This document shows, piece by piece, positions 1 through 59,918 of a DNA stretch of 59,918 nucleotides (position 1 is its first letter; each line of letters starts with the position of its first letter). Made by a program: the position numbers and the translations under genes. Source of the DNA: a virus; IMG/VR virus record IMGVR_UViG_3300031825_000013, positions 1-59,918 of that record, one strand, 5' to 3'. Below the pieces are notes generated by a model that searched no databases, was not told where the DNA came from, and saw only the letters and a program-made list of their open reading frames with translations.

Positions 1-78
1 GCCCGTTGTCGCGGCGTTGGCCCAGTTGCCCGTTGTCGCGGCGTTGGCCCCGTTGCCCGTGGTCGCGGCGTGGGCCCA
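1..78. repeat. Terminal direct repeat, left copy (circular closure)
   Basis: Bases 1-78 are identical to 59841-59918, including the repeat-unit variants (cccagtt, ccccgtt and the gtgg form in the same order). The simplest reading is the k-mer overlap left when a circular or circularly permuted genome is assembled. Because it lies in a tandem repeat, the true number of units may differ. Confidence 0.85.
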
Positions 79-270
79 GTTGCCCGTTGTCGCGGCGTTG
101 GCCCCCTCGCCCGTTGTCGCGGCGTTGGCCCCCTCGCCCGTGGTCGCGGCGTTGGCCCCGTTGCCCGTGGTCGCGGCGTGGGCCCTGTAGCCCGTGGTCG
201 CGGCGTTGGCCCCGTTGCCCGTGGTCGCGGCGTTGGCCCTGTAGCCCGTGGTTGCGGCGTGGGCCCTGTA
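1..270. repeat. 27-bp tandem repeat array (left part)
   Basis: There are ten consecutive 27-bp units, each starting with gcccgt at 1, 28, 55 and so on, plus a partial unit to ~282. Each unit encodes nine residues on the minus strand. Substitutions sit mainly at three codon positions, and no unit changes the frame. The same array continues at 59706-59918. Confidence 0.97.
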
Positions 271-639
271 GCCCGTGGTCGCCATCGTTTCGTTCGATGC
301 CGCGCAGAGCCCCATCACGAACTTGACCGCGCTCGTGATGATTTCTGGCATGGACAACTCGGCGTTAACCGAAATGCTTGCCCCGGCAAGTTTCGAGTCC
401 TCGCCGTGACGGGCGATTCGGCCACTCACCGACACGGATGCGAAGCGCGACTCTCCAGGCCGGTAGTAATTCCACACGTCCAGCGGGTTCTCGCATGCGT
501 GGAATCCAGAGGAACAGATTTCGACGGGCCCCTTATGCTCGTAGGTCTTGCCGACCTCGAACTGGAAGTCGCGGCACTTGAAGTTTTTGTCGAAGCCCTT
601 GAAGGCGGCGACGGTTTCGGGTTTCTGTTTTGCGCTCAT
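1..639 (-). CDS. DUF7666-type repeat protein, N-terminal part (gene continues at the right end)
   Basis: The gene starts at the ATG at 639-637, which overlaps the stop of the preceding minus-strand gene (ATGA). Residues ~10-60 carry the KGFDKNFKCRDFQFEVGKTY...CSSGFHACENPLDV pattern that I recognise as DUF7666. A variable segment follows, then from about residue 120 a run of nonapeptide repeats of the form A-A-T-T-G-[NY]-[GWR]-A-[NH]. The frame ends exactly at base 1 with a whole codon and resumes at 59840 after removal of the 78-bp terminal duplication. The joined protein is about 320 residues. The repeats look like a solenoid or beta-helix, but the function is unknown. The gene belongs to the leftward operon driven from 1767-1795. 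Confidence 0.85.
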   Translation of the reverse strand, partial: MSAKQKPETVAAFKGFDKNFKCRDFQFEVGKTYEHKGPVEICSSGFHACENPLDVWNYYRPGESRFASVSVSGRIARHGEDSKLAGASISVNAELSMPEIITSAVKFVMGLCAASNETMATTGYRAHAATTGYRANAATTGNGANAATTGYRAHAATTGNGANAATTGEGANAATTGEGANAATTGNWAHAATTGNGANAATTGNWANAATTG

Positions 640-953
640 GGGCCACCTTCGATTCGGGAGAGGAGGGCGCGGGCGGTGTCCGCGTGAACCATCAGCGCCA
701 TTCCGCCGTCGCTATCGCACTCGGAAGAATCGTGGCTCTGCACGATATCTTTGAGCAGCGCAGCCATTTCCGGCGCGGCGGCGATCAGGCGGGCGTCAGG
801 GCCATCCTCGCCCCCGTTGCGGAAAAATAGGTCTGGATGGCCGTCACTTCGCTGCACAACCGGTTCGCACACGGACATCCCGTCCGGAGTGCAAAAGCGC
901 CTCCAGCTACAGCTAGTCCAAAGCTGCCACGGACCAGGCGTCCACTTGCTCAT
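636..953 (-). CDS. Hypothetical early protein, 105 aa
   Basis: The start is the ATG at 953 (MSKWTPGPWQLW). A longer reading frame upstream would overlap the preceding gene. The protein contains DARLIAAAPEMAALLKDI, a segment frequent in small phage early proteins of unknown function, within residues ~50-70. Its stop overlaps the start of the DUF7666 gene (ATGA), and it begins 2 bases after the upstream gene, so it is translated within the left operon. No catalytic motif is visible. Confidence 0.8.
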   Translation of the reverse strand: MSKWTPGPWQLWTSCSWRRFCTPDGMSVCEPVVQRSDGHPDLFFRNGGEDGPDARLIAAAPEMAALLKDIVQSHDSSECDSDGGMALMVHADTARALLSRIEGGP

Positions 954-955
954 GG

Positions 956-1369
956 CTACCCCCTCTCGTACATCGGATCGTTTTCGTAAGCGCTGGCGTT
1001 CATTTCGCGCCACCACGTATCCAAGGATTCGCGGAAATTCCATTCGCTGATTGCGCTCGGAATTTCCTTCCTGGTGAACGGGTGTAGGCCGTCATTGTCT
1101 GTGTCCGTCACGGTCGGCCAATTCGCCTGCCGGATCGCAGCCAGCACGCACGCGGGGCACCCATCGGCGGCGTCGATAAGTTTCGCAATGTCGCCAGTCA
1201 GCGCGACGCTCGACAGCGCCGCTACGTCAGGCCCCACGTTCTTGCAGACGCCACAAGCTCTGTGCGGATTGAGCGTGCAGCCGCGCTCATGGCGGATCAT
1301 GTGCGACGGACTCCCGCTGCCCTTCTTGCAGTGATCGCAGTAGTAGCGGGGGCGCATTTTGGTTTTCAT
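956..1369 (-). CDS. Hypothetical cysteine-rich (zinc-binding) protein, 137 aa
   Basis: The start is the ATG at 1369 (MKTKMRPRYYCDHCKKG), 5 bases after the previous stop. The longer open frame upstream is only the shadow of the gene at 1375-1632. The N-terminus has a C-x2-C and an H-x3-H-x3-C arrangement that resembles a C2H2 finger, followed by C-x2-C pairs (CGVC, CPAC). This suggests one or two structural zinc sites and possible nucleic-acid or protein binding. It is the second gene of the left operon. Confidence 0.75.
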   Translation of the reverse strand: MKTKMRPRYYCDHCKKGSGSPSHMIRHERGCTLNPHRACGVCKNVGPDVAALSSVALTGDIAKLIDAADGCPACVLAAIRQANWPTVTDTDNDGLHPFTRKEIPSAISEWNFRESLDTWWREMNASAYENDPMYERG

Positions 1370-1374
1370 CCGCG

Positions 1375-1632
1375 CTACCCTTTCTCGCAAGTCGGACACA
1401 TCGATCGATACCCGCGCGCCCCGCATCCCCGGCACCGGCAGTCGTCCGCGATCCGTGCGCCCGCGTTCCACTGCTGCGCCTCGCGCGTGAGGCCGAGTTC
1501 GTCGTCGGTCGGGAGCGGCTTCTGTTCCGCGATGTGCCCGTCGAACTCCGCTTCTCGCCGCGCGATCTCCTCGCGCTCTGCGGCTACGGTGGCGGCTTGG
1601 ACCTTCAAACCTTCTGCGATGAGATTCATCAT
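1375..1632 (-). CDS. Hypothetical protein, first gene of the left operon, 85 aa
   Basis: It starts at tandem ATGs (1632 or 1629) after a purine-rich CGGGGGA. Residues 8-35 form a charged, probably helical segment (VAAEREEIARREAEF). The C-terminus has a four-cysteine cluster, CRCRGCGARG...CPTC, typical of a zinc ribbon. It is the first gene downstream of the candidate pL and lies ~130 bases from the -10 box. The lambda N position would fit, but the protein lacks an arginine-rich N-terminal motif, so I do not call it N. Confidence 0.75.
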   Translation of the reverse strand: MMNLIAEGLKVQAATVAAEREEIARREAEFDGHIAEQKPLPTDDELGLTREAQQWNAGARIADDCRCRGCGARGYRSMCPTCEKG

Positions 1633-1721
1633 TCCCCCGGTTGACTTCGCCTCCCGCTCGACTCGCGGATCGGCTACCTACCGGCCTTCGCTCTTGAACC
1701 GCCCGCTGCACCTGGGAGCCG

Positions 1722-1753
1722 TCCCTTGCGGGATTCCCGGGCCGCGTTCGCGG
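1722..1753 (-). promoter_or_regulatory. Hairpins in the pL leader
   Basis: The leader of the left transcript contains two short inverted repeats: CCGCG-AA-CGCGG (1742-1753) and TCCC-GCAA-GGGA (1722-1733). They lie just downstream of the candidate start site. They could be antitermination (nut/put-like) or attenuation elements; the sequence alone does not decide. Confidence 0.4.
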
Positions 1754-1766
1754 AGTAGGTGAGGGG

Positions 1767-1795
1767 ATCATGAACCCGTAATAGGGTCTTGTCAA
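1767..1795 (-). promoter_or_regulatory. Leftward early promoter pL
   Basis: On the minus strand there is a perfect -35 TTGACA (1795-1790), a 17-bp spacer and a -10-like CATGAT (1772-1767). One 16-bp operator fills the spacer and a second overlaps the -35 and extends upstream, so a bound repressor would block RNA polymerase. No other promoter of this quality is seen in the long leftward operon. Confidence 0.75.
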
Positions 1796-1809
1796 CCCTA
1801 AATAGGGTT
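1773..1809. promoter_or_regulatory. Operator pair OL (two 16-bp sites)
   Basis: Site 1 is 1773-1788 (aacccgtaatagggtc). Site 2 is 1794-1809 (aaccctaaatagggtt). Both have ACCC/GGGT half-sites, and their starts are 21 bp apart, two helical turns. They match the pair at 2598-2634. The likely ligands are the CI-type and Cro-type HTH proteins of this region. Confidence 0.8.
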
Positions 1810-1818
1810 CGCATCGGC

Positions 1819-1842
1819 AAAAAAAAATCCCCAGGGAGGGGG
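1819..1842 (-). terminator. Candidate rho-independent terminator of the repressor operon
   Basis: On the minus strand, CCCC-TCCCT-GGGG (1841-1829) is followed by A and nine Ts (1827-1819), just after the stop of the 109-aa gene. The stem is only 4 bp, so strength is uncertain. Its placement separates the repressor transcript from pL. Confidence 0.55.
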
Positions 1843-1846
1843 AGGG

Positions 1847-2176
1847 CTACTTTTCAGGCCCTCGAAAGGTTCTCACTAGATCCAGGGCCTCTTTTAATCT
1901 TGCGCCACTCTCTGAATCGATTGCCTGAAACTGTCGCAACACGTTCAACCACACCTCTCGTTTGCAAAAAAACGAGACCGGATCACCGCCCCTATAAACG
2001 ACCACAATAAACACATTGCCGTTATCCGCGAACTTATCGATAGACTCTTGAGAGATTTCCTTTCCAGCGCGCCATTGCATCCTCTTGTACCCGAAATTCG
2101 GGTTTAGGACATGCGCTGTTACGGACTCGTTGGGCCGGCCGTTCTTCCCACCAAAGAGCGCTTTCCATAAGCCCAT
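1847..2176 (-). CDS. Hypothetical protein cotranscribed with the repressor, 109 aa
   Basis: The start is the ATG at 2176 (MGLWKALFGGKNGRPNES), eight bases after the repressor stop with a GAGA upstream. The frame extends further up only across the repressor gene. The protein looks globular, with a hydrophobic strand NVFIVVVYRG in the middle and a C-terminal helical region. It would be expressed in the lysogen with CI, which fits an accessory immunity, exclusion or lysogenic-conversion role, but no family is recognised. Confidence 0.75.
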   Translation of the reverse strand: MGLWKALFGGKNGRPNESVTAHVLNPNFGYKRMQWRAGKEISQESIDKFADNGNVFIVVVYRGGDPVSFFCKREVWLNVLRQFQAIDSESGARLKEALDLVRTFRGPEK

Positions 2177-2183
2177 TGTGTCT

Positions 2184-2573
2184 CTATGCCTTTGTTGGAA
2201 TCGTGAGCGGAGTGCGCTCGATTGTTTCTGGGGGCGCCGCGCTCCCAGCTTTCTTCCATTGTCGATAAAGGCGCTCCTCCGCTTTAGTGGCGCCGTGGAC
2301 GACCTGTTCGTTTCCAACGTCTAGGTCAGGAATGAGTAGTTGGTACGTCGATAATTGAAAGACTGCGGCGAGCGCCTCCAGTTGGTCAACAGAGGTTCCA
2401 ATCTCCGGCTTCAATATTCTCTGGATCTGCGACAAGGACATCCCGGACGCTGTGGCCAGCGCCTTTGGTTGATTGCGGCTCTCTTTGAAATGTCGCTCCA
2501 TTAGGCGCCTGGTATTCGCTGCGACGATAAATCGCATGAAGCCAGGAGTCTTGGATTTCCTTCGCTTTTTCAT
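2184..2573 (-). CDS. cI: CI-type phage repressor, HTH_XRE, 129 aa
   Basis: Residues ~34-80 form an XRE-type helix-turn-helix (QPKALATASGMSLSQIQRIL...TSVDQLEALAAVF). There is no S24/LexA-like peptidase domain after the HTH, so it cannot autocleave like lambda CI; induction must work differently. It is divergent from the Cro-like gene across operators at 2598-2634, which defines the immunity region. A TACGAT -10-like box ends 7 bases before the ATG at 2573, so the mRNA is probably leaderless, as for lambda pRM. The N-terminus is very basic (MKKRRKSK). Confidence 0.85.
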   Translation of the reverse strand: MKKRRKSKTPGFMRFIVAANTRRLMERHFKESRNQPKALATASGMSLSQIQRILKPEIGTSVDQLEALAAVFQLSTYQLLIPDLDVGNEQVVHGATKAEERLYRQWKKAGSAAPPETIERTPLTIPTKA

Positions 2574-2580
2574 GTAGTTA

Positions 2581-2586
2581 ATCGTA
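2581..2586 (-). promoter_or_regulatory. -10 box of the repressor promoter (pRM-like)
   Basis: TACGAT on the minus strand lies 7 bases before the repressor ATG. No good -35 is present 16-18 bp upstream, as expected for an activator-dependent promoter next to operator 2598-2613. The start site would fall at or beside the A of the ATG. Confidence 0.5.
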
Positions 2587-2597
2587 CTCTGCGCTCC

Positions 2598-2634
2598 GAC
2601 CCTAAACCGGGTTGCGAAAACCCTAAACAGGGTG
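2598..2634. promoter_or_regulatory. Operator pair OR (two 16-bp sites)
   Basis: Site 3 is 2598-2613 (gaccctaaaccgggtt). Site 4 is 2619-2634 (aaccctaaacagggtg). The spacing is again 21 bp. Site 4 fills the pR spacer, and site 3 overlaps the pR -35 and sits upstream of the repressor promoter. Confidence 0.85.
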
Positions 2635-2640
2635 TATCGT
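2612..2640 (+). promoter_or_regulatory. Rightward early promoter pR
   Basis: TTGCGA (2612-2617), a 17-bp spacer and TATCGT (2635-2640). The geometry relative to the operators is the same as at pL. The predicted start (~2647) is 2 bases before the Cro-like ATG, which has no Shine-Dalgarno sequence. Confidence 0.7.
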
Positions 2641-2648
2641 GCGCAGTC

Positions 2649-2861
2649 ATGGCTACACCAATTTACGACTATGTCCTCGCCAAGCTTGAGGAAACCAAGG
2701 GTCAGTGGCCCAAGGTCGCCGACGAATCAGGCGTCAACAAGCGCACATTGGAAAAGATCGCCCGCAGGGAAATCGAAGATCCGGGTGTGAGCTTCATCCA
2801 GCGACTCTTCGATTACTTCCAGAAGATCGAGCAACGCAAGAGCGCCAAGCGGGCCGCCTGA
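2649..2861 (+). CDS. cro: Cro-like HTH regulator, 70 aa
   Basis: This is a small DNA-binding protein with a helix-turn-helix at about residues 17-45 (GQWPKVADESGVNKRTLEKIARREI) and a basic C-terminus (QRKSAKRAA). Size, position and divergent orientation to CI match Cro of lambdoid phages. It should bind the same 16-bp operators. No ribosome-binding site precedes the ATG, and the -10 ends 8 bases upstream, so the message is probably leaderless. It heads the rightward early operon. Confidence 0.85.
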   Translation: MATPIYDYVLAKLEETKGQWPKVADESGVNKRTLEKIARREIEDPGVSFIQRLFDYFQKIEQRKSAKRAA

Positions 2862-2862
2862 C

Positions 2863-3180
2863 ATGCGGCGCTCTCGCCAGCCAGTACCGGACGATTCGCG
2901 CCTCGCGGAAGCTGCGGGCCAGGCGGAAGAAGCGCCATGTCTGTCTCGCCCCTCGGAGGCGAGCCCCTTTGGCAAAGCAGACGCGAGGCTCGACATCCCG
3001 TGCGCGCTTCCCTTCAAAGAGCTTCTGCGCCAACTGGCGAGCCTTGAGGGCTTGACCGAGGCGGCATACGCGAGGCGTGTGCTTGAGGTTCATGTGGTCG
3101 TTGAGCGTGAGCGTCTTACCCGCATGGTCGAGCACCTGGGCGGGGCCGTCACTTGGAAGAACCTCCCGACCCATGAGTAA
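2863..3180 (+). CDS. Hypothetical early protein, 105 aa
   Basis: It starts one base after the Cro stop. The first ~40 residues are polar and low complexity. The C-terminal half (LPFKELLRQLASLEGLTEAAYARRVLEVHV...) is helical and could be a small DNA- or protein-binding domain. It occupies the position of cII in lambda, but no CII-like HTH is evident and I do not assign it. Its end overlaps the RusA start. Confidence 0.65.
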   Translation: MRRSRQPVPDDSRLAEAAGQAEEAPCLSRPSEASPFGKADARLDIPCALPFKELLRQLASLEGLTEAAYARRVLEVHVVVERERLTRMVEHLGGAVTWKNLPTHE

Positions 3181-3694
3181 GAGCGCATCCACAGTCTCCT
3201 CCCCCGCGCCGTCCGTGAAGAGCGTGCGCGGGCCTGCCGGCCGCCCATCAGAGCGGTCGGCTTTTTCTTACCCCTCGGTCATCGCGTTTACCGTCCCGAT
3301 CAGGCCGATCGGCAAGGAGCGCCCGAGGTTCGGGAATGGGCACGTCTACACGCCGCTCAAGACGGTCACGGCCGAACGGGCTATCGGTCTGCACGCGAAC
3401 GTAGCCATGAAGGGCATGAAGCCCACTGAGGGCCCCGTGGTGCTCACGGTGCATGCCTTCCTGCCCATCCCCGCGTCGTGGCCCAAGAAAGCCCGAGAAG
3501 CCGCCAGGGAAGGGCACATCTACCCGACAGGGAAGCCCGACGCCTCGAACGTGCTCAAGCTGGTCGAGGACGCCTTGAACGAGATCGTGTGGATCGACGA
3601 CTCCCAAGTCGTCTCCGCCGCCGTCCACAAGCACTACGGCGAGCCGCACCTCGGGATCACCGTGGCCGCGGCGCGGGATGGAGCGGCGCTCTAA
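3173..3694 (+). CDS. rusA: RusA-family Holliday junction resolvase, 173 aa
   Basis: The start is the ATG at 3173 (MSKSASTVSS), overlapping the upstream stop; the first ~45 residues are a poorly conserved extension. The RusA fold follows: IAFTVPIRPIGKERPRF, then KPDASNVLKLVEDALNEIVWIDDSQV with the conserved Asp, Asn and paired Asp residues that bind catalytic metal. It resolves branched recombination or replication intermediates and fits beside the replication gene and the RecT/exonuclease system of the left operon. The stop TAA overlaps the next ATG. Confidence 0.92.
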   Translation: MSKSASTVSSPAPSVKSVRGPAGRPSERSAFSYPSVIAFTVPIRPIGKERPRFGNGHVYTPLKTVTAERAIGLHANVAMKGMKPTEGPVVLTVHAFLPIPASWPKKAREAAREGHIYPTGKPDASNVLKLVEDALNEIVWIDDSQVVSAAVHKHYGEPHLGITVAAARDGAAL

Positions 3695-4542
3695 TGGCCA
3701 GAATTCGCACCATCAAGCCCGAGTTCCCGCAGTCCGAAAGCATGGGACGGATAAGCCGCGACGCTCGCCTGACGTTCGTCCTTTCGTGGACGATGGCCGA
3801 TGATTCGGGGAGGCTTCGCGGAAATTCGCGAATGCTCGCGAGCCTTCTTTTCCCCTACGACAACGACGCTCCAGGACTCATCGACGGGTGGCTGGCCGAA
3901 CTCGAGCATGAAGGGTGCATAGACCGTTATTCGGTCGATGGCCAGTCTTACGTCCAGATTCGTAACTGGTTGAATCATCAGAAGATCGATAAGCCCTCCG
4001 CGTCGAAACTTCCTGAATTCAACGAATCCTCGCGAATCCTCGCGAAGCCTCTCGATCATTCGTCGGAGGATCAAGGATCAAGGACCAAGGACCAAGGACC
4101 TAAACCCATTGCCGAGCTGCCGCTCGGCCCCCCGCCGACAGCGGCGGTTCCGCGAGGAACGTCGCGCTTCGCTGCGTTCTGGGCTGCATGGCCCAAGAGC
4201 CCGCGCAAGGTGGACAAGTCCGATTGCTCGAAGAAGTGGGCCCGATCCAATCTCGACGCAATCGCAGACAGGATCATCGCGCACGTCGAAGCGATGAAGC
4301 TGAGCCAGCCGTGGCTCGATGGATTTGAGCCGGCCCCGATGACCTACCTCAACGGGAGTCGTTGGGAGGACCCAATCCCCGACAAGCCCACGAAGTCCGG
4401 TGGCACCGACCTGTGGTGGACGAGCGATGCCGGGATTCAGCGCAAGGGCTCCGAGGTTGGGCTACCCGCGCGGCCTGGCGAAACGAGTTCCAGTTACCGC
4501 GACCGGATCAAGGTCGCGCTCGATCAAACGAGGGCCGCATGA
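3694..4542 (+). CDS. Replisome organiser / replication initiator (O-like), 282 aa
   Basis: The N-terminus MARIRTIKPEFPQSESMGRI...ARLTFVLSWTMADDSGRLR is the winged-helix signature of phage replisome organisers, ending near GQSYVQIRNWLNHQKIDKPS (~residue 100). A flexible linker (~110-150) carries iteron-like DNA repeats, followed by a FAAFWAAWPKSPRKVDK segment and C-terminal region (~155-230) as in DnaT/O-type proteins. It probably binds an origin inside its own gene and recruits the host helicase; no phage helicase or loader gene is seen. It begins at the A of the RusA stop. Confidence 0.8.
   Translation: MARIRTIKPEFPQSESMGRISRDARLTFVLSWTMADDSGRLRGNSRMLASLLFPYDNDAPGLIDGWLAELEHEGCIDRYSVDGQSYVQIRNWLNHQKIDKPSASKLPEFNESSRILAKPLDHSSEDQGSRTKDQGPKPIAELPLGPPPTAAVPRGTSRFAAFWAAWPKSPRKVDKSDCSKKWARSNLDAIADRIIAHVEAMKLSQPWLDGFEPAPMTYLNGSRWEDPIPDKPTKSGGTDLWWTSDAGIQRKGSEVGLPARPGETSSSYRDRIKVALDQTRAA
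4023..4102. repeat. Iteron-like repeats, candidate replication origin
   Basis: Two adjacent tandem arrays lie in the linker of the initiator gene. There are three 10-bp units of cgaatcctcg type (4023-4052) and, after a short gap, five 7-bp units of ggatcaa/ggaccaa (4068-4102). The position is analogous to ori-lambda inside gene O. Confidence 0.6.
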
Positions 4543-4856
4543 ACTGCAAACAAGGCGATCTGGCGATCGTGGTGCATTCGGAGAGCGGGCTAAACGCCGG
4601 GAAGATTGTTCGCTGCGTTCGGTGGGTCGGCACATTGGAGACAAACCCCGCAACCGGGTTTGCGTGGACCCCGGGGGCATGTCACGACTTTTGGGAAATC
4701 GACCCTCCGTTGCTCACTAATCAGCTGCGCAACGGGAAGGTGGTAGCGAAGAATGATCCATTGCCTGTCGTACTCGATTCCTGCCTCCGTCCCATTCGTG
4801 GTGATCTCCTCGACGAAGAAACCGAGCGCGAGTTTGAGCGCGTGGTGTCCGCATGA
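4539..4856 (+). CDS. Hypothetical protein, 105 aa
   Basis: It begins MNCKQGDLAIVVHSESG with an ATGA overlap to the initiator gene. The N-terminal segment looks like a small beta-barrel (GDLAIVV...GKIVRCVRWVG), followed by a DFWEIDPPLL segment. Proteins of this shape are common after phage initiators, but no function is known. Its stop overlaps the next start. Confidence 0.75.
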   Translation: MNCKQGDLAIVVHSESGLNAGKIVRCVRWVGTLETNPATGFAWTPGACHDFWEIDPPLLTNQLRNGKVVAKNDPLPVVLDSCLRPIRGDLLDEETEREFERVVSA

Positions 4857-5185
4857 TCCTCGCTGCCGAACTTCTCGGAGTCCGTCCGGCGGGCCTGATC
4901 CGCGCGGGTAAGCGCCTGGTCGTGCTCTCCGGGCTGCTGGCCGATGAAGTGAAGATCCAGAAGGCGAGGGTGCGAGAGAAGAACCTCAAGTATCGCGCGA
5001 AGATCGCCGCTGATGCTGCCAAGCGCGAGGCTCGGTTGGCCTACATGCGCGAGTGGAGCAAGGCGAACCGCGAGAAGCGCAAAGCCTATCGCGCAAAGTG
5101 GATCGCGCAGAACCGCGAATGGAACCGAAAGTATCAACGCGAATGGGCGCAGCGCAAGCGTGCTCAGAAGGCGGGGGTCGAATGA
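4853..5185 (+). CDS. Hypothetical basic coiled-coil protein, 110 aa
   Basis: Residues 1-35 look globular (MILAAELLGVRPAGLIRAGKRLVVLSG). The remainder is a long, highly basic helix with near-repeats of the form REW..ANREKRKAYRAKW..QNREWNRKYQREW. Nucleic-acid binding is possible from charge alone. It is translationally coupled at both ends (ATGA overlaps). Confidence 0.7.
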   Translation: MILAAELLGVRPAGLIRAGKRLVVLSGLLADEVKIQKARVREKNLKYRAKIAADAAKREARLAYMREWSKANREKRKAYRAKWIAQNREWNRKYQREWAQRKRAQKAGVE

Positions 5186-5709
5186 ACCGTCGAGGCTTCC
5201 TTCGTGGCGTGGGTGCCTTGGCCGTCGCTGCGCCTGTAGCACCAGCCGCGCTTAGTGCCGCCGTGAATGTCGGACAGGGTGCGGGGAGCGTCTTGGGTGG
5301 CGGGTGGGTCGGTGGGGCCATAGCCGGCGACGGGGCGATGGTTTCTCGAACGGTGTGTATTCCGGCCACTGGTCTCGCTGCGCTTACTTACGCCGCTCAT
5401 AACCGCGTTGAGCGTTCAAGTGCAGCAAGACTGGCGTGGTACGAGGTTTATCGCTCACATCGGATCGCAGCAAGGCGCGGAAATTCGCCGCGCGAGCCCG
5501 CAAGGTTGGTGTGGCTGCGGCACGAGCTGAAACTCAAGAGGCGAGAGGAAGCCAATCGCAATAGCCGTGGAAATTGCTCCACCGTGAACCCCTCTCGCAC
5601 GCAATTCGGCGCTCGTTCAAAACGCTTCGCGTGGCATCGCGTTCGTGCCCGTCAAAAGGCCGCGATGCGCCGCATGGGATTCGACAAGATGCCGTGGGAG
5701 CTTTACTGA
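5182..5709 (+). CDS. Protein with Tat-like signal peptide, 175 aa
   Basis: The start MNRRGFLRGVGALAVAAPVAP gives a twin-arginine motif (NRRGFLR), an alanine/valine-rich core and a possible cleavage site near residue 25-30. A glycine-rich segment follows, and then a strongly basic C-terminal region (~75-175). I see no cofactor-binding motif. The start is fixed by an ATGA overlap. Export through the host Tat pathway would be unusual for a phage early gene; a basic membrane-tethered protein is the alternative. Confidence 0.65.
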   Translation: MNRRGFLRGVGALAVAAPVAPAALSAAVNVGQGAGSVLGGGWVGGAIAGDGAMVSRTVCIPATGLAALTYAAHNRVERSSAARLAWYEVYRSHRIAARRGNSPREPARLVWLRHELKLKRREEANRNSRGNCSTVNPSRTQFGARSKRFAWHRVRARQKAAMRRMGFDKMPWELY

Positions 5710-6047
5710 TGCAGCAAGTGACGATTTTCGAGGCTATCGCCGAGCGCGAGGTCGCTTTCGAGAGGATCGAGAAGGCAGACCCCAAGGCCGTGTTCGCTAC
5801 CGCCTTCGACGCCTTCCTGCTGGACTACTGTCTGACGCACAGGGGCCAGGAAGCCACAGGCGAGGATCTGACGGACCGCTACCTCGAGCGCGGGCTGCCG
5901 ATGCCTGGAGACCTTCGGTGGGTGGGGCCTCGCGTGCAAGCCGCGGCGCGGCGTGGAGCGCTTGAGGACACCGGCAGGCGGGCTCCGCGTCGTCGTGGTC
6001 ACGGAAGCGCGGGAGCGATCGTGTGGCGCTGCGTGGGGGCTCGATGA
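5709..6047 (+). CDS. Hypothetical protein, winged-helix-like, 112 aa
   Basis: It begins MQQVTIFEAIAEREVAFERI at the A of the previous stop. The segment GEDLTDRYLERGLPMPGDLRWVGPRVQAAARRG resembles the small winged-helix proteins that recur in phage early operons near replication genes. DNA binding is therefore plausible but not shown. The C-terminus is very basic (GRRAPRRRGHG). Confidence 0.65.
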   Translation: MQQVTIFEAIAEREVAFERIEKADPKAVFATAFDAFLLDYCLTHRGQEATGEDLTDRYLERGLPMPGDLRWVGPRVQAAARRGALEDTGRRAPRRRGHGSAGAIVWRCVGAR

Positions 6048-6292
6048 AGTCCCCCATGTTCTCGCACATTGCCCTGCGAACCTGGGAGCCGCACCCATCG
6101 GTATCGAGAGCGTGGGGGCTGCACCAAGACGCGGTGGTGATGTCCTTCACGAGAGCCGGAGAGACGGAGCCGCGGATTGTCGTGCTTCCGAACGAGCGGC
6201 TTCAAGAGGCGTTTGCGAGGTCGTGCCGGGAGTTCGGAGACCCCTCAGCCCCGGCGTTCCCAAGCGATGCGATGCTCAAGAGGAGGGGGTAA
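6044..6292 (+). CDS. Hypothetical protein, 82 aa
   Basis: It begins MKSPMFSHIALRTWEPHPSV with a four-base overlap to the preceding gene. There are two predicted strands and a C-terminal helix (NERLQEAFARSCREFG), but no known motif. It is coupled to the next gene by TAATG. Confidence 0.6.
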   Translation: MKSPMFSHIALRTWEPHPSVSRAWGLHQDAVVMSFTRAGETEPRIVVLPNERLQEAFARSCREFGDPSAPAFPSDAMLKRRG

Positions 6293-6543
6293 TGGCCCGT
6301 CACGCAGGTAGCGTCAACATCAACCTTGGCCGCGTGAAGTTGAGGGGCCGTCCGGTATCAGACAAGCCGTTGAAGGTTCCAGATTGCCGTGTGTGTGCGC
6401 ACCTGGACACCTCGAAAGTGGGTGAAGCGCGGTGCGGGAACGGGCGGATTCTCGATGCCGTCAACTGTGTGGATTTCGACGACACCTCCCGCGATCGCTT
6501 CATGCTCGGCGGAATTTCTGGATGGATGTACACACAACGATGA
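6292..6543 (+). CDS. Hypothetical cysteine-containing protein, 83 aa
   Basis: Four cysteines (PDCRVC, EARCGNG, AVNCVDF) suggest a small zinc or redox site of the kind seen in short phage zinc-finger proteins. It begins MARHAGSVNINLG and ends by overlapping the HNH gene start (ATGA). Confidence 0.65.
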   Translation: MARHAGSVNINLGRVKLRGRPVSDKPLKVPDCRVCAHLDTSKVGEARCGNGRILDAVNCVDFDDTSRDRFMLGGISGWMYTQR

Positions 6544-7148
6544 TCGAACTGCGTAATGGAGAGCTGCTTGCTCCAGTGAATGGGTGGGAGGGGGTCTATT
6601 CGGTCACGAACTTAGGTCGCGTACTTTCTCATGAGCGATCGCGGCGAGGAATCAACGGTGCCCGCTGTCATCATCGCGCCAAGTGGCTTTCTCTTATTCC
6701 AAATGCGGATGGATATTTGCAGGTAGGGCTTTCCAGAAACGGAAGGAAGGCGAATGTTGGGGTTGCGCGGCTTGTCGCTGGAGCATTCGTCCCCAACCCT
6801 ATGGGATTGCCGCAAGTAAATCACATCGACGGCGTGCGGGACAACAACGTTGCTTCCAATCTTGAGTGGGTAACTCACTCCGGCAATGTTCAACATGCTT
6901 GGGATACTGGGCTGCACGGGGACAAGACGCGCCGGGCGCTTATGGTCAGCATCAAGAAGGCACAGGAGGCTTGCCGCAGTCTATCTCACGAGCAAGTCCG
7001 AAAGATTCGGCTGCGGCGTTGCGCAGGCGAGCTTCTTCGCACTATTGCCATTGATTACGGGTTGAGCGTGAACGCAATCAGCAATGTTGTGCGACGAGTC
7101 ACTTACGCAGATGTGCAGGACGCGCCAGTTCAAGGGCCGCCGCAATGA
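6540..7148 (+). CDS. NUMOD4/HNH homing-type endonuclease, 202 aa
   Basis: Residues ~10-30 have the NUMOD4 signature (VNGWEGVYSVTNLGRVLS). Residues ~85-120 form an HNH nuclease (PQVNHIDGVRDNNVASNLEWVTHSGN, with His-Asn-His positions). The C-terminal ~60 residues look like a helical DNA-recognition region (SVNAISNVVRRVTY). Such free-standing HNH genes are mobile within phages. The ATGA overlap upstream and the 4-base overlap downstream show a clean insertion that kept translational coupling. Confidence 0.9.
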   Translation: MIELRNGELLAPVNGWEGVYSVTNLGRVLSHERSRRGINGARCHHRAKWLSLIPNADGYLQVGLSRNGRKANVGVARLVAGAFVPNPMGLPQVNHIDGVRDNNVASNLEWVTHSGNVQHAWDTGLHGDKTRRALMVSIKKAQEACRSLSHEQVRKIRLRRCAGELLRTIAIDYGLSVNAISNVVRRVTYADVQDAPVQGPPQ

Positions 7149-7621
7149 TGCGCGATGCGTACACAGGCGAGGCGCAATTCCTCGCGTGGGGCGACGGACC
7201 TTCGGGCCCGTGGGTGAAGATCCTGCTGCCTGACTCTGACGACCTGGGGCCGTTCCGTGGCATGACAGCGGCGAAAAAGCAGATGGCGGGACAGCTTCTC
7301 GCGGTGAAGATCGTCGAGGTTGAGCCCGAGCCCGAGAAGCGGTCCCCCGAGCCCACCGAGCCCGCGCACGCGAAGCTCGGCCCCCTCGCGTTGCTGGCGG
7401 TCCAGTGGGCCCGTGATCCGAAGTTCCAAGCATGGGCCGGGAGCCAGTTCCCCGCGCAGCTCCCTCCGCGCCCGCTGACCCAGGAGGAGTGCCGGATGCT
7501 GGTCTTGGACACCTGCCGCATCGGTTCCCGGCGCGAGCTGGATGTCGTTCCGAGCGCGGGCGAAATCTTCAAGCGCGAGATTCGTGGGCCCTTTATGGCC
7601 TACCTAGAGGGGGAATCGTGA
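7145..7621 (+). CDS. Hypothetical protein, 158 aa
   Basis: The N-terminal domain (residues 1-45, FLAWGDGPSGPWVKILLPDS...FRGMTAAKKQMAGQLLAVKIVEV) is a small beta-rich fold. It is linked by a Pro/Glu-rich spacer to a C-terminal domain (GPLALLAVQWARDPKFQAWAG...CRIGSRRELD). Proteins with this layout are common in phage replication regions and have no assigned function. Confidence 0.75.
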   Translation: MMRDAYTGEAQFLAWGDGPSGPWVKILLPDSDDLGPFRGMTAAKKQMAGQLLAVKIVEVEPEPEKRSPEPTEPAHAKLGPLALLAVQWARDPKFQAWAGSQFPAQLPPRPLTQEECRMLVLDTCRIGSRRELDVVPSAGEIFKREIRGPFMAYLEGES

Positions 7622-7971
7622 CCGCCGAGATTCAGCGCCACTGGGGCCGCGTGATCGCGCTCGGGTGCATTGTCACCGGAGCCAAGCACGGAATTACGAT
7701 CCACCACCCCCATGGGGGTTCGATGAAAACGCGCGGGGTGCATCGTTCCTTCGGGCGCAAGACGAGCGACTGGCTGGTAATCCCGCTGCACGAGAGCATC
7801 CACACGGGGCCGGGTGGGATCGATGGATTCCCCCGTCCGTCTGTCGCGGAGTGGGAATCGAGGTTCGGCCGGCAGGCTGACATGGTGGATGCGGTGTGCG
7901 AGCGGCTGGGCCTGGATCTGTGGGCGCTGGCTTTTGCGGAGTTCAAACCTGTGCCGAGGAGGGTGGCGTGA
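7618..7971 (+). CDS. Ref-like recombination nuclease (HNH fold), 117 aa
   Basis: It uses a GTG start in a GTGA overlap with the preceding gene. The sequence pattern GCIVTGAKHGITIHHPHGG, then DWLVIPLHESIHTGPGGIDGF, then WESRFGRQADMVDAV matches the Ref/DUF968-type nuclease family (P1 Ref is a RecA-dependent HNH-like nuclease). The clustered histidines are the expected metal-binding positions. It would act in recombination with RusA and the left-operon RecT/exonuclease pair. Confidence 0.75.
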   Translation: MTAEIQRHWGRVIALGCIVTGAKHGITIHHPHGGSMKTRGVHRSFGRKTSDWLVIPLHESIHTGPGGIDGFPRPSVAEWESRFGRQADMVDAVCERLGLDLWALAFAEFKPVPRRVA

Positions 7972-8126
7972 TGCGCTTTCGCCTGATCTGCGACGTGTGC
8001 TGCTACACGAGCCTTTACCTACTGCCGACGATCGTTGTTGGTGCAGCCGCCGGTGGAGGAGGGTGGGTATACCTGCTGTGGTTTCGTGGACGCCTCGGCC
8101 TCTCGTGGGCGCGGAGGGGTGCATGA
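7971..8126 (+). CDS. Small membrane protein, 51 aa
   Basis: MRFRLICDVCCYTSLYLLPTI is followed by a hydrophobic, glycine-rich stretch to ~residue 37 and a basic tail, giving one or two membrane segments. The start overlaps the previous stop (TGATG). No function can be named. Confidence 0.55.
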   Translation: MRFRLICDVCCYTSLYLLPTIVVGAAAGGGGWVYLLWFRGRLGLSWARRGA

Positions 8127-8398
8127 CTGCCAGGGTCTATGCCCAATCCGGGGCGCGGACTCACCGACGTGACTGTATGTGGGCGAGGGCATGGGCTTAT
8201 GCGTTCGCGGTATGCGAGGAAGATCCGCGAGAGGCCGCCATCCTCGTCGGCCTAGCGGTTGATTCTCTGCGCTGGAAGCGCCAGTCAGGCCGGTGGCTTA
8301 CTCGCGCTCAGTGCGGGGACCTTCAGCGTGCCGCTGAAAGTGGATGGGTGGACGGACAGCTCAAACTATTTGAGGCGGCTCAACGCCGGGAGCCGTGA
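8123..8398 (+). CDS. Hypothetical protein, 91 aa
   Basis: It begins MTARVYAQSGARTHRRDCMW with an ATGA overlap. It is mostly helical and charged, with a C-terminal helix (GQLKLFEAAQRREP). No recognisable domain. Confidence 0.6.
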   Translation: MTARVYAQSGARTHRRDCMWARAWAYAFAVCEEDPREAAILVGLAVDSLRWKRQSGRWLTRAQCGDLQRAAESGWVDGQLKLFEAAQRREP

Positions 8399-8706
8399 TG
8401 ACCGACTACGCCGCCCATCGGTTGATCCTCGCGTGGGCCTATGCCTCGCATCGAATCACGGGAGCCGAGTACGGCTCTCTGATGCATGGGGTCAACCTAT
8501 CCGAATGGGGGGGCGATGGCCTGCACCGGAAAGACCCCGTTCCGAGACTTCCTCTTTGCCCACAAGATCGCGCGGAAGTCGGCTGGCCGGCACGATTGCG
8601 GGATGAAGGTCTACAAGTGCCACCAATGCGGGCTCTGGCACATCGGGCAGAAGACTCCGCCCTCGGCCCTTGCCTACAAGCCGCAGGTGTTCAAGTGGGC
8701 CGCTGA
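8398..8706 (+). CDS. Hypothetical protein; frame possibly disrupted at a G7 tract
   Basis: The first ~37 residues (MTDYAAHRLILAWAYASH...SEW) look like normal coding sequence. After the seven-G tract at 8507-8513 the frame becomes arginine/proline-rich and runs over the better-looking gene at 8516-8716. Removing one G would fuse the two into a single ~105-residue protein. The downstream part of this frame is therefore doubtful. A GTG at 8395 is an alternative start. Confidence 0.45.
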   Translation: MTDYAAHRLILAWAYASHRITGAEYGSLMHGVNLSEWGGDGLHRKDPVPRLPLCPQDRAEVGWPARLRDEGLQVPPMRALAHRAEDSALGPCLQAAGVQVGR

Positions 8707-8716
8707 TGAACGATAA
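8516..8716 (+). CDS. Small zinc-finger-like protein, 66 aa
   Basis: MACTGKTPFRDFLFAHKIARK is followed by GRHDCGMKVYKCHQCGLWHIG, a Cys/His cluster (C-x6-C-x2-C-x3-H) like other short phage zinc-ribbon proteins that often precede Q-type genes. The start directly follows the G7 tract. Confidence 0.65.
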   Translation: MACTGKTPFRDFLFAHKIARKSAGRHDCGMKVYKCHQCGLWHIGQKTPPSALAYKPQVFKWAADER

Positions 8717-8731
8717 ACGGGGGAGCGCGGA

Positions 8732-9412
8732 ATGACCGATGCCTTGAGCGCCAAGAGCTACGCGATACTCAAAGAGGCGATGGCCACGGGAGCCTTCCCT
8801 GCGGAGTCGGGAGCCTCGCAGATCGCCGAGGTCATCGTGGCCCAATCGGGAGGAAGGCTGGATGCCCGTGACGCGGAGCGCGTCTCCGCCATGAGGGCCA
8901 TGGGCAAGGCCAACAACCTGTTCCGCAACGGGAAGAACCCCACCGAACGCAAGACCGCCGTTGCTTTCCTGTGGCGCATGGTCAAGCGCGAGGAAACGAG
9001 GGAGGGGAGGCCGCGATGGCGCTTCTCCAAGACGACCTGCGTTTGCGTCTCCACTGTCGCTGTAGATGAAACCTGCTGGGATGCGTGCCCCACCTGCCAA
9101 GGGGCGGGAGTCGTCCCCATGGGCTTCTCGGAACAGAAGATCGACGGCCGCCAGCCCATGACGACGTGCCACACCTGCATGGGCTCCAGGAAGCGCAAGT
9201 ACGACACTGACGAGCGCGTAGCGGCTCTGGCGAAGGCTTGGGCTGGGATCATGGGCGTGGACGATGCGGACGGGTCTATCGCCCGGGAGATCCGGGCAGA
9301 CAAGCGCCTGCGGGGCTTCATCGAGGCGATTGAGTGGGGCCGGGGCAAGTTGCTCGAGGCCGAGCGCATGGCGGTAGAGGGTGCGGCTGAAATGCTGGAG
9401 CGGTGGACGTAA
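8732..9412 (+). CDS. Q-like late antiterminator candidate, 226 aa
   Basis: It is the last gene of the rightward early operon and lies just before a promoter-terminator region and the lysis genes, exactly where Q sits in lambdoid phages. Residues ~115-155 contain a DnaJ-like zinc site (CPTCQGAGVVP...CHTCMGSRKRK). The N-terminal half is helical with a basic KNPTERKTAVAFLWRMVKREET segment. Length (~220 aa) fits lambda-type Q (~207 aa). The call rests on position, size and zinc motif rather than a clear family match. Confidence 0.6.
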   Translation: MTDALSAKSYAILKEAMATGAFPAESGASQIAEVIVAQSGGRLDARDAERVSAMRAMGKANNLFRNGKNPTERKTAVAFLWRMVKREETREGRPRWRFSKTTCVCVSTVAVDETCWDACPTCQGAGVVPMGFSEQKIDGRQPMTTCHTCMGSRKRKYDTDERVAALAKAWAGIMGVDDADGSIAREIRADKRLRGFIEAIEWGRGKLLEAERMAVEGAAEMLERWT

Positions 9413-9423
9413 CCTCGGGGGTA

Positions 9424-9452
9424 TTGACTTTCGCCATGAACCGCGAAAGAAT
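9424..9452 (+). promoter_or_regulatory. Candidate late promoter pR'
   Basis: TTGACT (9424-9429), a 17-bp spacer and AAGAAT (9447-9452), immediately after the Q-like gene. Confidence 0.5.
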
Positions 9453-9586
9453 CGCGCAAGAGTCGGCGCGTTCAACCTGGGCAGTGCCCCGAAGCCGACC
9501 GGGGCAGGCGATTCGTCATGCCGGGCACAATAACGACAACAACCGTTTGACGCGCTCAATCCACAACTGCCCCCATCGTTTCCATG

Positions 9587-9605
9587 CGCCCCGCGAGGGG
9601 CGTTT
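9587..9605 (+). terminator. tR'-like terminator
   Basis: CGCCCC-GCGA-GGGGCG followed by TTT. It lies ~130 nt downstream of the predicted pR' start, the expected place for a Q-controlled terminator. The U-tract is short. Confidence 0.5.
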
Positions 9606-9815
9606 CCATTTCTGGATTGCCCCGGCGTGGCAACGTCGGAGCCCTTTGGCCGCCGAGTGGAAAAAACGGCCTAAGCCCGGCGGGTTCGCGAGCCCATCGG
9701 GTGGACTATTCCCCCTCAATGCCGGGCAAGCAGCCTACAGCCCATCCCCACGGCGGGCATGCAGACCCTTTCGGGTCCCCGGCGCCTTTCAACATCACGT
9801 CTGGAGGAATCCGCC

Positions 9816-9848
9816 ATGGTTCGGAGAATCTCCCCTGTCGGGCCATGA
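9816..9848 (+). CDS. 10-codon leader ORF before the lysis genes
   Basis: An ATG at 9816 follows a strong GGAGGA (9803-9808) and reads MVRRISPVGP. Its stop overlaps the ATG of the next gene (CATGA). It probably serves to couple or tune translation of the first lysis gene. Confidence 0.45.
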   Translation: MVRRISPVGP

Positions 9849-10066
9849 ACGCGGTCAGTACGGAGCGCGAGCTCGGGGACCACGGAGCGCGCCTCACGAA
9901 CCTGGAGCAAACCGTGCAAGGGCTTGACGCCAAGATGGACGAGGTATTGCTCGAGATCCACACCGCCAAGGGCGGCTACAAGACGCTGATGCTGGTCGGG
10001 GGGATGGCCGGTGCGGTGGGGGCGCTCGTCGGGAAGTTCCTGCCTTGGCTGACGCTCAAGCCGTGA
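9845..10066 (+). CDS. Coiled-coil membrane protein of the lysis block, 73 aa
   Basis: MNAVSTERELGDHGARL starts a heptad-rich helix (to ~residue 40), followed by a single hydrophobic segment (TLMLVGGMAGAVGALVGKF) and a short tail. This is the layout of XhlA-type or holin-accessory proteins. It precedes the larger membrane protein and the endolysin, so a holin-associated role is inferred. Confidence 0.7.
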   Translation: MNAVSTERELGDHGARLTNLEQTVQGLDAKMDEVLLEIHTAKGGYKTLMLVGGMAGAVGALVGKFLPWLTLKP

Positions 10067-10341
10067 ACCCGATCGAGTGGCTGAAGCGGACTCTCGACAA
10101 CAGGTTGTTTTCTCGGGCTGTCATGGTCTACATCTGCTGGTTCGCGTGGCGCATGTCCGACTGGGCAATGGCCTTTGCGGGGACGGTGCTGGTGATGGAT
10201 GGACAGAAGGATTTCCAGGGGGCCGCCATGCTGGTCGGTGCGATCGGAGTTCTTCCGGTGGCGCTACTGACCTGGGGGCTCAACGCCTACAACGCGATGC
10301 GAGCCTCCCAGCCAGCAGGAGACCAGAGGAGTGCGGCGTGA
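10063..10341 (+). CDS. Holin-like membrane protein, 92 aa
   Basis: A GTG start overlaps the previous stop (GTGA). Hydrophobic segments lie at about residues 20-40 (VMVYICWFAWRMSDWAMAFAG) and 58-78 (AMLVGAIGVLPVALLTWGL), with charged ends. The location directly before the endolysin makes it the best holin candidate. A TTG at 10045 in the same frame is less likely. Confidence 0.75.
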   Translation: MNPIEWLKRTLDNRLFSRAVMVYICWFAWRMSDWAMAFAGTVLVMDGQKDFQGAAMLVGAIGVLPVALLTWGLNAYNAMRASQPAGDQRSAA

Positions 10342-10967
10342 GCCTCCCGCTGACCGTCCCGATGCTGCTGGCGATCATGCCGGGCGCTGGCGAGGCAGCG
10401 TCCACGTTCCTCATGCCGCTCCAGCAGTCGATGGCCCGCTGGGGGATCGCGGAAAGCGATGCGCGAGTCGCCGCGTTCCTCGCCCAAGTGGCCCATGAAT
10501 CGGACGACCTCACGGCCCTCGAGGAGAACCTGAATTACTCGGCCGAGGGGCTTCTCAAGACATGGCCCAATCGCTTCTCCGCTGAGGCTGCCGCCCACTA
10601 CGCCCGCAAGCCGGAACTGATCGCAAACCGCGTCTACGCGAACCGGATGGGCAACGGGGATCAGGCGAGCGGCGACGGCTGGCGCTACCGTGGCCGTGGG
10701 CTCTTCCAGCTCACGGGGAAGAAGAACTACGCCGCCGCTTCCCTTGCTATCTGCGGCGATGCGAGCGTGCTGGTGAAGTCTCCCGAACTCGTGGTGACCC
10801 CGGAGTACGCCTGCGAGACAGCGGGTTGGTACTGGCACGACAACGACCTCGACCGCTTCGCCGATACCGGTGATTTCGACGGCCTGACGCGGGCGATCAA
10901 CGGCGGGCTGAATGGCCTCAAGGAGCGCGTGGCTTACTGGCACCGCTCTATCGAAGCCCTAGCGTGA
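10338..10967 (+). CDS. GH19 (chitinase-like) endolysin, 209 aa
   Basis: The GTG start overlaps the holin stop. The protein has the glycoside hydrolase 19 pattern of phage lysozymes: QVAHESDDLTALEENLNYSAEGL with catalytic Glu at about residues 54 and 62-63, then GDGWRYRGRGLFQLTGKKNYAA and ETAGWYWHDNDLDRFAD...TRAINGGLNG. It cleaves peptidoglycan glycan strands. No signal peptide is seen, so release depends on the holin. Confidence 0.93.
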   Translation: MSLPLTVPMLLAIMPGAGEAASTFLMPLQQSMARWGIAESDARVAAFLAQVAHESDDLTALEENLNYSAEGLLKTWPNRFSAEAAAHYARKPELIANRVYANRMGNGDQASGDGWRYRGRGLFQLTGKKNYAAASLAICGDASVLVKSPELVVTPEYACETAGWYWHDNDLDRFADTGDFDGLTRAINGGLNGLKERVAYWHRSIEALA

Positions 10968-10977
10968 AAGGAGCCCC

Positions 10978-11118
10978 GTGAGCGCAGAGTTGAAGATCCG
11001 CGCCCAGAAGCTGCTCGATGAGTTGGAGTCTTGGTTCATTTCGGAGGGAATCTCGCCTCCGCACTATGTGCAACACCAGATCGACCAGCTCCGCCGCACC
11101 CTAGAGGCGCTTGCCTGA
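10978..11118 (+). CDS. Small hypothetical protein, 46 aa
   Basis: A GTG start after AAAGGAG with good spacing. The sequence (MSAELKIRAQKLLDELESWF...HQIDQLRRTLEALA) is two amphipathic helices. It lies between the endolysin and spanin genes; function unknown. Confidence 0.65.
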   Translation: MSAELKIRAQKLLDELESWFISEGISPPHYVQHQIDQLRRTLEALA

Positions 11119-11120
11119 CC

Positions 11121-11213
11121 ATGCTCTTCGACCTCTTCGATCCGGTCAACGTGCTCGCCATCCTCGCGTGGATCGGGCTGGTGGCTCTGTGCCGGACAAA
11201 GGACCACGAATGA
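11121..11213 (+). CDS. Very small membrane peptide, 30 aa
   Basis: MLFDLFDPVNVLAILAWIGL gives one transmembrane helix and a short charged tail. It starts 2 bases after the previous stop and ends by overlapping the Rz start (ATGA). The tight coupling supports a real gene; a lysis-accessory role is a guess from position. Confidence 0.55.
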   Translation: MLFDLFDPVNVLAILAWIGLVALCRTKDHE

Positions 11214-11854
11214 TCGCCTTGTTCTGGAAGGCCCTCGGCTTTCTCAAGATGATCCCCTGGCAGGTGTGGGCCATCCTGGGTGCGGCGATGTCGTTCTGGC
11301 TCTGGCTCGGCGCCCACGATGCGGCGCTCACGAAGAAAGTCACCCTTGACCGTGACGCCTACTGGCAGGGCCGCGAGAAGGCGGCCAACGATCGCTACGC
11401 GGCCGACATGAACCGCAAGCGGGCCGAAGTCGCTGATCTTGTGCTCGCCGGGATCGCCCTTCGGGACCAGCTTGAAGGCGTGATCCGTGCTCAAGCTGCG
11501 GCGTTCCAAACTGAGTTCGACAGGCTCAATAACCGGAGGGCCGCTTATGTCACCCCGCTCGCTGATTCTCGCTGCGTTATTCCTGCTGGCTTCGTCATGC
11601 AGTTCAACGCCGGGGCTGCCGGCGCCAACGGCACGGGAGCCGTTCACGATCCCGCCGCTGCCGACCCCGGGCCCCAGCTTGTCGATGCCCCCTCCGGCAT
11701 CGCCCTATCTCGCGTCTCCGAAGCCGTCACCGCAACCCAGCAAGCCCTCGGCGACTGCCGCAGACAAGTAAGCGGCTGGCAAAGCTTCTACTCGACCGTG
11801 CTGGTCCCCTGGCATGCGTCTCTCGCCAAAACCCTACAAGGAACCCCACCATGA
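11210..11854 (+). CDS. Rz-like inner-membrane spanin, 214 aa
   Basis: An N-terminal membrane segment (~15-36, WQVWAILGAAMSFWLWLGA) is followed by a long coiled-coil periplasmic region (WQGREKAANDRYAADMNRKRAEVADLV...). This is the i-spanin design. The Rz1-type lipoprotein is nested inside in another frame (11547-11771). Together they fuse inner and outer membranes at lysis. It is somewhat longer than lambda Rz (153 aa). Confidence 0.85.
   Translation: MIALFWKALGFLKMIPWQVWAILGAAMSFWLWLGAHDAALTKKVTLDRDAYWQGREKAANDRYAADMNRKRAEVADLVLAGIALRDQLEGVIRAQAAAFQTEFDRLNNRRAAYVTPLADSRCVIPAGFVMQFNAGAAGANGTGAVHDPAAADPGPQLVDAPSGIALSRVSEAVTATQQALGDCRRQVSGWQSFYSTVLVPWHASLAKTLQGTPP
11547..11771 (+). CDS. Rz1-like outer-membrane lipoprotein spanin, 74 aa (nested in Rz)
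   Basis: The start is the ATG at 11547 after GGAGGG. The signal sequence MSPRSLILAALFLLASSC ends in a lipobox with acylated Cys at ~18. The mature part is proline-rich (PTAREPFTIPPLPTPG...), as typical for Rz1. It lies wholly inside the Rz gene in an alternative frame, the classic embedded spanin arrangement. Confidence 0.88.
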   Translation: MSPRSLILAALFLLASSCSSTPGLPAPTAREPFTIPPLPTPGPSLSMPPPASPYLASPKPSPQPSKPSATAADK

Positions 11855-12603
11855 CCCTGTTCGAGTTCGTTCTCCTAGTCGTCGTCGCCCTCGTTGTGTG
11901 GGCCATCGTGTCCGGCAAGATCGACTCGAAGAAGCTGAAGGACGCCATCGCAGACCTCAAGGACGACGGGAGGCTCAACGGGAGCAACGTCCAGTCCATT
12001 ACCGTGACGCCGGAGCATCTGCAAGCCGTGGCCGAGATCGTCCGCGCCGCGCAGCCTTCCCCGGCACCGATCGCGCAGCCTGCGCCAGCCGCGGTCCCCG
12101 AATACAACGGCGTGGGCGATCCTCCCTCGCAGGAGGCGTGGGCGAAGTGGCGCTCGAGCCTCAATCCGATGCTGCGGTCCTTCTATCCCGAGGTCTGGAA
12201 GCCGACGCCGACGTCCGCCGCGAACCCGGCGATGGACGTGCCTGCCGTCTTCAAGGACGGCGTGATGATCCATACCGACGGCCCGTACTCCGGCCAGCCG
12301 AAGCCGCTGACTCGCGGCGTTCGGGTGAAGGTTCTCGGACAGGCGGGGGAGGTCTACAGCTTCCGGCTGCTTTGGGACGTGACGCGGGTGACGATCGCCG
12401 AGACCTCCGATAGCGGGGACCAAGCAAGGCGAAACCTGTGGGGCTCGACGACCCCTCGCGGGCCGGCTATCGTCGGTGATGCCGCGCACGAGTTCCAATA
12501 CAACAACGCGACGCTGATTGTCCCGGCCGGCATGGAGGGGGCAGAGTACGCAAACGTCCGCCAGCTTGTCGCTGACGGGTCCTTCTACATCCAGGCGAAC
12601 TGA
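11851..12603 (+). CDS. Hypothetical membrane-anchored protein, 250 aa
   Basis: MTLFEFVLLVVVALVVWAIV is a membrane anchor. A charged helix and a Pro/Ala linker (~65-90) follow, then a soluble domain (SQEAWAKWRSSLNPM... to VLGQAGEVYSFRLLWDVTRV... and NATLIVPAGM). The ATGA overlap couples it to Rz. No known family. Confidence 0.7.
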   Translation: MTLFEFVLLVVVALVVWAIVSGKIDSKKLKDAIADLKDDGRLNGSNVQSITVTPEHLQAVAEIVRAAQPSPAPIAQPAPAAVPEYNGVGDPPSQEAWAKWRSSLNPMLRSFYPEVWKPTPTSAANPAMDVPAVFKDGVMIHTDGPYSGQPKPLTRGVRVKVLGQAGEVYSFRLLWDVTRVTIAETSDSGDQARRNLWGSTTPRGPAIVGDAAHEFQYNNATLIVPAGMEGAEYANVRQLVADGSFYIQAN

Positions 12604-12618
12604 TGGCCGCCGGCGCGG

Positions 12619-12864
12619 TTACGCCCCCTCGCGCTCGATCTGGCGCAGCGTGGCGAGGCGGGAGCGCAGCCGGAACAGCGCCCACGCTGCCCCGCTGATG
12701 GGTCGCTCGCCGGACTCCCACTTGATCCACGCGCGGGTTGATACGAGCGCACGCGATGCGGCCTCGGCCTGCGTGATGCCGAGGGAGTCGCGGGCGGCTC
12801 GAATCTCGGGGGCGGATGGCAAAAGGGCCACCTCGCGGCGGCCCCGGTGCGGGTGGTTGGTCAC
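12619..12864 (-). CDS. HTH_XRE regulator, minus strand in the late region, 81 aa
   Basis: A GTG start overlaps the upstream stop (GTGA). The domain PSAPEIRAARDSLGITQAEAASRALVSTRAWIKWESGERPISGAAWALFRL is a standard XRE helix-turn-helix of the type that recognises its own promoter. It is transcribed against the late genes together with the 76-aa gene. It could autoregulate or control the divergent region at 13130-13227. It is possibly a moron expressed in the lysogen. Confidence 0.85.
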   Translation of the reverse strand: MTNHPHRGRREVALLPSAPEIRAARDSLGITQAEAASRALVSTRAWIKWESGERPISGAAWALFRLRSRLATLRQIEREGA

Positions 12865-13091
12865 AGCTCGCTCTGCACGTCTGCGGGGCGCCATCCGTCC
12901 GTCGTCCACATCATGACCGAGGCGTCACTGTACCCGCCTTGGGTGCGGCAGCCACGCTGATCGGAAATTAGGGACCGTTGGGCCGCCATCGCCGTGCGGT
13001 GCTCCGATACCAGTCCGCGCACGCTGCCGTACACGATGTACTGATGTTGGCTCTCGATCATCATCCCAGAGATCAGTCCACGATTTGCCAT
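12861..13091 (-). CDS. Hypothetical protein upstream of the HTH gene, 76 aa
   Basis: The ATG at 13091 follows GGAG with good spacing. The sequence IVYGSVRGLVSEHRTAMAAQRSLISDQRGCRTQGGYSDASVMMW...DGWRP is a compact domain that I have seen in small bacterial and plasmid proteins of unknown function. It forms a two-gene minus-strand operon with the HTH gene. Confidence 0.75.
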   Translation of the reverse strand: MANRGLISGMMIESQHQYIVYGSVRGLVSEHRTAMAAQRSLISDQRGCRTQGGYSDASVMMWTTDGWRPADVQSEL

Positions 13092-13129
13092 TCCCGCTCC
13101 TATGCCCCTGGTCCCGCGAGGCGCCGGTA

Positions 13130-13227
13130 TCGGATGTCCGATGTAGAGATATTACCCTATGGGTAACAGGAAACATTGACCCAGGTCAAGAAAAACGAAA
13201 TATTTTTGATGACTGTCAACTTTTGAC
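13130..13227. promoter_or_regulatory. Divergent control region with four palindromes
   Basis: The inverted repeats are TCGGA-TG-TCCGA (13130-13141), TTACCC-TAT-GGGTAA (13152-13166), TTGACC-CA-GGTCAA (13176-13189) and GTCAA-CTT-TTGAC (13215-13227). A plus-strand promoter TTGACC-17-AATATT (13176-13204) overlaps one of them. The region is AT-rich relative to its surroundings and separates the minus-strand HTH pair from the packaging genes. Confidence 0.6.
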
Positions 13228-13240
13228 GGGATTCCCGCAT

Positions 13241-13540
13241 ATGGCCACCAAGATCTGCGTAGTCGTTTCCGATGACGGGCAACTGTCCATCGGCATCGAG
13301 CCCCCGGGCGAGGAAATGGCCGAGGGCATGGGTGAGGGCATGGGCCAAGAGGGGATGGAGGGCGGCGAGGATACCTCCTACCTCGAGCCCGTGGCCGACG
13401 AGCGGGAGCTGATGATGAAGCTCCGCGAACTCATTGCCAGCGCCAGCCAGCCGAACCCCGAGGCCCAGGAGGGATTCGAGCGTGGCTTCAAGCGCGCCAG
13501 CGGTCCCCCGGGGGTCGATATGAAGGGGCTGATGAAGTGA
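13241..13540 (+). CDS. Hypothetical acidic, glycine/methionine-rich protein, 99 aa
   Basis: The N-terminal ~20 residues form a strand (MATKICVVVSDDGQLSIGIE). A low-complexity EEMAEGMGEGMGQEGMEGGED linker and a C-terminal helix (ERELMMKLRELIASASQ) follow. It heads the packaging/structural operon after the candidate promoter. Function unknown. Confidence 0.7.
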   Translation: MATKICVVVSDDGQLSIGIEPPGEEMAEGMGEGMGQEGMEGGEDTSYLEPVADERELMMKLRELIASASQPNPEAQEGFERGFKRASGPPGVDMKGLMK

Positions 13541-13788
13541 AGATTGGCCGTTTCGTCGTGCTGGCGAGTGAGAGCGGGACTGATCCGTGGAAGGTTGTTC
13601 CGCCTGATCAGGTCCCGGCCTGGCTCAAGGACCCCGTCACCATGGGGCGTCTTGCCGGTGGCGAAATGGCCCAGGACGGTGAGGGGGCGTGGTACAGGGT
13701 GGACCGGGTAGCCGAGAGCCCCATCGTCTTGCCCCGCGAAGTCAACCTGAAGCACACTCCGGCAGCGTTGGACGCGGTGAAGCACTGA
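13537..13788 (+). CDS. Hypothetical protein, 83 aa
   Basis: The GTG start overlaps the previous stop. MKIGRFVVLASESGTDPWKVVPPDQVPAWLKDP suggests a small alpha/beta fold. It is coupled to the next gene (TGATG). No family known. Confidence 0.65.
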   Translation: MKIGRFVVLASESGTDPWKVVPPDQVPAWLKDPVTMGRLAGGEMAQDGEGAWYRVDRVAESPIVLPREVNLKHTPAALDAVKH

Positions 13789-13991
13789 TGGACGACGCCG
13801 ACCTGGCTTCCGAACACCTCGAGCGATTCGAGGCCGCGGCCCTGGCCAAGCGCAGACCGGTTTTGATCCCTGCGGGCCGCTGCCATTACTGCTCTGAGGA
13901 GATTGGCCCCGGCGCCCTCTTTTGTGGTGTGGGCTGCCACCAGGACTACGAACACGAGCGCGTGACACGCGAGAAACAGGGGATGGCATGA
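13788..13991 (+). CDS. Small zinc-ribbon protein, 67 aa
   Basis: The CHYCSEEIGPGALFCGVGCHQDYE segment has four cysteines in C-x2-C-x9-C-x3-C spacing, like the DUF2116-type ribbons found just before phage terminases. ATG overlaps on both sides. Confidence 0.7.
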   Translation: MDDADLASEHLERFEAAALAKRRPVLIPAGRCHYCSEEIGPGALFCGVGCHQDYEHERVTREKQGMA

Positions 13992-14263
13992 ACGAGAGGG
14001 AACGCATCAAGGCGCTGGAAGCACGCGTGCGGGCGCTGGAAGAACGGCTCGCCGCGACCGAGAGCACGCCGTCCTGGTGGCCGGCCCATCCGTTGATGGC
14101 CCCACGGGGGGCCACTATTTGCGGCAAGGCGCCACCCGGTCCCGCCGTGCAATACACGGATGGGCTAGGTAATACCGGGTACGTCATGTCCTCTTCGTGT
14201 GCGCCCGCGCCCAAGACCAACCGGGACATCAGCCCCCTCGTTACGACCTACCCGCCCCGATGA
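13988..14263 (+). CDS. Hypothetical protein with N-terminal coiled coil, 91 aa
   Basis: MNERERIKALEARVRALEERLA is a short coiled coil. The rest is proline-rich with PAVQYTDGLGNTGYVMS. The ATGA overlap at the start and overlap with terS at the end place it in the packaging operon. Confidence 0.6.
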   Translation: MNERERIKALEARVRALEERLAATESTPSWWPAHPLMAPRGATICGKAPPGPAVQYTDGLGNTGYVMSSSCAPAPKTNRDISPLVTTYPPR

Positions 14264-14850
14264 CCAAGAAGAAGCCCCCCAAGAAGGGGGGGAAGAAGCC
14301 GAAGGCCGGGAACTCGAAGGACGCCGCCCGTAAGCGTCGCCTCGCATTCGTCGAGGCGTACATCGCCAACGGGGGGAACGCAACAGACGCCGCCAAGCAA
14401 GCCGGGTACAGCGCCAAGACGGCCTACTCTGCCGGTGGGCGGGCGTTGAAGCACGTTGAGACCGCGCGGATGATCGCGGAGCGGCAGAAAAAACTCCAAG
14501 AGGCTCATGGGCTTACGACGGATCGCGTGATTCAGGAACTCTCCCGCATTGCGTTCGCGGACCTGCGGAAAGTCTTCGACGACAAGGGGGCGCTGCTCCC
14601 GCCGAACCTGTGGCCCGATGACGTGGCCGCGGCGATGGCCGGTGTTGACGTGGTGGAGATGGCGGGCGGCATGGAAGTGAGCGGCGAGAGCGGCATCTCG
14701 CATGTCCCGATGTACACCAAGAAGGTGAAGCTCTGGGACAAGAACGCGGCCATCGAGAAGGCCATGAAGCACCTGGGGATGTTCGAGAAGGACAACGCCC
14801 AGGCGAAGACGCAATTCGTGGTGCTGGATGCTGCTGACCAGCGGGCATGA
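14260..14850 (+). CDS. Terminase small subunit, 196 aa
   Basis: A lysine-rich N-terminus (MTKKKPPKKGGKKPKAG) is followed by the Terminase_2-type helix-turn-helix LAFVEAYIANGGNATDAAKQAGYSAKTAYSAGGRAL (~residues 28-65). C-terminal residues would contact the large subunit. It binds the packaging site and starts genome packaging. It overlaps terL by four bases. Confidence 0.92.
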   Translation: MTKKKPPKKGGKKPKAGNSKDAARKRRLAFVEAYIANGGNATDAAKQAGYSAKTAYSAGGRALKHVETARMIAERQKKLQEAHGLTTDRVIQELSRIAFADLRKVFDDKGALLPPNLWPDDVAAAMAGVDVVEMAGGMEVSGESGISHVPMYTKKVKLWDKNAAIEKAMKHLGMFEKDNAQAKTQFVVLDAADQRA

Positions 14851-16193
14851 AGTTTTCCCTGACGGACAAGCAGATCGAGGCGCGGGAGTACCTGTCCGGG
14901 GACGCGCCCAACGTGATGCTGTTCGGGGGGTCTCGGTCGGGCAAGACCTTCCTCATCGTCAGGCAGATAATCGTGCGGGCGCTCAAGGCGCCGAAGTCCC
15001 GGCACGCCATCCTGCGGTTCCGGTTCAACCACGCGAAGGCCAGCATCGTGCTCGACACCTTCCCGAAGGTGATGGAACTGTGCTTCCCGGGTGAGCAGTA
15101 CGAGTTCGACAAGACGGATTGGTACGCGAAGCTGCCCGGTGAGAGCCAAATCTGGATCGGGGGGCTGGACGACAAGGAGCGTACGGAGAAGATTCTGGGG
15201 CAGGAATACGCCTCGATCTTCCTGAATGAGTGCTCGCAGATCCCGTGGGCCTCGGCGCAGATGGCGGCTACCCGCCTGGCGCAGCGGGTGAACGTGGACG
15301 TGCCGGGGCTGAAAGCCGACCCGCTCGTGCCGCGGATGTTCTACGACTGCAACCCGCCGACGAAGGCGCATTGGACGTACCGGGTATTCGTGGAGGGGAG
15401 GGACCCCGAGACGAAGCGCCCGATGACGAACCCGGAAGACTACCTCTGCTTCCAGATCAACCCGGGCGACAACCGGGCGAACCTGCCGCCGGGGTATCTC
15501 GAGAAGACCCTCAAGAACATGAGCGCCCGGATGCAACGGCGCTTCCTGCTGGGGGAGTTCGCGGACGCCACGCCCAATGCCTTGTTCTCCCAGGAGGACA
15601 TCGACAAGTGGCGCGTGCTGGACGGGAAACTCCCAGATATGGTCCGCATCGTGATCGCCGTCGACCCCTCCGGGGCTGATGACGAGGACAACGCGGACAA
15701 CGATGAAATAGGAATCGTGGCCGCCGGTCTGGGAACGGACGGCAACGGCTACTTGCTCGAGGACTGCACCGTCAAGGCGGGTCCCGGGACGTGGGGCAAC
15801 GTGGCGACCACTGCCTTTGATCGTCTTGAGGCGGATGTGGTGGTGGGCGAGGGCAATTTCGGCGGGGCGATGGTGAACCAGACGATCCAGGTGGCCCGCC
15901 CCAGAACAAACTTCAAGATGGTCACGGCCAGCCGAGGCAAGGCTGTCCGGGCGGAGCCTTTCTCGGCCCTGTACGAGAAGGGGAAGATCCGGCACGTCGG
16001 GTACTTCCCCGAGCTGGAGGACGAGCTCGCGGCGTTCTCGACCCACGGGTATCTGGCCGACGGGTCCCCGAACCGGGCCGACGCCTTGATCTGGGCGCTC
16101 ACGGAGTTGTTCTCCGGACTGGTGGCCCCGAAGCGCACGAAGGCCCGTGCAGTAACCCCCTGGCGGCCCACGGCTCCGGGCGTGGGGATGTAG
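14847..16193 (+). CDS. Terminase large subunit, 448 aa
   Basis: The ATPase domain has Walker A GGSRSGKT (residues 27-34) and a Walker B-like ASIFLNE (~122-128). The nuclease domain begins near IAVDPSGADD (~270) with acidic metal ligands and continues through VVVGEGNFGG (~331) to SPNRADALIWALTEL. It cuts concatemers and powers DNA entry. Length is normal for a podoviral TerL. Confidence 0.96.
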   Translation: MKFSLTDKQIEAREYLSGDAPNVMLFGGSRSGKTFLIVRQIIVRALKAPKSRHAILRFRFNHAKASIVLDTFPKVMELCFPGEQYEFDKTDWYAKLPGESQIWIGGLDDKERTEKILGQEYASIFLNECSQIPWASAQMAATRLAQRVNVDVPGLKADPLVPRMFYDCNPPTKAHWTYRVFVEGRDPETKRPMTNPEDYLCFQINPGDNRANLPPGYLEKTLKNMSARMQRRFLLGEFADATPNALFSQEDIDKWRVLDGKLPDMVRIVIAVDPSGADDEDNADNDEIGIVAAGLGTDGNGYLLEDCTVKAGPGTWGNVATTAFDRLEADVVVGEGNFGGAMVNQTIQVARPRTNFKMVTASRGKAVRAEPFSALYEKGKIRHVGYFPELEDELAAFSTHGYLADGSPNRADALIWALTELFSGLVAPKRTKARAVTPWRPTAPGVGM

Positions 16194-16856
16194 CAGCTAC
16201 ACGCATGGCGATTATGCCTCGGTGGTTCTAGACCGCTGCGGGCTTAACGGCCCGAGTCGCCAGCCGTGTTGCCGTTCAATGGGGAGGCCCGCTCGAACTG
16301 CCGGTTTGTCCCGGCCCCCGAAAGGGTGAGGGCCACTAGTTCAGCAGTACCCGGCCTAGCCAGCCGGCCCATTCAGAGTCACAGAAAAATAGTTTACGGT
16401 CGGCGCGTCATGTTCCGCAAACTGGCTGGCCCGGCCTGAAGCCGGGAGTTGCGCGCAACGCGGCGGAATGTGTCGAAAGTCTGGTAGCTCCAGACGATGC
16501 GGGTATCCAGCCCCGCCGCCGCCCACCCTTTAAGCCCCCAAAGAACACGACCAAGGAATACCGAGGACGCTGGTTGGCGGTGTACGGGCTCATTACCCGG
16601 CGCTCCTGAAAGGGAGCGCACAGCTCCCCGAGGGCACACGCCTTGGTCAAACCGCCACTATTTCACCGGATTGTTGGCCGGATAAGTCCAGCAACGGGAG
16701 CGGTCCCGCATTAGGCGCAAAGGGTAAGCCTAGACGGATTAGGCGGCAGTTTTACCGGAGCACCCCGCGACAAACCGCAGGTAGTAACGGAAGGGGCCTC
16801 GTGCCCCGCTAATTCAATGGCTCGCTGTGGCGGGCCATTTCCATTTGGAGGGCGCC
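16194..16856 (+). ncRNA. Candidate large structured non-coding RNA (~650 nt)
   Basis: No open frame here looks coding in any frame, yet the interval lies inside a tightly packed late operon. It carries many local inverted repeats: 16222-16236 (one G-U pair), CGGGC/GCCCG (16239-16254), CCC-GAAA-GGG (16317-16326), CCCGGC/GCCGGG (16430-16446), GTTGC/GCAAC (16448-16459), GTCTGG/CCAGAC (16479-16495), GCGGG/CCCGC (16499-16516), GCGCTCC/GGAGCGC (16600-16619), CCGG/CCGG (16666-16681), TAGGC/GCCTA (16712-16732) and GGGGC/GCCCC (16793-16807). Size and density suggest an ornate RNA, as in the GOLLD/ROOL classes, but no known family is recognised. Confidence 0.55.
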
Positions 16857-17132
16857 ATGAGCAAACGATTCATGTGCTGGACCTTCGCTGGCTCCGCGGC
16901 GCTCACCCTCGCTATTGCGATCGTCCCCGCCTTCGCCTTCTCGCCTCAAGAGCTGCTTGCCGAGCGGACCCTCGGGAAGCCCGAGCGCAAGGAGGGCGTC
17001 TGCACCATCAAGGAAGACGACCTTCGGTGGCTGCTCGGGCGAGCTGTGTTGCTCGAGCGCATCGCCTCGAACCTGTACGACCGGCTCAAAGGCTGTAGCG
17101 GAGCGCGCGAGTCGGGACGCTGCGCTCGATAG
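16857..17132 (+). CDS. Hypothetical exported protein, 91 aa
   Basis: The ATG at 16857 follows GGAGGG. MSKRFMCWTFAGSAALTLAI is a signal peptide or anchor, probably cleaved after AFA (~27). The mature part is helical (WLLGRAVLLERIASNLYDRL) with two cysteines. It lies directly after the structured interval. Function unknown. Confidence 0.65.
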   Translation: MSKRFMCWTFAGSAALTLAIAIVPAFAFSPQELLAERTLGKPERKEGVCTIKEDDLRWLLGRAVLLERIASNLYDRLKGCSGARESGRCAR

Positions 17133-17155
17133 CCCCCTCATTACTGGAGATTGAC

Positions 17156-17683
17156 ATGTCTGGACCCATGCAAACCGTTGGTGGCAAGGTGAACATCAGC
17201 GAAGCCACGTTCACCCGCGAGAACGACACCACGACCTACACCGCGGGCGATGTCATGGCCGCCTCCACGACTGCTGCCGTGGCTCTCGTGTTCGAGGCTT
17301 CTGCCTACCAGTCGGGGGGCTCGGGGATCATCCAGTCCGCCACGATCATCGACGGCGCCTACCAGGCCCTGGGCCTTGCCGCTGATCTGTTCCTGTTCAA
17401 CGCGGAGCCCGCGAGCTTCGGCAACGACAACGCCGCCTTCACCCCCACGGACGCGGAACTGCAAACCCTCGTGGGCATCGTCAAGTTCACCTCGACGGAC
17501 TGGAGCGGCGGGAACCTGACCTCTGGTGCTACCGGGAACGCGGTGCAGCTCGTCACGGCCTCCATCCCGTTCAAGTGCGCGAACGACCGCTCGAAGCTCT
17601 ACGGCGTCCTCGTTGCCAGGAACGCCTACATCCCCATCGCATCGAGCCCGTTCTTTATCCGGCTCCACATCCTCCAGGACTGA
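17156..17683 (+). CDS. Virion structural protein (possible decoration), 175 aa
   Basis: It is a beta-rich protein (TFTRENDTTTYTAGDVMAAS..., LFLFNAEPASFGNDNAAFTPTDAE). The TAGDV motif recurs in small phage head proteins. Position between terminase and portal supports a capsid-associated role. No catalytic motif. Confidence 0.6.
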   Translation: MSGPMQTVGGKVNISEATFTRENDTTTYTAGDVMAASTTAAVALVFEASAYQSGGSGIIQSATIIDGAYQALGLAADLFLFNAEPASFGNDNAAFTPTDAELQTLVGIVKFTSTDWSGGNLTSGATGNAVQLVTASIPFKCANDRSKLYGVLVARNAYIPIASSPFFIRLHILQD

Positions 17684-17686
17684 GCG

Positions 17687-18364
17687 GTGCCTCTCATCGC
17701 CGGCCCGCGCAGGGCGCTCCTCACGCCAAGGGCTCTGCGAGGGGAGCAGTACGTCCGGTCGCTGGCTCCCGCAGCTTGGTTCCGCAAGGGCGCGGCCGTT
17801 GTTGGGACGTGGCCGGATGCATCGGGCAACGCGCGGGACATGACGCTGTTCAACGCGCCAACGCTAAATGCGGACGGGACGGTCGCGTTCAATGGCGTGA
17901 ACCAGTACGGCAAAACGCCCGCGTTCGCCCTCAATCAGCCGGAAACCGTCTACCCCCTGTTCAAGCAGGTCAGTTGGACGAACAACGATGGTATTTTCGA
18001 CGGGAACACATCAGGGACCGGGCTGTTTTACCAAAACGGCGTAACGCCCGATACGCAAATTTTCGCAGGCACGGTCAGCCACGGTACTCCACCTGCCGCG
18101 ATCGGCACGTATGTCGTCGGCGCGTTTGTGTTCAACGCGGCGGCTTCCGTCTCACAGATCAACCTCACATCAACCACTGTCGGCTCCACCATCGGCGCAG
18201 CAAACATGGGCGGATTTACGCTCGGCTGTTGGGGCGATAACACGAAATTTGGAAATATCCAAGTGGCCGAAGTTATCATCTTCGCCGCCGCCCATAGTGC
18301 GGCGCAGCGGGAGACCGTGATCCGCTACCTCGCTTCCGTTGGTTCCGTGGAGCTTGACTCGTGA
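17687..18364 (+). CDS. LamG/concanavalin-like virion protein, 225 aa
   Basis: A GTG start 3 bases after the previous stop. The middle and C-terminus follow the pattern of phage LamG-type domains: APAAWFRKGAAVVGTWPDASGNARDM, ... VAEVIIFAAAHSAAQRETVIRYLAS. Such domains usually bind carbohydrate or decorate virions. It overlaps the portal start (GTGA). Confidence 0.6.
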   Translation: MPLIAGPRRALLTPRALRGEQYVRSLAPAAWFRKGAAVVGTWPDASGNARDMTLFNAPTLNADGTVAFNGVNQYGKTPAFALNQPETVYPLFKQVSWTNNDGIFDGNTSGTGLFYQNGVTPDTQIFAGTVSHGTPPAAIGTYVVGAFVFNAAASVSQINLTSTTVGSTIGAANMGGFTLGCWGDNTKFGNIQVAEVIIFAAAHSAAQRETVIRYLASVGSVELDS

Positions 18365-20544
18365 GGCCCGACATGAAGGACAAGCCCCCGGAGCCGATGA
18401 GTGAAGAGGAGCGATTCGGTCGGCTCAATGCTCTCGGCGTGAGCCTCACCAAGACGCGCAAGATCGCCATTGACGGCCGTGCAGCTTCCGGCATCGAGCG
18501 CTGCTGGATCGAGGACGAGGAGTTCTACGAGGGCATCGACGACCTCAACCGGCACGAGAGTCACAACAACTGGCACACCAAGCCTCCCGGTCAAGCAAAC
18601 CCGCAGGTCTCCTCGAACGAAAGCACGATCTTCGTCAACATCACGCGGCCCTACGTTGACGCAGCGGCGGCGAAAGTTGGGGACATCATGCTCCCCACCG
18701 ACGACCGGCCGTGGAGCCTGTCGGCAACCCCCGTCCCCGAATTGCTGGACATGGCGAAGGGGAAGCTGCCCCAGCCGGTGCAAGATGGCATGGTTGAGAG
18801 CGGGGTCCCTCAAGAGGTGCAGGGCCAAGTTGCCGACATCGAGGCCGAGCAAGCCGCCAAGCTGATCGAGGAGGCCAAGAGCAAAGCCGAGAAGGCCGAG
18901 AAGCGCATCGAGGACTGGATGGTCGAGGGGCAGTGGCACGCCGAAGTCCGGAAGGGCTTGGACGACTGCTGCAAGGTGGGGTCCATGGTCCTCAAGGGAC
19001 CCGTCCCCATGGCGAAGAAGGCCATGATGTTCAAGGACGGCGCCTTGGTCGTGAGCCTGGAGACGAAGCCAGTCTCCAAGCGCATCGACTACTGGAACTT
19101 CTTCCCCGATCCGGCTTGTGGAGACTCCATCCACAACGGCGCGTTCACCTGGGAGCGGGACTTCATCACGCCCAAGACTCTCGAGGCGCTGAAGCTCGAC
19201 GACGACTACCTCGCCCCGCAGATCGACTTGTGTCTTGCCGAGGGCCCGAAGAAAGCCACCGACGCCCGTACACAAACGAGCAAGCACGAGGTAGATGACA
19301 AGGACCTCTACGAGATTTGGTACTTCCACGGGCAAGCCCGGAGGGAGGACCTGGAAGCGGCTGGTTGCAAGTGCAAGGACGACACCGTTTCCATCCCCGC
19401 CATGATCGCCATGGTCAACGATCGGGTCATCAAGGCGCGGCTGAATCCGCTGGATGCCGGGGAGTTCCCCTACGACATCATGCCGTGGCAGAGGTTGAAG
19501 AACCTGCCGTGGGGTGCCGGGGTGGCGAGGCAGATCCGGACTCCGCAGCGCATCGTGATCGGTGGGACGCGGACGTTGATGACCAACGCCGGCCGTGCTG
19601 CTGGTCCCATCATCGTGAAGCTGGGCGGGATCGTGTCTCCCCTCGATGGATCGAACGACATCACGCCCTGGAAGCAGTACGAGGCGACCGAGGGCGCCGA
19701 TGTCACCAAGGCATTCCAAGTCTACGAGATTCCCGACCGGCAAGCCTCCCTCATGGGGGTCATCCAATTCGGCTTGAAGATGGCCGAGGATGTGACGGGA
19801 CTTCCCCTGCTGCTGCAAGGCCAAGCCGGAGCGGCTCCGGAAACCCTCGGCGGGCAACAGCTTGTGGACCGAAATGCTTCTGGAGTGCTTCGCAGAATCG
19901 CCCGGACGATCGACGACTGCGTAACCGAGCCCCACGTCCGCAGGTACTACGCCTGGCTCCTCCAGTACGGCAAGGACGAGGAGAAGGGCGAGTTCGTCAT
20001 CGACGCCAGAGGTTCTACCGCCCTTGTAGAACGAGAGCTCTACAAGAACGAGGTCAACCAACTGCTGGAAGCCTCGCTCAATCCTGCGTTTGGCTTGGAC
20101 CCCGAGCTGGTCATGGCCGAGCACCTGCGGGTCGAGAAGAAGGACCCGAAGAACTTCCAGCTCTCCGAGGAGAAGAAGAAGGCCATGGCGCAGCAGCAGC
20201 CCCAGGCGCCGGATACCTCGCTCGAAGTCGCCAAGATCCGCTCCAAGACCGAGATGGACAAGGCCGTGGTGAATCAGAAGTCCGACATGGCCGAGATTCA
20301 GGCCAAGGCCGAGGACGCGCAGAAGCAGCGCGACCACGAACGGGCCATGTTGAGCATGCAGCTCCAGGTCAAGACCATGGAGTTCGCCGAGAAGCGCGGG
20401 CTCAAGCTGCAAGACGTGAAGGCGCAGCTCGCCAAGACCGTCATGGAGCTTCGCGTGCAGAAGGAAATGGGCGGCACCAACGTCGCCACTCCGAAGATCG
20501 AGCCTCGCGGGAAAGCCCCTGAAGGGCAGGCGTTCGCCCGATGA
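18361..20544 (+). CDS. Portal protein (podovirus type), 727 aa
   Basis: A long portal with conserved core segments TIFVNITRPYVDAAAAKVGDIMLPTDDRPW (~80-110), IDYWNFFPDPACGDSIHNGAFTWERDFITPKTLEAL, PYDIMPWQRLKNLPWGAGVARQIRTPQR and TGLPLLLQGQAGAAPETLGGQQLVDRN. The C-terminal ~150 residues form a coiled coil. Twelve copies would form the channel at the head vertex. GTG at 18361 overlaps the upstream stop; ATG 18373 is the alternative. Confidence 0.9.
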   Translation: MRPDMKDKPPEPMSEEERFGRLNALGVSLTKTRKIAIDGRAASGIERCWIEDEEFYEGIDDLNRHESHNNWHTKPPGQANPQVSSNESTIFVNITRPYVDAAAAKVGDIMLPTDDRPWSLSATPVPELLDMAKGKLPQPVQDGMVESGVPQEVQGQVADIEAEQAAKLIEEAKSKAEKAEKRIEDWMVEGQWHAEVRKGLDDCCKVGSMVLKGPVPMAKKAMMFKDGALVVSLETKPVSKRIDYWNFFPDPACGDSIHNGAFTWERDFITPKTLEALKLDDDYLAPQIDLCLAEGPKKATDARTQTSKHEVDDKDLYEIWYFHGQARREDLEAAGCKCKDDTVSIPAMIAMVNDRVIKARLNPLDAGEFPYDIMPWQRLKNLPWGAGVARQIRTPQRIVIGGTRTLMTNAGRAAGPIIVKLGGIVSPLDGSNDITPWKQYEATEGADVTKAFQVYEIPDRQASLMGVIQFGLKMAEDVTGLPLLLQGQAGAAPETLGGQQLVDRNASGVLRRIARTIDDCVTEPHVRRYYAWLLQYGKDEEKGEFVIDARGSTALVERELYKNEVNQLLEASLNPAFGLDPELVMAEHLRVEKKDPKNFQLSEEKKKAMAQQQPQAPDTSLEVAKIRSKTEMDKAVVNQKSDMAEIQAKAEDAQKQRDHERAMLSMQLQVKTMEFAEKRGLKLQDVKAQLAKTVMELRVQKEMGGTNVATPKIEPRGKAPEGQAFAR

Positions 20545-20738
20545 GTGCCCCGCTGGTACTGACGCCCTCCGAGCGCACAAGCCCCCTGTGGGTGAAGCTC
20601 GAAACGCACTTCAAAGGCCGTCTTGAGGACAAGCGCATCGCCAATGATGCCGTGAAGTCCCAGGCAGAAACCGATTTCCTCCGCGGCGAGATCGCGCAGA
20701 TCAAGGCGCTTCTCGCCCTCGGAGCAAGCAGGACGTAG
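20541..20738 (+). CDS. Small coiled-coil protein, 65 aa
   Basis: It overlaps the portal stop (ATGA). MSAPLVLTPSERTSPLWVKLETHFKGRLEDKR leads into a C-terminal helix (DFLRGEIAQIKALLALG). Such small genes between portal and scaffold are common in podoviruses; function unknown. Confidence 0.7.
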   Translation: MSAPLVLTPSERTSPLWVKLETHFKGRLEDKRIANDAVKSQAETDFLRGEIAQIKALLALGASRT

Positions 20739-20762
20739 CGACCCTCACACGTCGCACGCAAC

Positions 20763-20784
20763 AAAGGCCCTTCGGGGCCTTTTT
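20763..20784 (+). terminator. Rho-independent terminator
   Basis: AAAGGCCC-TTCG-GGGCCTTTTT. A strong UUCG hairpin with a U-tract between the portal block and scaffold. Confidence 0.85.
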
Positions 20785-20799
20785 CATTGGAGGAACGCA

Positions 20800-21705
20800 G
20801 TGGCCGACGAACAAGTTGTTGAACCGACACAAGAGCAGGTAGCAGCGGATTCCAGTGCTGGCTTTGCCAGGGGATTCAACACGGCGCGCGGAGTACCGCC
20901 CCCCGTCGAGACTCCCGTGGAGAAGCCCGTCGTGACCGAGGAGGTGAAAGCCGAGCCGGTTGAGGAAGTGAAGCCCGACGAATGGGAGGGAGTCCCGCCC
21001 AAGGTCAAGGCCGAACTGGAATCCGTGAGCGCACGGCTCGCGTCGTTCGACAAGCTCCCCGACAGGCTGCGAAACATCGAAGGTCACATCGGAGGCATCA
21101 CCTCGCAACTCAAGACCGCCCTGGCAGCAAAAGTGGCCGTCGAGAAGAGCGGGGCGGAAGCGCCGACATCGGACCAGATCGCGCAAGCCAAGTCGTCGGA
21201 GAAGTGGGCGCAACTGAAGGTGGACTACCCCGACTGGGCAGAAGCGATGGATGAGCGTCTTGCGACCCTCAAACCCGCCCAAGCCACGGTGGACGTAGCC
21301 GGCATCAAGTCGGAACTGGCGAAGGACTTCGATACCCGTCTCTCGGAAGCGGAAATGCGCGCGCGTCAATTCGCCCGCGTGGATCTGAAGTACGAGGACT
21401 GGGAGCAGACCATCAACAGCCCGGCCTACCTGGCGTGGATCGCAAAGCAGCCCCCGGAAATCCGGGCGCTCGAGCACAGCCCCAACGCCAAGGACGCAAT
21501 CCAGGTACTCGACGCCTATTCCGCAGCGCAGAAGGCCGCCCAAGTGGCCGCCGCAGCCGCCGCGAAGAAGAAAGCCGAGAAGGAAGCACAAGACCAGCGG
21601 TTGAAGGGAGCCTCGACCCCACAAGGGGCCGTCGCCGCTTCTCCGCACACCCTAGACGATGCAGACGCCCTGGACCGCGGCTTTGCCCGCGTTCGCGGTG
21701 GATAA
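20800..21705 (+). CDS. Scaffolding protein, 301 aa
   Basis: A GTG start follows GGAGG. The protein is acidic and mostly helical: a disordered Pro/Glu/Val region (~30-65), a coiled coil (LESVSARLASFDKLPDRLRNIEGHI...), and an Ala/Lys-rich helix near the C-terminus (QVAAAAAAKKKAEKEAQDQRL). Location directly before the coat gene and composition are those of podoviral scaffolds, which guide procapsid assembly and leave. Confidence 0.82.
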   Translation: MADEQVVEPTQEQVAADSSAGFARGFNTARGVPPPVETPVEKPVVTEEVKAEPVEEVKPDEWEGVPPKVKAELESVSARLASFDKLPDRLRNIEGHIGGITSQLKTALAAKVAVEKSGAEAPTSDQIAQAKSSEKWAQLKVDYPDWAEAMDERLATLKPAQATVDVAGIKSELAKDFDTRLSEAEMRARQFARVDLKYEDWEQTINSPAYLAWIAKQPPEIRALEHSPNAKDAIQVLDAYSAAQKAAQVAAAAAAKKKAEKEAQDQRLKGASTPQGAVAASPHTLDDADALDRGFARVRGG

Positions 21706-21717
21706 CGGAGCACAACC

Positions 21718-22764
21718 ATGTCCCAATTCAGCTACGCAACGCCCGCCGGGCGAATCAACGAAGTCAAAGGCGAGATCCTCGCCCACGCCATCCCCAAGGA
21801 AGTCCTCGGGATCACGGGCCAGCAGAAGAAGATCCCCAAGAACAGCGGCGACAACGTGACGTTCCGGCGCTACCTGCCCTACGGCGGCGCCACCACGTCG
21901 GCCACGACCATCAACCAATGGACCGTCACCCTCGCGGCCCACGCCACCCAGGAAGGCGTGACCCCGCCGGCCGACACGCTCGTCCCGCAGGACATCAGCG
22001 TCACCCTCACGCAGTACTCGTGCCTCTACATGTACACCGACAAAACGGCGGAAATGTACGAGGACGACATCCCGTCCGAGATGAAGAAGCAGGTCGGCGA
22101 GCGCATGGGGCTGGTGCGCGAGATGGTCCGCTGGGGAGCGCTCAAGGCGTGTTCCAACGTGTTCTACGCCGGCGGCACGACCCGCCTGACGGTGGACGAG
22201 CCCGTGAGCATCAACTTCCTGCGCCGCATCTCGCGTTCGCTCCTGGCGAACCGCGCATCGACCATCACCCGCATCCTCGCCCCGAGCGCCAACTACAACA
22301 CGGCGCCCGTGGAGGCCGCGTTCCTCGTCTTCTGCCACACCGACGTGGAATCCGACATCCGCGACCTTCCTGGCTTCAAGGAAGTGGCGGCCTACGGCCA
22401 GCGCAAGCCGGTTCACGAAATGGAGATCGGCAGCGTCGACCGCTTCCGCTTCATCGTGAGCCCGGAACTGTCGTCCATCCCGGACTCCGGGGCGGCCCAA
22501 GGTTCCACGGGCCTCTACTACACCACCGCGAACACCGCGATCGACGTGTACCCGATGATCGTCGTGGCCGAAGACGCATGGGGTGAAGTCGCCCTTCGCG
22601 GGTCCGAGTCCTTCGACCTCACGGACCTCAAGCCCGGCCAGAAGGACAAGAGCGACCCCCGTGGCCAGCGCGGCTACGTCGGCGCCGGCTTCTGGTCCGC
22701 CGCGAAGGTCCTCAACGACGGCTGGATGGCCGTCGGCGAAGTCGGCGTGAAGGCCCTGACGTAA
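21718..22764 (+). CDS. Major capsid protein, N4-gp56 family, 348 aa
   Basis: The N-terminus is MSQFSYATPAGRINEVKGEIL. The family pattern continues with IPKNSGDNVTFRRYLPYGGAT, DISVTLTQYSCLYMYTDKTAEMYEDD, TRILAPSANYNTAPVEAAFLVFCHTDVESDIRDLPGFKEVA and the C-terminal GQRGYVGAGFWSAAKVLNDGWMAVGEV. This is the HK97-fold coat of N4-gp56 type. The scaffold precedes it. Confidence 0.93.
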   Translation: MSQFSYATPAGRINEVKGEILAHAIPKEVLGITGQQKKIPKNSGDNVTFRRYLPYGGATTSATTINQWTVTLAAHATQEGVTPPADTLVPQDISVTLTQYSCLYMYTDKTAEMYEDDIPSEMKKQVGERMGLVREMVRWGALKACSNVFYAGGTTRLTVDEPVSINFLRRISRSLLANRASTITRILAPSANYNTAPVEAAFLVFCHTDVESDIRDLPGFKEVAAYGQRKPVHEMEIGSVDRFRFIVSPELSSIPDSGAAQGSTGLYYTTANTAIDVYPMIVVAEDAWGEVALRGSESFDLTDLKPGQKDKSDPRGQRGYVGAGFWSAAKVLNDGWMAVGEVGVKALT

Positions 22765-22780
22765 TCCATCAACTACTAGA

Positions 22781-22802
22781 GCGGCCCCCTTCGGGGGGCT
22801 GC
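22781..22802 (+). other. Stable intercistronic hairpin
   Basis: GCGGCCCCC-TTCG-GGGGGCTGC forms a 9-bp stem with a UUCG loop after the coat gene but has no U-tract. It may stabilise the coat mRNA or attenuate transcription. Confidence 0.6.
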
Positions 22803-22821
22803 ACAACAAGGAGACAACACC

Positions 22822-23331
22822 ATGTCCGGCAACAACCAACGCAAGGTTCCGGGGCTGACGATCAACCAGATCAGCGCCGCGCTCGTCAAGGGCAGCAACA
22901 AGAGCTACTCCACCACGGTCACGACCCAGTGCGTCATCAATGGCAAGTTCGCCACCGCCCTGACGGCGCAGACGAACCAAGCCGTCCCGACCACCGACCA
23001 CGCGACCAGCGCCGCCTTCGTGGCGCAGACCGACGACACGGCCTGCTGCTACGTCATGGGCATCAACGCCGCGGGCACCATCAAGGCATGCCAGGGCCCC
23101 ATCGTCTCGACCGAAGTGGGCGTGACGACCACGGCCGGCGCGTTCCGTGATGCGCCTCCGTTCCCGACCGTCCTTCCCGACGACTTCTGCCCGCTGGCCT
23201 ACACGATCGTCCGCACGGCGCCCTCAGCCGCGAACTGGACCTTCGGGACGGACAACTGGGCCGCGACGGGTGTGACCACGCTCGAGTTCGTGAACGTCGC
23301 CACGCTGCCCGATCGCCCGCAGACCGCGTAA
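22822..23331 (+). CDS. Capsid decoration-type protein A, 169 aa
   Basis: Starts after AAGGAG. A beta-rich protein with SYSTTVTTQCVINGKFATAL, TTDHATSAAFVAQ and a C-terminal LPDRPQTA. It is paralogous to the next gene, with the same start (MSGN-QR), the TTDH-T-A-F motif and the LPDRPQ ending. Location after the coat suggests decoration or head-completion, not proven. Confidence 0.65.
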   Translation: MSGNNQRKVPGLTINQISAALVKGSNKSYSTTVTTQCVINGKFATALTAQTNQAVPTTDHATSAAFVAQTDDTACCYVMGINAAGTIKACQGPIVSTEVGVTTTAGAFRDAPPFPTVLPDDFCPLAYTIVRTAPSAANWTFGTDNWAATGVTTLEFVNVATLPDRPQTA

Positions 23332-23343
23332 GGAGAACGAGCC

Positions 23344-23850
23344 ATGTCCGGCAATGCCCAACGGCAACTCCGCGGGTTCACGGGGGCTTTCAAGAGCTCC
23401 GCGCTCACCGCAACCGGCACGGAGACGGTTCACGACTCGACCGTCGCCATGCCCTTCTCCATCAACGGGAAGCTCTACTCCAAGTCGGGCACCAACGCCG
23501 ACCAAACGACCCCGACCACCGACCACAACACCGGAGCCAACTTCATCGGCCTGGTTGGAAAGGCGGTAGGCGGCCAGGGGTGCGTCTTCGTGTGGGCCTA
23601 CAACTCCAGCGGAACGGTCAAGGTCATGCAGGGCAACGTCTGCACGTTGGACGACGCCGGCACGTTCCTCAATGAGTTCCCGCAGTTTCCCTTCGTCCCC
23701 GACGACGTGTGCCCGTTCGCCTACATGGTGAGCAAGCACTACTCCGAGGCGACGACGTTCTCGTTCGGAACCTCGAACTGGAATACCACGGGGTATAGCC
23801 ACGCGATTATCAACGTGATGCAGCTCCCCGATCGTCCTCAAGTCGCATAG
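23344..23850 (+). CDS. Capsid decoration-type protein B (paralogue of A), 168 aa
   Basis: MSGNAQRQLRGFTGAFKSS, then VAMPFSINGKLYSKSG, TTDHNTGANFIGLVG and LPDRPQVA at the end align along the whole length with the gene at 22822-23331, so this is a tandem duplication that diverged strongly in the middle. It starts after AAGGAG. Confidence 0.65.
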   Translation: MSGNAQRQLRGFTGAFKSSALTATGTETVHDSTVAMPFSINGKLYSKSGTNADQTTPTTDHNTGANFIGLVGKAVGGQGCVFVWAYNSSGTVKVMQGNVCTLDDAGTFLNEFPQFPFVPDDVCPFAYMVSKHYSEATTFSFGTSNWNTTGYSHAIINVMQLPDRPQVA

Positions 23851-23907
23851 CCAGAAAGCGGGCTGGCCTGACTCCGGCTCCCAAGAATCCTCATAAGGAG
23901 CCTCACC

Positions 23908-24537
23908 ATGAACCTCTGGAAATCTTTCCACAACGCAACCCTCACGGGCATCACCAACGTCAAGAACACGTTCAAGCTCGGCGGAACGGAAGTCACCGCC
24001 ACGGCGGCCGAACTGAACGCGCTCGATGGCATCACGGCGACCGTCTCGGAACTCAACATCATGTCGGGCGTGACCGCGACCGCGGCCGAACTCAACCGCT
24101 CGACCGACATCTCGGCGCGGATCGTCACCACGACCGCCACCGCCCTGTCCCTGACGGTGACACAGCACGCGGAGCGGGTGGTGCTCATCAACACCAACTC
24201 GACCGTGGCCAATACGTTCACGCTGCCCGCTGCCAGCGGGTCGGGGGCGAAGTTCACCCTCATCAACGGCATTGCCCAGACGCAGGGCTCGATCGTTGTG
24301 GCGGCCAACGGAACGGACGTGATGAAGGGCGGCGTCATCATCGCCGATACCACGGCCGAGACCGCGGCGGGCTTCCTGACCTCTGCCACCAGCGACAAGT
24401 ACACCTTCAACCTGACGACGATGGGCGGCCTGGGAGCGGACAAGGTGGAGGCGTGGGACGTGGCCGCGAACACCTGGCAGGTGCAGATCACCGCGTTTGG
24501 CTCCGGCACTCTCGCTACCGGCTTCGCCGCGACGTAA
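23908..24537 (+). CDS. Head-fibre-like protein with TATAAELN repeats, 209 aa
   Basis: Residues ~25-70 carry three repeats of the type VTATAAELNALDGI / VSELNIMSGV / TATAAELNRS, the signature of phage head fibres (phi29 gp8.5-like). A beta-rich C-terminal domain follows (RVVLINTNSTVANTFTLPAAS... FTLINGIAQTQGSIVV). It probably trimerises on the capsid. Confidence 0.75.
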   Translation: MNLWKSFHNATLTGITNVKNTFKLGGTEVTATAAELNALDGITATVSELNIMSGVTATAAELNRSTDISARIVTTTATALSLTVTQHAERVVLINTNSTVANTFTLPAASGSGAKFTLINGIAQTQGSIVVAANGTDVMKGGVIIADTTAETAAGFLTSATSDKYTFNLTTMGGLGADKVEAWDVAANTWQVQITAFGSGTLATGFAAT

Positions 24538-24547
24538 CAGGACTCGA

Positions 24548-24573
24548 CGGGGCGGGGCTTCGGCCCGGCCCCG
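24548..24573 (+). other. GC-rich hairpin downstream of the head-fibre gene
   Basis: CGGGGC-GG-GGC-TTC-GGC-CC-GGCCCCG is a long GC stem without a U-tract. It could slow transcription or protect the upstream mRNA. Confidence 0.5.
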
Positions 24574-24643
24574 CTGTCAGACCGGACGGCGGCTCTCCGG
24601 TGAGTACGCACCGCCACTAATCTTTCCTCCTGACAGGGACACC

Positions 24644-25186
24644 ATGAAACGGAGCCTTTTGCTCGGCTGTGGGAACTCGCACGTCAAGAAGCTGCAATTC
24701 GGCGGGGAGAAGTGGCTCGGGAAACTCACCACGCTCGACATGGACCCCAACTGCGGGGCCGATGTGGTGATGTCGCTCGACTTCCTCGGGCAGCGGTCCT
24801 GGCGACATCCGTTCGGCAAGAGACTCCCGTTCCCCGACAACACGTTCGACGAGCTGGCCAGTTACGACTGTCTCGAGCACGTCGGCCGGCAAGGAGACTG
24901 GAAGGGCTACTTCCAGGAGTTCGGCGAGTACCACCGGGTCTTGAAGCCAGGCGGCATCTTCGGAATTCTTGTGCCGATCGGCGAGGATGCTCTTGCAGAC
25001 CCGGGGCATACCCGCTTTTTCCAGTTCAACTACTTCGGGTTTCTCTCGCAGGAGTTCTACGCGAGGAACCTGTCGATGGGGACGACCTGCACCGACTATC
25101 GGTGGTTCTGGAAGAAGAACTTCGAGGTGGTGTACTTGGCGAAGGTCGAAGAGCACCACATCGCCTGTGTGTTGAGGAAGGCATGA
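24644..25186 (+). CDS. SAM-dependent methyltransferase (class I), 180 aa
   Basis: MKRSLLLGCGNSHVKKL contains motif I (LLGCGNS). LTTLDMDPNCGADVVMSL is motif II. FPDNTFDELASYDCLEHVGR and FGEYHRVLKPGGIFGILVPIG are the Methyltransf_11 post-motifs. The substrate is unknown. It overlaps a glycosyltransferase (ATGA), and both sit between head and tail genes, so they may modify a virion protein or surface sugar. The frame extends upstream, but the ATG at 24644 has the first plausible context. Confidence 0.85.
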   Translation: MKRSLLLGCGNSHVKKLQFGGEKWLGKLTTLDMDPNCGADVVMSLDFLGQRSWRHPFGKRLPFPDNTFDELASYDCLEHVGRQGDWKGYFQEFGEYHRVLKPGGIFGILVPIGEDALADPGHTRFFQFNYFGFLSQEFYARNLSMGTTCTDYRWFWKKNFEVVYLAKVEEHHIACVLRKA

Positions 25187-25881
25187 GCGCCCTCAACATC
25201 AAGCTCGACAATCTCTCGGTGATGATCGGGATTCCCTCGACGCGAGACTTCGACCCGCGAGTAGTCAAGAGCCTCCTGAATACGTTTCGCCTCTGCTGGC
25301 AAATCGGAATTCCCTGCCACTTCGGGGAGGTCTACGGCAACGCCGTGATCCAGTGGGCGCGGGACGAGGTGATCGAGGAGTTCCTCAAAAGCGATGCCAC
25401 GCGCCTCTTCCTGATCGACTCCGACATCGTGTGGAAGCCGGAGGACTTCATGCGGATGCTGGCGCTGACTCAGCTTCGTGAAGTCGTGTGCGCCACCTAC
25501 CCGGCGAAGATTGACCAGCCGACGTTTTACGTCAATCACGACAAGACGCAGCCCGTCGTTGCGGACAGCCTGGGACTCCTCGACATCTGGGGGGTCGGCC
25601 TCGGATTCACCGTTGTACGCCGGGAAGTCATCGAAGCCCTGGTGAAGAAAGCCCCGCGCATCTACGACGAGATTTCCGGCAGGGAGCTAGCGGAAGTGTT
25701 TCGCGTGGGCAGCGTGCAGTCTGACGGTCGTAGAAGCCGCCGCGGGGAGGACATGGCGTTCTTCCGCGACATCATCGACCTTGGCTACAAGGTGTTGCTC
25801 GACCCCGAGGTTTCGCTGGGGCACATCGGCACGAAGGTTTACACGGGCTCCGTGAAGGACGCCCTGAGAGTTTCACCGTAG
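25183..25881 (+). CDS. Glycosyltransferase-like protein (GT-A fold), 232 aa
   Basis: The beginning NLSVMIGIPSTRDFDPRVVKSLLN and the middle RLFLIDSDIVWKPEDFMRML show a GT-A nucleotide-binding half with a DSD (DxD-type) metal motif. Later GLGFTVVRREVIEAL and RRGEDMAFFRDIIDLGYKVLLDPEVSLGHIG contain the usual ED and final His. It probably transfers a sugar. It is coupled to the methyltransferase by ATGA and ends before a strong terminator. Confidence 0.8.
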   Translation: MSALNIKLDNLSVMIGIPSTRDFDPRVVKSLLNTFRLCWQIGIPCHFGEVYGNAVIQWARDEVIEEFLKSDATRLFLIDSDIVWKPEDFMRMLALTQLREVVCATYPAKIDQPTFYVNHDKTQPVVADSLGLLDIWGVGLGFTVVRREVIEALVKKAPRIYDEISGRELAEVFRVGSVQSDGRRSRRGEDMAFFRDIIDLGYKVLLDPEVSLGHIGTKVYTGSVKDALRVSP

Positions 25882-25911
25882 GACCGTTGCCTGACCAACG
25901 TCGGGTTTTCT

Positions 25912-25940
25912 GAGGGGGCTTCGGCCCCCTCTTCTTTTTT
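25912..25940 (+). terminator. Rho-independent terminator
   Basis: GAGGGGGC-TTCG-GCCCCCTC followed by TTCTTTTTT. An eight-base-pair stem closing the head/modification block. Confidence 0.92.
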
Positions 25941-25950
25941 GGAGGAACGC

Positions 25951-26457
25951 ATGCCCAGAGCATCCAGCAAGCCGGCCATCAAGTCGCGTCCGCGCGTCGA
26001 TACCAACGAGCAACCGATCGGTCAGGCCGGCACCGTCACCATGAGCCCAACCGGGGAGGCTGTTCTCGACCGGCCGGAGATCCAGGTCGTCGAAGGCCCG
26101 ATGGACCAAGCCAAGAAAGACAAGATGGCGCTGCTGGCCTTCATGGACGAGATCGTGACGGTCAACGTCCACGCGCCTACCGACAAGTACGAGCCGCAGT
26201 TCGTGCAACTGTGGAACGACGGGCGGATTCAGGTCATCCCCAGGGGCATCGACACGCCGGTCAAGCGCAAGTACATCGAAGTCCTCGCGCGGATGAAGAC
26301 CGACACGTTCCGTAACGAGGAGTTCCGGGACATGGACGGCAACAACTCCGTGCGCTGGCCCAAGACGACGGGGCTGCGCTACCCGTTCGCCGTGATCGAG
26401 GACCGCAACCCCAGGGGTCTCTCGTGGCTGCGCTCGATCCTCGCCGAAGCCGCCTGA
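25951..26457 (+). CDS. Hypothetical structural-region protein, 168 aa
   Basis: The ATG at 25951 follows GGAGGAACGC. The core KDKMALLAFMDEIVTVNVHAPTDKYEPQFVQLWNDGRIQVI...VKRKYIEVLARMKTD resembles conserved podoviral proteins located between capsid and adaptor genes. Function is unknown. Confidence 0.7.
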   Translation: MPRASSKPAIKSRPRVDTNEQPIGQAGTVTMSPTGEAVLDRPEIQVVEGPMDQAKKDKMALLAFMDEIVTVNVHAPTDKYEPQFVQLWNDGRIQVIPRGIDTPVKRKYIEVLARMKTDTFRNEEFRDMDGNNSVRWPKTTGLRYPFAVIEDRNPRGLSWLRSILAEAA

Positions 26458-26458
26458 C

Positions 26459-26671
26459 GTGGACTACACCTCATGGACGGTTCCGGCCCTCAAGGCGGAG
26501 TACGCCAAGCAGGCGGCCATCCATGAGGCCGCTGCGGTAGAGCGCAAGGCCGTCGCAGAGGAACTCGAGCGCAGGAAGCGCGAGGCGGGGCTTCGCATGA
26601 AGCTCAACCAGCTCTCCGCTGACGACATCGCCACCCTCAAGGAAGTCCTCTCGGAGTACCCGAAAGCATGA
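26459..26671 (+). CDS. Small helical protein, 70 aa
   Basis: A GTG start one base after the previous stop. MDYTSWTVPALKAEYAKQAA is followed by a charged coiled coil and LSADDIATLKEVLSEYPKA. It overlaps the adaptor gene (ATGA). Function unknown. Confidence 0.7.
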   Translation: MDYTSWTVPALKAEYAKQAAIHEAAAVERKAVAEELERRKREAGLRMKLNQLSADDIATLKEVLSEYPKA

Positions 26672-27363
26672 GTACCTTCCTGCAACTGTGCGTTCACGCG
26701 CGGCGCGAGTGCCGGATTGCGGGCACCGGCCCCACGGCGGTTACTAGCCAAGTCGGGGAACTGGAGCGCCTGGTCAACTGGGTCGCCAATGCCTATACGG
26801 AGATCCAGAACAAGCACCCCAACTGGCGGTGGCTGCGCTCGAGCTTCACCGCGGCCACGGTTGCCAGTGATGACACCTACGCCTACGGGGACCTGACCGA
26901 CACCGGGACTTCCACAGCCATTACCCGGCTGTCTAGCTTCCTGCCCCACGAGTTCAAGATTTACCTGACCTCTGCTGGTGTTGGGACGCAGCACTGGCTC
27001 ACCTACTGGCAGTGGGACGACTTCCGGCGCGTCTACCGCATCGGCACGCAGAACGACGGCTACCCCTCTGTCGTCACCATCGACCCCGCAAACCAAGTCG
27101 TTCTCGGGGCCAAACCCGATGCGATCTACACCGTCACAGGCGACTACCAGAAGTCGGCCCAGATCCTCGCTGCGGACGGGGATACCCCGGAAATGCCGTC
27201 GCAGTTCCACTACCTGATCGTCTATGAGGCCGTGAGGAAGTACGCGGCCGAAGTTGGGGACCCGGGGCTTTGGGCGGCTTCGAAGGACGAGGCGGCCCAG
27301 ATGTGGCGAGACCTGCGCCAGAACCAGCTTCCGCCGTCGAACTACGGGAACCCGCTCGCGTGA
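26668..27363 (+). CDS. Head-tail adaptor protein, 231 aa
   Basis: STFLQLCVHARRECRIAGTGPTAVTSQVGELERLVNWVANAYTEIQNKHPNWRWLR is the N-terminal pattern of phage adaptor proteins that bind the portal. FHYLIVYEAVRKYAAEVGDPGLW...KDEAAQMWRDLRQNQLP is the C-terminal helix pair. Position after the head genes agrees. Confidence 0.8.
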   Translation: MSTFLQLCVHARRECRIAGTGPTAVTSQVGELERLVNWVANAYTEIQNKHPNWRWLRSSFTAATVASDDTYAYGDLTDTGTSTAITRLSSFLPHEFKIYLTSAGVGTQHWLTYWQWDDFRRVYRIGTQNDGYPSVVTIDPANQVVLGAKPDAIYTVTGDYQKSAQILAADGDTPEMPSQFHYLIVYEAVRKYAAEVGDPGLWAASKDEAAQMWRDLRQNQLPPSNYGNPLA

Positions 27364-29417
27364 GACAGCTTCCCTCGACCCCGACGCAGACGCAATTCAT
27401 TTCGTTCAACGGGGGTCTTGATGTCGTCACGCCGCCGCTTCTGATTCCCCCGGGGTATTGCCGGGGGGCGCAGAACTACGAGCAGGACATCAACGGGGGC
27501 TATACCCGGATCACGGGCTACGAGAGATTCAGCGGCCAGGCGAAGCCCTCCGATGCGGCCTACGGGGTCTTGACCTGCACGATCACGGGCTCCGTGTCCT
27601 TGGGGGATGTGCTCACCGACGCTGCTGGAACTTCCTACGGCACCGTCATCGCCCTGCCTACGGGTCAGGCCGTGATGACGCTCTTCACCGGGACGTTCAC
27701 GACCGGCGACATCAAGGTCGGTGGAGTCACGGTGGGGACCTGCACCGGGGGCCAGGTCATCGACGGCGCTTCCACGGCCTTGCTGCACGCGCAGTACAAG
27801 AACCTCGCCGCCGATGTGTACCGCGCCCTGATCGCTACGGTTCCGGGGTCGGGGTCCATTCTCGGTGTGTGGATGTTCAACGATGTGGTGTACGCCTTCC
27901 GCAACAACGCCGGGGCAACGGCGGTGGACATGTACAAATCCACGACCGGCGGGTGGAGTCTTGTGGCTCTCGGGCGGCAGGTTTCTTTCACCTCTGGAGG
28001 GACTTACACCATCGCCGAGGGGGACACGATCACCGGGGCGACCTCCGCAGCCACGGCGGTCATTACGCGAGTCGTCCTGACCTCTGGAACCTGGGCCGCC
28101 GGAACAGCCGCAGGGAAGCTCATCTTCGCTTCTCAAACCGGGACGTTCCAGTCTGAGAACCTCAACGTCGGCGCGAACCTCAACGTGGCGACCATCGGAG
28201 GAAACTCGTCCGCAATCACGATGGGGACCGTTGGGGGTCGATTCGAGTTCGTCAACGCGAACTTCGGCGGAGCCGCCAACACAACCCGCGTCTACGGGTG
28301 CGATGGCAAGAACAAGGGATTCGAGTGGGACGGGACGGTCTTTGTCCCCATCGATACCGGCATGACGACGGACGCGCCCAGTCATGTCGTCGTGCATCAC
28401 AACCAACTGTTCTTCTCCTTCGTGGGCTCTGTTCAACACTCGTCTCCAGGCTCCCCCTATGTTTGGAGCGCCATCACCGGAGCCTCGGAGCTTGCGATGG
28501 GCGACACCGTGACTGGGTTCATGGTGCAGCCAGGGTCTACCTCTTCGGCGACGCTCTCGATCTTCACGCGCAACTCCAGTGCCGTGCTCTACGGAACCGG
28601 GGTCGCAAGCTGGGTGCTGGTTTCGTACAAGCAAGAGGCGGGTGCTATCGCCTGGTCGATCCAGCGGATCGGCAACACGATCATGCTCGATGACCGCGGC
28701 TTGGTGGACATGAGGACCGCGCAGGAATACGGCAACTTCATCGACGCGACTTTCAGTGAGCGCATCCAGACCTGGTTGAACACGCGCCGCACGACCGTCA
28801 CCGCCTCTTGTGTCTCTCGGGACAAGTCGCAATACCGGCTCTTCTTTTCGGACAAGTCCGCCCTCTACGTGACCTTCAAGAACACGAAGGTCCTGGGGAT
28901 GATGCCGCAGCTTTTCACGGATCAAGTGACGTGCGCCTACTCTGGGGAGATGAACGACGGCTCCGAAGCCGCGTTCTTCGGTTCCACCGATGGCTTCGTC
29001 TATCAGATGGAAAAGGGCACGAGCTTCGATGGGGATGCGATAGAAGCAAAACTTCACATGGTCTTCAACCACGCCGGAAGTCCAAGGCTTCTCAAGGGCT
29101 TCAAGAGCGCGATGTTCGAGATCGGTGGAGACGGCTACGCCTCGTTCAACGCGAGCTACGACCTGGGGTACGGCTCGACCAATTATGAGCAAGGCACAAG
29201 CACCGCGATCGATGCCGCTTTGAGACCCGCCTATTGGGACTCGTTCACCTGGGATGCGTTTACATGGGACGGAACCAATCTCCTGCCGCAAGAAATGTCC
29301 CTTGCGGGAACTGCCGAAAACATCAGCATCAAGATCCTCTCCAATGAGGACTACTACGCGCCGACTCACCTGACGGGGGTCATCTTGCACTTCAAACCCC
29401 GCAGGCAGTTGAGGTAG
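27360..29417 (+). CDS. Tail/neck structural protein, 685 aa
   Basis: The GTG at 27360 overlaps the adaptor stop; the longer frame upstream is the adaptor's shadow. TQFISFNGGLDVVTPPLLIPPGYCRGAQNYEQDINGGYTRITGYERF is a conserved beginning of podoviral neck or stabilisation proteins that seal the portal-tail joint. Later segments form many beta strands (GKNKGFEWDGTVFVPI, GEMNDGSEAAFFGSTDGFVYQM, AYWDSFTWDAFTWDG). It may be the tail nozzle; exact role not fixed. Confidence 0.72.
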   Translation: MRQLPSTPTQTQFISFNGGLDVVTPPLLIPPGYCRGAQNYEQDINGGYTRITGYERFSGQAKPSDAAYGVLTCTITGSVSLGDVLTDAAGTSYGTVIALPTGQAVMTLFTGTFTTGDIKVGGVTVGTCTGGQVIDGASTALLHAQYKNLAADVYRALIATVPGSGSILGVWMFNDVVYAFRNNAGATAVDMYKSTTGGWSLVALGRQVSFTSGGTYTIAEGDTITGATSAATAVITRVVLTSGTWAAGTAAGKLIFASQTGTFQSENLNVGANLNVATIGGNSSAITMGTVGGRFEFVNANFGGAANTTRVYGCDGKNKGFEWDGTVFVPIDTGMTTDAPSHVVVHHNQLFFSFVGSVQHSSPGSPYVWSAITGASELAMGDTVTGFMVQPGSTSSATLSIFTRNSSAVLYGTGVASWVLVSYKQEAGAIAWSIQRIGNTIMLDDRGLVDMRTAQEYGNFIDATFSERIQTWLNTRRTTVTASCVSRDKSQYRLFFSDKSALYVTFKNTKVLGMMPQLFTDQVTCAYSGEMNDGSEAAFFGSTDGFVYQMEKGTSFDGDAIEAKLHMVFNHAGSPRLLKGFKSAMFEIGGDGYASFNASYDLGYGSTNYEQGTSTAIDAALRPAYWDSFTWDAFTWDGTNLLPQEMSLAGTAENISIKILSNEDYYAPTHLTGVILHFKPRRQLR

Positions 29418-29419
29418 CC

Positions 29420-30568
29420 ATGGCCAACGACTTCTTCACCAAAACAGGAGTACCGAGCACCGGGGCTGCGGGCACGTCATCGACGATCCGGGCCGAGATC
29501 GCGTTGATTGAGGCGGCCTTCGACAAGATGCCGACGCTCACGGCCAATGGGTCCAAGGCCGTTGCAATCAACGCTGGGGCCACGGCCCTTGAAGCGGTAG
29601 CGGTTACGGGTACGGGGAGCTTCGTCCGGGCCTCGTCCCCGACGCTCGTTACGCCGGTTCTTGGTGTGGCTACGGCAACATCGATCAACAAGATCACGTT
29701 CACGCAACCCGCGACCAGCGCGACCCTGACCATCGCCGACGGCAAGACGCTCACCGCCTCGAACACAATCACCTTCACCGCGACGGATGGGGCGACGCTC
29801 GCCATTGGCGCAGGCGGGACGCTGGGCACCGGCGCCTACGCAACCATTGCGAACTACGCGCCGCTGGCAAGCCCCGTCTTTACCGGGTATGTCGGCATCG
29901 GCAACTCGTCCGCCTCCGATATGGACGCGCTCAACGGAGCCGGGAGGCTTGTCGTCGGCGATGGGTCCGCCGCAAGTGCGGGCGCGACGATCTACGGCTC
30001 GGCACTAAATGTTCTCGCATTTGCGGATGCCCTGACCGCTGGCGGCTCTGCTGCTGGCTCCATCGTCTATGACCATGCGACGGACAAGCTGTCGCTTTCC
30101 ACTGCCGGAATTCCCAGAGCGCACATAGACGAAACCGGGCTTGAGGTCCCCGCGCTGATTACCGCGACCGGTGGGCAGATCAAATTCCCCGCCACCCAAG
30201 TCCCATCAGCGGACGCGAACACGCTGGACGACTACGAGGAAGGCTCTACTACCCCGGGCGCAACGGCTGGTAGTGGGACGTTCACTACCGTCGCGTGCGC
30301 GTTGAAATATACGAAGATCGGGAATCGGTGCCTTTTCAATACGACGGTAACGATCACGACGAACGGGACCGCCGCCACGTATGTAAGTGTGCCGCTGCCC
30401 TTTGCGGCGGCAGAGATCACGGCATGCGCTGGTGTTGAAACCGCAGTAACGGGGGCGGCGTTAGCGGCTTACGCCAACGGGTCGAATCTCATCATTCGTA
30501 AATATGATGCCACCTATCCCGGTGCCGACAGCTACGTGTTGAGCGTCTCGGGTGTCTGCCGCGTGTAG
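29420..30568 (+). CDS. Tail fibre / receptor-binding protein, 382 aa
   Basis: MANDFFTKTGVPSTGAAGTSSTIRAEI is an N-terminal virion-attachment segment. A Ala/Thr/Gly-rich beta region follows. The C-terminus has LDDYEEGSTTPGATAGSGTF...CALKYTKIGNRCLFNTTVTI, a motif common at the tips of podoviral fibres. It is likely to be a major host-range determinant. Confidence 0.8.
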   Translation: MANDFFTKTGVPSTGAAGTSSTIRAEIALIEAAFDKMPTLTANGSKAVAINAGATALEAVAVTGTGSFVRASSPTLVTPVLGVATATSINKITFTQPATSATLTIADGKTLTASNTITFTATDGATLAIGAGGTLGTGAYATIANYAPLASPVFTGYVGIGNSSASDMDALNGAGRLVVGDGSAASAGATIYGSALNVLAFADALTAGGSAAGSIVYDHATDKLSLSTAGIPRAHIDETGLEVPALITATGGQIKFPATQVPSADANTLDDYEEGSTTPGATAGSGTFTTVACALKYTKIGNRCLFNTTVTITTNGTAATYVSVPLPFAAAEITACAGVETAVTGAALAAYANGSNLIIRKYDATYPGADSYVLSVSGVCRV

Positions 30569-30614
30569 GCCACACCAAGGGCCGTTGTCACTCTACTCGC
30601 CATCTAGGAAAACC

Positions 30615-30776
30615 ATGGATCGCCCAGACCTTATCGCCGGGAATCTAGCCGACCAACGCAACCATGCGTTGAACGGACTCGCCGTTGCTCTTGCGGACCT
30701 TGCGCTGGCGAATGAGCGCATCAAGGCGCTTGAGGCGGAAATCGATGCGCTGAAAAACAAACCTGAAGAGGCGTGA
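30615..30776 (+). CDS. Small coiled-coil protein, 53 aa
   Basis: MDRPDLIAGNLADQRNHALN leads into a leucine-rich coiled coil (LALANERIKALEAEIDALKN). The ATG at 30615 is the first in the intergenic space. It overlaps the next gene. It could be a fibre chaperone, by position only. Confidence 0.65.
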   Translation: MDRPDLIAGNLADQRNHALNGLAVALADLALANERIKALEAEIDALKNKPEEA

Positions 30777-30778
30777 CC

Positions 30779-32455
30779 ATGGCAGGACTCATTGCAGGCG
30801 CCCGGAAGGGCCCACTACTCGACCCCTTGGTTCCTCCGAAACCGCTCGAGCCTCCATTGCCCAATGCCAGGGGAGTCGCGCCCGTTGTTGGTGGGGCCGC
30901 CGTTCAACCAGCGACGAGTGGCGGGGTCGCGCTCCCGGCAAGCCAGATGCCGCCGCGTCAATCCTCGACGGGCGCGGCGCAAGGCCCCGTTGGCGTCACC
31001 ACTGCAGCGGCGACCGGGAGCCCGGCGCCCACCGCCCCCGGAACCTACAAAGCCTTCGCTGCTCCAACCACACAGCGAGCGACCTCCGGCGAGGGGTGGG
31101 AGTATCTCGACCAGTCCGTCCGCAATTCCGCGATCGGTGATGGATTCTCCGGGGTCAGGGATGGTTTCCTGTGGGTCGGGGGTCAAAGGATCATGCCGCA
31201 GACAGGAAGCGCCGCCGAAGACTCTGCGACCCTCTACCAGTTCGGCTACCGTCCTCCGGGGTCCAGTGGTGGGGGATCGGACTTCACCTCGCCGTTCACG
31301 GCCCCCGCCCACGGGGTGCAGCCCAGCGGAACGCCAACGGGGACGCAACCAACGGGAGCGCCCGGCGCGCAACCCGACGGCACGCCCCCGGCCGGCACAC
31401 AACCGGACGTGTCGGGACCCGTCGGGACCCCCGCCTGGAATCCTGCTGCGGGCTTGATCGATCAGGTCAAGGGCATCACGCCCGACACCGCGATCGCTGC
31501 CGCCTACGACCCCACCGCCGTTCCGGACACACAGCAAGCCACCGCTACCGGCTATGACGCCCAGGGCTATACCGCGGACCAAGTGCGGGAGAACCTGAGC
31601 CAAGCCACGAACCGCATCATCGGCGAAGACTCTCCCCTCATGGCGCGGGCCCGAGCTGGAGCCGCCGCTACTGCCAATGCGCGGGGCTTGCTCAACTCCT
31701 CCATGGCCGTCCAAGCCGGAGAGACGGCCGTGCTGGATCAGGCCATTGCCCTTGCCGCGGGTGACGTGGACGTGAGCAAGTTCAACGTCGGCGAGAACAA
31801 CGCTGCCATGCGCTTCTCCGCCGACGCGAAGAACACAGCCGCCGCGTTTCTGGTGGATGCGAAGAACAAGGCTTCCCAGTTCAACACCGGGGAGTCGAAC
31901 AAGGCCGCGCTGTTCGCCGTGGAGCAAGCCAACCTCGCCGCCCGCTTTGCGGCGGAAGCGGAACAAGCCGCGAGCGAGTTCAACGCGACGGCTTTCAACC
32001 AGGCCAAGCAGCGCTACGCCGATGCTGTCAACGCTGCTGCTGCCGCTCAGTTCGAGGCCGAGAACCTTGCTCGCCGGGATACCGCGACCTTCTCTCAGCA
32101 GGCGAATCTCGAGAAGATGCGCAACCAAACGCAGCTTCAAACCGCGCAAATCTCAGCGTCTTCGGACGCCGCGAGAATCGCCTCCGCAGAGCGGGAGGGC
32201 GCTGCAAACCGTGCCGCCAGGAAGGGCGAGTTCGACACCAACACGCAGTTGGAAATCGACAAGATGGGCCAGAACGCCGTCACCGAATATTCCCGGGGTA
32301 GTGCAGCCATCGATGCGATGGACCTGGAGCCCGAGGCCAGAGCCAATGCTCACGCGAACTACGATGCGATCTGGGCGGGGAACCCGTATCTGCCTCTGAA
32401 CATCGAGCCGCCCAAGCCGGAATCCGAACCGGAACCAGAGCCGGAGAAGACCTAA
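30779..32455 (+). CDS. Ejection-type internal virion protein, 558 aa
   Basis: The N-terminal third is low complexity (Pro/Gly/Ala/Thr). The C-terminal part (~220-520) is a long alanine-rich helix with repeats such as MRFSADAKNTAAAFLVDAKNKASQFNTGESNKAALFAVEQANLAARF. This composition and place are typical of proteins carried in the capsid and injected with DNA in Bcep22-like podoviruses. GTG 30773 is an alternative start. Confidence 0.72.
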   Translation: MAGLIAGARKGPLLDPLVPPKPLEPPLPNARGVAPVVGGAAVQPATSGGVALPASQMPPRQSSTGAAQGPVGVTTAAATGSPAPTAPGTYKAFAAPTTQRATSGEGWEYLDQSVRNSAIGDGFSGVRDGFLWVGGQRIMPQTGSAAEDSATLYQFGYRPPGSSGGGSDFTSPFTAPAHGVQPSGTPTGTQPTGAPGAQPDGTPPAGTQPDVSGPVGTPAWNPAAGLIDQVKGITPDTAIAAAYDPTAVPDTQQATATGYDAQGYTADQVRENLSQATNRIIGEDSPLMARARAGAAATANARGLLNSSMAVQAGETAVLDQAIALAAGDVDVSKFNVGENNAAMRFSADAKNTAAAFLVDAKNKASQFNTGESNKAALFAVEQANLAARFAAEAEQAASEFNATAFNQAKQRYADAVNAAAAAQFEAENLARRDTATFSQQANLEKMRNQTQLQTAQISASSDAARIASAEREGAANRAARKGEFDTNTQLEIDKMGQNAVTEYSRGSAAIDAMDLEPEARANAHANYDAIWAGNPYLPLNIEPPKPESEPEPEPEKT

Positions 32456-32899
32456 ATGGATGAACTCGACTTTGGCACCCTGAATGGGTGGATGGACGAA
32501 GTCCCCGCAGTGGATATGCCGGAACTCGTCGACGTTCCTGAAATCGAGGCGATTCCCCCGGTCGAAGAGATCGACAACGCGGGCTTGCTTGAAGAGGTTT
32601 CCCAAGAGCCCGTCATAGACCTCAAGGAAGTCAAGGATCAATTTGAAAAGGGCCCGGACAGCTTCAAGGCGTGGGCCAGCAGCCTTGACGACTCGACGAA
32701 GAAAGCCGTCTTCAGCGCTCTCCAGATGGGCGCTGGTGCGGCCATGAAAGGCTTGGCCGCCAAGAACGAATCCGACGACCGCAAGGAACTGGAGAATCAG
32801 AGGCGGGAGGACAAGATGCGCCGCTCGCAAGTCGCGGATCGCTCCGCCCTGTACGCACCCAAAGTCTCCGCCGGCATCCTCGCGTCCCGGAGGGGCTGA
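32456..32899 (+). CDS. Ejection-region protein with shared C-terminal tail, 147 aa
   Basis: The N-terminal half is very acidic (MDELDFGTLNGWMDEVPAVD...EIEAIPPVEEIDNAG). The C-terminal ~40 residues (SDDRKELENQRREDKMRRSQ...GILASRRG) match the tail of the next gene. It starts directly after the previous stop. Confidence 0.7.
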   Translation: MDELDFGTLNGWMDEVPAVDMPELVDVPEIEAIPPVEEIDNAGLLEEVSQEPVIDLKEVKDQFEKGPDSFKAWASSLDDSTKKAVFSALQMGAGAAMKGLAAKNESDDRKELENQRREDKMRRSQVADRSALYAPKVSAGILASRRG

Positions 32900-32900
32900 C

Positions 32901-34001
32901 ATGGCTCTCGACCAACGCTACCTCGACAAGCTGAAGGCCGAATATCTCCGTCGGGATAGGGAAACGAAAACGGGGGGCAGCGAGACGCAGAGCGAGTGGG
33001 ACCCCGTTGCGGCGGAGGAGCAGTGGAACGCCTTGAGCGAGCAGGACAAGGTGAACCTCGGCAACGGGTATTTGCCCGTCAAGCTCGACGACGACGACCC
33101 TGATGTGGCTGCGTTCAAGGCCAAGTTTGGTGAAGGGAAGTTTGACCGCGCGGAAGTCAATGACCAACAACTTTCCGGATACCAGACCGGCTACGGCATC
33201 CCGCAGTACGGCAGGCACGGGCTTGAGGACTTCGCGCAAGACCCCTCCAGAGTCTTGTGGCTGGACGGCCCCGAGGTTCCCATCGAGAAACGCCGCTGGA
33301 TCATGGAGGCTGGGAACATCAAGGGCGACACTATCGCCCAGGCTCAAGCAGAGGGTGACGACGGGCTCTCCGATCTGGGGTGGGCGATTTCCGCCCTCGC
33401 CCTGTTCGGGGGTGCCGTGGCTTTGGCTGGAACGGCTGGGGCTGCGGGGACGGTCGCTGCGGAGGGGGCCGCAGGTGGGGCCGCGGGCGGAGCCGCTGGA
33501 ACGGCCGCCGCAGGGGCTACAGACGCCGCTGCTGCGGAGCTGGTTGCTACCGGAGGGGGGGCTGGGGCGGGGCTAACCCCAGCATCCTACACGGGGCTGG
33601 GTGGCGAGTTTGCCGCTGGGACGGAGGGCATTCTCGCCGGGTCCACGACCGCCGTTCCGGAAGTCGTGGCAGCGGACATGGCCGTTCCTGAAGCTGTCGC
33701 CGCGGCGAATCCGACGCTCGCGGCGGCCCCCGAGATTTCCGGGGGTGGGTGGTGGGCGAACCTGTCACCCGCATCGAGAAGCCTCCTCACCCGGGCGGGC
33801 CTTCAAGCCGCTGGAGTGGGGGCGAGCGCGCTGATTTCGGCCAACGCGCAGCGAAACGCCTCCGAGGACCGGAAAGAGACTGAGGAGCAGCGCCGGCAGG
33901 ACACCATTCGTCGCCACGCCGTTGCTCCGAGAGGCAACACCTACACGGCCAAGCCCCTTCCGGGCGGGCTGATCGCATCGCGCAGAGGGGGGGGTGGATG
34001 A
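32901..34001 (+). CDS. Ejection-region protein with glycine/alanine-rich membrane segment, 366 aa
   Basis: The N-terminal domain (~1-150) is polar (DDDDPDVAAFKAKFGEGKFDRAEV). The centre (~160-225) is a long Ala/Gly stretch able to span membranes (WAISALALFGGAVALAGTAG...), as expected of a channel-forming ejection protein. The C-terminus repeats the SEDRKETEEQRRQDTIRR...GGLIASRRG tail of the preceding gene. Confidence 0.7.
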   Translation: MALDQRYLDKLKAEYLRRDRETKTGGSETQSEWDPVAAEEQWNALSEQDKVNLGNGYLPVKLDDDDPDVAAFKAKFGEGKFDRAEVNDQQLSGYQTGYGIPQYGRHGLEDFAQDPSRVLWLDGPEVPIEKRRWIMEAGNIKGDTIAQAQAEGDDGLSDLGWAISALALFGGAVALAGTAGAAGTVAAEGAAGGAAGGAAGTAAAGATDAAAAELVATGGGAGAGLTPASYTGLGGEFAAGTEGILAGSTTAVPEVVAADMAVPEAVAAANPTLAAAPEISGGGWWANLSPASRSLLTRAGLQAAGVGASALISANAQRNASEDRKETEEQRRQDTIRRHAVAPRGNTYTAKPLPGGLIASRRGGGG

Positions 34002-34387
34002 TGGGCCAAGCCAACAAGATGTACGACTGGGTGATGCTCCAGGTGCGCGAGTCGATCTTCAACGACCAAGGCATCCAAGCCGTTCTCGGGAAGATCCGCA
34101 GTGCCGACGATCCTGTAGCCGGCATCGGGCACACCGCAGCCATGCTCATTCGCTCCGTGGTGTCGGGGGCCAAAGAGAAGGGAGCCTCCGTTCCCAAGGA
34201 AGTCCTGTCTGCCGCGTTCAAGGAAACCGTGGGTGACTTGGTTGAGCTCGCGGTAGCTGCAAAAGTCATCGGCGAGGAACAGAAGGTGCAGGTCGCTCAA
34301 GTCGCCATGAAGCAAGGGGCGGGGTTCTTCCAGAAAGCCGCTCCGAAAAGACCCATGGGCCTGATCCAACAAGCGAGGGGAGCCTGA
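34001..34387 (+). CDS. Hypothetical ejection-region protein, 128 aa
   Basis: Mostly helical: MGQANKMYDWVMLQVRESIF, a central AMLIRSVVSGAKEKGASVPKEVLSAAFKETVGDLVELAVAAKVIGEEQ, and C-terminal IQQARGA. Similar conserved small proteins accompany large ejection proteins in related podoviruses. ATG 33998 is also possible. Confidence 0.7.
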   Translation: MGQANKMYDWVMLQVRESIFNDQGIQAVLGKIRSADDPVAGIGHTAAMLIRSVVSGAKEKGASVPKEVLSAAFKETVGDLVELAVAAKVIGEEQKVQVAQVAMKQGAGFFQKAAPKRPMGLIQQARGA

Positions 34388-34388
34388 C

Positions 34389-35366
34389 ATGGCTGGCTAT
34401 GGCAACGTGCTTCTGCAAGGGGTGCTTGGGGCCGTCTCTGGAGGGGCGGGGTCCTTGGTGCATGACATGGACCTCGACCGCAAGAAGCAGGACGCGATGG
34501 ACCTGGAGCGGCGCAAGGGAGAGATGGCGCAGAAGCGCCTCAAGTTTCTCGACGATCTGAAGCGCAGCAACGAAGCCGAGACTCGCCAGCGCTCCGCTGA
34601 CTTCTACAAGCAGAACAAGCTCCCGCCCGAGGAAATCCCCGGCGAGGAAGTCGATGAGCAGGGCAACAAGATCGGCGACATCACTGCGGTCTCGGAGCCA
34701 TCCCGCAGGGCGCAGGCGGAGTACTACGCTTCCAAGTCGCTCTTGACCGGAGACAAGGGCATCATCGACTCCGCGCGAGGGGAAGCCAAGGACGTTCGCG
34801 CCGAGGACGAGCAACAACGCAAGGCTGCGGTGGACGAGCGCAGGGCTTCCAACGAGGCCGAGCGCCTGCGTCTCCAAGGTCTGCGGGACGAGGCGAAGTC
34901 CGAAAACGAGCGCAAGCGCCTCGACGCGATGATCGCCAGGCTCAACAAGGGCGAGTCCGGAGAGGGCAAGGAGCCCGCCAAGATCCGCGAGGTCAAGGCT
35001 CTGGCAGAGCTGGCCTTCGGCGGGGACATCGAGAAGGCCACGTCCTTTGCCTATGGCACCAACGCGAAGCCCCGGGCGGAAGCCGTCATGTCCATGTTCG
35101 CCGCGCTCAAGGACACTGACATGGACACCGGCAAGGCCAGCGACCGGATGAAGCGGGCCGAGGAGATGGTGGACGCCCTGCGTGGCAAGGACACCGCCTC
35201 GCGGGGTGGGGTCAAGGTCGGTGGAGAAAAGACCGAGGCGAAAGTCGAAACGAAAGCCGCCCCGAAGGAAGCCTCCAAACCGAAGTCCAAGGCCGAGTAT
35301 GACGCGCTTCCCTCCGGGGCGCTCTACGTCAATCCGAAGGATGGCAAGACCTACAGGAAGCCGTAA
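34389..35366 (+). CDS. Ejection-region internal virion protein, 325 aa
   Basis: Starts MAGYGNVLLQGVLGAVSGGAG (a possible membrane-active glycine-rich helix), then long charged coiled coils (DLDRKKQDAMDLERRKGEMAQKRLKFL; DEAKSENERKRLDAMIARL). It ends YDALPSGALYVNPKDGKTYRKP, a tail motif seen at the C-terminus of internal virion proteins in several podoviruses. It ends on the first base of the giant gene's ATG. Confidence 0.72.
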   Translation: MAGYGNVLLQGVLGAVSGGAGSLVHDMDLDRKKQDAMDLERRKGEMAQKRLKFLDDLKRSNEAETRQRSADFYKQNKLPPEEIPGEEVDEQGNKIGDITAVSEPSRRAQAEYYASKSLLTGDKGIIDSARGEAKDVRAEDEQQRKAAVDERRASNEAERLRLQGLRDEAKSENERKRLDAMIARLNKGESGEGKEPAKIREVKALAELAFGGDIEKATSFAYGTNAKPRAEAVMSMFAALKDTDMDTGKASDRMKRAEEMVDALRGKDTASRGGVKVGGEKTEAKVETKAAPKEASKPKSKAEYDALPSGALYVNPKDGKTYRKP

Positions 35367-38300
35367 TGGCCGACGACTACGAAGTCCGCGGGTGGGACGA
35401 CGAGGTAGAAACTCGGGGTTGGGATGACGAGCCGGAAGGCGGGCTTCTTGCGTCCGCGAAGCAAACCATCGGCTCCACCATCAAGGGGGTAGGCCGGGCG
35501 GCATCGGACTACATCCCCGGCGTGTCTGCCGACAACCCCGTTACCCGGTATGGCCAGGAGATCGTCGACGCCAACCCGACGGCGGTCCATAGCCTCTCCG
35601 ACATCGCCGAGAAGCCCGGCACGGCCATCACGGAGGCCGTAGGCAACGCCGCGCCCCCGATGGCCGGCATGGTCGGGGCCCGGGCCTTGGGCATGGGCAT
35701 CACTGCGGCGGCGCCCTTTACGGGCCCCCTGGCCCCCGCCGTTGCGGCCGTGGGACAGGGCATCGCGTGGCTTGGCCCCCCGGCCATTGCCGCGCTGCCG
35801 TCCTACAGCGGGATTCGGGACAAACAGATCCTCAACGATCCGGCCAACGAAGCCGATGCCAAGGCGAAGGCTGTTGCCGCGCTGGGCGCCGGCGCGGTGG
35901 GCCTGATCGAGAACAAGTTCGGCCCGCAAGAATGGGCCCTGTCGGCCATGACGAAAGAGGGCCGAGCCCAACTGGCCAAGAAGTTCGCTGCCGCCACCTT
36001 GACCGGATCGATCGCCAAGGGCGGCGCCCGCGGTGCGATTGTTGAAGGCTCCGAGGAGCTCGTCCAGAACCCCATCGAGCAAGCCGCGGCCTTCGACAAT
36101 CCCCTGACCCCCGAAAATCTGCGAGACACCGCATTTTCCGGCGCGATGGGCGCCATTGGCGGCGGCGTCCTGGGCGGCGGTGCGGGCGCGTCCTTCCGTG
36201 CCTCGCAGGCCCCTGCCCCCAAGCCCATCGAGCAAGTCGCCGCCGAGGTCATGCAATCCCCCGACCTCGACTCGGCCATCAACGCGGCAGAAGCCGCGAT
36301 CAACGCGCCCGTGCCGGCCGTTGGACAACCCACCCCCGAAGTGTCCACTTCCGAACAAGCGCCCGAAGTGGGTACGATCGCGCCCAACGTGGGCATGCCC
36401 GAACTCTCCGCGCCCACCACGGCGTACAGCGAGCCCGTTGGGGCTCCGATCACCGGGGAGCCTGTCATCGTCGGGGGCGTGGACTACGGCCGCATGGCCG
36501 ACATGACCGAGAAGCAGCTTGAAGCCATCTCGAGACTGGCCCGGGGAGGGAACCGGGAAGCCGCGGCTGCCGAGCTGGAGCGCCGGGCTGCGACCGTCAA
36601 CCAGGAGGAGCCCCGTGCAGATCAAGTACCACAAGATGTTGGGCTGGCTGCGCCCGCTGTGGCGCCCGACCAAGAACCGGCGCCCGTTGATGTGGCGCCT
36701 GTGCCCGCCGCTGTGGAAGCGCCGATTCCTGCTGCCGTCGCTGCACCTGCGCCGGTATCCGAGGCCGCACCTGTAGGGACATCGCCCGGAGACCAACTGC
36801 CAAACGGGTTTCGTGTAGGCCCGCAACAAGGGGAGAAATTCAGGGTCGGCCAAGTGGCAGCTATGGGCGGGGGCGTGCAACTCGAAAAGCGCCTGCCTGC
36901 CGGGACCGTTGCGTCGTTCTTCGTCAAGAAAGACGGCACCCTATTTGAGCCGTCCGTAAACCGGGCGGAAGATCGCTCTGCCATCTGGGTTCCAGAAACG
37001 GCAGAGCGCGGGAAGCAGGCTGAATCCATTCTCAACGAGATGGGCGCGCTTGCGCTTACAGACCCTCGTCGCGCGGAAGCAAAGGCTAGGCTCAAGGCGC
37101 TTGTTACGTCCGCACCTGTAGTCGAAAAGGCTGCAATCGTTGCAGGGAACGCAACAGTTGCGCCAGCCCAGCCCAATCGAACGGGCCCTAATGCGCTTAG
37201 TGGCGATTATCTTGGGCAGATCGTTGACGCCGGCAACAACGCGGAGGCCACCAATGAAAGAGCCGTGGAAGTTCCTGAACGAACCGCCGACACAGCCGCC
37301 GGTCCCACTGACGCCGATGGAGTTCCTCAAGGTCCCGAAGCCGCTGTACCGGGAGCAGAAGAAGAGGGGACCGCACAAGCGCAGGGACCCGTAGCGTTCA
37401 AGGACTTCACCGCCCCCAAGGCGATCAAGAACGCAGACGGGAAGGTCATCGTCCGCAAGGATGAAGTCCGCACGTTCAAGACGGAGAAGCAGGCGCAGGC
37501 TTACTCCAAGAGCAACGCGCTCAAGGGCTATGTCCCACGCGAAACCTCGGACGGGTGGGTGCTCTCGAAGTCGGATCGTGAGCAAAATGATTTTGCTACC
37601 AGGATGGCAGAACAACGCGCACAAGAGGATGCGCTTGGCGCTCGACTCTCAGAGATGAGCGGAGAAGAGATTGAAGCCGAATACCAATCCATCAAGACGG
37701 CAAATGATGCTGTAGAGAGAGCAGCCATCAAGAAGTTTCTCGGCCCCAAAAAACTCGCGGAGTATGACGCTATTACCGGCCGACGCAGAAAAGATGCGTG
37801 GCTAGAAAAGAACATCACCAACGATGCGCAAGATTACATGAATGAGCGCATGCAGCCGGAGGCGTTCGCAGAGCAATTCCGTGGAGCGGCCGGGGCCTTC
37901 GACGAAACCTCTCCCAAGGCCCTCGGTGAATCCATTGCGGTTCTTTCCAAGGATGTTGACAAGCCGGGCTTCATGGCAAGCCCGAAGGGGGTAACGTTCA
38001 AGGCCGCCCTTCGCTACGCCATGGAGCAAGGGTGGAGCATGGATGACGTGCTTTCAGGGATGCGTGCGCGCGCCTCTCGATGGGCCGGAGACGATGCGCA
38101 AGAGCTATTCTCGCGGCTCTTCAAGCGGAGCGATGGCAAGCCTCCCGTCATAGCGAAACAGCCTCGCGCAGAAATTCAGCCAGGACAAGCCGCACTCACC
38201 GTCCAATCCGAATCCGAGATCCGCGCCGACGAGGCTCTCGCCAAGAAGTCCGCAGACGAGAAGGCCAAGCGCGACAACGCGCCAAGCGCGGACGGCTTCG

Positions 38301-41300
38301 TGCTCACGGGTTCCTCCCGCATGGTGGACGAGGCAGAAGCGAGGGGGCAGGGGCCGCTATTCTCGCGCGCCGAGCCCGTATCGCTAGGCGAGTTCTGGCA
38401 GGACTACGCCAGCGGAGACACCGCATTCCAGTACGGGAAGAGCGATTCCTCCGACATCGAGCAGATCGCCAAGGACTACCAGGCCGACTCAAGCAAATGG
38501 CGAGTTGAGAAGACCCAACGCAGTCAGAGGGTCCCCGGCTCGTTTGACCCCGAAATGGTCGAGATCATCAACATTGACGCCAAGGACGGGGATGGCAGGT
38601 TTCGGCCCTTCTTGGAAGTTCATCCCGATCCTGCTGGCGATCCGAACGCGGTGTTCATTCGCATCAACGAAACCGGCTCCTGGCCCAAGAGAATGGATGG
38701 GGCGCTCGCCTACCAGATGGCGATGGCTTGGACGGCAAACAACGGGCTGAAGCTCAACCCGGACACCGACCTGCTGCCGGTAAACCGCCTGCGTAGGACC
38801 GAAGCGATGATCTCCGCCATGCTCAAGTACGGGGAGAAGGCGGGGCAGATTCGCCCGCATCATGAGCAGTACGTCGGACTGTTGGACGAGGCTGACTGGA
38901 ACAGCATCCAGAAAGGCGGGGTGGACGGCTACTCGGCCACGTTCCCGGCCGGCGTCAAAAAGACGCTCGAACGGCTTCGGGATGCCTTGTGGGTAGACCC
39001 CGAGAAGGGGGCCACAAAGGCGGAGAAAAGTGACATTTTCCGTAGAAATCTTGAGGGGCTTCTGATAGCCTCAAGTGAACTGGCCCGCCGTCGCGTGCCG
39101 GCTCTCAATGAGTTGAAGGTCAACGATGCTGGCGAGATTGAAAACACGGTTACAGGCGAACGCTCAAATCTGCGGCGAACTGCGGACATGGGGGTTCTGG
39201 GCCTACCTGCCTCCGCGCTGGAAAGAGGCGTTGGCCGCACTACGGGACTCCGCGTGGTTGCTACGCTTTCGATCCAACGCGGATTTCATCCAACAGCATC
39301 CGACATACTGGGCGCACCGAGCGGCAAGCAACGCCTACCCGACGCCGAAGGCGGGGATGGTGTTCTGGCTCAAGGTCTTGGAGGGCGCCTTCAGGTTGAC
39401 CCTAGTCAGGCTCGGGTACTTGCCGCCGCGCTAGGCGAAAAGGCGCTCTACAGCCGAGAGGCTCCGCGCGAGTTCCGCCGCACTCTCGCTATGGAATCCG
39501 GCATCGCCGTCAAGGAGGCGCAAGCCGTCCTTGATTCCCTCGGAGTCGAGGGTGAAGCAGTAGAGTCCCCCGACGACCTTCCCAAGAATCTCCTCCGGCA
39601 GATCGAGAGCAAGGGTGCCAAGGGCGACGTGCGCGGGGTGTTCGATCCCTCGACGGGGAAAATCTACGTCATCGCCAGCCGGGTCGAAAACCGCGACCTA
39701 GCTGCGTTTGTGGCGCTGCATGAGAGCGCGCACCGAGGACTTCGGAGGCTCTTCGGGGTGGAGCTTGATCCAACCCTGCGCGACATCTACAACACGAATT
39801 CCAACGTCAAGACGAAGGCGAACGTGCTTCGCTCCAAGCACGATTTGTCCATCGAGGAGGCGACCGAGGAAGTCATCGCCGACCTCGCCAAGAGGGGCCA
39901 GGCGCAGAAACTCGTCGGGTGGGACAAGTTCGTCGCGTTCATCAAGAAGTGGCTCGCCAATCGAGGGTTCAAGGTCGAGTGGACGGACACGATGGTCGAA
40001 GTCCTCGCGGGGGCGGCTGCGGAGGTTGGCAAGAAAGGCCCGACCGTGTTCACCGGGGAGGATGCGAAACGGCTCAACCTCGGCGCCACGAAAGAGAAGG
40101 ATGCAGAGGACGGGCCGCGCCTGTCCCGTGGTCGGCCCAAGTGGGTAGAAAACGGCTCCGCAGAACTCAAGTCGGCCGCGTCGAAGATCGACACCTACGC
40201 GCCGAACAAGTCGTTCAAGGAAAAATTCGCCGAGCTGCAAAAGAACTGGGCCGACCGCGCCATCCAGGAGGTCTTTGACCCGTACATCGCGCTCAAGAAG
40301 CTCACGCCCAACGGGTACATCCTGGCGCGGATGGTGAAGTCGGCAGACACCTCGCTCGAGGCCGCGCTGCGCTTCGGGAAGCCGAGACTCGCCGATGATG
40401 GCTCCATTGTCGGGGACCTGGACATGAAGGGCTTCCTCGGCCACATGAGCGAGTTGAACGGGGAGCATGACCGCTTCTTCATGTGGGTGGCCGGGAACCG
40501 CTCCGAAAGGCTGATGCTTGAGGGCAGGGAACACCTGTTCTCGGCCGACGAGATCAAGGCCATGAAGAACCTGATCCGCGAGCAGGGACCGAACGACAAG
40601 TGGAAGGGCGCCGGCTCTAGGCCGCAAGCCTACGCGAAGGCTGCGGAAGCGCTCCGGGCGTACAACCGCGCGTTCATGGACATTGCCGAAAAAACCGGCG
40701 AGATCAACCACGAGTCTCGCGTTCTGTGGGAGCACGACTTCTACATCCCGTTCTTCCGCGTCGACGAGGACATGACGATTCAGGGTCCGTCCCGTGTGAA
40801 AGGGCTTGTGCGGAACGAAGTCTTGAAGAAGCTCAAGGGCGGCACCGAGCCCCTCGGGGACTTGCTCGACAACACCATCCGCAACTGGCAGCACGTCCTT
40901 TCCGCGTCTCTGGCGAACCAGGCGGCCAAGACCGCGCTCAACGCCGCTGTTGATGCGGGAATCGCGGTAGAGGCTGACGAGGCCACGGCGAAGCAACTGG
41001 AGAAGGCCGGGAAGCCGACCGCTGGAGCCACCTACGTCATGGACGATGGCGAGCGGCATTGGTACACCGTGGGCGACCCGTTCGTCCTGGAGGCTATCTC
41101 CGCGCTCGAGACCCCCTCGATCAACTGGGCGGGGATGAAGCTGCTGCGCCAGGCCAAGCGCGTCTTGACGACCGGGGTTACAGCCGCTCCGCCGTTCCGC
41201 ATCCGCAACCTGATTCGGGACTCCTCCACGGCTGTCGCGCAGAATCAGATGTCCTACAACCTCGTCAAGAACGTGTGGGAGGGCTACAAGCACACCAACC

Positions 41301-42667
41301 CCGAAAGCGCCACCTACGCGCAGGCCATGTTCGGGGGCGGGATCATCCGCTTCGGAAACATCGACGATGGCAAGCATGCCGAACACGCGAAGCGCCTGAT
41401 CCTCGATGGCGTCGAAGATCGCACCATCCTCGACACCCCCACGAAGGTACGGGACGCCCTGAGCAAGTGGTGGGACGTGTACCAGGAGAACGGGGACCGC
41501 TTCGAGAACGTCAACCGGATGTCGCTGATCGAGCAGCGCAAGGCTGCTGGCGCGACGAATCTGGAAGCCATGTTTGCCGGCCGCGACTCGATGGACTTCA
41601 CGCTCATGGGCGCCAACAAGGGCATCCGCTTCCTCGCGCAAGTCGTTCCGTTCCTAAACGCCCGATTGCAGGGCCTCTATAAAACGGGCCGCGCAGTGCG
41701 CGAAGATCCGAAGCGGATCGGCTACGTCACTGGCGCCCTAACGCTCGCCTCCATCGCGCTCATGCTCGCCTACAGGGACGATGACGAGTGGAAGAAAAGA
41801 GCCGACTGGGACCGCGACACGTACTTCTGGTTCAAGATTGGCGATGTCGCATTCCGCATCCCGAAGGGCTTTGAGTTGGGCGGGCTGGCGACACTCGCGG
41901 AGCGCGGCCTTGAGCTACTGATTTCCGACGAGATGAACGGCAAGCGGTTCGCAGAGAGGCTGTGGTACTTCGTCGGGAACACGCTCTCCCTCAACCCCAT
42001 CCCGCAGCTTGCGAAGCCGATGGTGGACCTGTACGCCAACACGGACAGCTTCACCGGCCGGCAGATCGAAACCCGCGGCATGGAGAACCAATCCAAACCC
42101 GAGCGAGTCTCTCGTCGCACGACTCTTGTTGCGAAGACCCTGGGCAAAGCGGGGAACGTGACGCAGCTCTCCCCCGTGCAAATCGATCACCTGATCCAAG
42201 CCTACTTCGGGTGGCTCGGAACCCACGCCGCCATGACGGTTGATGTGATGGCGGAGCCGTTCCTCGAGGTGCCGAAACCGGCCCGCAAGATCGGTGACGT
42301 GTTCGTGGTCGGGGACTTCGTGAAAGACCTGCCATCGAGCCAGAGCCGCTACGTCGAGGACTTCTACAAGCAGGCGAAGAAGGTTCACGAGGTCATGGGC
42401 GACTTGAAGCAAGCCCGCGACACCCGTGACGCTGCCAAGGTGCAGCAGATCCTTGAGGACAAGCGCGACGAGGTATCGCTCCGATCCTTGTATTCCAGCG
42501 CCGAGCGGACCATGACCGACATCAACCGCAAGATTCGCGTGATCGAGCGGTCGACCGCTTCTTCCGACGAGAAGCGGGCGCGTATCGACGAGTTGAATGA
42601 GCGGAAGAACCGGCTCGCGGCGGTTATTGCGCGCCGAACGCGAGAGCGGAAAGCTGCAACGCAATAA
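35366..42667 (+). CDS. Giant polyvalent ejection protein with HExxH motif, 2433 aa
   Basis: By far the longest gene. The N-terminus has a WDD duplication (RGWDDEVETRGWDDEPEGG) and hydrophobic Ala/Gly segments (~95-145, ~265-285). Low-complexity linkers run ~300-460 and ~600-680. An HESAH zinc-metallopeptidase-like motif is at residues 1452-1456 (AAFVALHESAHRGLRRLFG). The C-terminal region ~2080-2330 (AQVVPFLNARLQGLYKTGRA...DTYFWFKIGDVAFRIPKGFE) matches the LPD38-type domain of phage polyvalent proteins. It is probably packaged and injected to protect or process the incoming genome. Bcep22-like phages carry an even larger counterpart. Confidence 0.85.
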   Translation: MADDYEVRGWDDEVETRGWDDEPEGGLLASAKQTIGSTIKGVGRAASDYIPGVSADNPVTRYGQEIVDANPTAVHSLSDIAEKPGTAITEAVGNAAPPMAGMVGARALGMGITAAAPFTGPLAPAVAAVGQGIAWLGPPAIAALPSYSGIRDKQILNDPANEADAKAKAVAALGAGAVGLIENKFGPQEWALSAMTKEGRAQLAKKFAAATLTGSIAKGGARGAIVEGSEELVQNPIEQAAAFDNPLTPENLRDTAFSGAMGAIGGGVLGGGAGASFRASQAPAPKPIEQVAAEVMQSPDLDSAINAAEAAINAPVPAVGQPTPEVSTSEQAPEVGTIAPNVGMPELSAPTTAYSEPVGAPITGEPVIVGGVDYGRMADMTEKQLEAISRLARGGNREAAAAELERRAATVNQEEPRADQVPQDVGLAAPAVAPDQEPAPVDVAPVPAAVEAPIPAAVAAPAPVSEAAPVGTSPGDQLPNGFRVGPQQGEKFRVGQVAAMGGGVQLEKRLPAGTVASFFVKKDGTLFEPSVNRAEDRSAIWVPETAERGKQAESILNEMGALALTDPRRAEAKARLKALVTSAPVVEKAAIVAGNATVAPAQPNRTGPNALSGDYLGQIVDAGNNAEATNERAVEVPERTADTAAGPTDADGVPQGPEAAVPGAEEEGTAQAQGPVAFKDFTAPKAIKNADGKVIVRKDEVRTFKTEKQAQAYSKSNALKGYVPRETSDGWVLSKSDREQNDFATRMAEQRAQEDALGARLSEMSGEEIEAEYQSIKTANDAVERAAIKKFLGPKKLAEYDAITGRRRKDAWLEKNITNDAQDYMNERMQPEAFAEQFRGAAGAFDETSPKALGESIAVLSKDVDKPGFMASPKGVTFKAALRYAMEQGWSMDDVLSGMRARASRWAGDDAQELFSRLFKRSDGKPPVIAKQPRAEIQPGQAALTVQSESEIRADEALAKKSADEKAKRDNAPSADGFVLTGSSRMVDEAEARGQGPLFSRAEPVSLGEFWQDYASGDTAFQYGKSDSSDIEQIAKDYQADSSKWRVEKTQRSQRVPGSFDPEMVEIINIDAKDGDGRFRPFLEVHPDPAGDPNAVFIRINETGSWPKRMDGALAYQMAMAWTANNGLKLNPDTDLLPVNRLRRTEAMISAMLKYGEKAGQIRPHHEQYVGLLDEADWNSIQKGGVDGYSATFPAGVKKTLERLRDALWVDPEKGATKAEKSDIFRRNLEGLLIASSELARRRVPALNELKVNDAGEIENTVTGERSNLRRTADMGVLGLPASALERGVGRTTGLRVVATLSIQRGFHPTASDILGAPSGKQRLPDAEGGDGVLAQGLGGRLQVDPSQARVLAAALGEKALYSREAPREFRRTLAMESGIAVKEAQAVLDSLGVEGEAVESPDDLPKNLLRQIESKGAKGDVRGVFDPSTGKIYVIASRVENRDLAAFVALHESAHRGLRRLFGVELDPTLRDIYNTNSNVKTKANVLRSKHDLSIEEATEEVIADLAKRGQAQKLVGWDKFVAFIKKWLANRGFKVEWTDTMVEVLAGAAAEVGKKGPTVFTGEDAKRLNLGATKEKDAEDGPRLSRGRPKWVENGSAELKSAASKIDTYAPNKSFKEKFAELQKNWADRAIQEVFDPYIALKKLTPNGYILARMVKSADTSLEAALRFGKPRLADDGSIVGDLDMKGFLGHMSELNGEHDRFFMWVAGNRSERLMLEGREHLFSADEIKAMKNLIREQGPNDKWKGAGSRPQAYAKAAEALRAYNRAFMDIAEKTGEINHESRVLWEHDFYIPFFRVDEDMTIQGPSRVKGLVRNEVLKKLKGGTEPLGDLLDNTIRNWQHVLSASLANQAAKTALNAAVDAGIAVEADEATAKQLEKAGKPTAGATYVMDDGERHWYTVGDPFVLEAISALETPSINWAGMKLLRQAKRVLTTGVTAAPPFRIRNLIRDSSTAVAQNQMSYNLVKNVWEGYKHTNPESATYAQAMFGGGIIRFGNIDDGKHAEHAKRLILDGVEDRTILDTPTKVRDALSKWWDVYQENGDRFENVNRMSLIEQRKAAGATNLEAMFAGRDSMDFTLMGANKGIRFLAQVVPFLNARLQGLYKTGRAVREDPKRIGYVTGALTLASIALMLAYRDDDEWKKRADWDRDTYFWFKIGDVAFRIPKGFELGGLATLAERGLELLISDEMNGKRFAERLWYFVGNTLSLNPIPQLAKPMVDLYANTDSFTGRQIETRGMENQSKPERVSRRTTLVAKTLGKAGNVTQLSPVQIDHLIQAYFGWLGTHAAMTVDVMAEPFLEVPKPARKIGDVFVVGDFVKDLPSSQSRYVEDFYKQAKKVHEVMGDLKQARDTRDAAKVQQILEDKRDEVSLRSLYSSAERTMTDINRKIRVIERSTASSDEKRARIDELNERKNRLAAVIARRTRERKAATQ
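36614..36776 (+). CDS. Possible overprinted ORF in the giant gene, ~53 aa
   Basis: In the +1 frame a GTG at 36614 follows AGGAGG with good spacing and encodes a basic, Trp/Arg/Pro-rich peptide (MQIKYHKMLGWLRPLWRPTK...). The main frame here is a low-complexity Pro/Ala/Val linker. Such composition also arises by chance in GC-rich DNA, so this is tentative. Confidence 0.3.
37254..37394 (+). CDS. Possible overprinted ORF in the giant gene, 46 aa
   Basis: In the +1 frame an ATG follows GGAG (GGAGGCCACCAATG) and reads MKEPWKFLNEPPTQPPVPLT...FLKVPKPLYREQKKRG. The main frame at this place is a Glu/Ala/Gly-rich linker. The peptide looks less random than most alternative-frame products, but it is unsupported by homology here. 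Confidence 0.35.
   Translation: MKEPWKFLNEPPTQPPVPLTPMEFLKVPKPLYREQKKRGPHKRRDP
39126..39434 (+). CDS. Possible overprinted ORF in the giant gene, 102 aa
   Basis: In the +1 frame, MLARLKTRLQANAQICGELR continues to WGFWAYLPPRWKEALAALRDSAWLL and FWLKVLEGAFRLTLVRLGYLPPR. It looks more globular than the main frame, which here is rich in Gly, Leu and Arg (GLGGRLQVDPSQARVLAAALG). AAGG lies 8 bases before the ATG. An ancient frameshift or insertion is another reading. Confidence 0.35.
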   Translation: MLARLKTRLQANAQICGELRTWGFWAYLPPRWKEALAALRDSAWLLRFRSNADFIQQHPTYWAHRAASNAYPTPKAGMVFWLKVLEGAFRLTLVRLGYLPPR

Positions 42668-42794
42668 GCACCAGGGTCACGATAATCAGTAGACCCCCTG
42701 CGGCCCGCAGCCAGCCGTAATGGGCCTTACGCAGCATCCAGAACGCCGCCAGCCCGAATAGGATTGCCCAGATTCCCTGGTCCATTCGCGGCAT
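42624..42794 (-). CDS. Small membrane protein, convergent with the giant gene, 56 aa
   Basis: The ATG at 42794 follows GGGGGAG. MPRMDQGIWAILFGLAAFWM and LRAAGGLLIIVTLVLIALQL give two membrane helices. It overlaps the 3' end of the giant gene by 44 bases on the opposite strand. Its own promoter is not obvious. Confidence 0.5.
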   Translation of the reverse strand: MPRMDQGIWAILFGLAAFWMLRKAHYGWLRAAGGLLIIVTLVLIALQLSALAFGAQ

Positions 42795-42835
42795 TCTACT
42801 CCCCCGCCTGTCTTCGTCTACCCGAGGAATCTCCC

Positions 42836-42862
42836 GCGCCCCGAAAGGGGCGCTTCTCTTTT
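42836..42862 (+). terminator. Rho-independent terminator
   Basis: GCGCCCC-GAAA-GGGGCGC followed by TTCTCTTTT. It closes the structural operon after the giant gene. Confidence 0.88.
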
Positions 42863-42874
42863 CAGAGGCCCCCC

Positions 42875-43072
42875 ATGGACCTGATCTTTGACGACAGCGT
42901 TGGGAGAGCCCCGGAGAGGGGAAGTCTTGAGGAAGACGTTCTCCTGGCCTGTTCGGCGGAGGACCGTGAGTTGTGGGATCGGCTCTGTGCGATCCCGAGA
43001 AGCGAGATCGAGCAAGCCGTAGCGAATCTCCGGCGCCTTGGCTGGCGCTTCCATTGGGAAACCCTCCACTAA
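42875..43072 (+). CDS. Hypothetical protein, 65 aa
   Basis: MDLIFDDSVGRAPERGSLEEDVLLACSAEDRELWDRL...IEQAVANLRRLGWRFHWETLH is an acidic helical protein starting just after the terminator. No family recognised. Confidence 0.65.
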   Translation: MDLIFDDSVGRAPERGSLEEDVLLACSAEDRELWDRLCAIPRSEIEQAVANLRRLGWRFHWETLH

Positions 43073-43080
43073 GGGCATCC

Positions 43081-43542
43081 ATGACAGTCGCACTCGTTCT
43101 ACCTGACAGGATCATCACTGACTCGAGATTGGTGTGGGGAAGGAATCACACCGTCGGGAAAATCTTCCGCTGCCCCAACGGGTCGCTCTTCGTAACCGCT
43201 GGGTCCGGAAGGCTCACCTACAGCTTCGAGAAGGCCATGACCGCCGGCGAAGAGCCGGAGGGGCGGGAGGTGAATGAGGGGGAGGAATTCGAGGGCGCCC
43301 TGCTGCGTCCCGATGGGGCGATCGTGCTGTACGACGAAGACTTCACCCCCTCAAAGGTCAGTGAGTCGTGGGCCACCATCGGTAGCGGCGGAGACGTAGC
43401 AAGGTCGTGGTTCATGCACCGGGACGAATACCACCTGACCGCCGAGGAATGCGTCGCCCGGGTCTTCGAGGTCCGGGATGACTGCGGCCCTCCCGTTGTG
43501 ACCGTGATGCTGCACGAAGCCAAGCGCCGGAGGAGATCCTGA
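43081..43542 (+). CDS. Ntn-hydrolase / proteasome-like (HslV-like) protein, 153 aa
   Basis: MTVALVLPDRIITDSRLVWG... has Thr as residue 2, which becomes the N-terminal nucleophile after Met removal, as in HslV and proteasome beta subunits. GKIFRCPNGSLFVTAGSGR, GALLRPDGAIVLYDEDF and ATIGSGGDVARSWFMHR follow the Ntn-hydrolase fold of small phage members. The substrate is unknown; a protein or peptide is likely. Overlaps the phosphoesterase by one base. Confidence 0.7.
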   Translation: MTVALVLPDRIITDSRLVWGRNHTVGKIFRCPNGSLFVTAGSGRLTYSFEKAMTAGEEPEGREVNEGEEFEGALLRPDGAIVLYDEDFTPSKVSESWATIGSGGDVARSWFMHRDEYHLTAEECVARVFEVRDDCGPPVVTVMLHEAKRRRRS

Positions 43543-44849
43543 TGCCCCGCCAAGAGATAACCGCCGATCAAGTCCGGAAGGTGCTTGAAAGGGCATGGAA
43601 GCACGGGCTCAATACCTTCCACATCGGACAGCCCAAGAAAGGGGAGAAGGGCCGAGCCTCGGTACTGTCCATTGCCGGGGCCATGAAGATTCCCCCCGCG
43701 ACTCTTTCCACCTACCTCTACTCCCACGCGAGGCGTTTGGGGTGGGACATCCACAACCCCGAGACGTGGAAGTCCGAGTTCCAGCCCATCGACGTGAAGG
43801 AGCGAATTCGCTACGCGACGACGATCAAGAAGCTCCAGGCTGAAATTAACTCGATGGCGAAAGCGGCCAATGACTCCGACGATTTCAGGAGCGCCATCTT
43901 CGATCTATCGAGTCAACCACTTGACTCCGTGGACATCCCAACCCCGAAGGGCAAGAGCCAAGTCCCCTCGATCCCCGTCCTCTTCACCTCTGACCTGCAA
44001 TGGGGGGAGGTCATTCGCAAGGAACAACTGGACGGGATCAACGAGTTCAACCTCAAAGTAGCCAGGGACAGGTACAAGCTCCTGATCCAGAAGACGATCG
44101 ACATTTGCACCAACCACACCGGGGGTCCGAAGTCCAAGGTCTTCGTGTTCCTCCGTGGCGGAGACATGGTAAGCGGCGACATCCACCAAGAGCTGCGGGA
44201 GACCAACGCAGCCGGGAGTGTTGGGCAGGTCGTTGACCTGGTGGAGCATGAAGCCTCCGGCATCCGGGCGATTCGTGAAGCGGGGTATTCCGTGGTCGTC
44301 ATTACCGTCCCGGGAAACCACGGCCGGCAGACCATCAAGCCTCAGTCCAAGGGCTACACCGAGGCCAACTACGACACCCTGAGCGCGTGGATGCTCGAGC
44401 GCGAGTTCAAAGCTGACCCGGAAGTTACCTTCCACACTCCCGCTTCTGGAGATGCGCTGTTCAAAATCTACGGCTGGCAATTCTGCATGACCCACGGCGA
44501 CCGGATCGGGTCTCGGGGAGGGCAGGGCTTCATCGGAGCCGCAGCCACGATCGCCCGCGGCATGAAGCGCGTCTATGAGTATTACGGGAAGCTCGGGACC
44601 CACCTGGACTACATCCTCACCGGGCACTTCCACTCAGCCATGGAGCTCGAATGGGGCTTTGCGAACGGAAGTCTTCCCGGCATGAGTGAGTACGCCCGAG
44701 ACTTCCGAGCCACCCCGGCCAGACCCTCCCAACTGCTGTTCTTCGTTCACCCCCATACCGGGGTCACAAGCCGCTGGCCGATCTACCTGGCCCCCCCGAT
44801 GAAGCTCGGGGCCTCGAGCAAGGCGTTCGAGTTCCTGGGGGCGGCATGA
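43542..44849 (+). CDS. Metallophosphoesterase with N-terminal HTH-like domain, 435 aa
   Basis: The N-terminal ~75 residues resemble a DNA-binding helix-turn-helix (SIAGAMKIPPATLSTYLYSHARRLGW). The catalytic domain has the calcineurin-like motifs: TSDLQWGE (D), LRGGDMVSGD (GD), VPGNHGRQ (GNH), THGDR (H) and LTGHFHS (GHxH). It hydrolyses phosphoesters; a nuclease or nucleotide phosphatase role is inferred. Overlaps DUF1937 by four bases. Confidence 0.88.
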   Translation: MPRQEITADQVRKVLERAWKHGLNTFHIGQPKKGEKGRASVLSIAGAMKIPPATLSTYLYSHARRLGWDIHNPETWKSEFQPIDVKERIRYATTIKKLQAEINSMAKAANDSDDFRSAIFDLSSQPLDSVDIPTPKGKSQVPSIPVLFTSDLQWGEVIRKEQLDGINEFNLKVARDRYKLLIQKTIDICTNHTGGPKSKVFVFLRGGDMVSGDIHQELRETNAAGSVGQVVDLVEHEASGIRAIREAGYSVVVITVPGNHGRQTIKPQSKGYTEANYDTLSAWMLEREFKADPEVTFHTPASGDALFKIYGWQFCMTHGDRIGSRGGQGFIGAAATIARGMKRVYEYYGKLGTHLDYILTGHFHSAMELEWGFANGSLPGMSEYARDFRATPARPSQLLFFVHPHTGVTSRWPIYLAPPMKLGASSKAFEFLGAA

Positions 44850-45181
44850 GCCTTGTCTACCTAGCTTCCCCCTATTCCCACCCCGACCCCGAGGTCAAGG
44901 CGGAGAGATTCCGGCTCGCCTGTGCTGCGGCCGGCCGGTTGATGCGGGAAGGCGAGTGTGTCTTCTCGCCGATCGCTCACAGCCACCCCATCGAACAGCA
45001 CTTCGACGACGGCATCATCGAGGGGCACGACTTCTGGCTCAAACAGGACTTCGCCGTCCTTCGGCATTGCTCCAAACTCATCATCCTGGCCTTGGACGGC
45101 TGGGAGCAAAGCCGCGGGGTCGCCGCCGAGATCGAGTTCGCGCAAAGCCTCAAGATCCCCCTGGAGTACATCCAGCCATGA
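44846..45181 (+). CDS. DUF1937 (nucleoside deoxyribosyltransferase-like) protein, 111 aa
   Basis: MSLVYLASPYSHPDPEVKAERF and GECVFSPIAHSHPIEQ...HDFWLKQDFAVLRHCSKLIILALDGWEQSRGVAAEIEFA match DUF1937, a Rossmann-type fold related to nucleoside 2-deoxyribosyltransferases. It may act on nucleotides or NAD-derived ligands. Length is full. Confidence 0.85.
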   Translation: MSLVYLASPYSHPDPEVKAERFRLACAAAGRLMREGECVFSPIAHSHPIEQHFDDGIIEGHDFWLKQDFAVLRHCSKLIILALDGWEQSRGVAAEIEFAQSLKIPLEYIQP

Positions 45182-45203
45182 AACTCCACCAGCGGAGGAA
45201 GTC

Positions 45204-45503
45204 TTGAGCCTGCCAACTGACGCTGCCAAACGGAAAGCCGTGCCGTTAGCCACCGGTCTCCTCGATTACTTTCCGGACGCCCTGGCGGCGGTAGCCGAGT
45301 GCAGCCGCGTCGGGAACGAGCAGCACAACCCCGGCAAGCCCCTACATTGGGACCGGTCTAAGTCGGGAGACGAATCCGACGCGCTGATCCGGCACTTCAT
45401 GGAGCGCGGCACGGTGGATGAGGACGGCATCCGGCACTCAGCAAAGGTCGCCTGGCGCAGCCTCGCGTTGCTCCAGAAGGAGATCGAGGCGGCTACCGAA
45501 TAG
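45204..45503 (+). CDS. DUF5664 (dATP/dGTP diphosphohydrolase-type) protein, 99 aa
   Basis: A TTG start after GGAGGAAG. SLPTDAAKRKAVPLATGLLDYFPDALAAVAECSRVGNEQHNPGKPLHWDRSKSGDESDALIRHFMERG...AKVAWRSLALLQKEIE matches DUF5664, annotated as a dNTP diphosphohydrolase N-terminal domain. It could trim the dNTP pool. It ends convergent with the minus gene at 45493. Confidence 0.8.
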   Translation: MSLPTDAAKRKAVPLATGLLDYFPDALAAVAECSRVGNEQHNPGKPLHWDRSKSGDESDALIRHFMERGTVDEDGIRHSAKVAWRSLALLQKEIEAATE

Positions 45504-45723
45504 CGGCCCTGTATCTCTCCCATCGCTCTATCATCGCATCAGCCAAGGCTCTGCGATCCTCTACACTCCACACATCATCCTTTTCCCCGTACAGGGACGC
45601 CACTATGGGTTCGTCTGGGGTGACGGATGCCTCGGGGTGAGTGTTGTCATAGCCTGACGATATACTCAAGTCTGCGCCTATCCCCACGAAGTTCCCTGCT
45701 AGAAGGTCTGCAAGCGATTCCAT
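45493..45723 (-). CDS. Hypothetical acidic protein, 76 aa
   Basis: The ATG at 45723 follows GGAGGACAA. MESLADLLAGNFVGIGADLS...DEPIVASLYGEKDDVWSVEDRRALADAMIERWERYRAAIR is acidic with a C-terminal helix. It is divergent from the integrase and shares the intergenic region 45724-45904. Function unknown. Confidence 0.65.
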   Translation of the reverse strand: MESLADLLAGNFVGIGADLSISSGYDNTHPEASVTPDEPIVASLYGEKDDVWSVEDRRALADAMIERWERYRAAIR

Positions 45724-45904
45724 TTGTCCTCCAGAACGATCGTTCTGTGTACCCCATCCGTACCCCAAACGAACGATTCTCACTCTATGTAGTGGTGCCC
45801 AGAAGAGGACTCGTCCGCACCCTATAGCTTTACAAGCCCATAGCGGAATGGGCCGATTTAGTTCATAGTTTGTCGCCCTGCGTATCCCCGCCCGTACCCC
45901 CGTC
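45724..45904. promoter_or_regulatory. Intergenic region upstream of integrase
   Basis: It contains a perfect 14-bp palindrome agaacgatcgttct (45733-45746), a gaacgat half-site (45771-45777) and gtacccc direct repeats at 45749, 45760 and 45894. These could be integrase/Xis arm sites or an operator; the attP core cannot be located from sequence alone. Confidence 0.45.
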
Positions 45905-46939
45905 ATGGCGACTTTTGAATTTAGGCGCGGCAAGTGGCGGGCTAAGATTGTCCGTCGCCCGCTCGGGATCAATGAATCCGCGACCTTCCCCACGAAGGCC
46001 CAAGCGACCGCATGGGCGACTACCCGCGAGGCCGAGATACTAGCAGGCTCACGCGGACTCCCAACCAAGCACACGGTAGCAGACGCCATAGACGAGTTTA
46101 TCCGGCGAGTCGTTGATAAACGTAAGGGGGCTAGGTGGGAGAAGATCAGGCTGGAGAAGTTCAAGCGTGACAGTCCTAAGCTATGCGCCAAGCCTCTATC
46201 GAGGCTCACAAGCGACGATATGGCGAAGTGGAGGGATCACAGGCTGTCAGATGTTTCGCCTTCGTCTGTGGCCCGCGAAATGAATCTATGGGGGGCGCTA
46301 TTCAGTATCGCGGTCAGGGAGTGGAAGTGGATCAATGTAAATCCTGCCCGGGGTGTCAGGAGACCATCGGAACCCGCGCCACGGCGTAGAGGAGTAACGC
46401 CAGAGGAGATTGCCGTCATTGTCAAAAATCTGAATGGTCCAGTAGGCGGGATCGTCGCGTTGGCATTTCTTCTCTCCCTCGAAACCGCCATGCGGGCTGG
46501 TGAAATCCTCGGGCTTACCTGGGACCATGTAGACCTCCAGAATCGGACGGTTACGCTACCGAAAACGAAGAATGGGGATTCACGGCAGGTTCCCCTATCG
46601 ACGGCGGCACACAACATCCTGTCCGATATGCTTGCCTCGCAAAAGGCAACAATCCGCATAGCGGATAAAGATGCCGTTCTCGGAGTTCTTGACCGCTGTT
46701 TCACAGTCACAGGGCCGACGCTCGATGTTCTGTTCCGCCGCGCTCGGGATGCTGCCGTCAAGGATTGCCCCTCCTGCGCTACCGTCAGGTTCCACGATGC
46801 GAGGTCCGAAGCCATCACTAGGCTGTCGCGTAAGTTGGACATTCTGGAGCTTGCGCGTGTCGTCGGCCATCGTCAGATTTCCTCCCTCATGCTTTACTAC
46901 AACAAGTCGGCTGCGGAGATTGCGAAGAAGCTGGATTAG
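45905..46939 (+). CDS. int: Tyrosine integrase, 344 aa
   Basis: The N-terminal arm-binding domain (MATFEFRRGKWRAKIVRRPL) and SAM-like core (~60-150) precede a catalytic domain with Arg197 (TAMRAGEILGLTW), HDAR (297-300), GH (321-322) and tyrosines at 331-332 (SLMLYYNKS), the nucleophile being one of these. It integrates and excises the prophage. Convergent with and overlapping the excisionase gene by four bases. Confidence 0.95.
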   Translation: MATFEFRRGKWRAKIVRRPLGINESATFPTKAQATAWATTREAEILAGSRGLPTKHTVADAIDEFIRRVVDKRKGARWEKIRLEKFKRDSPKLCAKPLSRLTSDDMAKWRDHRLSDVSPSSVAREMNLWGALFSIAVREWKWINVNPARGVRRPSEPAPRRRGVTPEEIAVIVKNLNGPVGGIVALAFLLSLETAMRAGEILGLTWDHVDLQNRTVTLPKTKNGDSRQVPLSTAAHNILSDMLASQKATIRIADKDAVLGVLDRCFTVTGPTLDVLFRRARDAAVKDCPSCATVRFHDARSEAITRLSRKLDILELARVVGHRQISSLMLYYNKSAAEIAKKLD

Positions 46940-47121
46940 GCGGCTTCACGTTGACGTAACCATTCAGCCACTTCTTCCGCCACCCATCTAGGATGCGCCC
47001 CCTCGTAATAGTATCTACGCTTGGGGAAACCCGGTTGGGAAACGATCTTCCAGGCTGCGGTTAGTCCTACCCGAGCCTGTTCCGCGATATCGTCAATAGC
47101 CCAATAGACGGTCATGTTCAT
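46936..47121 (-). CDS. AlpA/Xis-like excisionase, 61 aa
   Basis: MNMTVYWAIDDIAEQARVGLTAAWKIVSQPGFPKRRYYYEGAHPRWVAEEVAEWLRQREAA is a winged-helix of the AlpA/Xis family. It is the last gene of the long left operon and faces the integrase gene, so it is expressed with early lytic genes and would direct excision. Second ATG at 47115 is possible. Confidence 0.8.
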   Translation of the reverse strand: MNMTVYWAIDDIAEQARVGLTAAWKIVSQPGFPKRRYYYEGAHPRWVAEEVAEWLRQREAA

Positions 47122-47360
47122 AGCTTCGGCGGTTCCGGCTTCGTGATGGGGCCGGCCCACATCGAGCCGTCCCAATCTTCCGACGACACCGGATCGGCGT
47201 AGTCCATGAACGGAACCCACGCCTCAAGGCCGCCGGATTTCGGCGTAACCTCCACTGCGTACACCTTTCCGTTGCACGGCCATTCATCCTCCGGCTGCCA
47301 CACCCAGTAGAGGCCGGGCTTCGTCGGCCTGTCGGCGGTCCATTTCACGTTGTCGTTCAT
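47118..47360 (-). CDS. Hypothetical protein, 80 aa
   Basis: MNDNVKWTADRPTKPGLYWVWQPEDEWPC...VYAVEVTPKSGG...FMDYADPVSSEDWDGSMWAGPI resembles the small GLYW-containing phage domains related to DUF551. Overlaps the excisionase start by four bases. Confidence 0.65.
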   Translation of the reverse strand: MNDNVKWTADRPTKPGLYWVWQPEDEWPCNGKVYAVEVTPKSGGLEAWVPFMDYADPVSSEDWDGSMWAGPITKPEPPKL

Positions 47361-47388
47361 CGCTCCCCCTCACTCGATGGCGTGGCGG

Positions 47389-47817
47389 TCACGGCTTCAC
47401 CTGCACTTCGCGTTGCGGATGTTCCTTCCAGAACGGGTTGTGGCATACCTCATCAATGCAGTTGCAGTAATCGGGATGGCAGTAGCCGTCGTATCCGCTC
47501 GCAAACACTTCCGCAAGTTCGTCGCTGGACTTCGCCGCGAGATAAGCCTTGAGAGCTTGGCCTTCTGGCGTCAGGAATCCGAATCTCGGGGATGTTCCAT
47601 ATTCGATCACATCGCACTTGCACAGGATGTTGATGAACAGCCACGCGACAGTTGGGCCGAAGGCTGCTTCTAGTGCCCTGTAGTCGTAAGCCCCATCGCC
47701 GGGGATCGCGGCCATAAATCCCTTGAGCGCCGGAAGCGTATGGGTCTCGCCGGTCCCGTAGCCGAAGCCCATGACGCAGCTCTCCCAATCAATGAAATGC
47801 TCGTCGATAGTTTTCAC
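47389..47817 (-). CDS. Hypothetical protein, 142 aa
   Basis: MKTIDEHFIDWESCVMGFGYGTGETHTLPALKGFMAAIPGDGAYDYRALEAAFG... then EGQALKAYLAAKSSDEL and a C-terminal Cys/His-rich end (YCHPDYCNCIDEVCHNP) that may bind zinc. No known function. Confidence 0.7.
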   Translation of the reverse strand: MKTIDEHFIDWESCVMGFGYGTGETHTLPALKGFMAAIPGDGAYDYRALEAAFGPTVAWLFINILCKCDVIEYGTSPRFGFLTPEGQALKAYLAAKSSDELAEVFASGYDGYCHPDYCNCIDEVCHNPFWKEHPQREVQVKP

Positions 47818-47854
47818 GTCTTCACCTGTTCGGCTTCCTTCGATTGCGCCTCTC

Positions 47855-48022
47855 TCACTTGTCGGCCTCCGCGAGAATGGCTGCGTCGATTGCGTCTGCC
47901 TTGTTGATAGCGGCTTCCCTTGCGTCGGACGGGATGCGCTGGTCCATACTCATTCCGCGAAGAAAGTTGGCCGCGCCTTCTGCGATTTGCTGCATTGCTT
48001 CTACTTTCTCGAATGCGTCCAT
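47855..48022 (-). CDS. Small helical protein, 55 aa
   Basis: The ATG at 48022 follows AAAGGAGTGAC, a junction also used by the gene at 48221. MDAFEKVEAMQQIAEGAANFLRGMS...AREAAINKADAIDAAILAEADK is entirely helical. Function unknown. Confidence 0.7.
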   Translation of the reverse strand: MDAFEKVEAMQQIAEGAANFLRGMSMDQRIPSDAREAAINKADAIDAAILAEADK

Positions 48023-48023
48023 G

Positions 48024-48221
48024 TCACTCCTTTATCGCGGCGCGGTCGCCATGTAGTCTGCCCTCGCGGAATCGCTGGAAACTCGCCCCTGAATACTTGG
48101 CCTTCGTTTCAATGAGGGCCTCCGTGATAAACCACACGACTTCCCCGCCAGACCATCCTTCCCTGCGCCTTGTTACAGGGTTGTCGTAGATGCAAAACGG
48201 GGTCAGCTTCCGCGCGTCCAT
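48024..48221 (-). CDS. Hypothetical protein, 65 aa
   Basis: The ATG at 48221 follows AAGGAGTGAC (same junction as 48022). MDARKLTPFCIYDNPVTRRREGWSGGEVVWFITEALIETKAKYSG... Function unknown. Confidence 0.7.
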   Translation of the reverse strand: MDARKLTPFCIYDNPVTRRREGWSGGEVVWFITEALIETKAKYSGASFQRFREGRLHGDRAAIKE

Positions 48222-48222
48222 G

Positions 48223-48474
48223 TCACTCCTTCGGGCTTGTTGATTGCAGCGCGGCGTGAACCTCGGCAGCATCGCGCACCTTCTGCGTGTCCATCGCGGC
48301 CCACTCGGCGGGGTAGGGGAAATCATTGGTCTCCCCGTACCAGTCGCGCCGAAACTTCGCGGCCAGCGCGTAGTGATCGCCGTCGTCTAGGTACACGTCA
48401 CCGGGCATGGGATCGCTCTCGACGGCACAGAGAGCCACGCGGATACCGTCAACGGTGCGAATGCGGATGCTCAT
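48223..48474 (-). CDS. Hypothetical protein, 83 aa
   Basis: MSIRIRTVDGIRVALCAVESDPMPGDVYLDDGDHYALAAKFRRDW is a compact beta-rich domain seen in many phage early regions without known function. The start uses the CAGAGGTGACGCATGAGC junction. Confidence 0.72.
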   Translation of the reverse strand: MSIRIRTVDGIRVALCAVESDPMPGDVYLDDGDHYALAAKFRRDWYGETNDFPYPAEWAAMDTQKVRDAAEVHAALQSTSPKE

Positions 48475-48818
48475 GCGTCACCTCTGTTGGCGATTTCCAG
48501 CAGTACGTCTGCGTGGCACGGATGGTCAAGCGGGCAGAAGCAAGCGAGGTTCTTGCCGCCGAGCTTTTGAAGCGCCGCGAGCAACTTGCGACGACGGACG
48601 CTCATCGGCCCGGCCTTCTCGCCCAGGTATGCGTCCAGCGCATGCTCATCAACTAGCCATGTACGAAACAGGGTTACCGCCTGCTTCGCGCTTATCGGCC
48701 CGACCTTCCACGGATTGCCGAATATGCTTGGCCTCGCCACGCTCACCGTGTTCGGCGGCATCTTCCAGCCCTTCTTGCGCGAGCGTTGGACGCGCACCGG
48801 CTTGGTCGTCTCGCTCAC
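48471..48818 (-). CDS. DUF4326 protein (copy 1), 115 aa
   Basis: The GTG start at 48818 overlaps the previous stop (GTGA). SETTKPVRVQRSRKKGWKMPPNTVSVARPSIFGNPWKVG and KLLAALQKLGGKNLACFCPLDHPCHADVLLEIANRGDA define DUF4326; a Cys-x-Cys...Cys cluster lies near the end. Biochemistry is unknown. A paralogue sits at 59185-59520. Confidence 0.85.
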   Translation of the reverse strand: MSETTKPVRVQRSRKKGWKMPPNTVSVARPSIFGNPWKVGPISAKQAVTLFRTWLVDEHALDAYLGEKAGPMSVRRRKLLAALQKLGGKNLACFCPLDHPCHADVLLEIANRGDA

Positions 48819-49327
48819 CTTGCCCCCGCTACTGCGAGGATTGCGCTCTCGTTCGGCGGTTCGGGCGGCATCATCCAATGCGTTACGGTTGGTCCGTCGA
48901 AGTCGTGCCCGCGCCCATCCTTGTGATTCCACCAATCCGGGTGCGTGCTGCACATGCGAACAGGCAGAAGCGGATTGTTGATATCGCAAACCAAGTAATG
49001 CTGCATCGGCTTGTGATCTTCCGGCAGACGCTCAGCGACCGGAATCCATCGCGCCCGCTCCATCCCCCTGCGCTCGGCCTGGGCGAGGGCGGATTCGGCT
49101 TTCTCGGCGCGTTCGCGTAGCTGCGTGATGACAACCGAATGCGGGGCGGGAGGGAGTAAGGCATCCCGCTCCGCTTTCACGGCTGCGAGTTCGCGCGTCA
49201 ATCTCTCGACCGCCACATGGGCACACGCATCGCAATACGGCGTTGGCTCACATCCGTCACGCAGGGCATACGGGGAGCCGCACAATTCGCATTCGGGCTC
49301 GCGGTTCAGCCCTTCCGGCGTGTTCAT
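48815..49327 (-). CDS. DUF551-containing protein, 170 aa
   Basis: The N-terminus has a zinc-ribbon-like CELCGSPYALRDGCEPTPYCDACAH, then a coiled coil (VERLTRELAAVKAERDALL...LRERAEKAESALAQAERR). Residues ~115-165 match DUF551 (RWIPVAERLPEDHKPMQHYLVCDINN...VTHWMMPPEPP). Start ATG at 49327 after AGGAGGGCCGAC. Confidence 0.8.
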   Translation of the reverse strand: MNTPEGLNREPECELCGSPYALRDGCEPTPYCDACAHVAVERLTRELAAVKAERDALLPPAPHSVVITQLRERAEKAESALAQAERRGMERARWIPVAERLPEDHKPMQHYLVCDINNPLLPVRMCSTHPDWWNHKDGRGHDFDGPTVTHWMMPPEPPNESAILAVAGAR

Positions 49328-49728
49328 GTCGGCCCTCCTAACGGCACCCTGCGGACAGCGAGGGCAAGCAGCGCGTCGTACTTGCGGTTGATGTTCTGGT
49401 TGCCAGTGTCGAAGTACTGGCACCACGCGTAGTCGCCATCGCCCGCGTACTGCTCGGAGAGCCAGTGCGCGCCATCGGCGAACTGCCCGTCGCGCCGGTT
49501 GGCCCACAGGAGCCTGCCCTCGCGCCGGTCGGGAAGATCTCCGCCGATGCTCCGCGCCCAGGACAGCACGTCGGCGTGGTGCATGCACCTCGGTGCGTAT
49601 CCCAGGTCGATGAGAAGGTAGTCGTGGTCTGGCTGCAGGGTGTTCCTGCCCACGACGCCCATGAACTCGCCGTCGGCGTAGGTGGAGTGGATACGCGGCA
49701 AGACGATCATTCCGTTTGGCAATTTCAT
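49324..49728 (-). CDS. DUF1566-like protein, 134 aa
   Basis: MKLPNGMIVLPRIHSTYADGEF..., then RREGRLLWANRRDGQFADGAHWLSEQYAGDGDYAWCQYFDTGNQN...ALLALAVRRVP follows the DUF1566 pattern with its C-type-lectin-like fold. Ends ...GPT at a shared junction. Function unknown. Confidence 0.7.
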   Translation of the reverse strand: MKLPNGMIVLPRIHSTYADGEFMGVVGRNTLQPDHDYLLIDLGYAPRCMHHADVLSWARSIGGDLPDRREGRLLWANRRDGQFADGAHWLSEQYAGDGDYAWCQYFDTGNQNINRKYDALLALAVRRVPLGGPT

Positions 49729-49904
49729 GTCGGCTCCTTCAGTTGTCGCGTCAGGTCGTCTATCTCTGCCTGCGCTCTTCGCATTCCCTCGCTCCAATCG
49801 CACGACCACTCCCAGCGATTGGCTATCTCCATGTTCGCGCAAGCAATAGCCCATTCCTTGTCCGCAATTGCGCTGCGGAGTCTCAGGAGCAAAAGCTCTC
49901 TCAT
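49725..49904 (-). CDS. Small helical protein, 59 aa
   Basis: MRELLLLRLRSAIADKEWAIACANMEIANRWEWSCDWSEGMRRAQAEIDDLTRQLKEPT. ATGA overlaps at both ends, and the GAAGGAGCCGACATGA junction is shared with its neighbour. Function unknown. Confidence 0.7.
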   Translation of the reverse strand: MRELLLLRLRSAIADKEWAIACANMEIANRWEWSCDWSEGMRRAQAEIDDLTRQLKEPT

Positions 49905-50332
49905 GTCGGCTCCTTCGGGTATGCGGCGCGGTAGGCGTCCAGCACAATGCCAAGATTGACTATGGTGGCGCCGCTCTTTTCTGCGCGCGCTCGCAGTTCA
50001 TCGCGCTCCGCCTCAAGCTTCGCGCGACCGGCTCCAATCGCCTCGATAAATTGATTTTTGTCCGACAAATGAAGCCGAAGATTTCTGATCCCCTCGTCCT
50101 TCGCGGCGAGCTGCTGGCGGGCCTCGTCGCGATCCTTGCAAACCTTTTCGCGGTCGAGGATCACGTCCAGTTTGGCCGATTGCACCTCGGCCACCTGCCT
50201 GGCGAGCGATTCGATGAGAGACGCGGCTTCACGTTCATCCTGGGCCCAGTTGTCGGCCCATAGCTTCGAGCGCAGCCGCTTCACGATCCCCGCCACGTCG
50301 GCAGGAAGCTCGGTCAACGTGCGCGGGGTCAT
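49901..50332 (-). CDS. Coiled-coil protein, 143 aa
   Basis: MTPRTLTELPADVAGIVKRLRSKLWADNWAQDEREAASLIESL, then a long coiled coil (REKVCKDRDEARQQLAAKDEGIRNLRLHLSDKNQFIEAI...ERDELRARAEKS). The beginning is common in phage ead/Ea22-like proteins. Ends YPKEPT. Confidence 0.7.
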   Translation of the reverse strand: MTPRTLTELPADVAGIVKRLRSKLWADNWAQDEREAASLIESLARQVAEVQSAKLDVILDREKVCKDRDEARQQLAAKDEGIRNLRLHLSDKNQFIEAIGAGRAKLEAERDELRARAEKSGATIVNLGIVLDAYRAAYPKEPT

Positions 50333-50784
50333 GGCTTGGTCTCCGTGGATGATGAAATAACCGGAACGCGCGGCTCGCCGTGCGGCGGGATCGTCGCTGC
50401 CGTAGCCCACGCATACACGGCGGCGATGTGCGCCAGGTCACGCTCGTCTTGGTTTATCATCACGTCTACCCCCTCTTCGCTCTTGAGGCAGAAGCGGTAG
50501 GCGTCCTGCGGAAGCGCTCTTGCCTCTGGGGGCTCCTGCCGCTCGCCGCAGCACATGTACGATGCGTGATTCACTGCGATGATCTGCGCGAGAGACTTGC
50601 AGTCCGTCCGGCCGCGCGGGCAATACTTTGGCTCGAAGAACCCCTCCCTAGACGCTGTCATTGTTGACGCCTCTTCTGCGGCTGAGTCGTGGTCAACGTT
50701 CGCGTTAGTCGCGCCGCATGACGGACAAGCGCGTCTCTCGTATGCATAGGCGCCTGAACATTTCCAGCAGAGCGTCGTTTTCAT
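50329..50784 (-). CDS. Zinc-ribbon hypothetical protein, 151 aa
   Basis: MKTTLCWKCSGAYAYERRACPSCGATNANV is a CxxC...CxxC ribbon. FEPKYCPRGRTDC and ASYMCCGERQ give more cysteines. The C-terminus DERDLAHIAAVYAWATAATIPP. Function unknown. Confidence 0.7.
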   Translation of the reverse strand: MKTTLCWKCSGAYAYERRACPSCGATNANVDHDSAAEEASTMTASREGFFEPKYCPRGRTDCKSLAQIIAVNHASYMCCGERQEPPEARALPQDAYRFCLKSEEGVDVMINQDERDLAHIAAVYAWATAATIPPHGEPRVPVISSSTETKP

Positions 50785-51371
50785 TTCCCGGCCCTCGCGG
50801 CGATGGCGGCGAACTCCGCCCTGATTTCCATCCAGAGTTTTCCGAGCATGTTCTGGCCATCCTTGTTTGGCCCCCAGCCCCAAAAGGAATCGCGCCATGA
50901 CTTCTCGACCAGATGCCGCGTTCCGGTTTCCAGCAGCTTGCGGCGCACGTACTCGTGTTGCGTGGCTTTGGCTCGCAGGATGCCCCTCATGATGACGACC
51001 TTGACATCGTCCCAATCCGGGCGCCGCTCGCTCCTGTGGGATTCAGCGATCTTGAACGCCTCGTGGGCGGATGACGCATGTTGGATTGCACTACGAATAT
51101 CCGGCTGGTAAAACTTTTCCCAGTGATAGGCGGCTTCTGCCGTGTCGAAGTCGATGCCGCGCCACATAAGCCGAAACGCAGAGAAATTAGAGAGCGGATA
51201 GAACTCCCGCTCATAGAAATCTATGGTGTCAGCATCCTCCCGCAGCCTCACCACTTCTGCGGCTAGGCCGGTGCGCGAGAGTTCGAGCGCGGAGAGGATC
51301 GGCGCCCGGTATTCGAGCGGCAGGTAGGTCTCGATTGCGTTGACCAGCCGCTTGTGTTCCTTCGCGTTCAT
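50781..51371 (-). CDS. NADAR (YbiA/DUF1768) protein, 196 aa
   Basis: Residues ~1-50 form a helical extension. Then comes the NADAR domain: YEREFYPLSNFSAFRLMWRGIDFDTAEAAYHWEKF, IQHASSAHEAFKIAESHRSERRPDWDDVKVVIMRGILRAKATQHEYVRRKLLETG and SFWGWGPNKDGQNMLGKLWMEIR, with the conserved Asn, Glu, Trp-Gly and Asn-x-Leu-Gly positions. NADAR enzymes act on ADP-ribosyl or related N-glycosidic bonds, and some reverse guanine ADP-ribosylation of DNA. In a phage it may counter a DarT-like defence. Confidence 0.9.
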   Translation of the reverse strand: MNAKEHKRLVNAIETYLPLEYRAPILSALELSRTGLAAEVVRLREDADTIDFYEREFYPLSNFSAFRLMWRGIDFDTAEAAYHWEKFYQPDIRSAIQHASSAHEAFKIAESHRSERRPDWDDVKVVIMRGILRAKATQHEYVRRKLLETGTRHLVEKSWRDSFWGWGPNKDGQNMLGKLWMEIRAEFAAIAARAGK

Positions 51372-51559
51372 TTCGGATTCCCTTTCGCGTCCATGGCGAT
51401 GCGCTCCGCTATAGCCACGGATTCTTCTTCGATGATTGGGGCGACGATCGCCTTTAGCCACGGGTGAAAGTTCTCCACGTCGGCTACCGGAACGTAGTCG
51501 CAGACAACTGCGCGGAGCGCCCGCAGCGCTTCTTCCTTCGTGATGTCGGGGGTGCTCAT
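51368..51559 (-). CDS. Small hypothetical protein, 63 aa
   Basis: MSTPDITKEEALRALRAVVCDYVPVADVENFHPWLKAIVAPIIEEESVAIAERIAMDAKGNPK. Similar start (ITKEE) and end (DAKGNPK) to the next gene upstream, so likely a diverged paralogue pair. Confidence 0.65.
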   Translation of the reverse strand: MSTPDITKEEALRALRAVVCDYVPVADVENFHPWLKAIVAPIIEEESVAIAERIAMDAKGNPK

Positions 51560-51759
51560 TTCGGTTCTCCTTTCGCGTCCACGACGCCGGCGATTGATGC
51601 GACGAGGGCGAGGACGGTTAGCGCGTGTCCTTGGTCGTCTATCAGCGTACATCCGCCAAGTTTTTCAATCCCGTAAGTAGCGAGGTATTCGAGGCGGTTC
51701 GTTTCAAGCTCCCGCAGCGCCGCCCTTCCCTCCGCTTTCGTGATGCCCAGGTTGTTCAT
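51556..51759 (-). CDS. Small hypothetical protein, 67 aa
   Basis: MNNLGITKAEGRAALRELETNRLEYLATYGIEKLGGCTLIDDQ...AGVVDAKGEPK. Paralogous ends to the gene at 51368-51559. ATGA overlap downstream. Confidence 0.65.
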   Translation of the reverse strand: MNNLGITKAEGRAALRELETNRLEYLATYGIEKLGGCTLIDDQGHALTVLALVASIAGVVDAKGEPK

Positions 51760-51761
51760 GG

Positions 51762-52163
51762 TCAGCCCTCGATCTCGCACTGGCCGACTTGGCGCCAGCC
51801 TCGGCGCCGACATTCCATTGAAGCAATTTCATTGTCGTTAGCAAGAACGATGTCATCGACATGATTCATGAGGCTCTTGCTCCACAGGTTCACCATCCGC
51901 TTCTTCGGCGCTTCGGGGGCGATGGTGGCGAGGGCATCGATGGTCTGCGCTGACCAGTCCCACCCCTCCGCGCGCAATCGCTTGGCGGCATGGTTAAGCG
52001 CGGCCTTGTTGCACTGCGGCGGCCACACGACGGCCCGCTCTCCCGGCCCGAGGATTTCAAACTCGGAGGGGAGGGAGTCGAGGAAATGGGCCACTGCGTG
52101 CGCCGATTCTTCGCCGTGCCAGTTCATCCAGTCGCGCACGCCCTGCGGCTTTTTGTATTTCAT
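51762..52163 (-). CDS. Hypothetical protein, 133 aa
   Basis: MKYKKPQGVRDWMNWHGEESAHAVAHFLDSLPSEFEILGPGERAVVWPPQCNKAALNHAAKRLRAEGWDW... An alpha/beta protein with no recognised family. Overlaps the gene upstream by four bases. Confidence 0.7.
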   Translation of the reverse strand: MKYKKPQGVRDWMNWHGEESAHAVAHFLDSLPSEFEILGPGERAVVWPPQCNKAALNHAAKRLRAEGWDWSAQTIDALATIAPEAPKKRMVNLWSKSLMNHVDDIVLANDNEIASMECRRRGWRQVGQCEIEG

Positions 52164-52456
52164 GTTTCCTCCACGAATCGAATCAGATGGGGCTCCCCGG
52201 GCTTGCGCTCGATCAGGCCCCGGCGGTCGAGGTAGGACAGGGCGCGGGCAATGGTGGGCTCGTCGTCATCGGTGCGCGTTTCCCACCAGCCTCCATCTAA
52301 TATGCACTCGCTCTCGATCAGCGAACGGAACGAACCGTCCGCTTCCTCCACCGCGTCGGCTTCGAGTGCGTACTCCTCCGAAATCGCAACCTCTCCAGAG
52401 AGCCGAGCGGTTTCCGCCATCCGGCGCAGCCTGTCGATGAACGCGCGACCTCTCAT
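52160..52456 (-). CDS. Hypothetical winged-helix-like protein, 98 aa
   Basis: The C-terminal half (DEPTIARALSYLDRRGLIERKPGEPHLIRFVEE) has the look of a winged helix. The first half is helical (AFIDRLRRMAETARLSGEVAISEEYALEA). Could bind DNA; unproven. Confidence 0.65.
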   Translation of the reverse strand: MRGRAFIDRLRRMAETARLSGEVAISEEYALEADAVEEADGSFRSLIESECILDGGWWETRTDDDEPTIARALSYLDRRGLIERKPGEPHLIRFVEET

Positions 52457-52466
52457 TTCACTCTCC

Positions 52467-52880
52467 CTAGAACGGCAAATCGTCCTCGAAGTCGCCGAAG
52501 CTCGACGAGCCGGTTTCCTTCACCCCCTCCGGCTTCCGCTCGGCCGGCTTCTCTTCGTCGCGGGGCTTGCCGCCGAGCATCTGCATCCGCTCGAGAACGA
52601 CCTCGGTGGTGTAGTTGTCCTTCCCGTCCTTGTCCTTCCACTTGCGCGTCTGCAAGCGGCCATCGACGTAGACCTGGCTGCCTTTCTTGAGGTACTCGCC
52701 GCAGATTTCCGCGAGCTTGCCAAAAGCCGAGCACCTCACCCACTCACAACCTTCGGTGTCCTTCGACTTCCAGTTGCAGCCGACGGAGAAGTTCGTGACG
52801 GCGGCGCCGTCGGGCATGTAGCGCGTCGTGGGGTCTTGCCCCAGGTTGCCGATGCACAGCACTTTGTTGAGCGAGGCCAT
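52467..52880 (-). CDS. ssb: Single-stranded DNA-binding protein, 137 aa
   Basis: The OB-fold starts [34 protein letters not shown] and continues with [50 protein letters not shown]. The acidic C-terminal tip EDDLPF is the partner-binding tail. It coats ssDNA for the RecT/exonuclease system and replication. Confidence 0.96.
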
Positions 52881-52882
52881 GT

Positions 52883-53173
52883 CTAGGCCGCTTCCTGTTG
52901 GGCGGGCGCCGGCTCGACCTTGGAGACCTCGCCGTCGACCTCGATGCGCGAGAAGCCGAACTTGCCCTTGATCGAGCCCGCGAAATACTTGCCGACGTTC
53001 TCGGCCTTCTGGAAGCCGTCCCAGATGCCCAGGGGGACGTTGTGGTAGCGGTAGGTGCGCTCGTTTCCGTGGAACTGGATGGCGAGGGTGTGGGAGGGCT
53101 CGTCGTAGCCCGCTGCGGCGAGCTGGTCGCTGGCGACGGGGAAGAGGGCGATGCCGGGGGTCTGCTGGTTCAT
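52883..53173 (-). CDS. KTSC-domain protein, 96 aa
   Basis: [60 protein letters not shown] is a KTSC-type domain often found beside phage recombination genes; its function is unknown. Starts with a GGAG upstream. Confidence 0.82.
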
Positions 53174-53205
53174 GGTGGGTCTCCTTGGTGGTTGGTGGGG
53201 GGGGG

Positions 53206-53487
53206 TCAGCAGATCACCGCGAACACTTCCGCTTCGCGCATCACCAGCAGCTCCTCGCCGTCGATCTTGACGGTGGCGCCGGAGTATTTGCCGAGCAGGA
53301 CGCGATCGCCGACCGAAACCGACATGGGCTCCAGATTGCCGCTCTCGGACAACTTTCCGGGGCCGACGGCGATCACTTCGCCCTGGTCGGGCTTCTCCGG
53401 GTCGGGAAGCAGGATTCCGCCCTCGGTGACTTCCTCGGGCTTGATGCGCTTGACGACGATGCGGTCGTGGAGGGGGCTGAGGTGCAT
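53206..53487 (-). CDS. groES: GroES-type co-chaperonin, 93 aa
   Basis: Full length for Gro[47 protein letters not shown], with mobile-loop GGILLP (~23-28), [34 protein letters not shown]. It would cap a host GroEL ring; no GroEL gene is present. It lies between KTSC and the coiled-coil protein of the early operon rather than beside capsid genes. Confidence 0.93.
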
Positions 53488-53507
53488 TTGATCTCCTTGG
53501 TGGTGGG

Positions 53508-54548
53508 TTACTTGACGGCTTCCGCTGCGGCGAAAGCCTTCTCGATGATGTCGGCCTCCTCGGAGCCTGGCATCACGATGTCCTTGAGCGCCGTCAGCGC
53601 CTCGAAGTAGATGCGCTCGCGGGTGGCCGGGGCCGACTCATCGCGGGGCGCGTAGGTGGGGTCGGCCGGCCCGCCGCCAATGGAGGGATCGGGGCCGGCG
53701 CTGGCGGCGTGGGCGGCGCGAACCGCTTCGTAATGCTCCTCGGCGGCAAGGCGCAGCTTCTCCCGCTCCGCGGCGGCCTCGCGGTCCAGGCGCTCGCGTT
53801 CGGCGCGGGCCTCGGCTTCCTCGCGGGCGCGGGTCTCCTTCGTGGCCTTTTCCTCGGCCTCGATGCGAGCCTTTCGCTCGGCTTCTTCCTTGGCGTCCCG
53901 TTCGGCCCGCTCCTTCTGCAACCGCGCCAGCTCGGCCCGCTCCGCTGCGATCTTGGCGGCTTCCGCTTCCTGGGCCTGTGCGCCGGCCAGCATCCCCGTG
54001 ATGGTGGCAATGGCGATCGTTTGCTCGGCCTGGGCCTCGCGCTCGAATTCCTCGAACTCGGCCCCCAACCGGTTTTCCTTGAGGGTTTCGAGGGCCTTGG
54101 AGATCACTTCCGCGCTGCGCCCGGTCAGTTGGGCGGGAATTCCGCGAATGGCCTCGATGCGCTTGCGGTGGGTATCAACCCGCTTCGCCTCGGCGTCGAT
54201 GCGGGCTTGCTTCTCGCGCTCGAGCCTCGTTTCCTCGGCCTCGATCTGGGCCGCGATGGGCTGCTCGAGGGCGACGATCTTCTCGGTGATGTCCTTCGCT
54301 TCGGCGTCGATCAGGCGGGAGCGTTCCAGCGCCGGGGCCTTGAGTTCCTTGCGCTTGTCCTCGAGGGCCGTCCGCAGGGAGCGCAGTTCCTTCCTGGCGT
54401 CCTTGGCGGCCGTCATGCCGTCCTTGGTCCCCACTTCGTACACGACGCCGCTGTAGCGGGCCGCAAGGTCCGCGAGCGCCGCGGCCGTTTTCGAGTATTC
54501 CGCGATCTTCGTCGACGCGGGGTGAAGTTCCTGCACTTGAGCGTTCAT
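53508..54548 (-). CDS. Coiled-coil protein of the recombination block, 346 aa
   Basis: [34 protein letters not shown] is followed by a [46 protein letters not shown] helix that resembles DUF1351-type phage proteins, and then a long Glu/Arg/Ala coiled coil (~190-285). Adjacent to the exonuclease (ATGA overlap), so it probably helps recombination or replication. Biochemistry unknown. Confidence 0.75.
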
Positions 54549-55174
54549 GCTGCACACCTTTCTCGGAGCGTCTGCTCCAAATCCTTGACCTCGAAAAGAA
54601 ACCGCATCACGCGCTTTTCATAGGCGGCGATTGCCGCCTCGTCGCGCTCGACGCGAACCCGAAACAGTTGCAACGGCCCCGGCATGCGGGGGTCGAACGA
54701 CACGAATTCCGCGTACTTCCGGCCCGTGATCCAGAGGTTGTGCGTCACCTGGGGGACGTACTTCGTCGGCATCACACCCGCGAGGATGTAGGCGATGTGC
54801 GTGGCGCTCTTGGGGCACTTCGCCTCGAAAATCCCATCGTCCTCGATGAACCCGTCCACGCTACAGCCAGCCATGATCGTCGGCAGATAGGCGAATCCAG
54901 CCGTTTCCACCAGCGCCCCGGTTGCCTCCTCGAAAGCCATGCGCGCGAAAGGCTCCTGCTCGATGCCGTGCTTCATTTCCCGCGAAACGTAGTCGTCCTC
55001 GCCGATCTTCCCGGTGATCCGCTCGACGGCAAGCTGGCACAGGTAATCCCGCCACGCGGCCGTCTTTTCGTCGGCCACGATGTCCTCGGCCCGGGAGCTG
55101 GTAGCCCGACCGAGGCGGTCGAGATACCACTGATCCGTGCCCTGCGCTGCCGTCGAAAGGATGTAGCGACTCAT
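54545..55174 (-). CDS. YqaJ/lambda-exonuclease-type 5'-3' exonuclease, 209 aa
   Basis: The YqaJ fold: LSTAAQGTDQWYLDRLGRATSSRAEDIV, SREMKHGIEQEPFARMAFEEATG, CSVDGFIEDDGIFEAKCPKSATHI with the catalytic D...ExK, and YVPQVTHNLWITGRKYAEFVSFDP with the conserved Gln. Generates 3' ssDNA for the RecT protein upstream (four-base overlap). Confidence 0.92.
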   Translation of the reverse strand: MSRYILSTAAQGTDQWYLDRLGRATSSRAEDIVADEKTAAWRDYLCQLAVERITGKIGEDDYVSREMKHGIEQEPFARMAFEEATGALVETAGFAYLPTIMAGCSVDGFIEDDGIFEAKCPKSATHIAYILAGVMPTKYVPQVTHNLWITGRKYAEFVSFDPRMPGPLQLFRVRVERDEAAIAAYEKRVMRFLFEVKDLEQTLRERCAA

Positions 55175-56109
55175 CCAGGCATCGCCTCTCCGGCGAGCTC
55201 CTTCTTGAAGGCTTTCCCGCGCTCCTCCACGGCGGCCTTGAGCGCGTTGTAGGCGGGCATGTCATTGGCCGCCTTCGCCTCCTTGAGTCCGGTGCTCCAC
55301 GCGGCCTTGAGTTCTTCCGGGGTCGTGGCGGCCTTGGCTGCGGCCACAAGGCGCTCGGCCCGCTCCTGAGCGGCGTCGTAGGCATCCCTCGCCCCGTCCA
55401 CGGCTCCGGTGTCCGCGTCGATCGTGAGCGGCTGGAGCTGCGTGTCGTTGCCTTCGTGCTGGTTGATGATCTCCTCGGCGGTGGAGAGTCGATCGGTGCG
55501 CGGCCAGAGTTTGCTTGCGCGCTTGATCGCCGCCTTCTTCACCATTTCCTCGAACCAGTAATCCCAGGGACCGGATTTCGCCTTCGAGACGGAGCGGATC
55601 TTGTTGATCTCCTCGCGGCTCAGGGTCTCGATTTGCGTGATCCCGTTGGCGAGTTTCGCAATCACATACACGCCGATTACGTCACCCCGGTCGGCGCTGC
55701 TCGCAAAGGGGTCGAACTTGTGTCGCGGCGTGGTGAACGGGTCCACGTACTCGAAGGCGTCGTTCTGGCAGACGATCACGGCCTTAACCGCGTGTACGCT
55801 GCCCGAGTCGGTGGCGATCTTGACGAGCCCGATATAGCTGATGTCAAGGCAGCACTTCCCGTCGCGCGGAACGAGATAGGCGAGCTTGAGGGCCGGGCTC
55901 AACGAGAGCCCAACGCTGGCCACATTGATTACGGCGTTGCGGATCGAGGCCGGCGCGCACTTCTGGAGCGCCTCCTTGTCGCCAATGGATTGCAGCGCGA
56001 ACATCGCCTCGCGCTGGTAGGTCACGAGCCCGCCTGTTGCGGCGGCGATCTCGGTGAATTTGCGTTCCGCCTCCACGATCGGAGCGGTCCACGGCTGAAT
56101 ATTCGTCAT
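55171..56109 (-). CDS. recT: RecT-family ssDNA annealing protein, 312 aa
   Basis: MTNIQPWTAPIVEAERKFTEIAA...CAPASIRNAVINVASVGLSLSPALKLAYLVPRDGKCCLDISYIGLVKIATDSG is the RecT signature. VVKKAAIKRASKLWPRTD-type helix (as EMVKKAAIKRASKLWPR) follows. The C-terminal ~90 residues are helical and variable. Anneals ssDNA in phage recombination together with the exonuclease and SSB. Confidence 0.95.
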   Translation of the reverse strand: MTNIQPWTAPIVEAERKFTEIAAATGGLVTYQREAMFALQSIGDKEALQKCAPASIRNAVINVASVGLSLSPALKLAYLVPRDGKCCLDISYIGLVKIATDSGSVHAVKAVIVCQNDAFEYVDPFTTPRHKFDPFASSADRGDVIGVYVIAKLANGITQIETLSREEINKIRSVSKAKSGPWDYWFEEMVKKAAIKRASKLWPRTDRLSTAEEIINQHEGNDTQLQPLTIDADTGAVDGARDAYDAAQERAERLVAAAKAATTPEELKAAWSTGLKEAKAANDMPAYNALKAAVEERGKAFKKELAGEAMPG

Positions 56110-56119
56110 TACGGTCTCC

Positions 56120-56284
56120 TTATGAGCGCTGCGGACTGTTGAAGGACTCGCGGTGCCTGCGCTGGTGCTGTCCCACTGAGCGGGCCAGGAAGTGCATCGC
56201 TTCCTCGGCCCGCGCGTCGATAAGCCGGTGGAGCATCCGCAGGGACGCCGCGCAAATCGCCTCGATCGGGAAGAGGTCGTTCAC
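56120..56284 (-). CDS. Small hypothetical protein, 54 aa
   Basis: A GTG start overlapping the preceding stop (TAGTGA). MNDLFPIEAICAASLRMLHRLIDARAEEAMHFLARSVGQHQRR. Helical. Function unknown. Confidence 0.55.
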   Translation of the reverse strand: MNDLFPIEAICAASLRMLHRLIDARAEEAMHFLARSVGQHQRRHRESFNSPQRS

Positions 56285-56430
56285 TAGAGGTAGGTGGAGA
56301 CCAGCCACGCGACGAGTTTCCAGCCGGCGATGATCGCTGCCGTGACCACGCATCCAGCCACGAAGCCGGACTTCCACGCTTGCGTCATGGCCTGGCGCTC
56401 GCGCTGGACCTGGGCGGTTAAGGCGCTCAT
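56284..56430 (-). CDS. Small membrane protein, 48 aa
   Basis: MSALTAQVQRERQAMTQAWKSGFVAGCVVTAAIIAGWKLV...; one membrane helix (~23-45) near the C-terminus. Overlaps the flanking genes by one base each (TGATG, TAGTG). Confidence 0.65.
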   Translation of the reverse strand: MSALTAQVQRERQAMTQAWKSGFVAGCVVTAAIIAGWKLVAWLVSTYL

Positions 56431-56738
56431 CAGTCCCCCTCGGATTCCGCGATTGCGGCGGCGAGGCAGAGGGCGATGATGCGGCTTGACGAGTCATCCC
56501 CGAACCATCCGCTGATTGTGTTTCCATTGAGGTGATTGGGCTTGCAGAGCCGGAAATATTGCATTGGCTTGGCGATCGCTTTGGTGTCCTCATCTGCCAT
56601 ATACCAAGGGAGACTTTGTCCCGGAGTGGCAGCAAAAATCGCATAACACCCATATGACGGGAACAAGTAACAATCGCGCGTTGATTCAAACCCCTCCACC
56701 AGCTGCGCCGCCTTCCGCAGAATCTCGCTCGATTTCAT
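56430..56738 (-). CDS. Hypothetical protein, 102 aa
   Basis: MKSSEILRKAAQLVEGFESTRDCYLFPSYGCYAIFAATPGQSLPWY... SSSRIIALCLAAAIAESEGD. This family of small phage proteins (EILRKAAQ... ALCLAAAIAE) is common but uncharacterised. Confidence 0.72.
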   Translation of the reverse strand: MKSSEILRKAAQLVEGFESTRDCYLFPSYGCYAIFAATPGQSLPWYMADEDTKAIAKPMQYFRLCKPNHLNGNTISGWFGDDSSSRIIALCLAAAIAESEGD

Positions 56739-57049
56739 TTCGTGGCCCCCTGATTTCTCGCCCGCACTCCATCAAGCCCGCCGGCAATGTCTGCAATCCG
56801 CAAGCCGAATTCCTTTGCCGTCCTCGCGTCGAGCACGATGGCCGGATTCGGAAGGCTCTCCACGGAATCCCTGTAGGCGAGTTCGGCTTTGGCCTTTTCC
56901 GCTTGCTTCTGCCATTCGTTCGCGTTGTCGGCGGAATCGAGCCAGCCGAGGGTCAATGTGAAGCACAACGTCCACAGGAATCCCCCGGTCCAGTCGTGGT
57001 CATGGGTAACGCGGGGAGTCTTGGACAACAGTGCGGCGGTGCGGGTCAA
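56735..57049 (-). CDS. Hypothetical membrane-associated protein, 104 aa
   Basis: The N-terminal part includes a hydrophobic stretch WTGGFLWTLCFTLTLGWLDS. A helix and ESLPNPAIVLDARTAKEFGLRIADIAGGLDG follow. Function unknown. Confidence 0.65.
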   Translation of the reverse strand: MTRTAALLSKTPRVTHDHDWTGGFLWTLCFTLTLGWLDSADNANEWQKQAEKAKAELAYRDSVESLPNPAIVLDARTAKEFGLRIADIAGGLDGVRARNQGATK

Positions 57050-57450
57050 AGCTTCCCCCTGGCCGCTTGGTCTGCCGCAAAGCGGCGTCTTGCCTCTGCC
57101 GTAGCGTCCTGATATTGAGCCTTTGTCAGGCGCTCTCGCAGTACCTCGATGATGAAACTCTCAAGGCCAACAAACACCTTGCGAAGTTGAGGGCGAATCC
57201 GGTGAATGCGCTCCTCAGCCCGCCTCTTAGAGTGGCCAGCAAGCGCCCTTTGGCTTGGCGTAAGCTCGCCTGAGCTTATGACCACATCAAGCCGTTTTAC
57301 ATAAGCGACCAGCGCGGCCCGCTCCTGCTCTGGAGATAACCATTCGTCTTCTTGGAAGCCAAGCGGCGGAATACCACGCTTGCTGCCGTGAGTAGAATAT
57401 TCGCCGCTCCTGGAGAGCCAACAGGCATTGCGCGACAACGCCTTGCTCAT
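57046..57450 (-). CDS. Hypothetical basic protein, 134 aa
   Basis: MSKALSRNACWLSRSGEYSTHGSKRGIPPLGFQEDEWLSPEQERAAL... long basic helix HSKRRAEERIHRIRPQLRKV. No known domain. Overlaps its neighbours. Confidence 0.65.
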   Translation of the reverse strand: MSKALSRNACWLSRSGEYSTHGSKRGIPPLGFQEDEWLSPEQERAALVAYVKRLDVVISSGELTPSQRALAGHSKRRAEERIHRIRPQLRKVFVGLESFIIEVLRERLTKAQYQDATAEARRRFAADQAARGKL

Positions 57451-57713
57451 TTCGTCACCCTCTCTTTCGGCGCATCGTTGATCGCCGTTTCCACGCCGTC
57501 GATTTTCAGAATGAATACCATTTCATTTTCGAGGTAATTGCGCACTCCGTAGACTTGGCTGCGAAGATTTTGGGCTATCGTCGTTGCCGCTTCGTGGATG
57601 ATTGGCTTCATGCGCTCGGCCATGAGGTACGCGATTTCCTTTTGCAAGATGTCGTCAATGTGGTCGCCCATTAACGCGGCGATCTTCTCGGGACTTGCCT
57701 CGTACTGGATCAT
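57447..57713 (-). CDS. Hypothetical protein, 88 aa
   Basis: MIQYEASPEKIAALMGDHIDDILQKEIAYLMAERMKPIIHEAATTIAQNLRSQVYGVRNYLENEMVFILKIDGVE. Helical with a C-terminal hairpin. Function unknown. Confidence 0.65.
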   Translation of the reverse strand: MIQYEASPEKIAALMGDHIDDILQKEIAYLMAERMKPIIHEAATTIAQNLRSQVYGVRNYLENEMVFILKIDGVETAINDAPKERVTK

Positions 57714-58003
57714 CGCGTCACCTTTACGGGGATTGCGGGCGCATCGTTGATCGGCTCGCGGCCCAACCGCTTGATGGATTCGAGGAACTTTTCTGCGCCT
57801 GGATCAGTGAGGGGGGCGAGCTGGTCAGCCAAAATGCCAGAGATATCTCCCTCCGCATCCGAGGCCGCCGTGCGGTATCCGATCCGCCCTAGAGAATCGA
57901 AATCCGGTCCAGAGGTAATGACCGTCTCCACGCCGACAATCGGATCGCTCATGGGGTTGAAGCCAATAATCCGCACCCGCTGCCCCACATGGAATTTCGC
58001 CAT
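57710..58003 (-). CDS. Hypothetical SH3-like protein, 97 aa
   Basis: MAKFHVGQRVRIIGFNPMSDPIVGVETVITSGPDFDSLGRIGYRT has the KOW/SH3-like start of small beta-barrel proteins. The C-terminal tail is helical. Starts at the last base of the previous stop. Confidence 0.68.
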   Translation of the reverse strand: MAKFHVGQRVRIIGFNPMSDPIVGVETVITSGPDFDSLGRIGYRTAASDAEGDISGILADQLAPLTDPGAEKFLESIKRLGREPINDAPAIPVKVTR

Positions 58004-58392
58004 CACATCCCCCTTTCGTGTACGAAGCCCGCGCAGTGGCCGATGGACTTGTCCGCGTTCCAGACTTCGTGAGTGAACAGGTCGAGTCCGTCCACGCTCA
58101 ACGCTCGTTTGGCTTCGTCCTCCGAGTAGAACGAATAGACGACGCACATCCCTCGCGGGGCAGGGAACGCGCACCCGCCACGGTTCGGATCACGCATCGG
58201 TGCGCCCTTGCAGATGAAGTCCATTTCATCGCGGTCCAACTCGATCCACTTGTGATCGGCGGACGGCGCATGAACGCGCTTCCACTTGAGATCAGGGGGG
58301 AACACGGCGCACCCTTGCGAGGTCAGGACACCGGCCAGGATCAGGAGCGCGAAGGCGAGCAGCAGCCAGAGCTTGCGGCGCCGGGGGGTCAT
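58003..58392 (-). CDS. Predicted lipoprotein in the early operon, 129 aa
   Basis: MTPRRRKLWLLLAFALLILAGVLTSQGCAVF has a basic start, hydrophobic core and lipobox with Cys28. The mature domain has three further cysteines (FICKGAP, RGGCAF, RGMCVV, SIGHCAGF). An early-expressed lipoprotein could act at the cell envelope, for example in superinfection exclusion. Untested. Confidence 0.75.
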   Translation of the reverse strand: MTPRRRKLWLLLAFALLILAGVLTSQGCAVFPPDLKWKRVHAPSADHKWIELDRDEMDFICKGAPMRDPNRGGCAFPAPRGMCVVYSFYSEDEAKRALSVDGLDLFTHEVWNADKSIGHCAGFVHERGM

Positions 58393-58661
58393 GGCTTCCT
58401 CGCGGCGGCAATGAAATCGCCTGCCTTGGCGGCCCGCTCGATGATGCCGTCCACCATGTTGTCGTAGAGGGCTTCATCGCTCGCGCCTTCACCATTCCGC
58501 GAGCAATCGAAGTCGATCATGTGCTGCCGCCACGCACGATACCGCTCCGCATTCGCACGCAGCTCCGCGTTCTCGGTTTCGAGCTTGCAGCCCTCCTCGA
58601 TCCCGCGCCCCTCTTTGGCCGCAAGCGTCATCCTCGGCGCCTTGCTCTCGTTCGCGCTCAT
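58389..58661 (-). CDS. Hypothetical coiled-coil protein, 90 aa
   Basis: MSANESKAPRMTLAAKEGRGIEEGCKLETENAELRANAERYRAWRQHMIDFDCSRNGEG...ALYDNMVDGIIERA. Related in style to phage tail-fibre-assembly-free early proteins with LETENAELRA helices. Start uses the CAGAGGTGACGCATGAGC junction. Confidence 0.68.
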   Translation of the reverse strand: MSANESKAPRMTLAAKEGRGIEEGCKLETENAELRANAERYRAWRQHMIDFDCSRNGEGASDEALYDNMVDGIIERAAKAGDFIAAARKP

Positions 58662-59188
58662 GCGTCACCTCTGATTGGAAGTGCGCGAAATGGCGCGAGG
58701 ATCGGGTCCGTGATCTGTGCGGCCTCTCGGTAAACGTCGATTACCTCGGGCGCAAACATGGCTCCAACCCTCGCCATGCCCGCCGCGTCCGAGTGGGTGC
58801 AGAACAGCGCTACATCGCCCCTGATGACGCCCGCGAACTCTTGGGCAGCCCCGAACAGGTAGGAGACATTGACGGGCTTTCGATCTAGCAGCGCCGCGAC
58901 GAAGGCCGACGCCCAATTGGGGTCCGCCTCGATGCAGTAAACGCGCTTCGCGTACAGCGACAAGTGAAAGGCCAGCAAGCCAATCCCGCCGCCAATCTCT
59001 ACTACTACCTTGCCCGCGATCCGGTCGGCCACGCTTCGCGCTACCGCGTCGGCAGTTTCATCGTCGTACACGGTAAGGATTCCAGCGGAGTTCACGCCGT
59101 GCCGCTCCATGTATCGCTCCAGGATTTCTGACCCCTCCATGCTTTCGTAGACTTGCTCCAGCAGCGGGCCAAGATCGTTCGCGCTCAT
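58658..59188 (-). CDS. SAM-methyltransferase-like protein, 176 aa
   Basis: GKVVVEIGGGIGLLAFHLSLYAKRVYCIEADPNWASAFVAALLDRKPVNVSYLFGAAQEFA shows a class-I motif I (EIGGGIG) and acidic motif II (EADPNW). The substrate is unknown. Its end ...RGDA and the next start form the repeated junction. Confidence 0.75.
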   Translation of the reverse strand: MSANDLGPLLEQVYESMEGSEILERYMERHGVNSAGILTVYDDETADAVARSVADRIAGKVVVEIGGGIGLLAFHLSLYAKRVYCIEADPNWASAFVAALLDRKPVNVSYLFGAAQEFAGVIRGDVALFCTHSDAAGMARVGAMFAPEVIDVYREAAQITDPILAPFRALPIRGDA

Positions 59189-59520
59189 GCGTCACCTCTG
59201 TTGGCGATTTCCAGCAGCACGTCGGCGTGGCAGGGCTTGTCGGGCGGGCACCAGCAGGCGAGGTTTTTGCCGCCCAGGTAGAAGCGGATGCTCTCGCGCG
59301 TGAACATGAAGCGCTTTCCAGCGCGGAGCTGCCCTTGTGGACGGGACACCATGCGTCGAAAGCGGCGCACCGCTTCCTTGGCGTCTGGCACGCCGAGCAT
59401 CCCGATCCGCCACGGGTTGCCGAACGCGAACGGCCGCGCCACGCTCACCGTGTTCGGCGGCAACTTCCATCCCTTCTTGCGCAAGAGTTGCACGCGCACC
59501 GGCTTGGTCGTCGCGCTCAT
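59185..59520 (-). CDS. DUF4326 protein (copy 2), 111 aa
   Basis: MSATTKPVRVQLLRKKGWKLPPNTVSVARPFAFGNPWRIG and GGKNLACWCPPDKPCHADVLLEIANRGDA. Start at 59520 is set by ATGA overlap with the DUF7666 gene. Paralogue of the gene at 48471-48818, with a different middle (RRFRRMVSRPQGQLRAGKRFMF). Confidence 0.85.
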   Translation of the reverse strand: MSATTKPVRVQLLRKKGWKLPPNTVSVARPFAFGNPWRIGMLGVPDAKEAVRRFRRMVSRPQGQLRAGKRFMFTRESIRFYLGGKNLACWCPPDKPCHADVLLEIANRGDA

Positions 59521-59918
59521 GGTGATGCCTCGACGAGCGCTCCGCCCTTCGCCTCGTACCAAACGCCAGCCTTGATCCCGCCCTCCCCGACGTACCCGAT
59601 AACGACGCGAGGGCGATCCGTTGCATCGCTGCGAACGACGAGGCAGCCGTCAGGGCCGGCCATCGCACGCGAGTCTCGGCCGAGTGCGGCGGCAATGCAT
59701 TTGTCGCCCGTTGTCGCGGCGTTGGCCCCCTCGCCCGTTGTCGCGGCGTGGGCCCAGTTGCCCGTTGTCGCGGCGTTGGCCCAGTTGCCCGTTGTCGCGG
59801 CGTTGGCCCCGTTGCCCGTTGTCGCGGCGTTGGCCCCGTTGCCCGTTGTCGCGGCGTTGGCCCAGTTGCCCGTTGTCGCGGCGTTGGCCCCGTTGCCCGT
59901 GGTCGCGGCGTGGGCCCA
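59517..59918 (-). CDS. DUF7666-type repeat protein, C-terminal part
   Basis: This is the continuation of the gene at 1-639. Reading leftward, nonapeptide repeats run to ~59706, then a unique C-terminus: GDKCIAAALGRDSRAMAG, DGCLVVRSDATDRPRVVIGYVGEGG and KAGVWYEAKGGALVEASP. The stop overlaps the DUF4326 start. After circular closure the frame is continuous with the left part. Confidence 0.85.
   Translation of the reverse strand, partial: WAHAATTGNGANAATTGNWANAATTGNGANAATTGNGANAATTGNWANAATTGNWAHAATTGEGANAATTGDKCIAAALGRDSRAMAGPDGCLVVRSDATDRPRVVIGYVGEGGIKAGVWYEAKGGALVEASP
59706..59918. repeat. 27-bp tandem repeat array (right part)
   Basis: Units start at 59706, 59733, 59760, 59787, 59814, 59841, 59868 and 59895. 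The last 78 bases duplicate 1-78, so the closed circle carries about fifteen full units in total. Confidence 0.97.
59841..59918. repeat. Terminal direct repeat, right copy
   Basis: Identical to 1-78; see the left copy for the circular interpretation. Confidence 0.85.

Follow-up and report, generated by a model that had tools for sequence, protein, structure and literature searches.

The window, by which we mean the whole stretch of DNA analysed (a virus record of 59.9 kb, 59,918 nt), carries the gene for the terminase small subunit at 14260 to 14850, followed, with a four-base overlap, by that for the large subunit (terL), and the rightward head genes come after the terminase genes. The terL stop codon (16191 to 16193) is separated from the ATG at 16857 by 663 bases (Table 1), the longest uncoded stretch in the late region. 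An earlier note on this DNA had described the late genes as otherwise tightly packed, a description that suits the exceptional length of this interval but overlooks the gaps of 120 to 180 bases between other late genes of the window. The same note rightly placed the end of the interval just before a good ribosome-binding site (RBS). The next gene, however, is not that of the portal, as had been stated, since three ORFs (the 91-residue one of Table 1 and those at 17156 to 17683 and 17687 to 18364) precede the portal gene at 18373 to 20544. The first of them, ORF 16857, has no PHROG or Pfam match and no relative among the viral contigs. A consensus scan of the interval found no promoter-like and no terminator-like site; given also its position in the rightward late operon, the interval is most simply regarded as part of the late transcript.

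Table 1. Features at and around the gap downstream of terL (window coordinates).
Feature	Position	Strand	Remarks
terL, terminase large subunit (448 aa)	14847..16193	+	phrog_979, E 1e-66; Pfam Terminase_6C; relatives in 109 viral contig stretches, best 69% identity
Non-coding interval, candidate structured RNA or untranslated part of the late transcript	16194..16856	+	No coding potential; no Rfam match; fold z about -2; four CTAG words
5' domain, predicted three-way junction, best-supported substructure	16199..16269	+	ACACG/CGTGT, TGGCGATT/AGTCGCCA, two inner hairpins
Predicted long-range helix	16295..16752	+	GAACTGCCG (16295-16303) / CGGCAGTTT (16744-16752); P 0.89 in wider context
Predicted 8-bp hairpin with GAAA loop	16600..16619	+	Probability 0.97
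Predicted 3' hairpin just 5' of the RBS	16816..16839	+	AATGGCTCGC/GCGGGCCATT; P 0.99; without poly-T tail; no terminator by consensus
Shine-Dalgarno GGAGGG of ORF 16857	16848..16853	+	Predicted mostly paired; unpaired probability 0.08-0.23 across contexts
ORF of 91 aa, orphan	16857..17132	+	Signal-peptide-like N-terminus (by eye)

Both strands of the interval were scored with a codon-usage log-odds model derived from the long ORFs of the window itself. The best ORF reached 2.5 over 30 codons and every longer one was negative on either strand, compared with scores of 17 to 222 for the flanking genes. In the six frames, each of about 220 codons, we counted 9, 5, 4, 10, 8 and 6 stops, which is random-like for the composition, and the reading as a decayed gene was rejected, as no frame has depleted stops. 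Furthermore, Pfam returned no family for the six read-through frames, and tblastn of the three forward frames against phage proteins gave no match. Neither codon bias, nor a homologous protein, nor a depletion of stops thus points to an intact or recently decayed gene; it follows that the interval is non-coding on both strands, and the gene-free stretch of some 650 bases reported in the earlier note is real.

With regard to known RNA families, no Rfam 15 family reached its gathering score anywhere in the window, and at E <= 10 the interval drew only chance-level matches; the Infernal check that had been proposed therefore returned no known family there, GOLLD and ROOL included. GOLLD is a phage RNA of several hundred nt that often lies near tRNAs, and ROOL RNA is often found near tRNA islands (PMC12286853). 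The interval resembles GOLLD (RF02032) as a candidate phage RNA of several hundred nt, and it resembles ROOL (RF03087), a phage-encoded noncoding RNA with a model of 574 positions, in that the counterpart gap of a related phage holds tRNAs. However, neither model matches the window at E <= 10 (for ROOL in a single-family search without positive control), so that the likeness in size on which the earlier note had drawn carries little weight, and a candidate pseudoknot in the interval does not rise above shuffled sequences. Moreover, neither ARAGORN nor Rfam detects a tRNA or tmRNA in the window, and the int-alpA model (RF02996) scored 12 candidates there, none with E <= 10. A group I intron, another kind of structured RNA that phages carry at lengths of a few hundred nt, had been judged less likely in the earlier note, and we concur: terL ends upstream of the interval and can be aligned along its length with its relatives, so that no gene is interrupted, and as far as the Rfam intron models can reveal a conserved catalytic core (P3-P8, P7, guanosine site), none of them matches the interval at E <= 10. 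An intron is thus unlikely.

The folding of the interval as a whole exceeds chance only in part, as judged from predicted structures. Its minimum free energy (MFE) gave z scores of -2.3, -1.96 and -2.3 against shuffles in three runs, in one of which it was lower than in 98 of 100 shuffles; among 79 further tiles of this phage, each of 663 bases, 4 (about 5%) equal or surpass the interval relative to their shuffles, the reverse strand is about as strongly folded as the forward one, and the mean structural entropy is ordinary. The density of hairpins (at least ten inverted repeats), which had been put forward as evidence of structure, is mostly what a GC content of 62% would lead one to expect, with 6 perfect stems of 6 or more bp within 40 nt versus 4.5 +/- 2.5 in shuffles, and 7 of 7 or more bp within 150 nt versus 6.6. 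As for the loops singled out in that note, the GAAA-capped hairpin is recovered (Table 1), whereas the hairpin loops of the MFE structure include no UNCG tetraloop at all. Adenine makes up 38% of the unpaired positions, a share exceeding that of 92 of 100 shuffles. An H-type pseudoknot (16549 to 16556 with 16641 to 16648, and 16575 to 16581 with 16651 to 16657), with the candidate pairings GACCAAGG/CCTTGGTC and TGGCGGT/ACCGCCA, was discarded because 61% of shuffles contain an equivalent.

Two signals stand above chance, namely, the 5' three-way junction and the count of CTAG words. The 5' domain, 71 bases long, starts six bases past the terL stop codon, and its predicted pair probabilities are 0.95 to 0.99 with and without flanking sequence. 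A 77-nt segment spanning it has a z score of -3.97, a level reached by 0.2% of 1497 window tiles; since the boundaries were picked after the fold had been seen, we take this value as supportive rather than conclusive. CTAG occurs four times in the interval, compared with 0.48 occurrences expected at the window's rate and 2.2 from the base composition, and elsewhere in the window it is found 28 times in 50 kb of coding DNA and 11 times in the uncoded DNA outside the interval (9.2 kb). The suppression of CTAG is thus absent from the interval, an exploratory observation that constitutes a second, independent signal. Loss of CTAG suppression occurs in rRNA and other RNA genes. Among the other predicted elements, the long-range helix of Table 1 has a competing alternative (CGGTTTGTC at 16302 to 16310 with GACAAACCG at 16769 to 16777), whose probability is 0.03 in the wider context.

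Relatives of the interval were sought at several levels. The viral contigs yielded 109 confirmed TerL relatives, 80 of which were kept, and 21 portal relatives, and no sequence related to the interval was found in them; the genome contigs yielded a single distant TerL locus. Against 46 whole records of phages with a related TerL or portal, the interval gave chance matches of 14 to 27 bases only; blastn returned one 25-base match among phages (E 0.7) and none among plasmids. In 398 genomes of one bacterial phylum, a sample arbitrary with respect to the host, there was a single 25-base match (E 9e-4, about 0.4 expected by chance), none of the matches listed by exact-pattern scans of the viral contigs with five patterns had flanking similarity to the interval, and a covariance model built from the 5' domain of this one sequence, run against 75 loci, recovered only the window itself. 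Thus, at the level of sequence comparison, no relative of the interval was found in phages, plasmids, some 400 bacterial genomes or the 46 related records.

In the majority of TerL relatives, terL is followed within tens of bases by the start of another ORF, and in one phage whose TerL is not detectably related (L090), but which has ORF 17156 and the portal in common with the window, about 10 bases separate terL from the homologue of ORF 17156. (The longest uncovered run after terL, a crude measure, was uninformative, since even the interval of the window is covered by chance ORFs.) Considering this tight junction together with the orphan status of ORF 16857, the interval and ORF 16857 look like an insertion, probably a joint one, at a site where noncoding RNAs are sometimes accommodated. 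In particular, the closest TerL relative (L001, 69% identity) has tRNA-Thr, tRNA-Pro and tRNA-His genes in its terL-portal gap, at 1962 to 2197; the window shares with it a filled gap, although not the tRNA cluster that fills it. In a second phage (L093) and its twin (L094), whose small terminase, portal and major head protein are related to those of the window, about 900 uncoded bases separate terL from the next gene (4025 to 4960 in L093). This gap contains an int-alpA-like RNA (28.6 bits, E 0.0016, under the gathering score) with two further copies of the motif, the repeats lying at about 4534 to 4603, 4603 to 4660 and 4679 to 4735, and tandem repeats of 9 and 10 bases directly 3' of the stop codon. 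An int-alpA RNA would thus be a neighbour by position, occurring in this gap and after the portal of another relative, but it measures 71 nt and its model does not match the window. Taken together, the tRNAs and the int-alpA-like repeats suggest that this phage group has a landing site for noncoding RNAs at the junction of terL and portal, and a focused search at this junction would be worthwhile.

The gap in L093 was also considered as a distant homologue of the interval and rejected: three to four short colinear matches were found (best E 0.007 for the pair), 13 of 300 shuffles did equally well under BLAST-like scoring, and the motif shared by the two had no third member among the matches listed in the scan. 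As separate observations, an int-alpA RNA scoring 40 bits, above the Rfam gathering score, lies at 4924 to 4986 in a TerL relative (L073), shortly past the portal gene in the late region, and in a more distant relative (L074) eight tRNA genes are clustered upstream of terL, at 84 to 1374.

The functional RNA proposed in the earlier note is still the best single reading of the interval, although the hairpin evidence adduced for it is close to chance, and on balance we favour an untranslated RNA segment with a function of one kind or another. The more specific form of this reading, to which we would give about an even chance, makes the interval a stretch of the rightward late transcript that is untranslated and in part structured, was inserted with ORF 16857 and serves as a noncoding RNA or as a stabilising or processing spacer. 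We infer that the interval is transcribed, processed and functional, along the following lines. The phage would have acquired an RNA module and the small orphan gene jointly, in the space separating terL from the head genes, which in some relatives holds tRNAs or other noncoding RNAs. The module would be transcribed along with the late operon, as neither a promoter nor a terminator was seen at its ends, and its fold would comprise a compact three-way junction on the 5' side, beside the terL stop codon, and a GC-rich body. It may then either be released as a stable noncoding RNA by cutting of the late transcript, or act in cis as a spacer that protects or processes the transcript where it passes from terL to the head proteins, which are needed in abundance.

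Only a few large phage RNAs of the GOLLD and ROOL sort have been described, and none has an assigned function. It is possible to hypothesize that the interval represents an undescribed class of large phage noncoding RNA of about 600 to 650 nt, analogous but unrelated to those two, expressed late and carried as cargo beside the terminase, even if we hold this narrower proposal to be unlikely. If true, a further unrelated class of large RNA at a defined, tightly packed locus would offer a target for comparison and for clean deletion.

Among the alternatives, the one that survives best, while still rather unlikely, is a cis-acting leader, that is, a long 5' untranslated region through which ORF 16857 and the head genes behind it would be regulated in translation or stability, its structure sequestering the RBS until this is freed. 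The interval does end at the RBS, the Shine-Dalgarno sequence is predicted to be mostly paired in all contexts, and no terminator or promoter separates the interval from the downstream genes. However, such predicted occlusion is shared by several other late genes, 4 of 18 having an unpaired probability of 0.21 or below, and no known riboswitch or leader family of Rfam matches the interval. Moreover, the helix tying the 5' part to the RBS varies with the chosen ends: a closing helix (16270 to 16293 with 16829 to 16854) that hides the RBS in the isolated interval, with a terminal duplex energy matched by 2% of shuffles, dissolves once about 100 more flanking bases are included, and was therefore set aside.

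A second alternative, which we regard as unlikely, is that the interval has no selected function and is a relic or filler, long decayed or never coding, that recombination left behind at an insertion-tolerant junction. Stem density at chance, the share of tiles that reach the whole-interval folding, the similar folding of both strands, the random-like stop counts and the lack of conservation in our searches would all agree with it, whereas some 660 idle bases would usually be lost from a compact phage genome, the 5' domain is predicted to be strongly folded, and the CTAG count is unlike that of the rest of the genome. A DNA-level site next to the terminase genes, such as a packaging (pac or cos), recombination or replication signal, is very improbable, for although the interval adjoins terL and does not code, it has no iterons or ordered direct repeats, relatives do without it, and packaging sites usually lie upstream, within the small terminase gene or close to it.

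Apart from the untranslated RNA segment that we favour for the interval, the window presents some further features. The late region ends with a single ORF of 2433 codons (35366 to 42667), and a small protein encoded at 53206 to 53487 resembles, by eye only, a GroES-type co-chaperonin. Finally, two similar leftward proteins (48471 to 48818 and 59185 to 59520) have in common the N-terminal motif KPVRVQ..RKKGWK.PPNTVSVARP and apparently derive from a duplicated gene.
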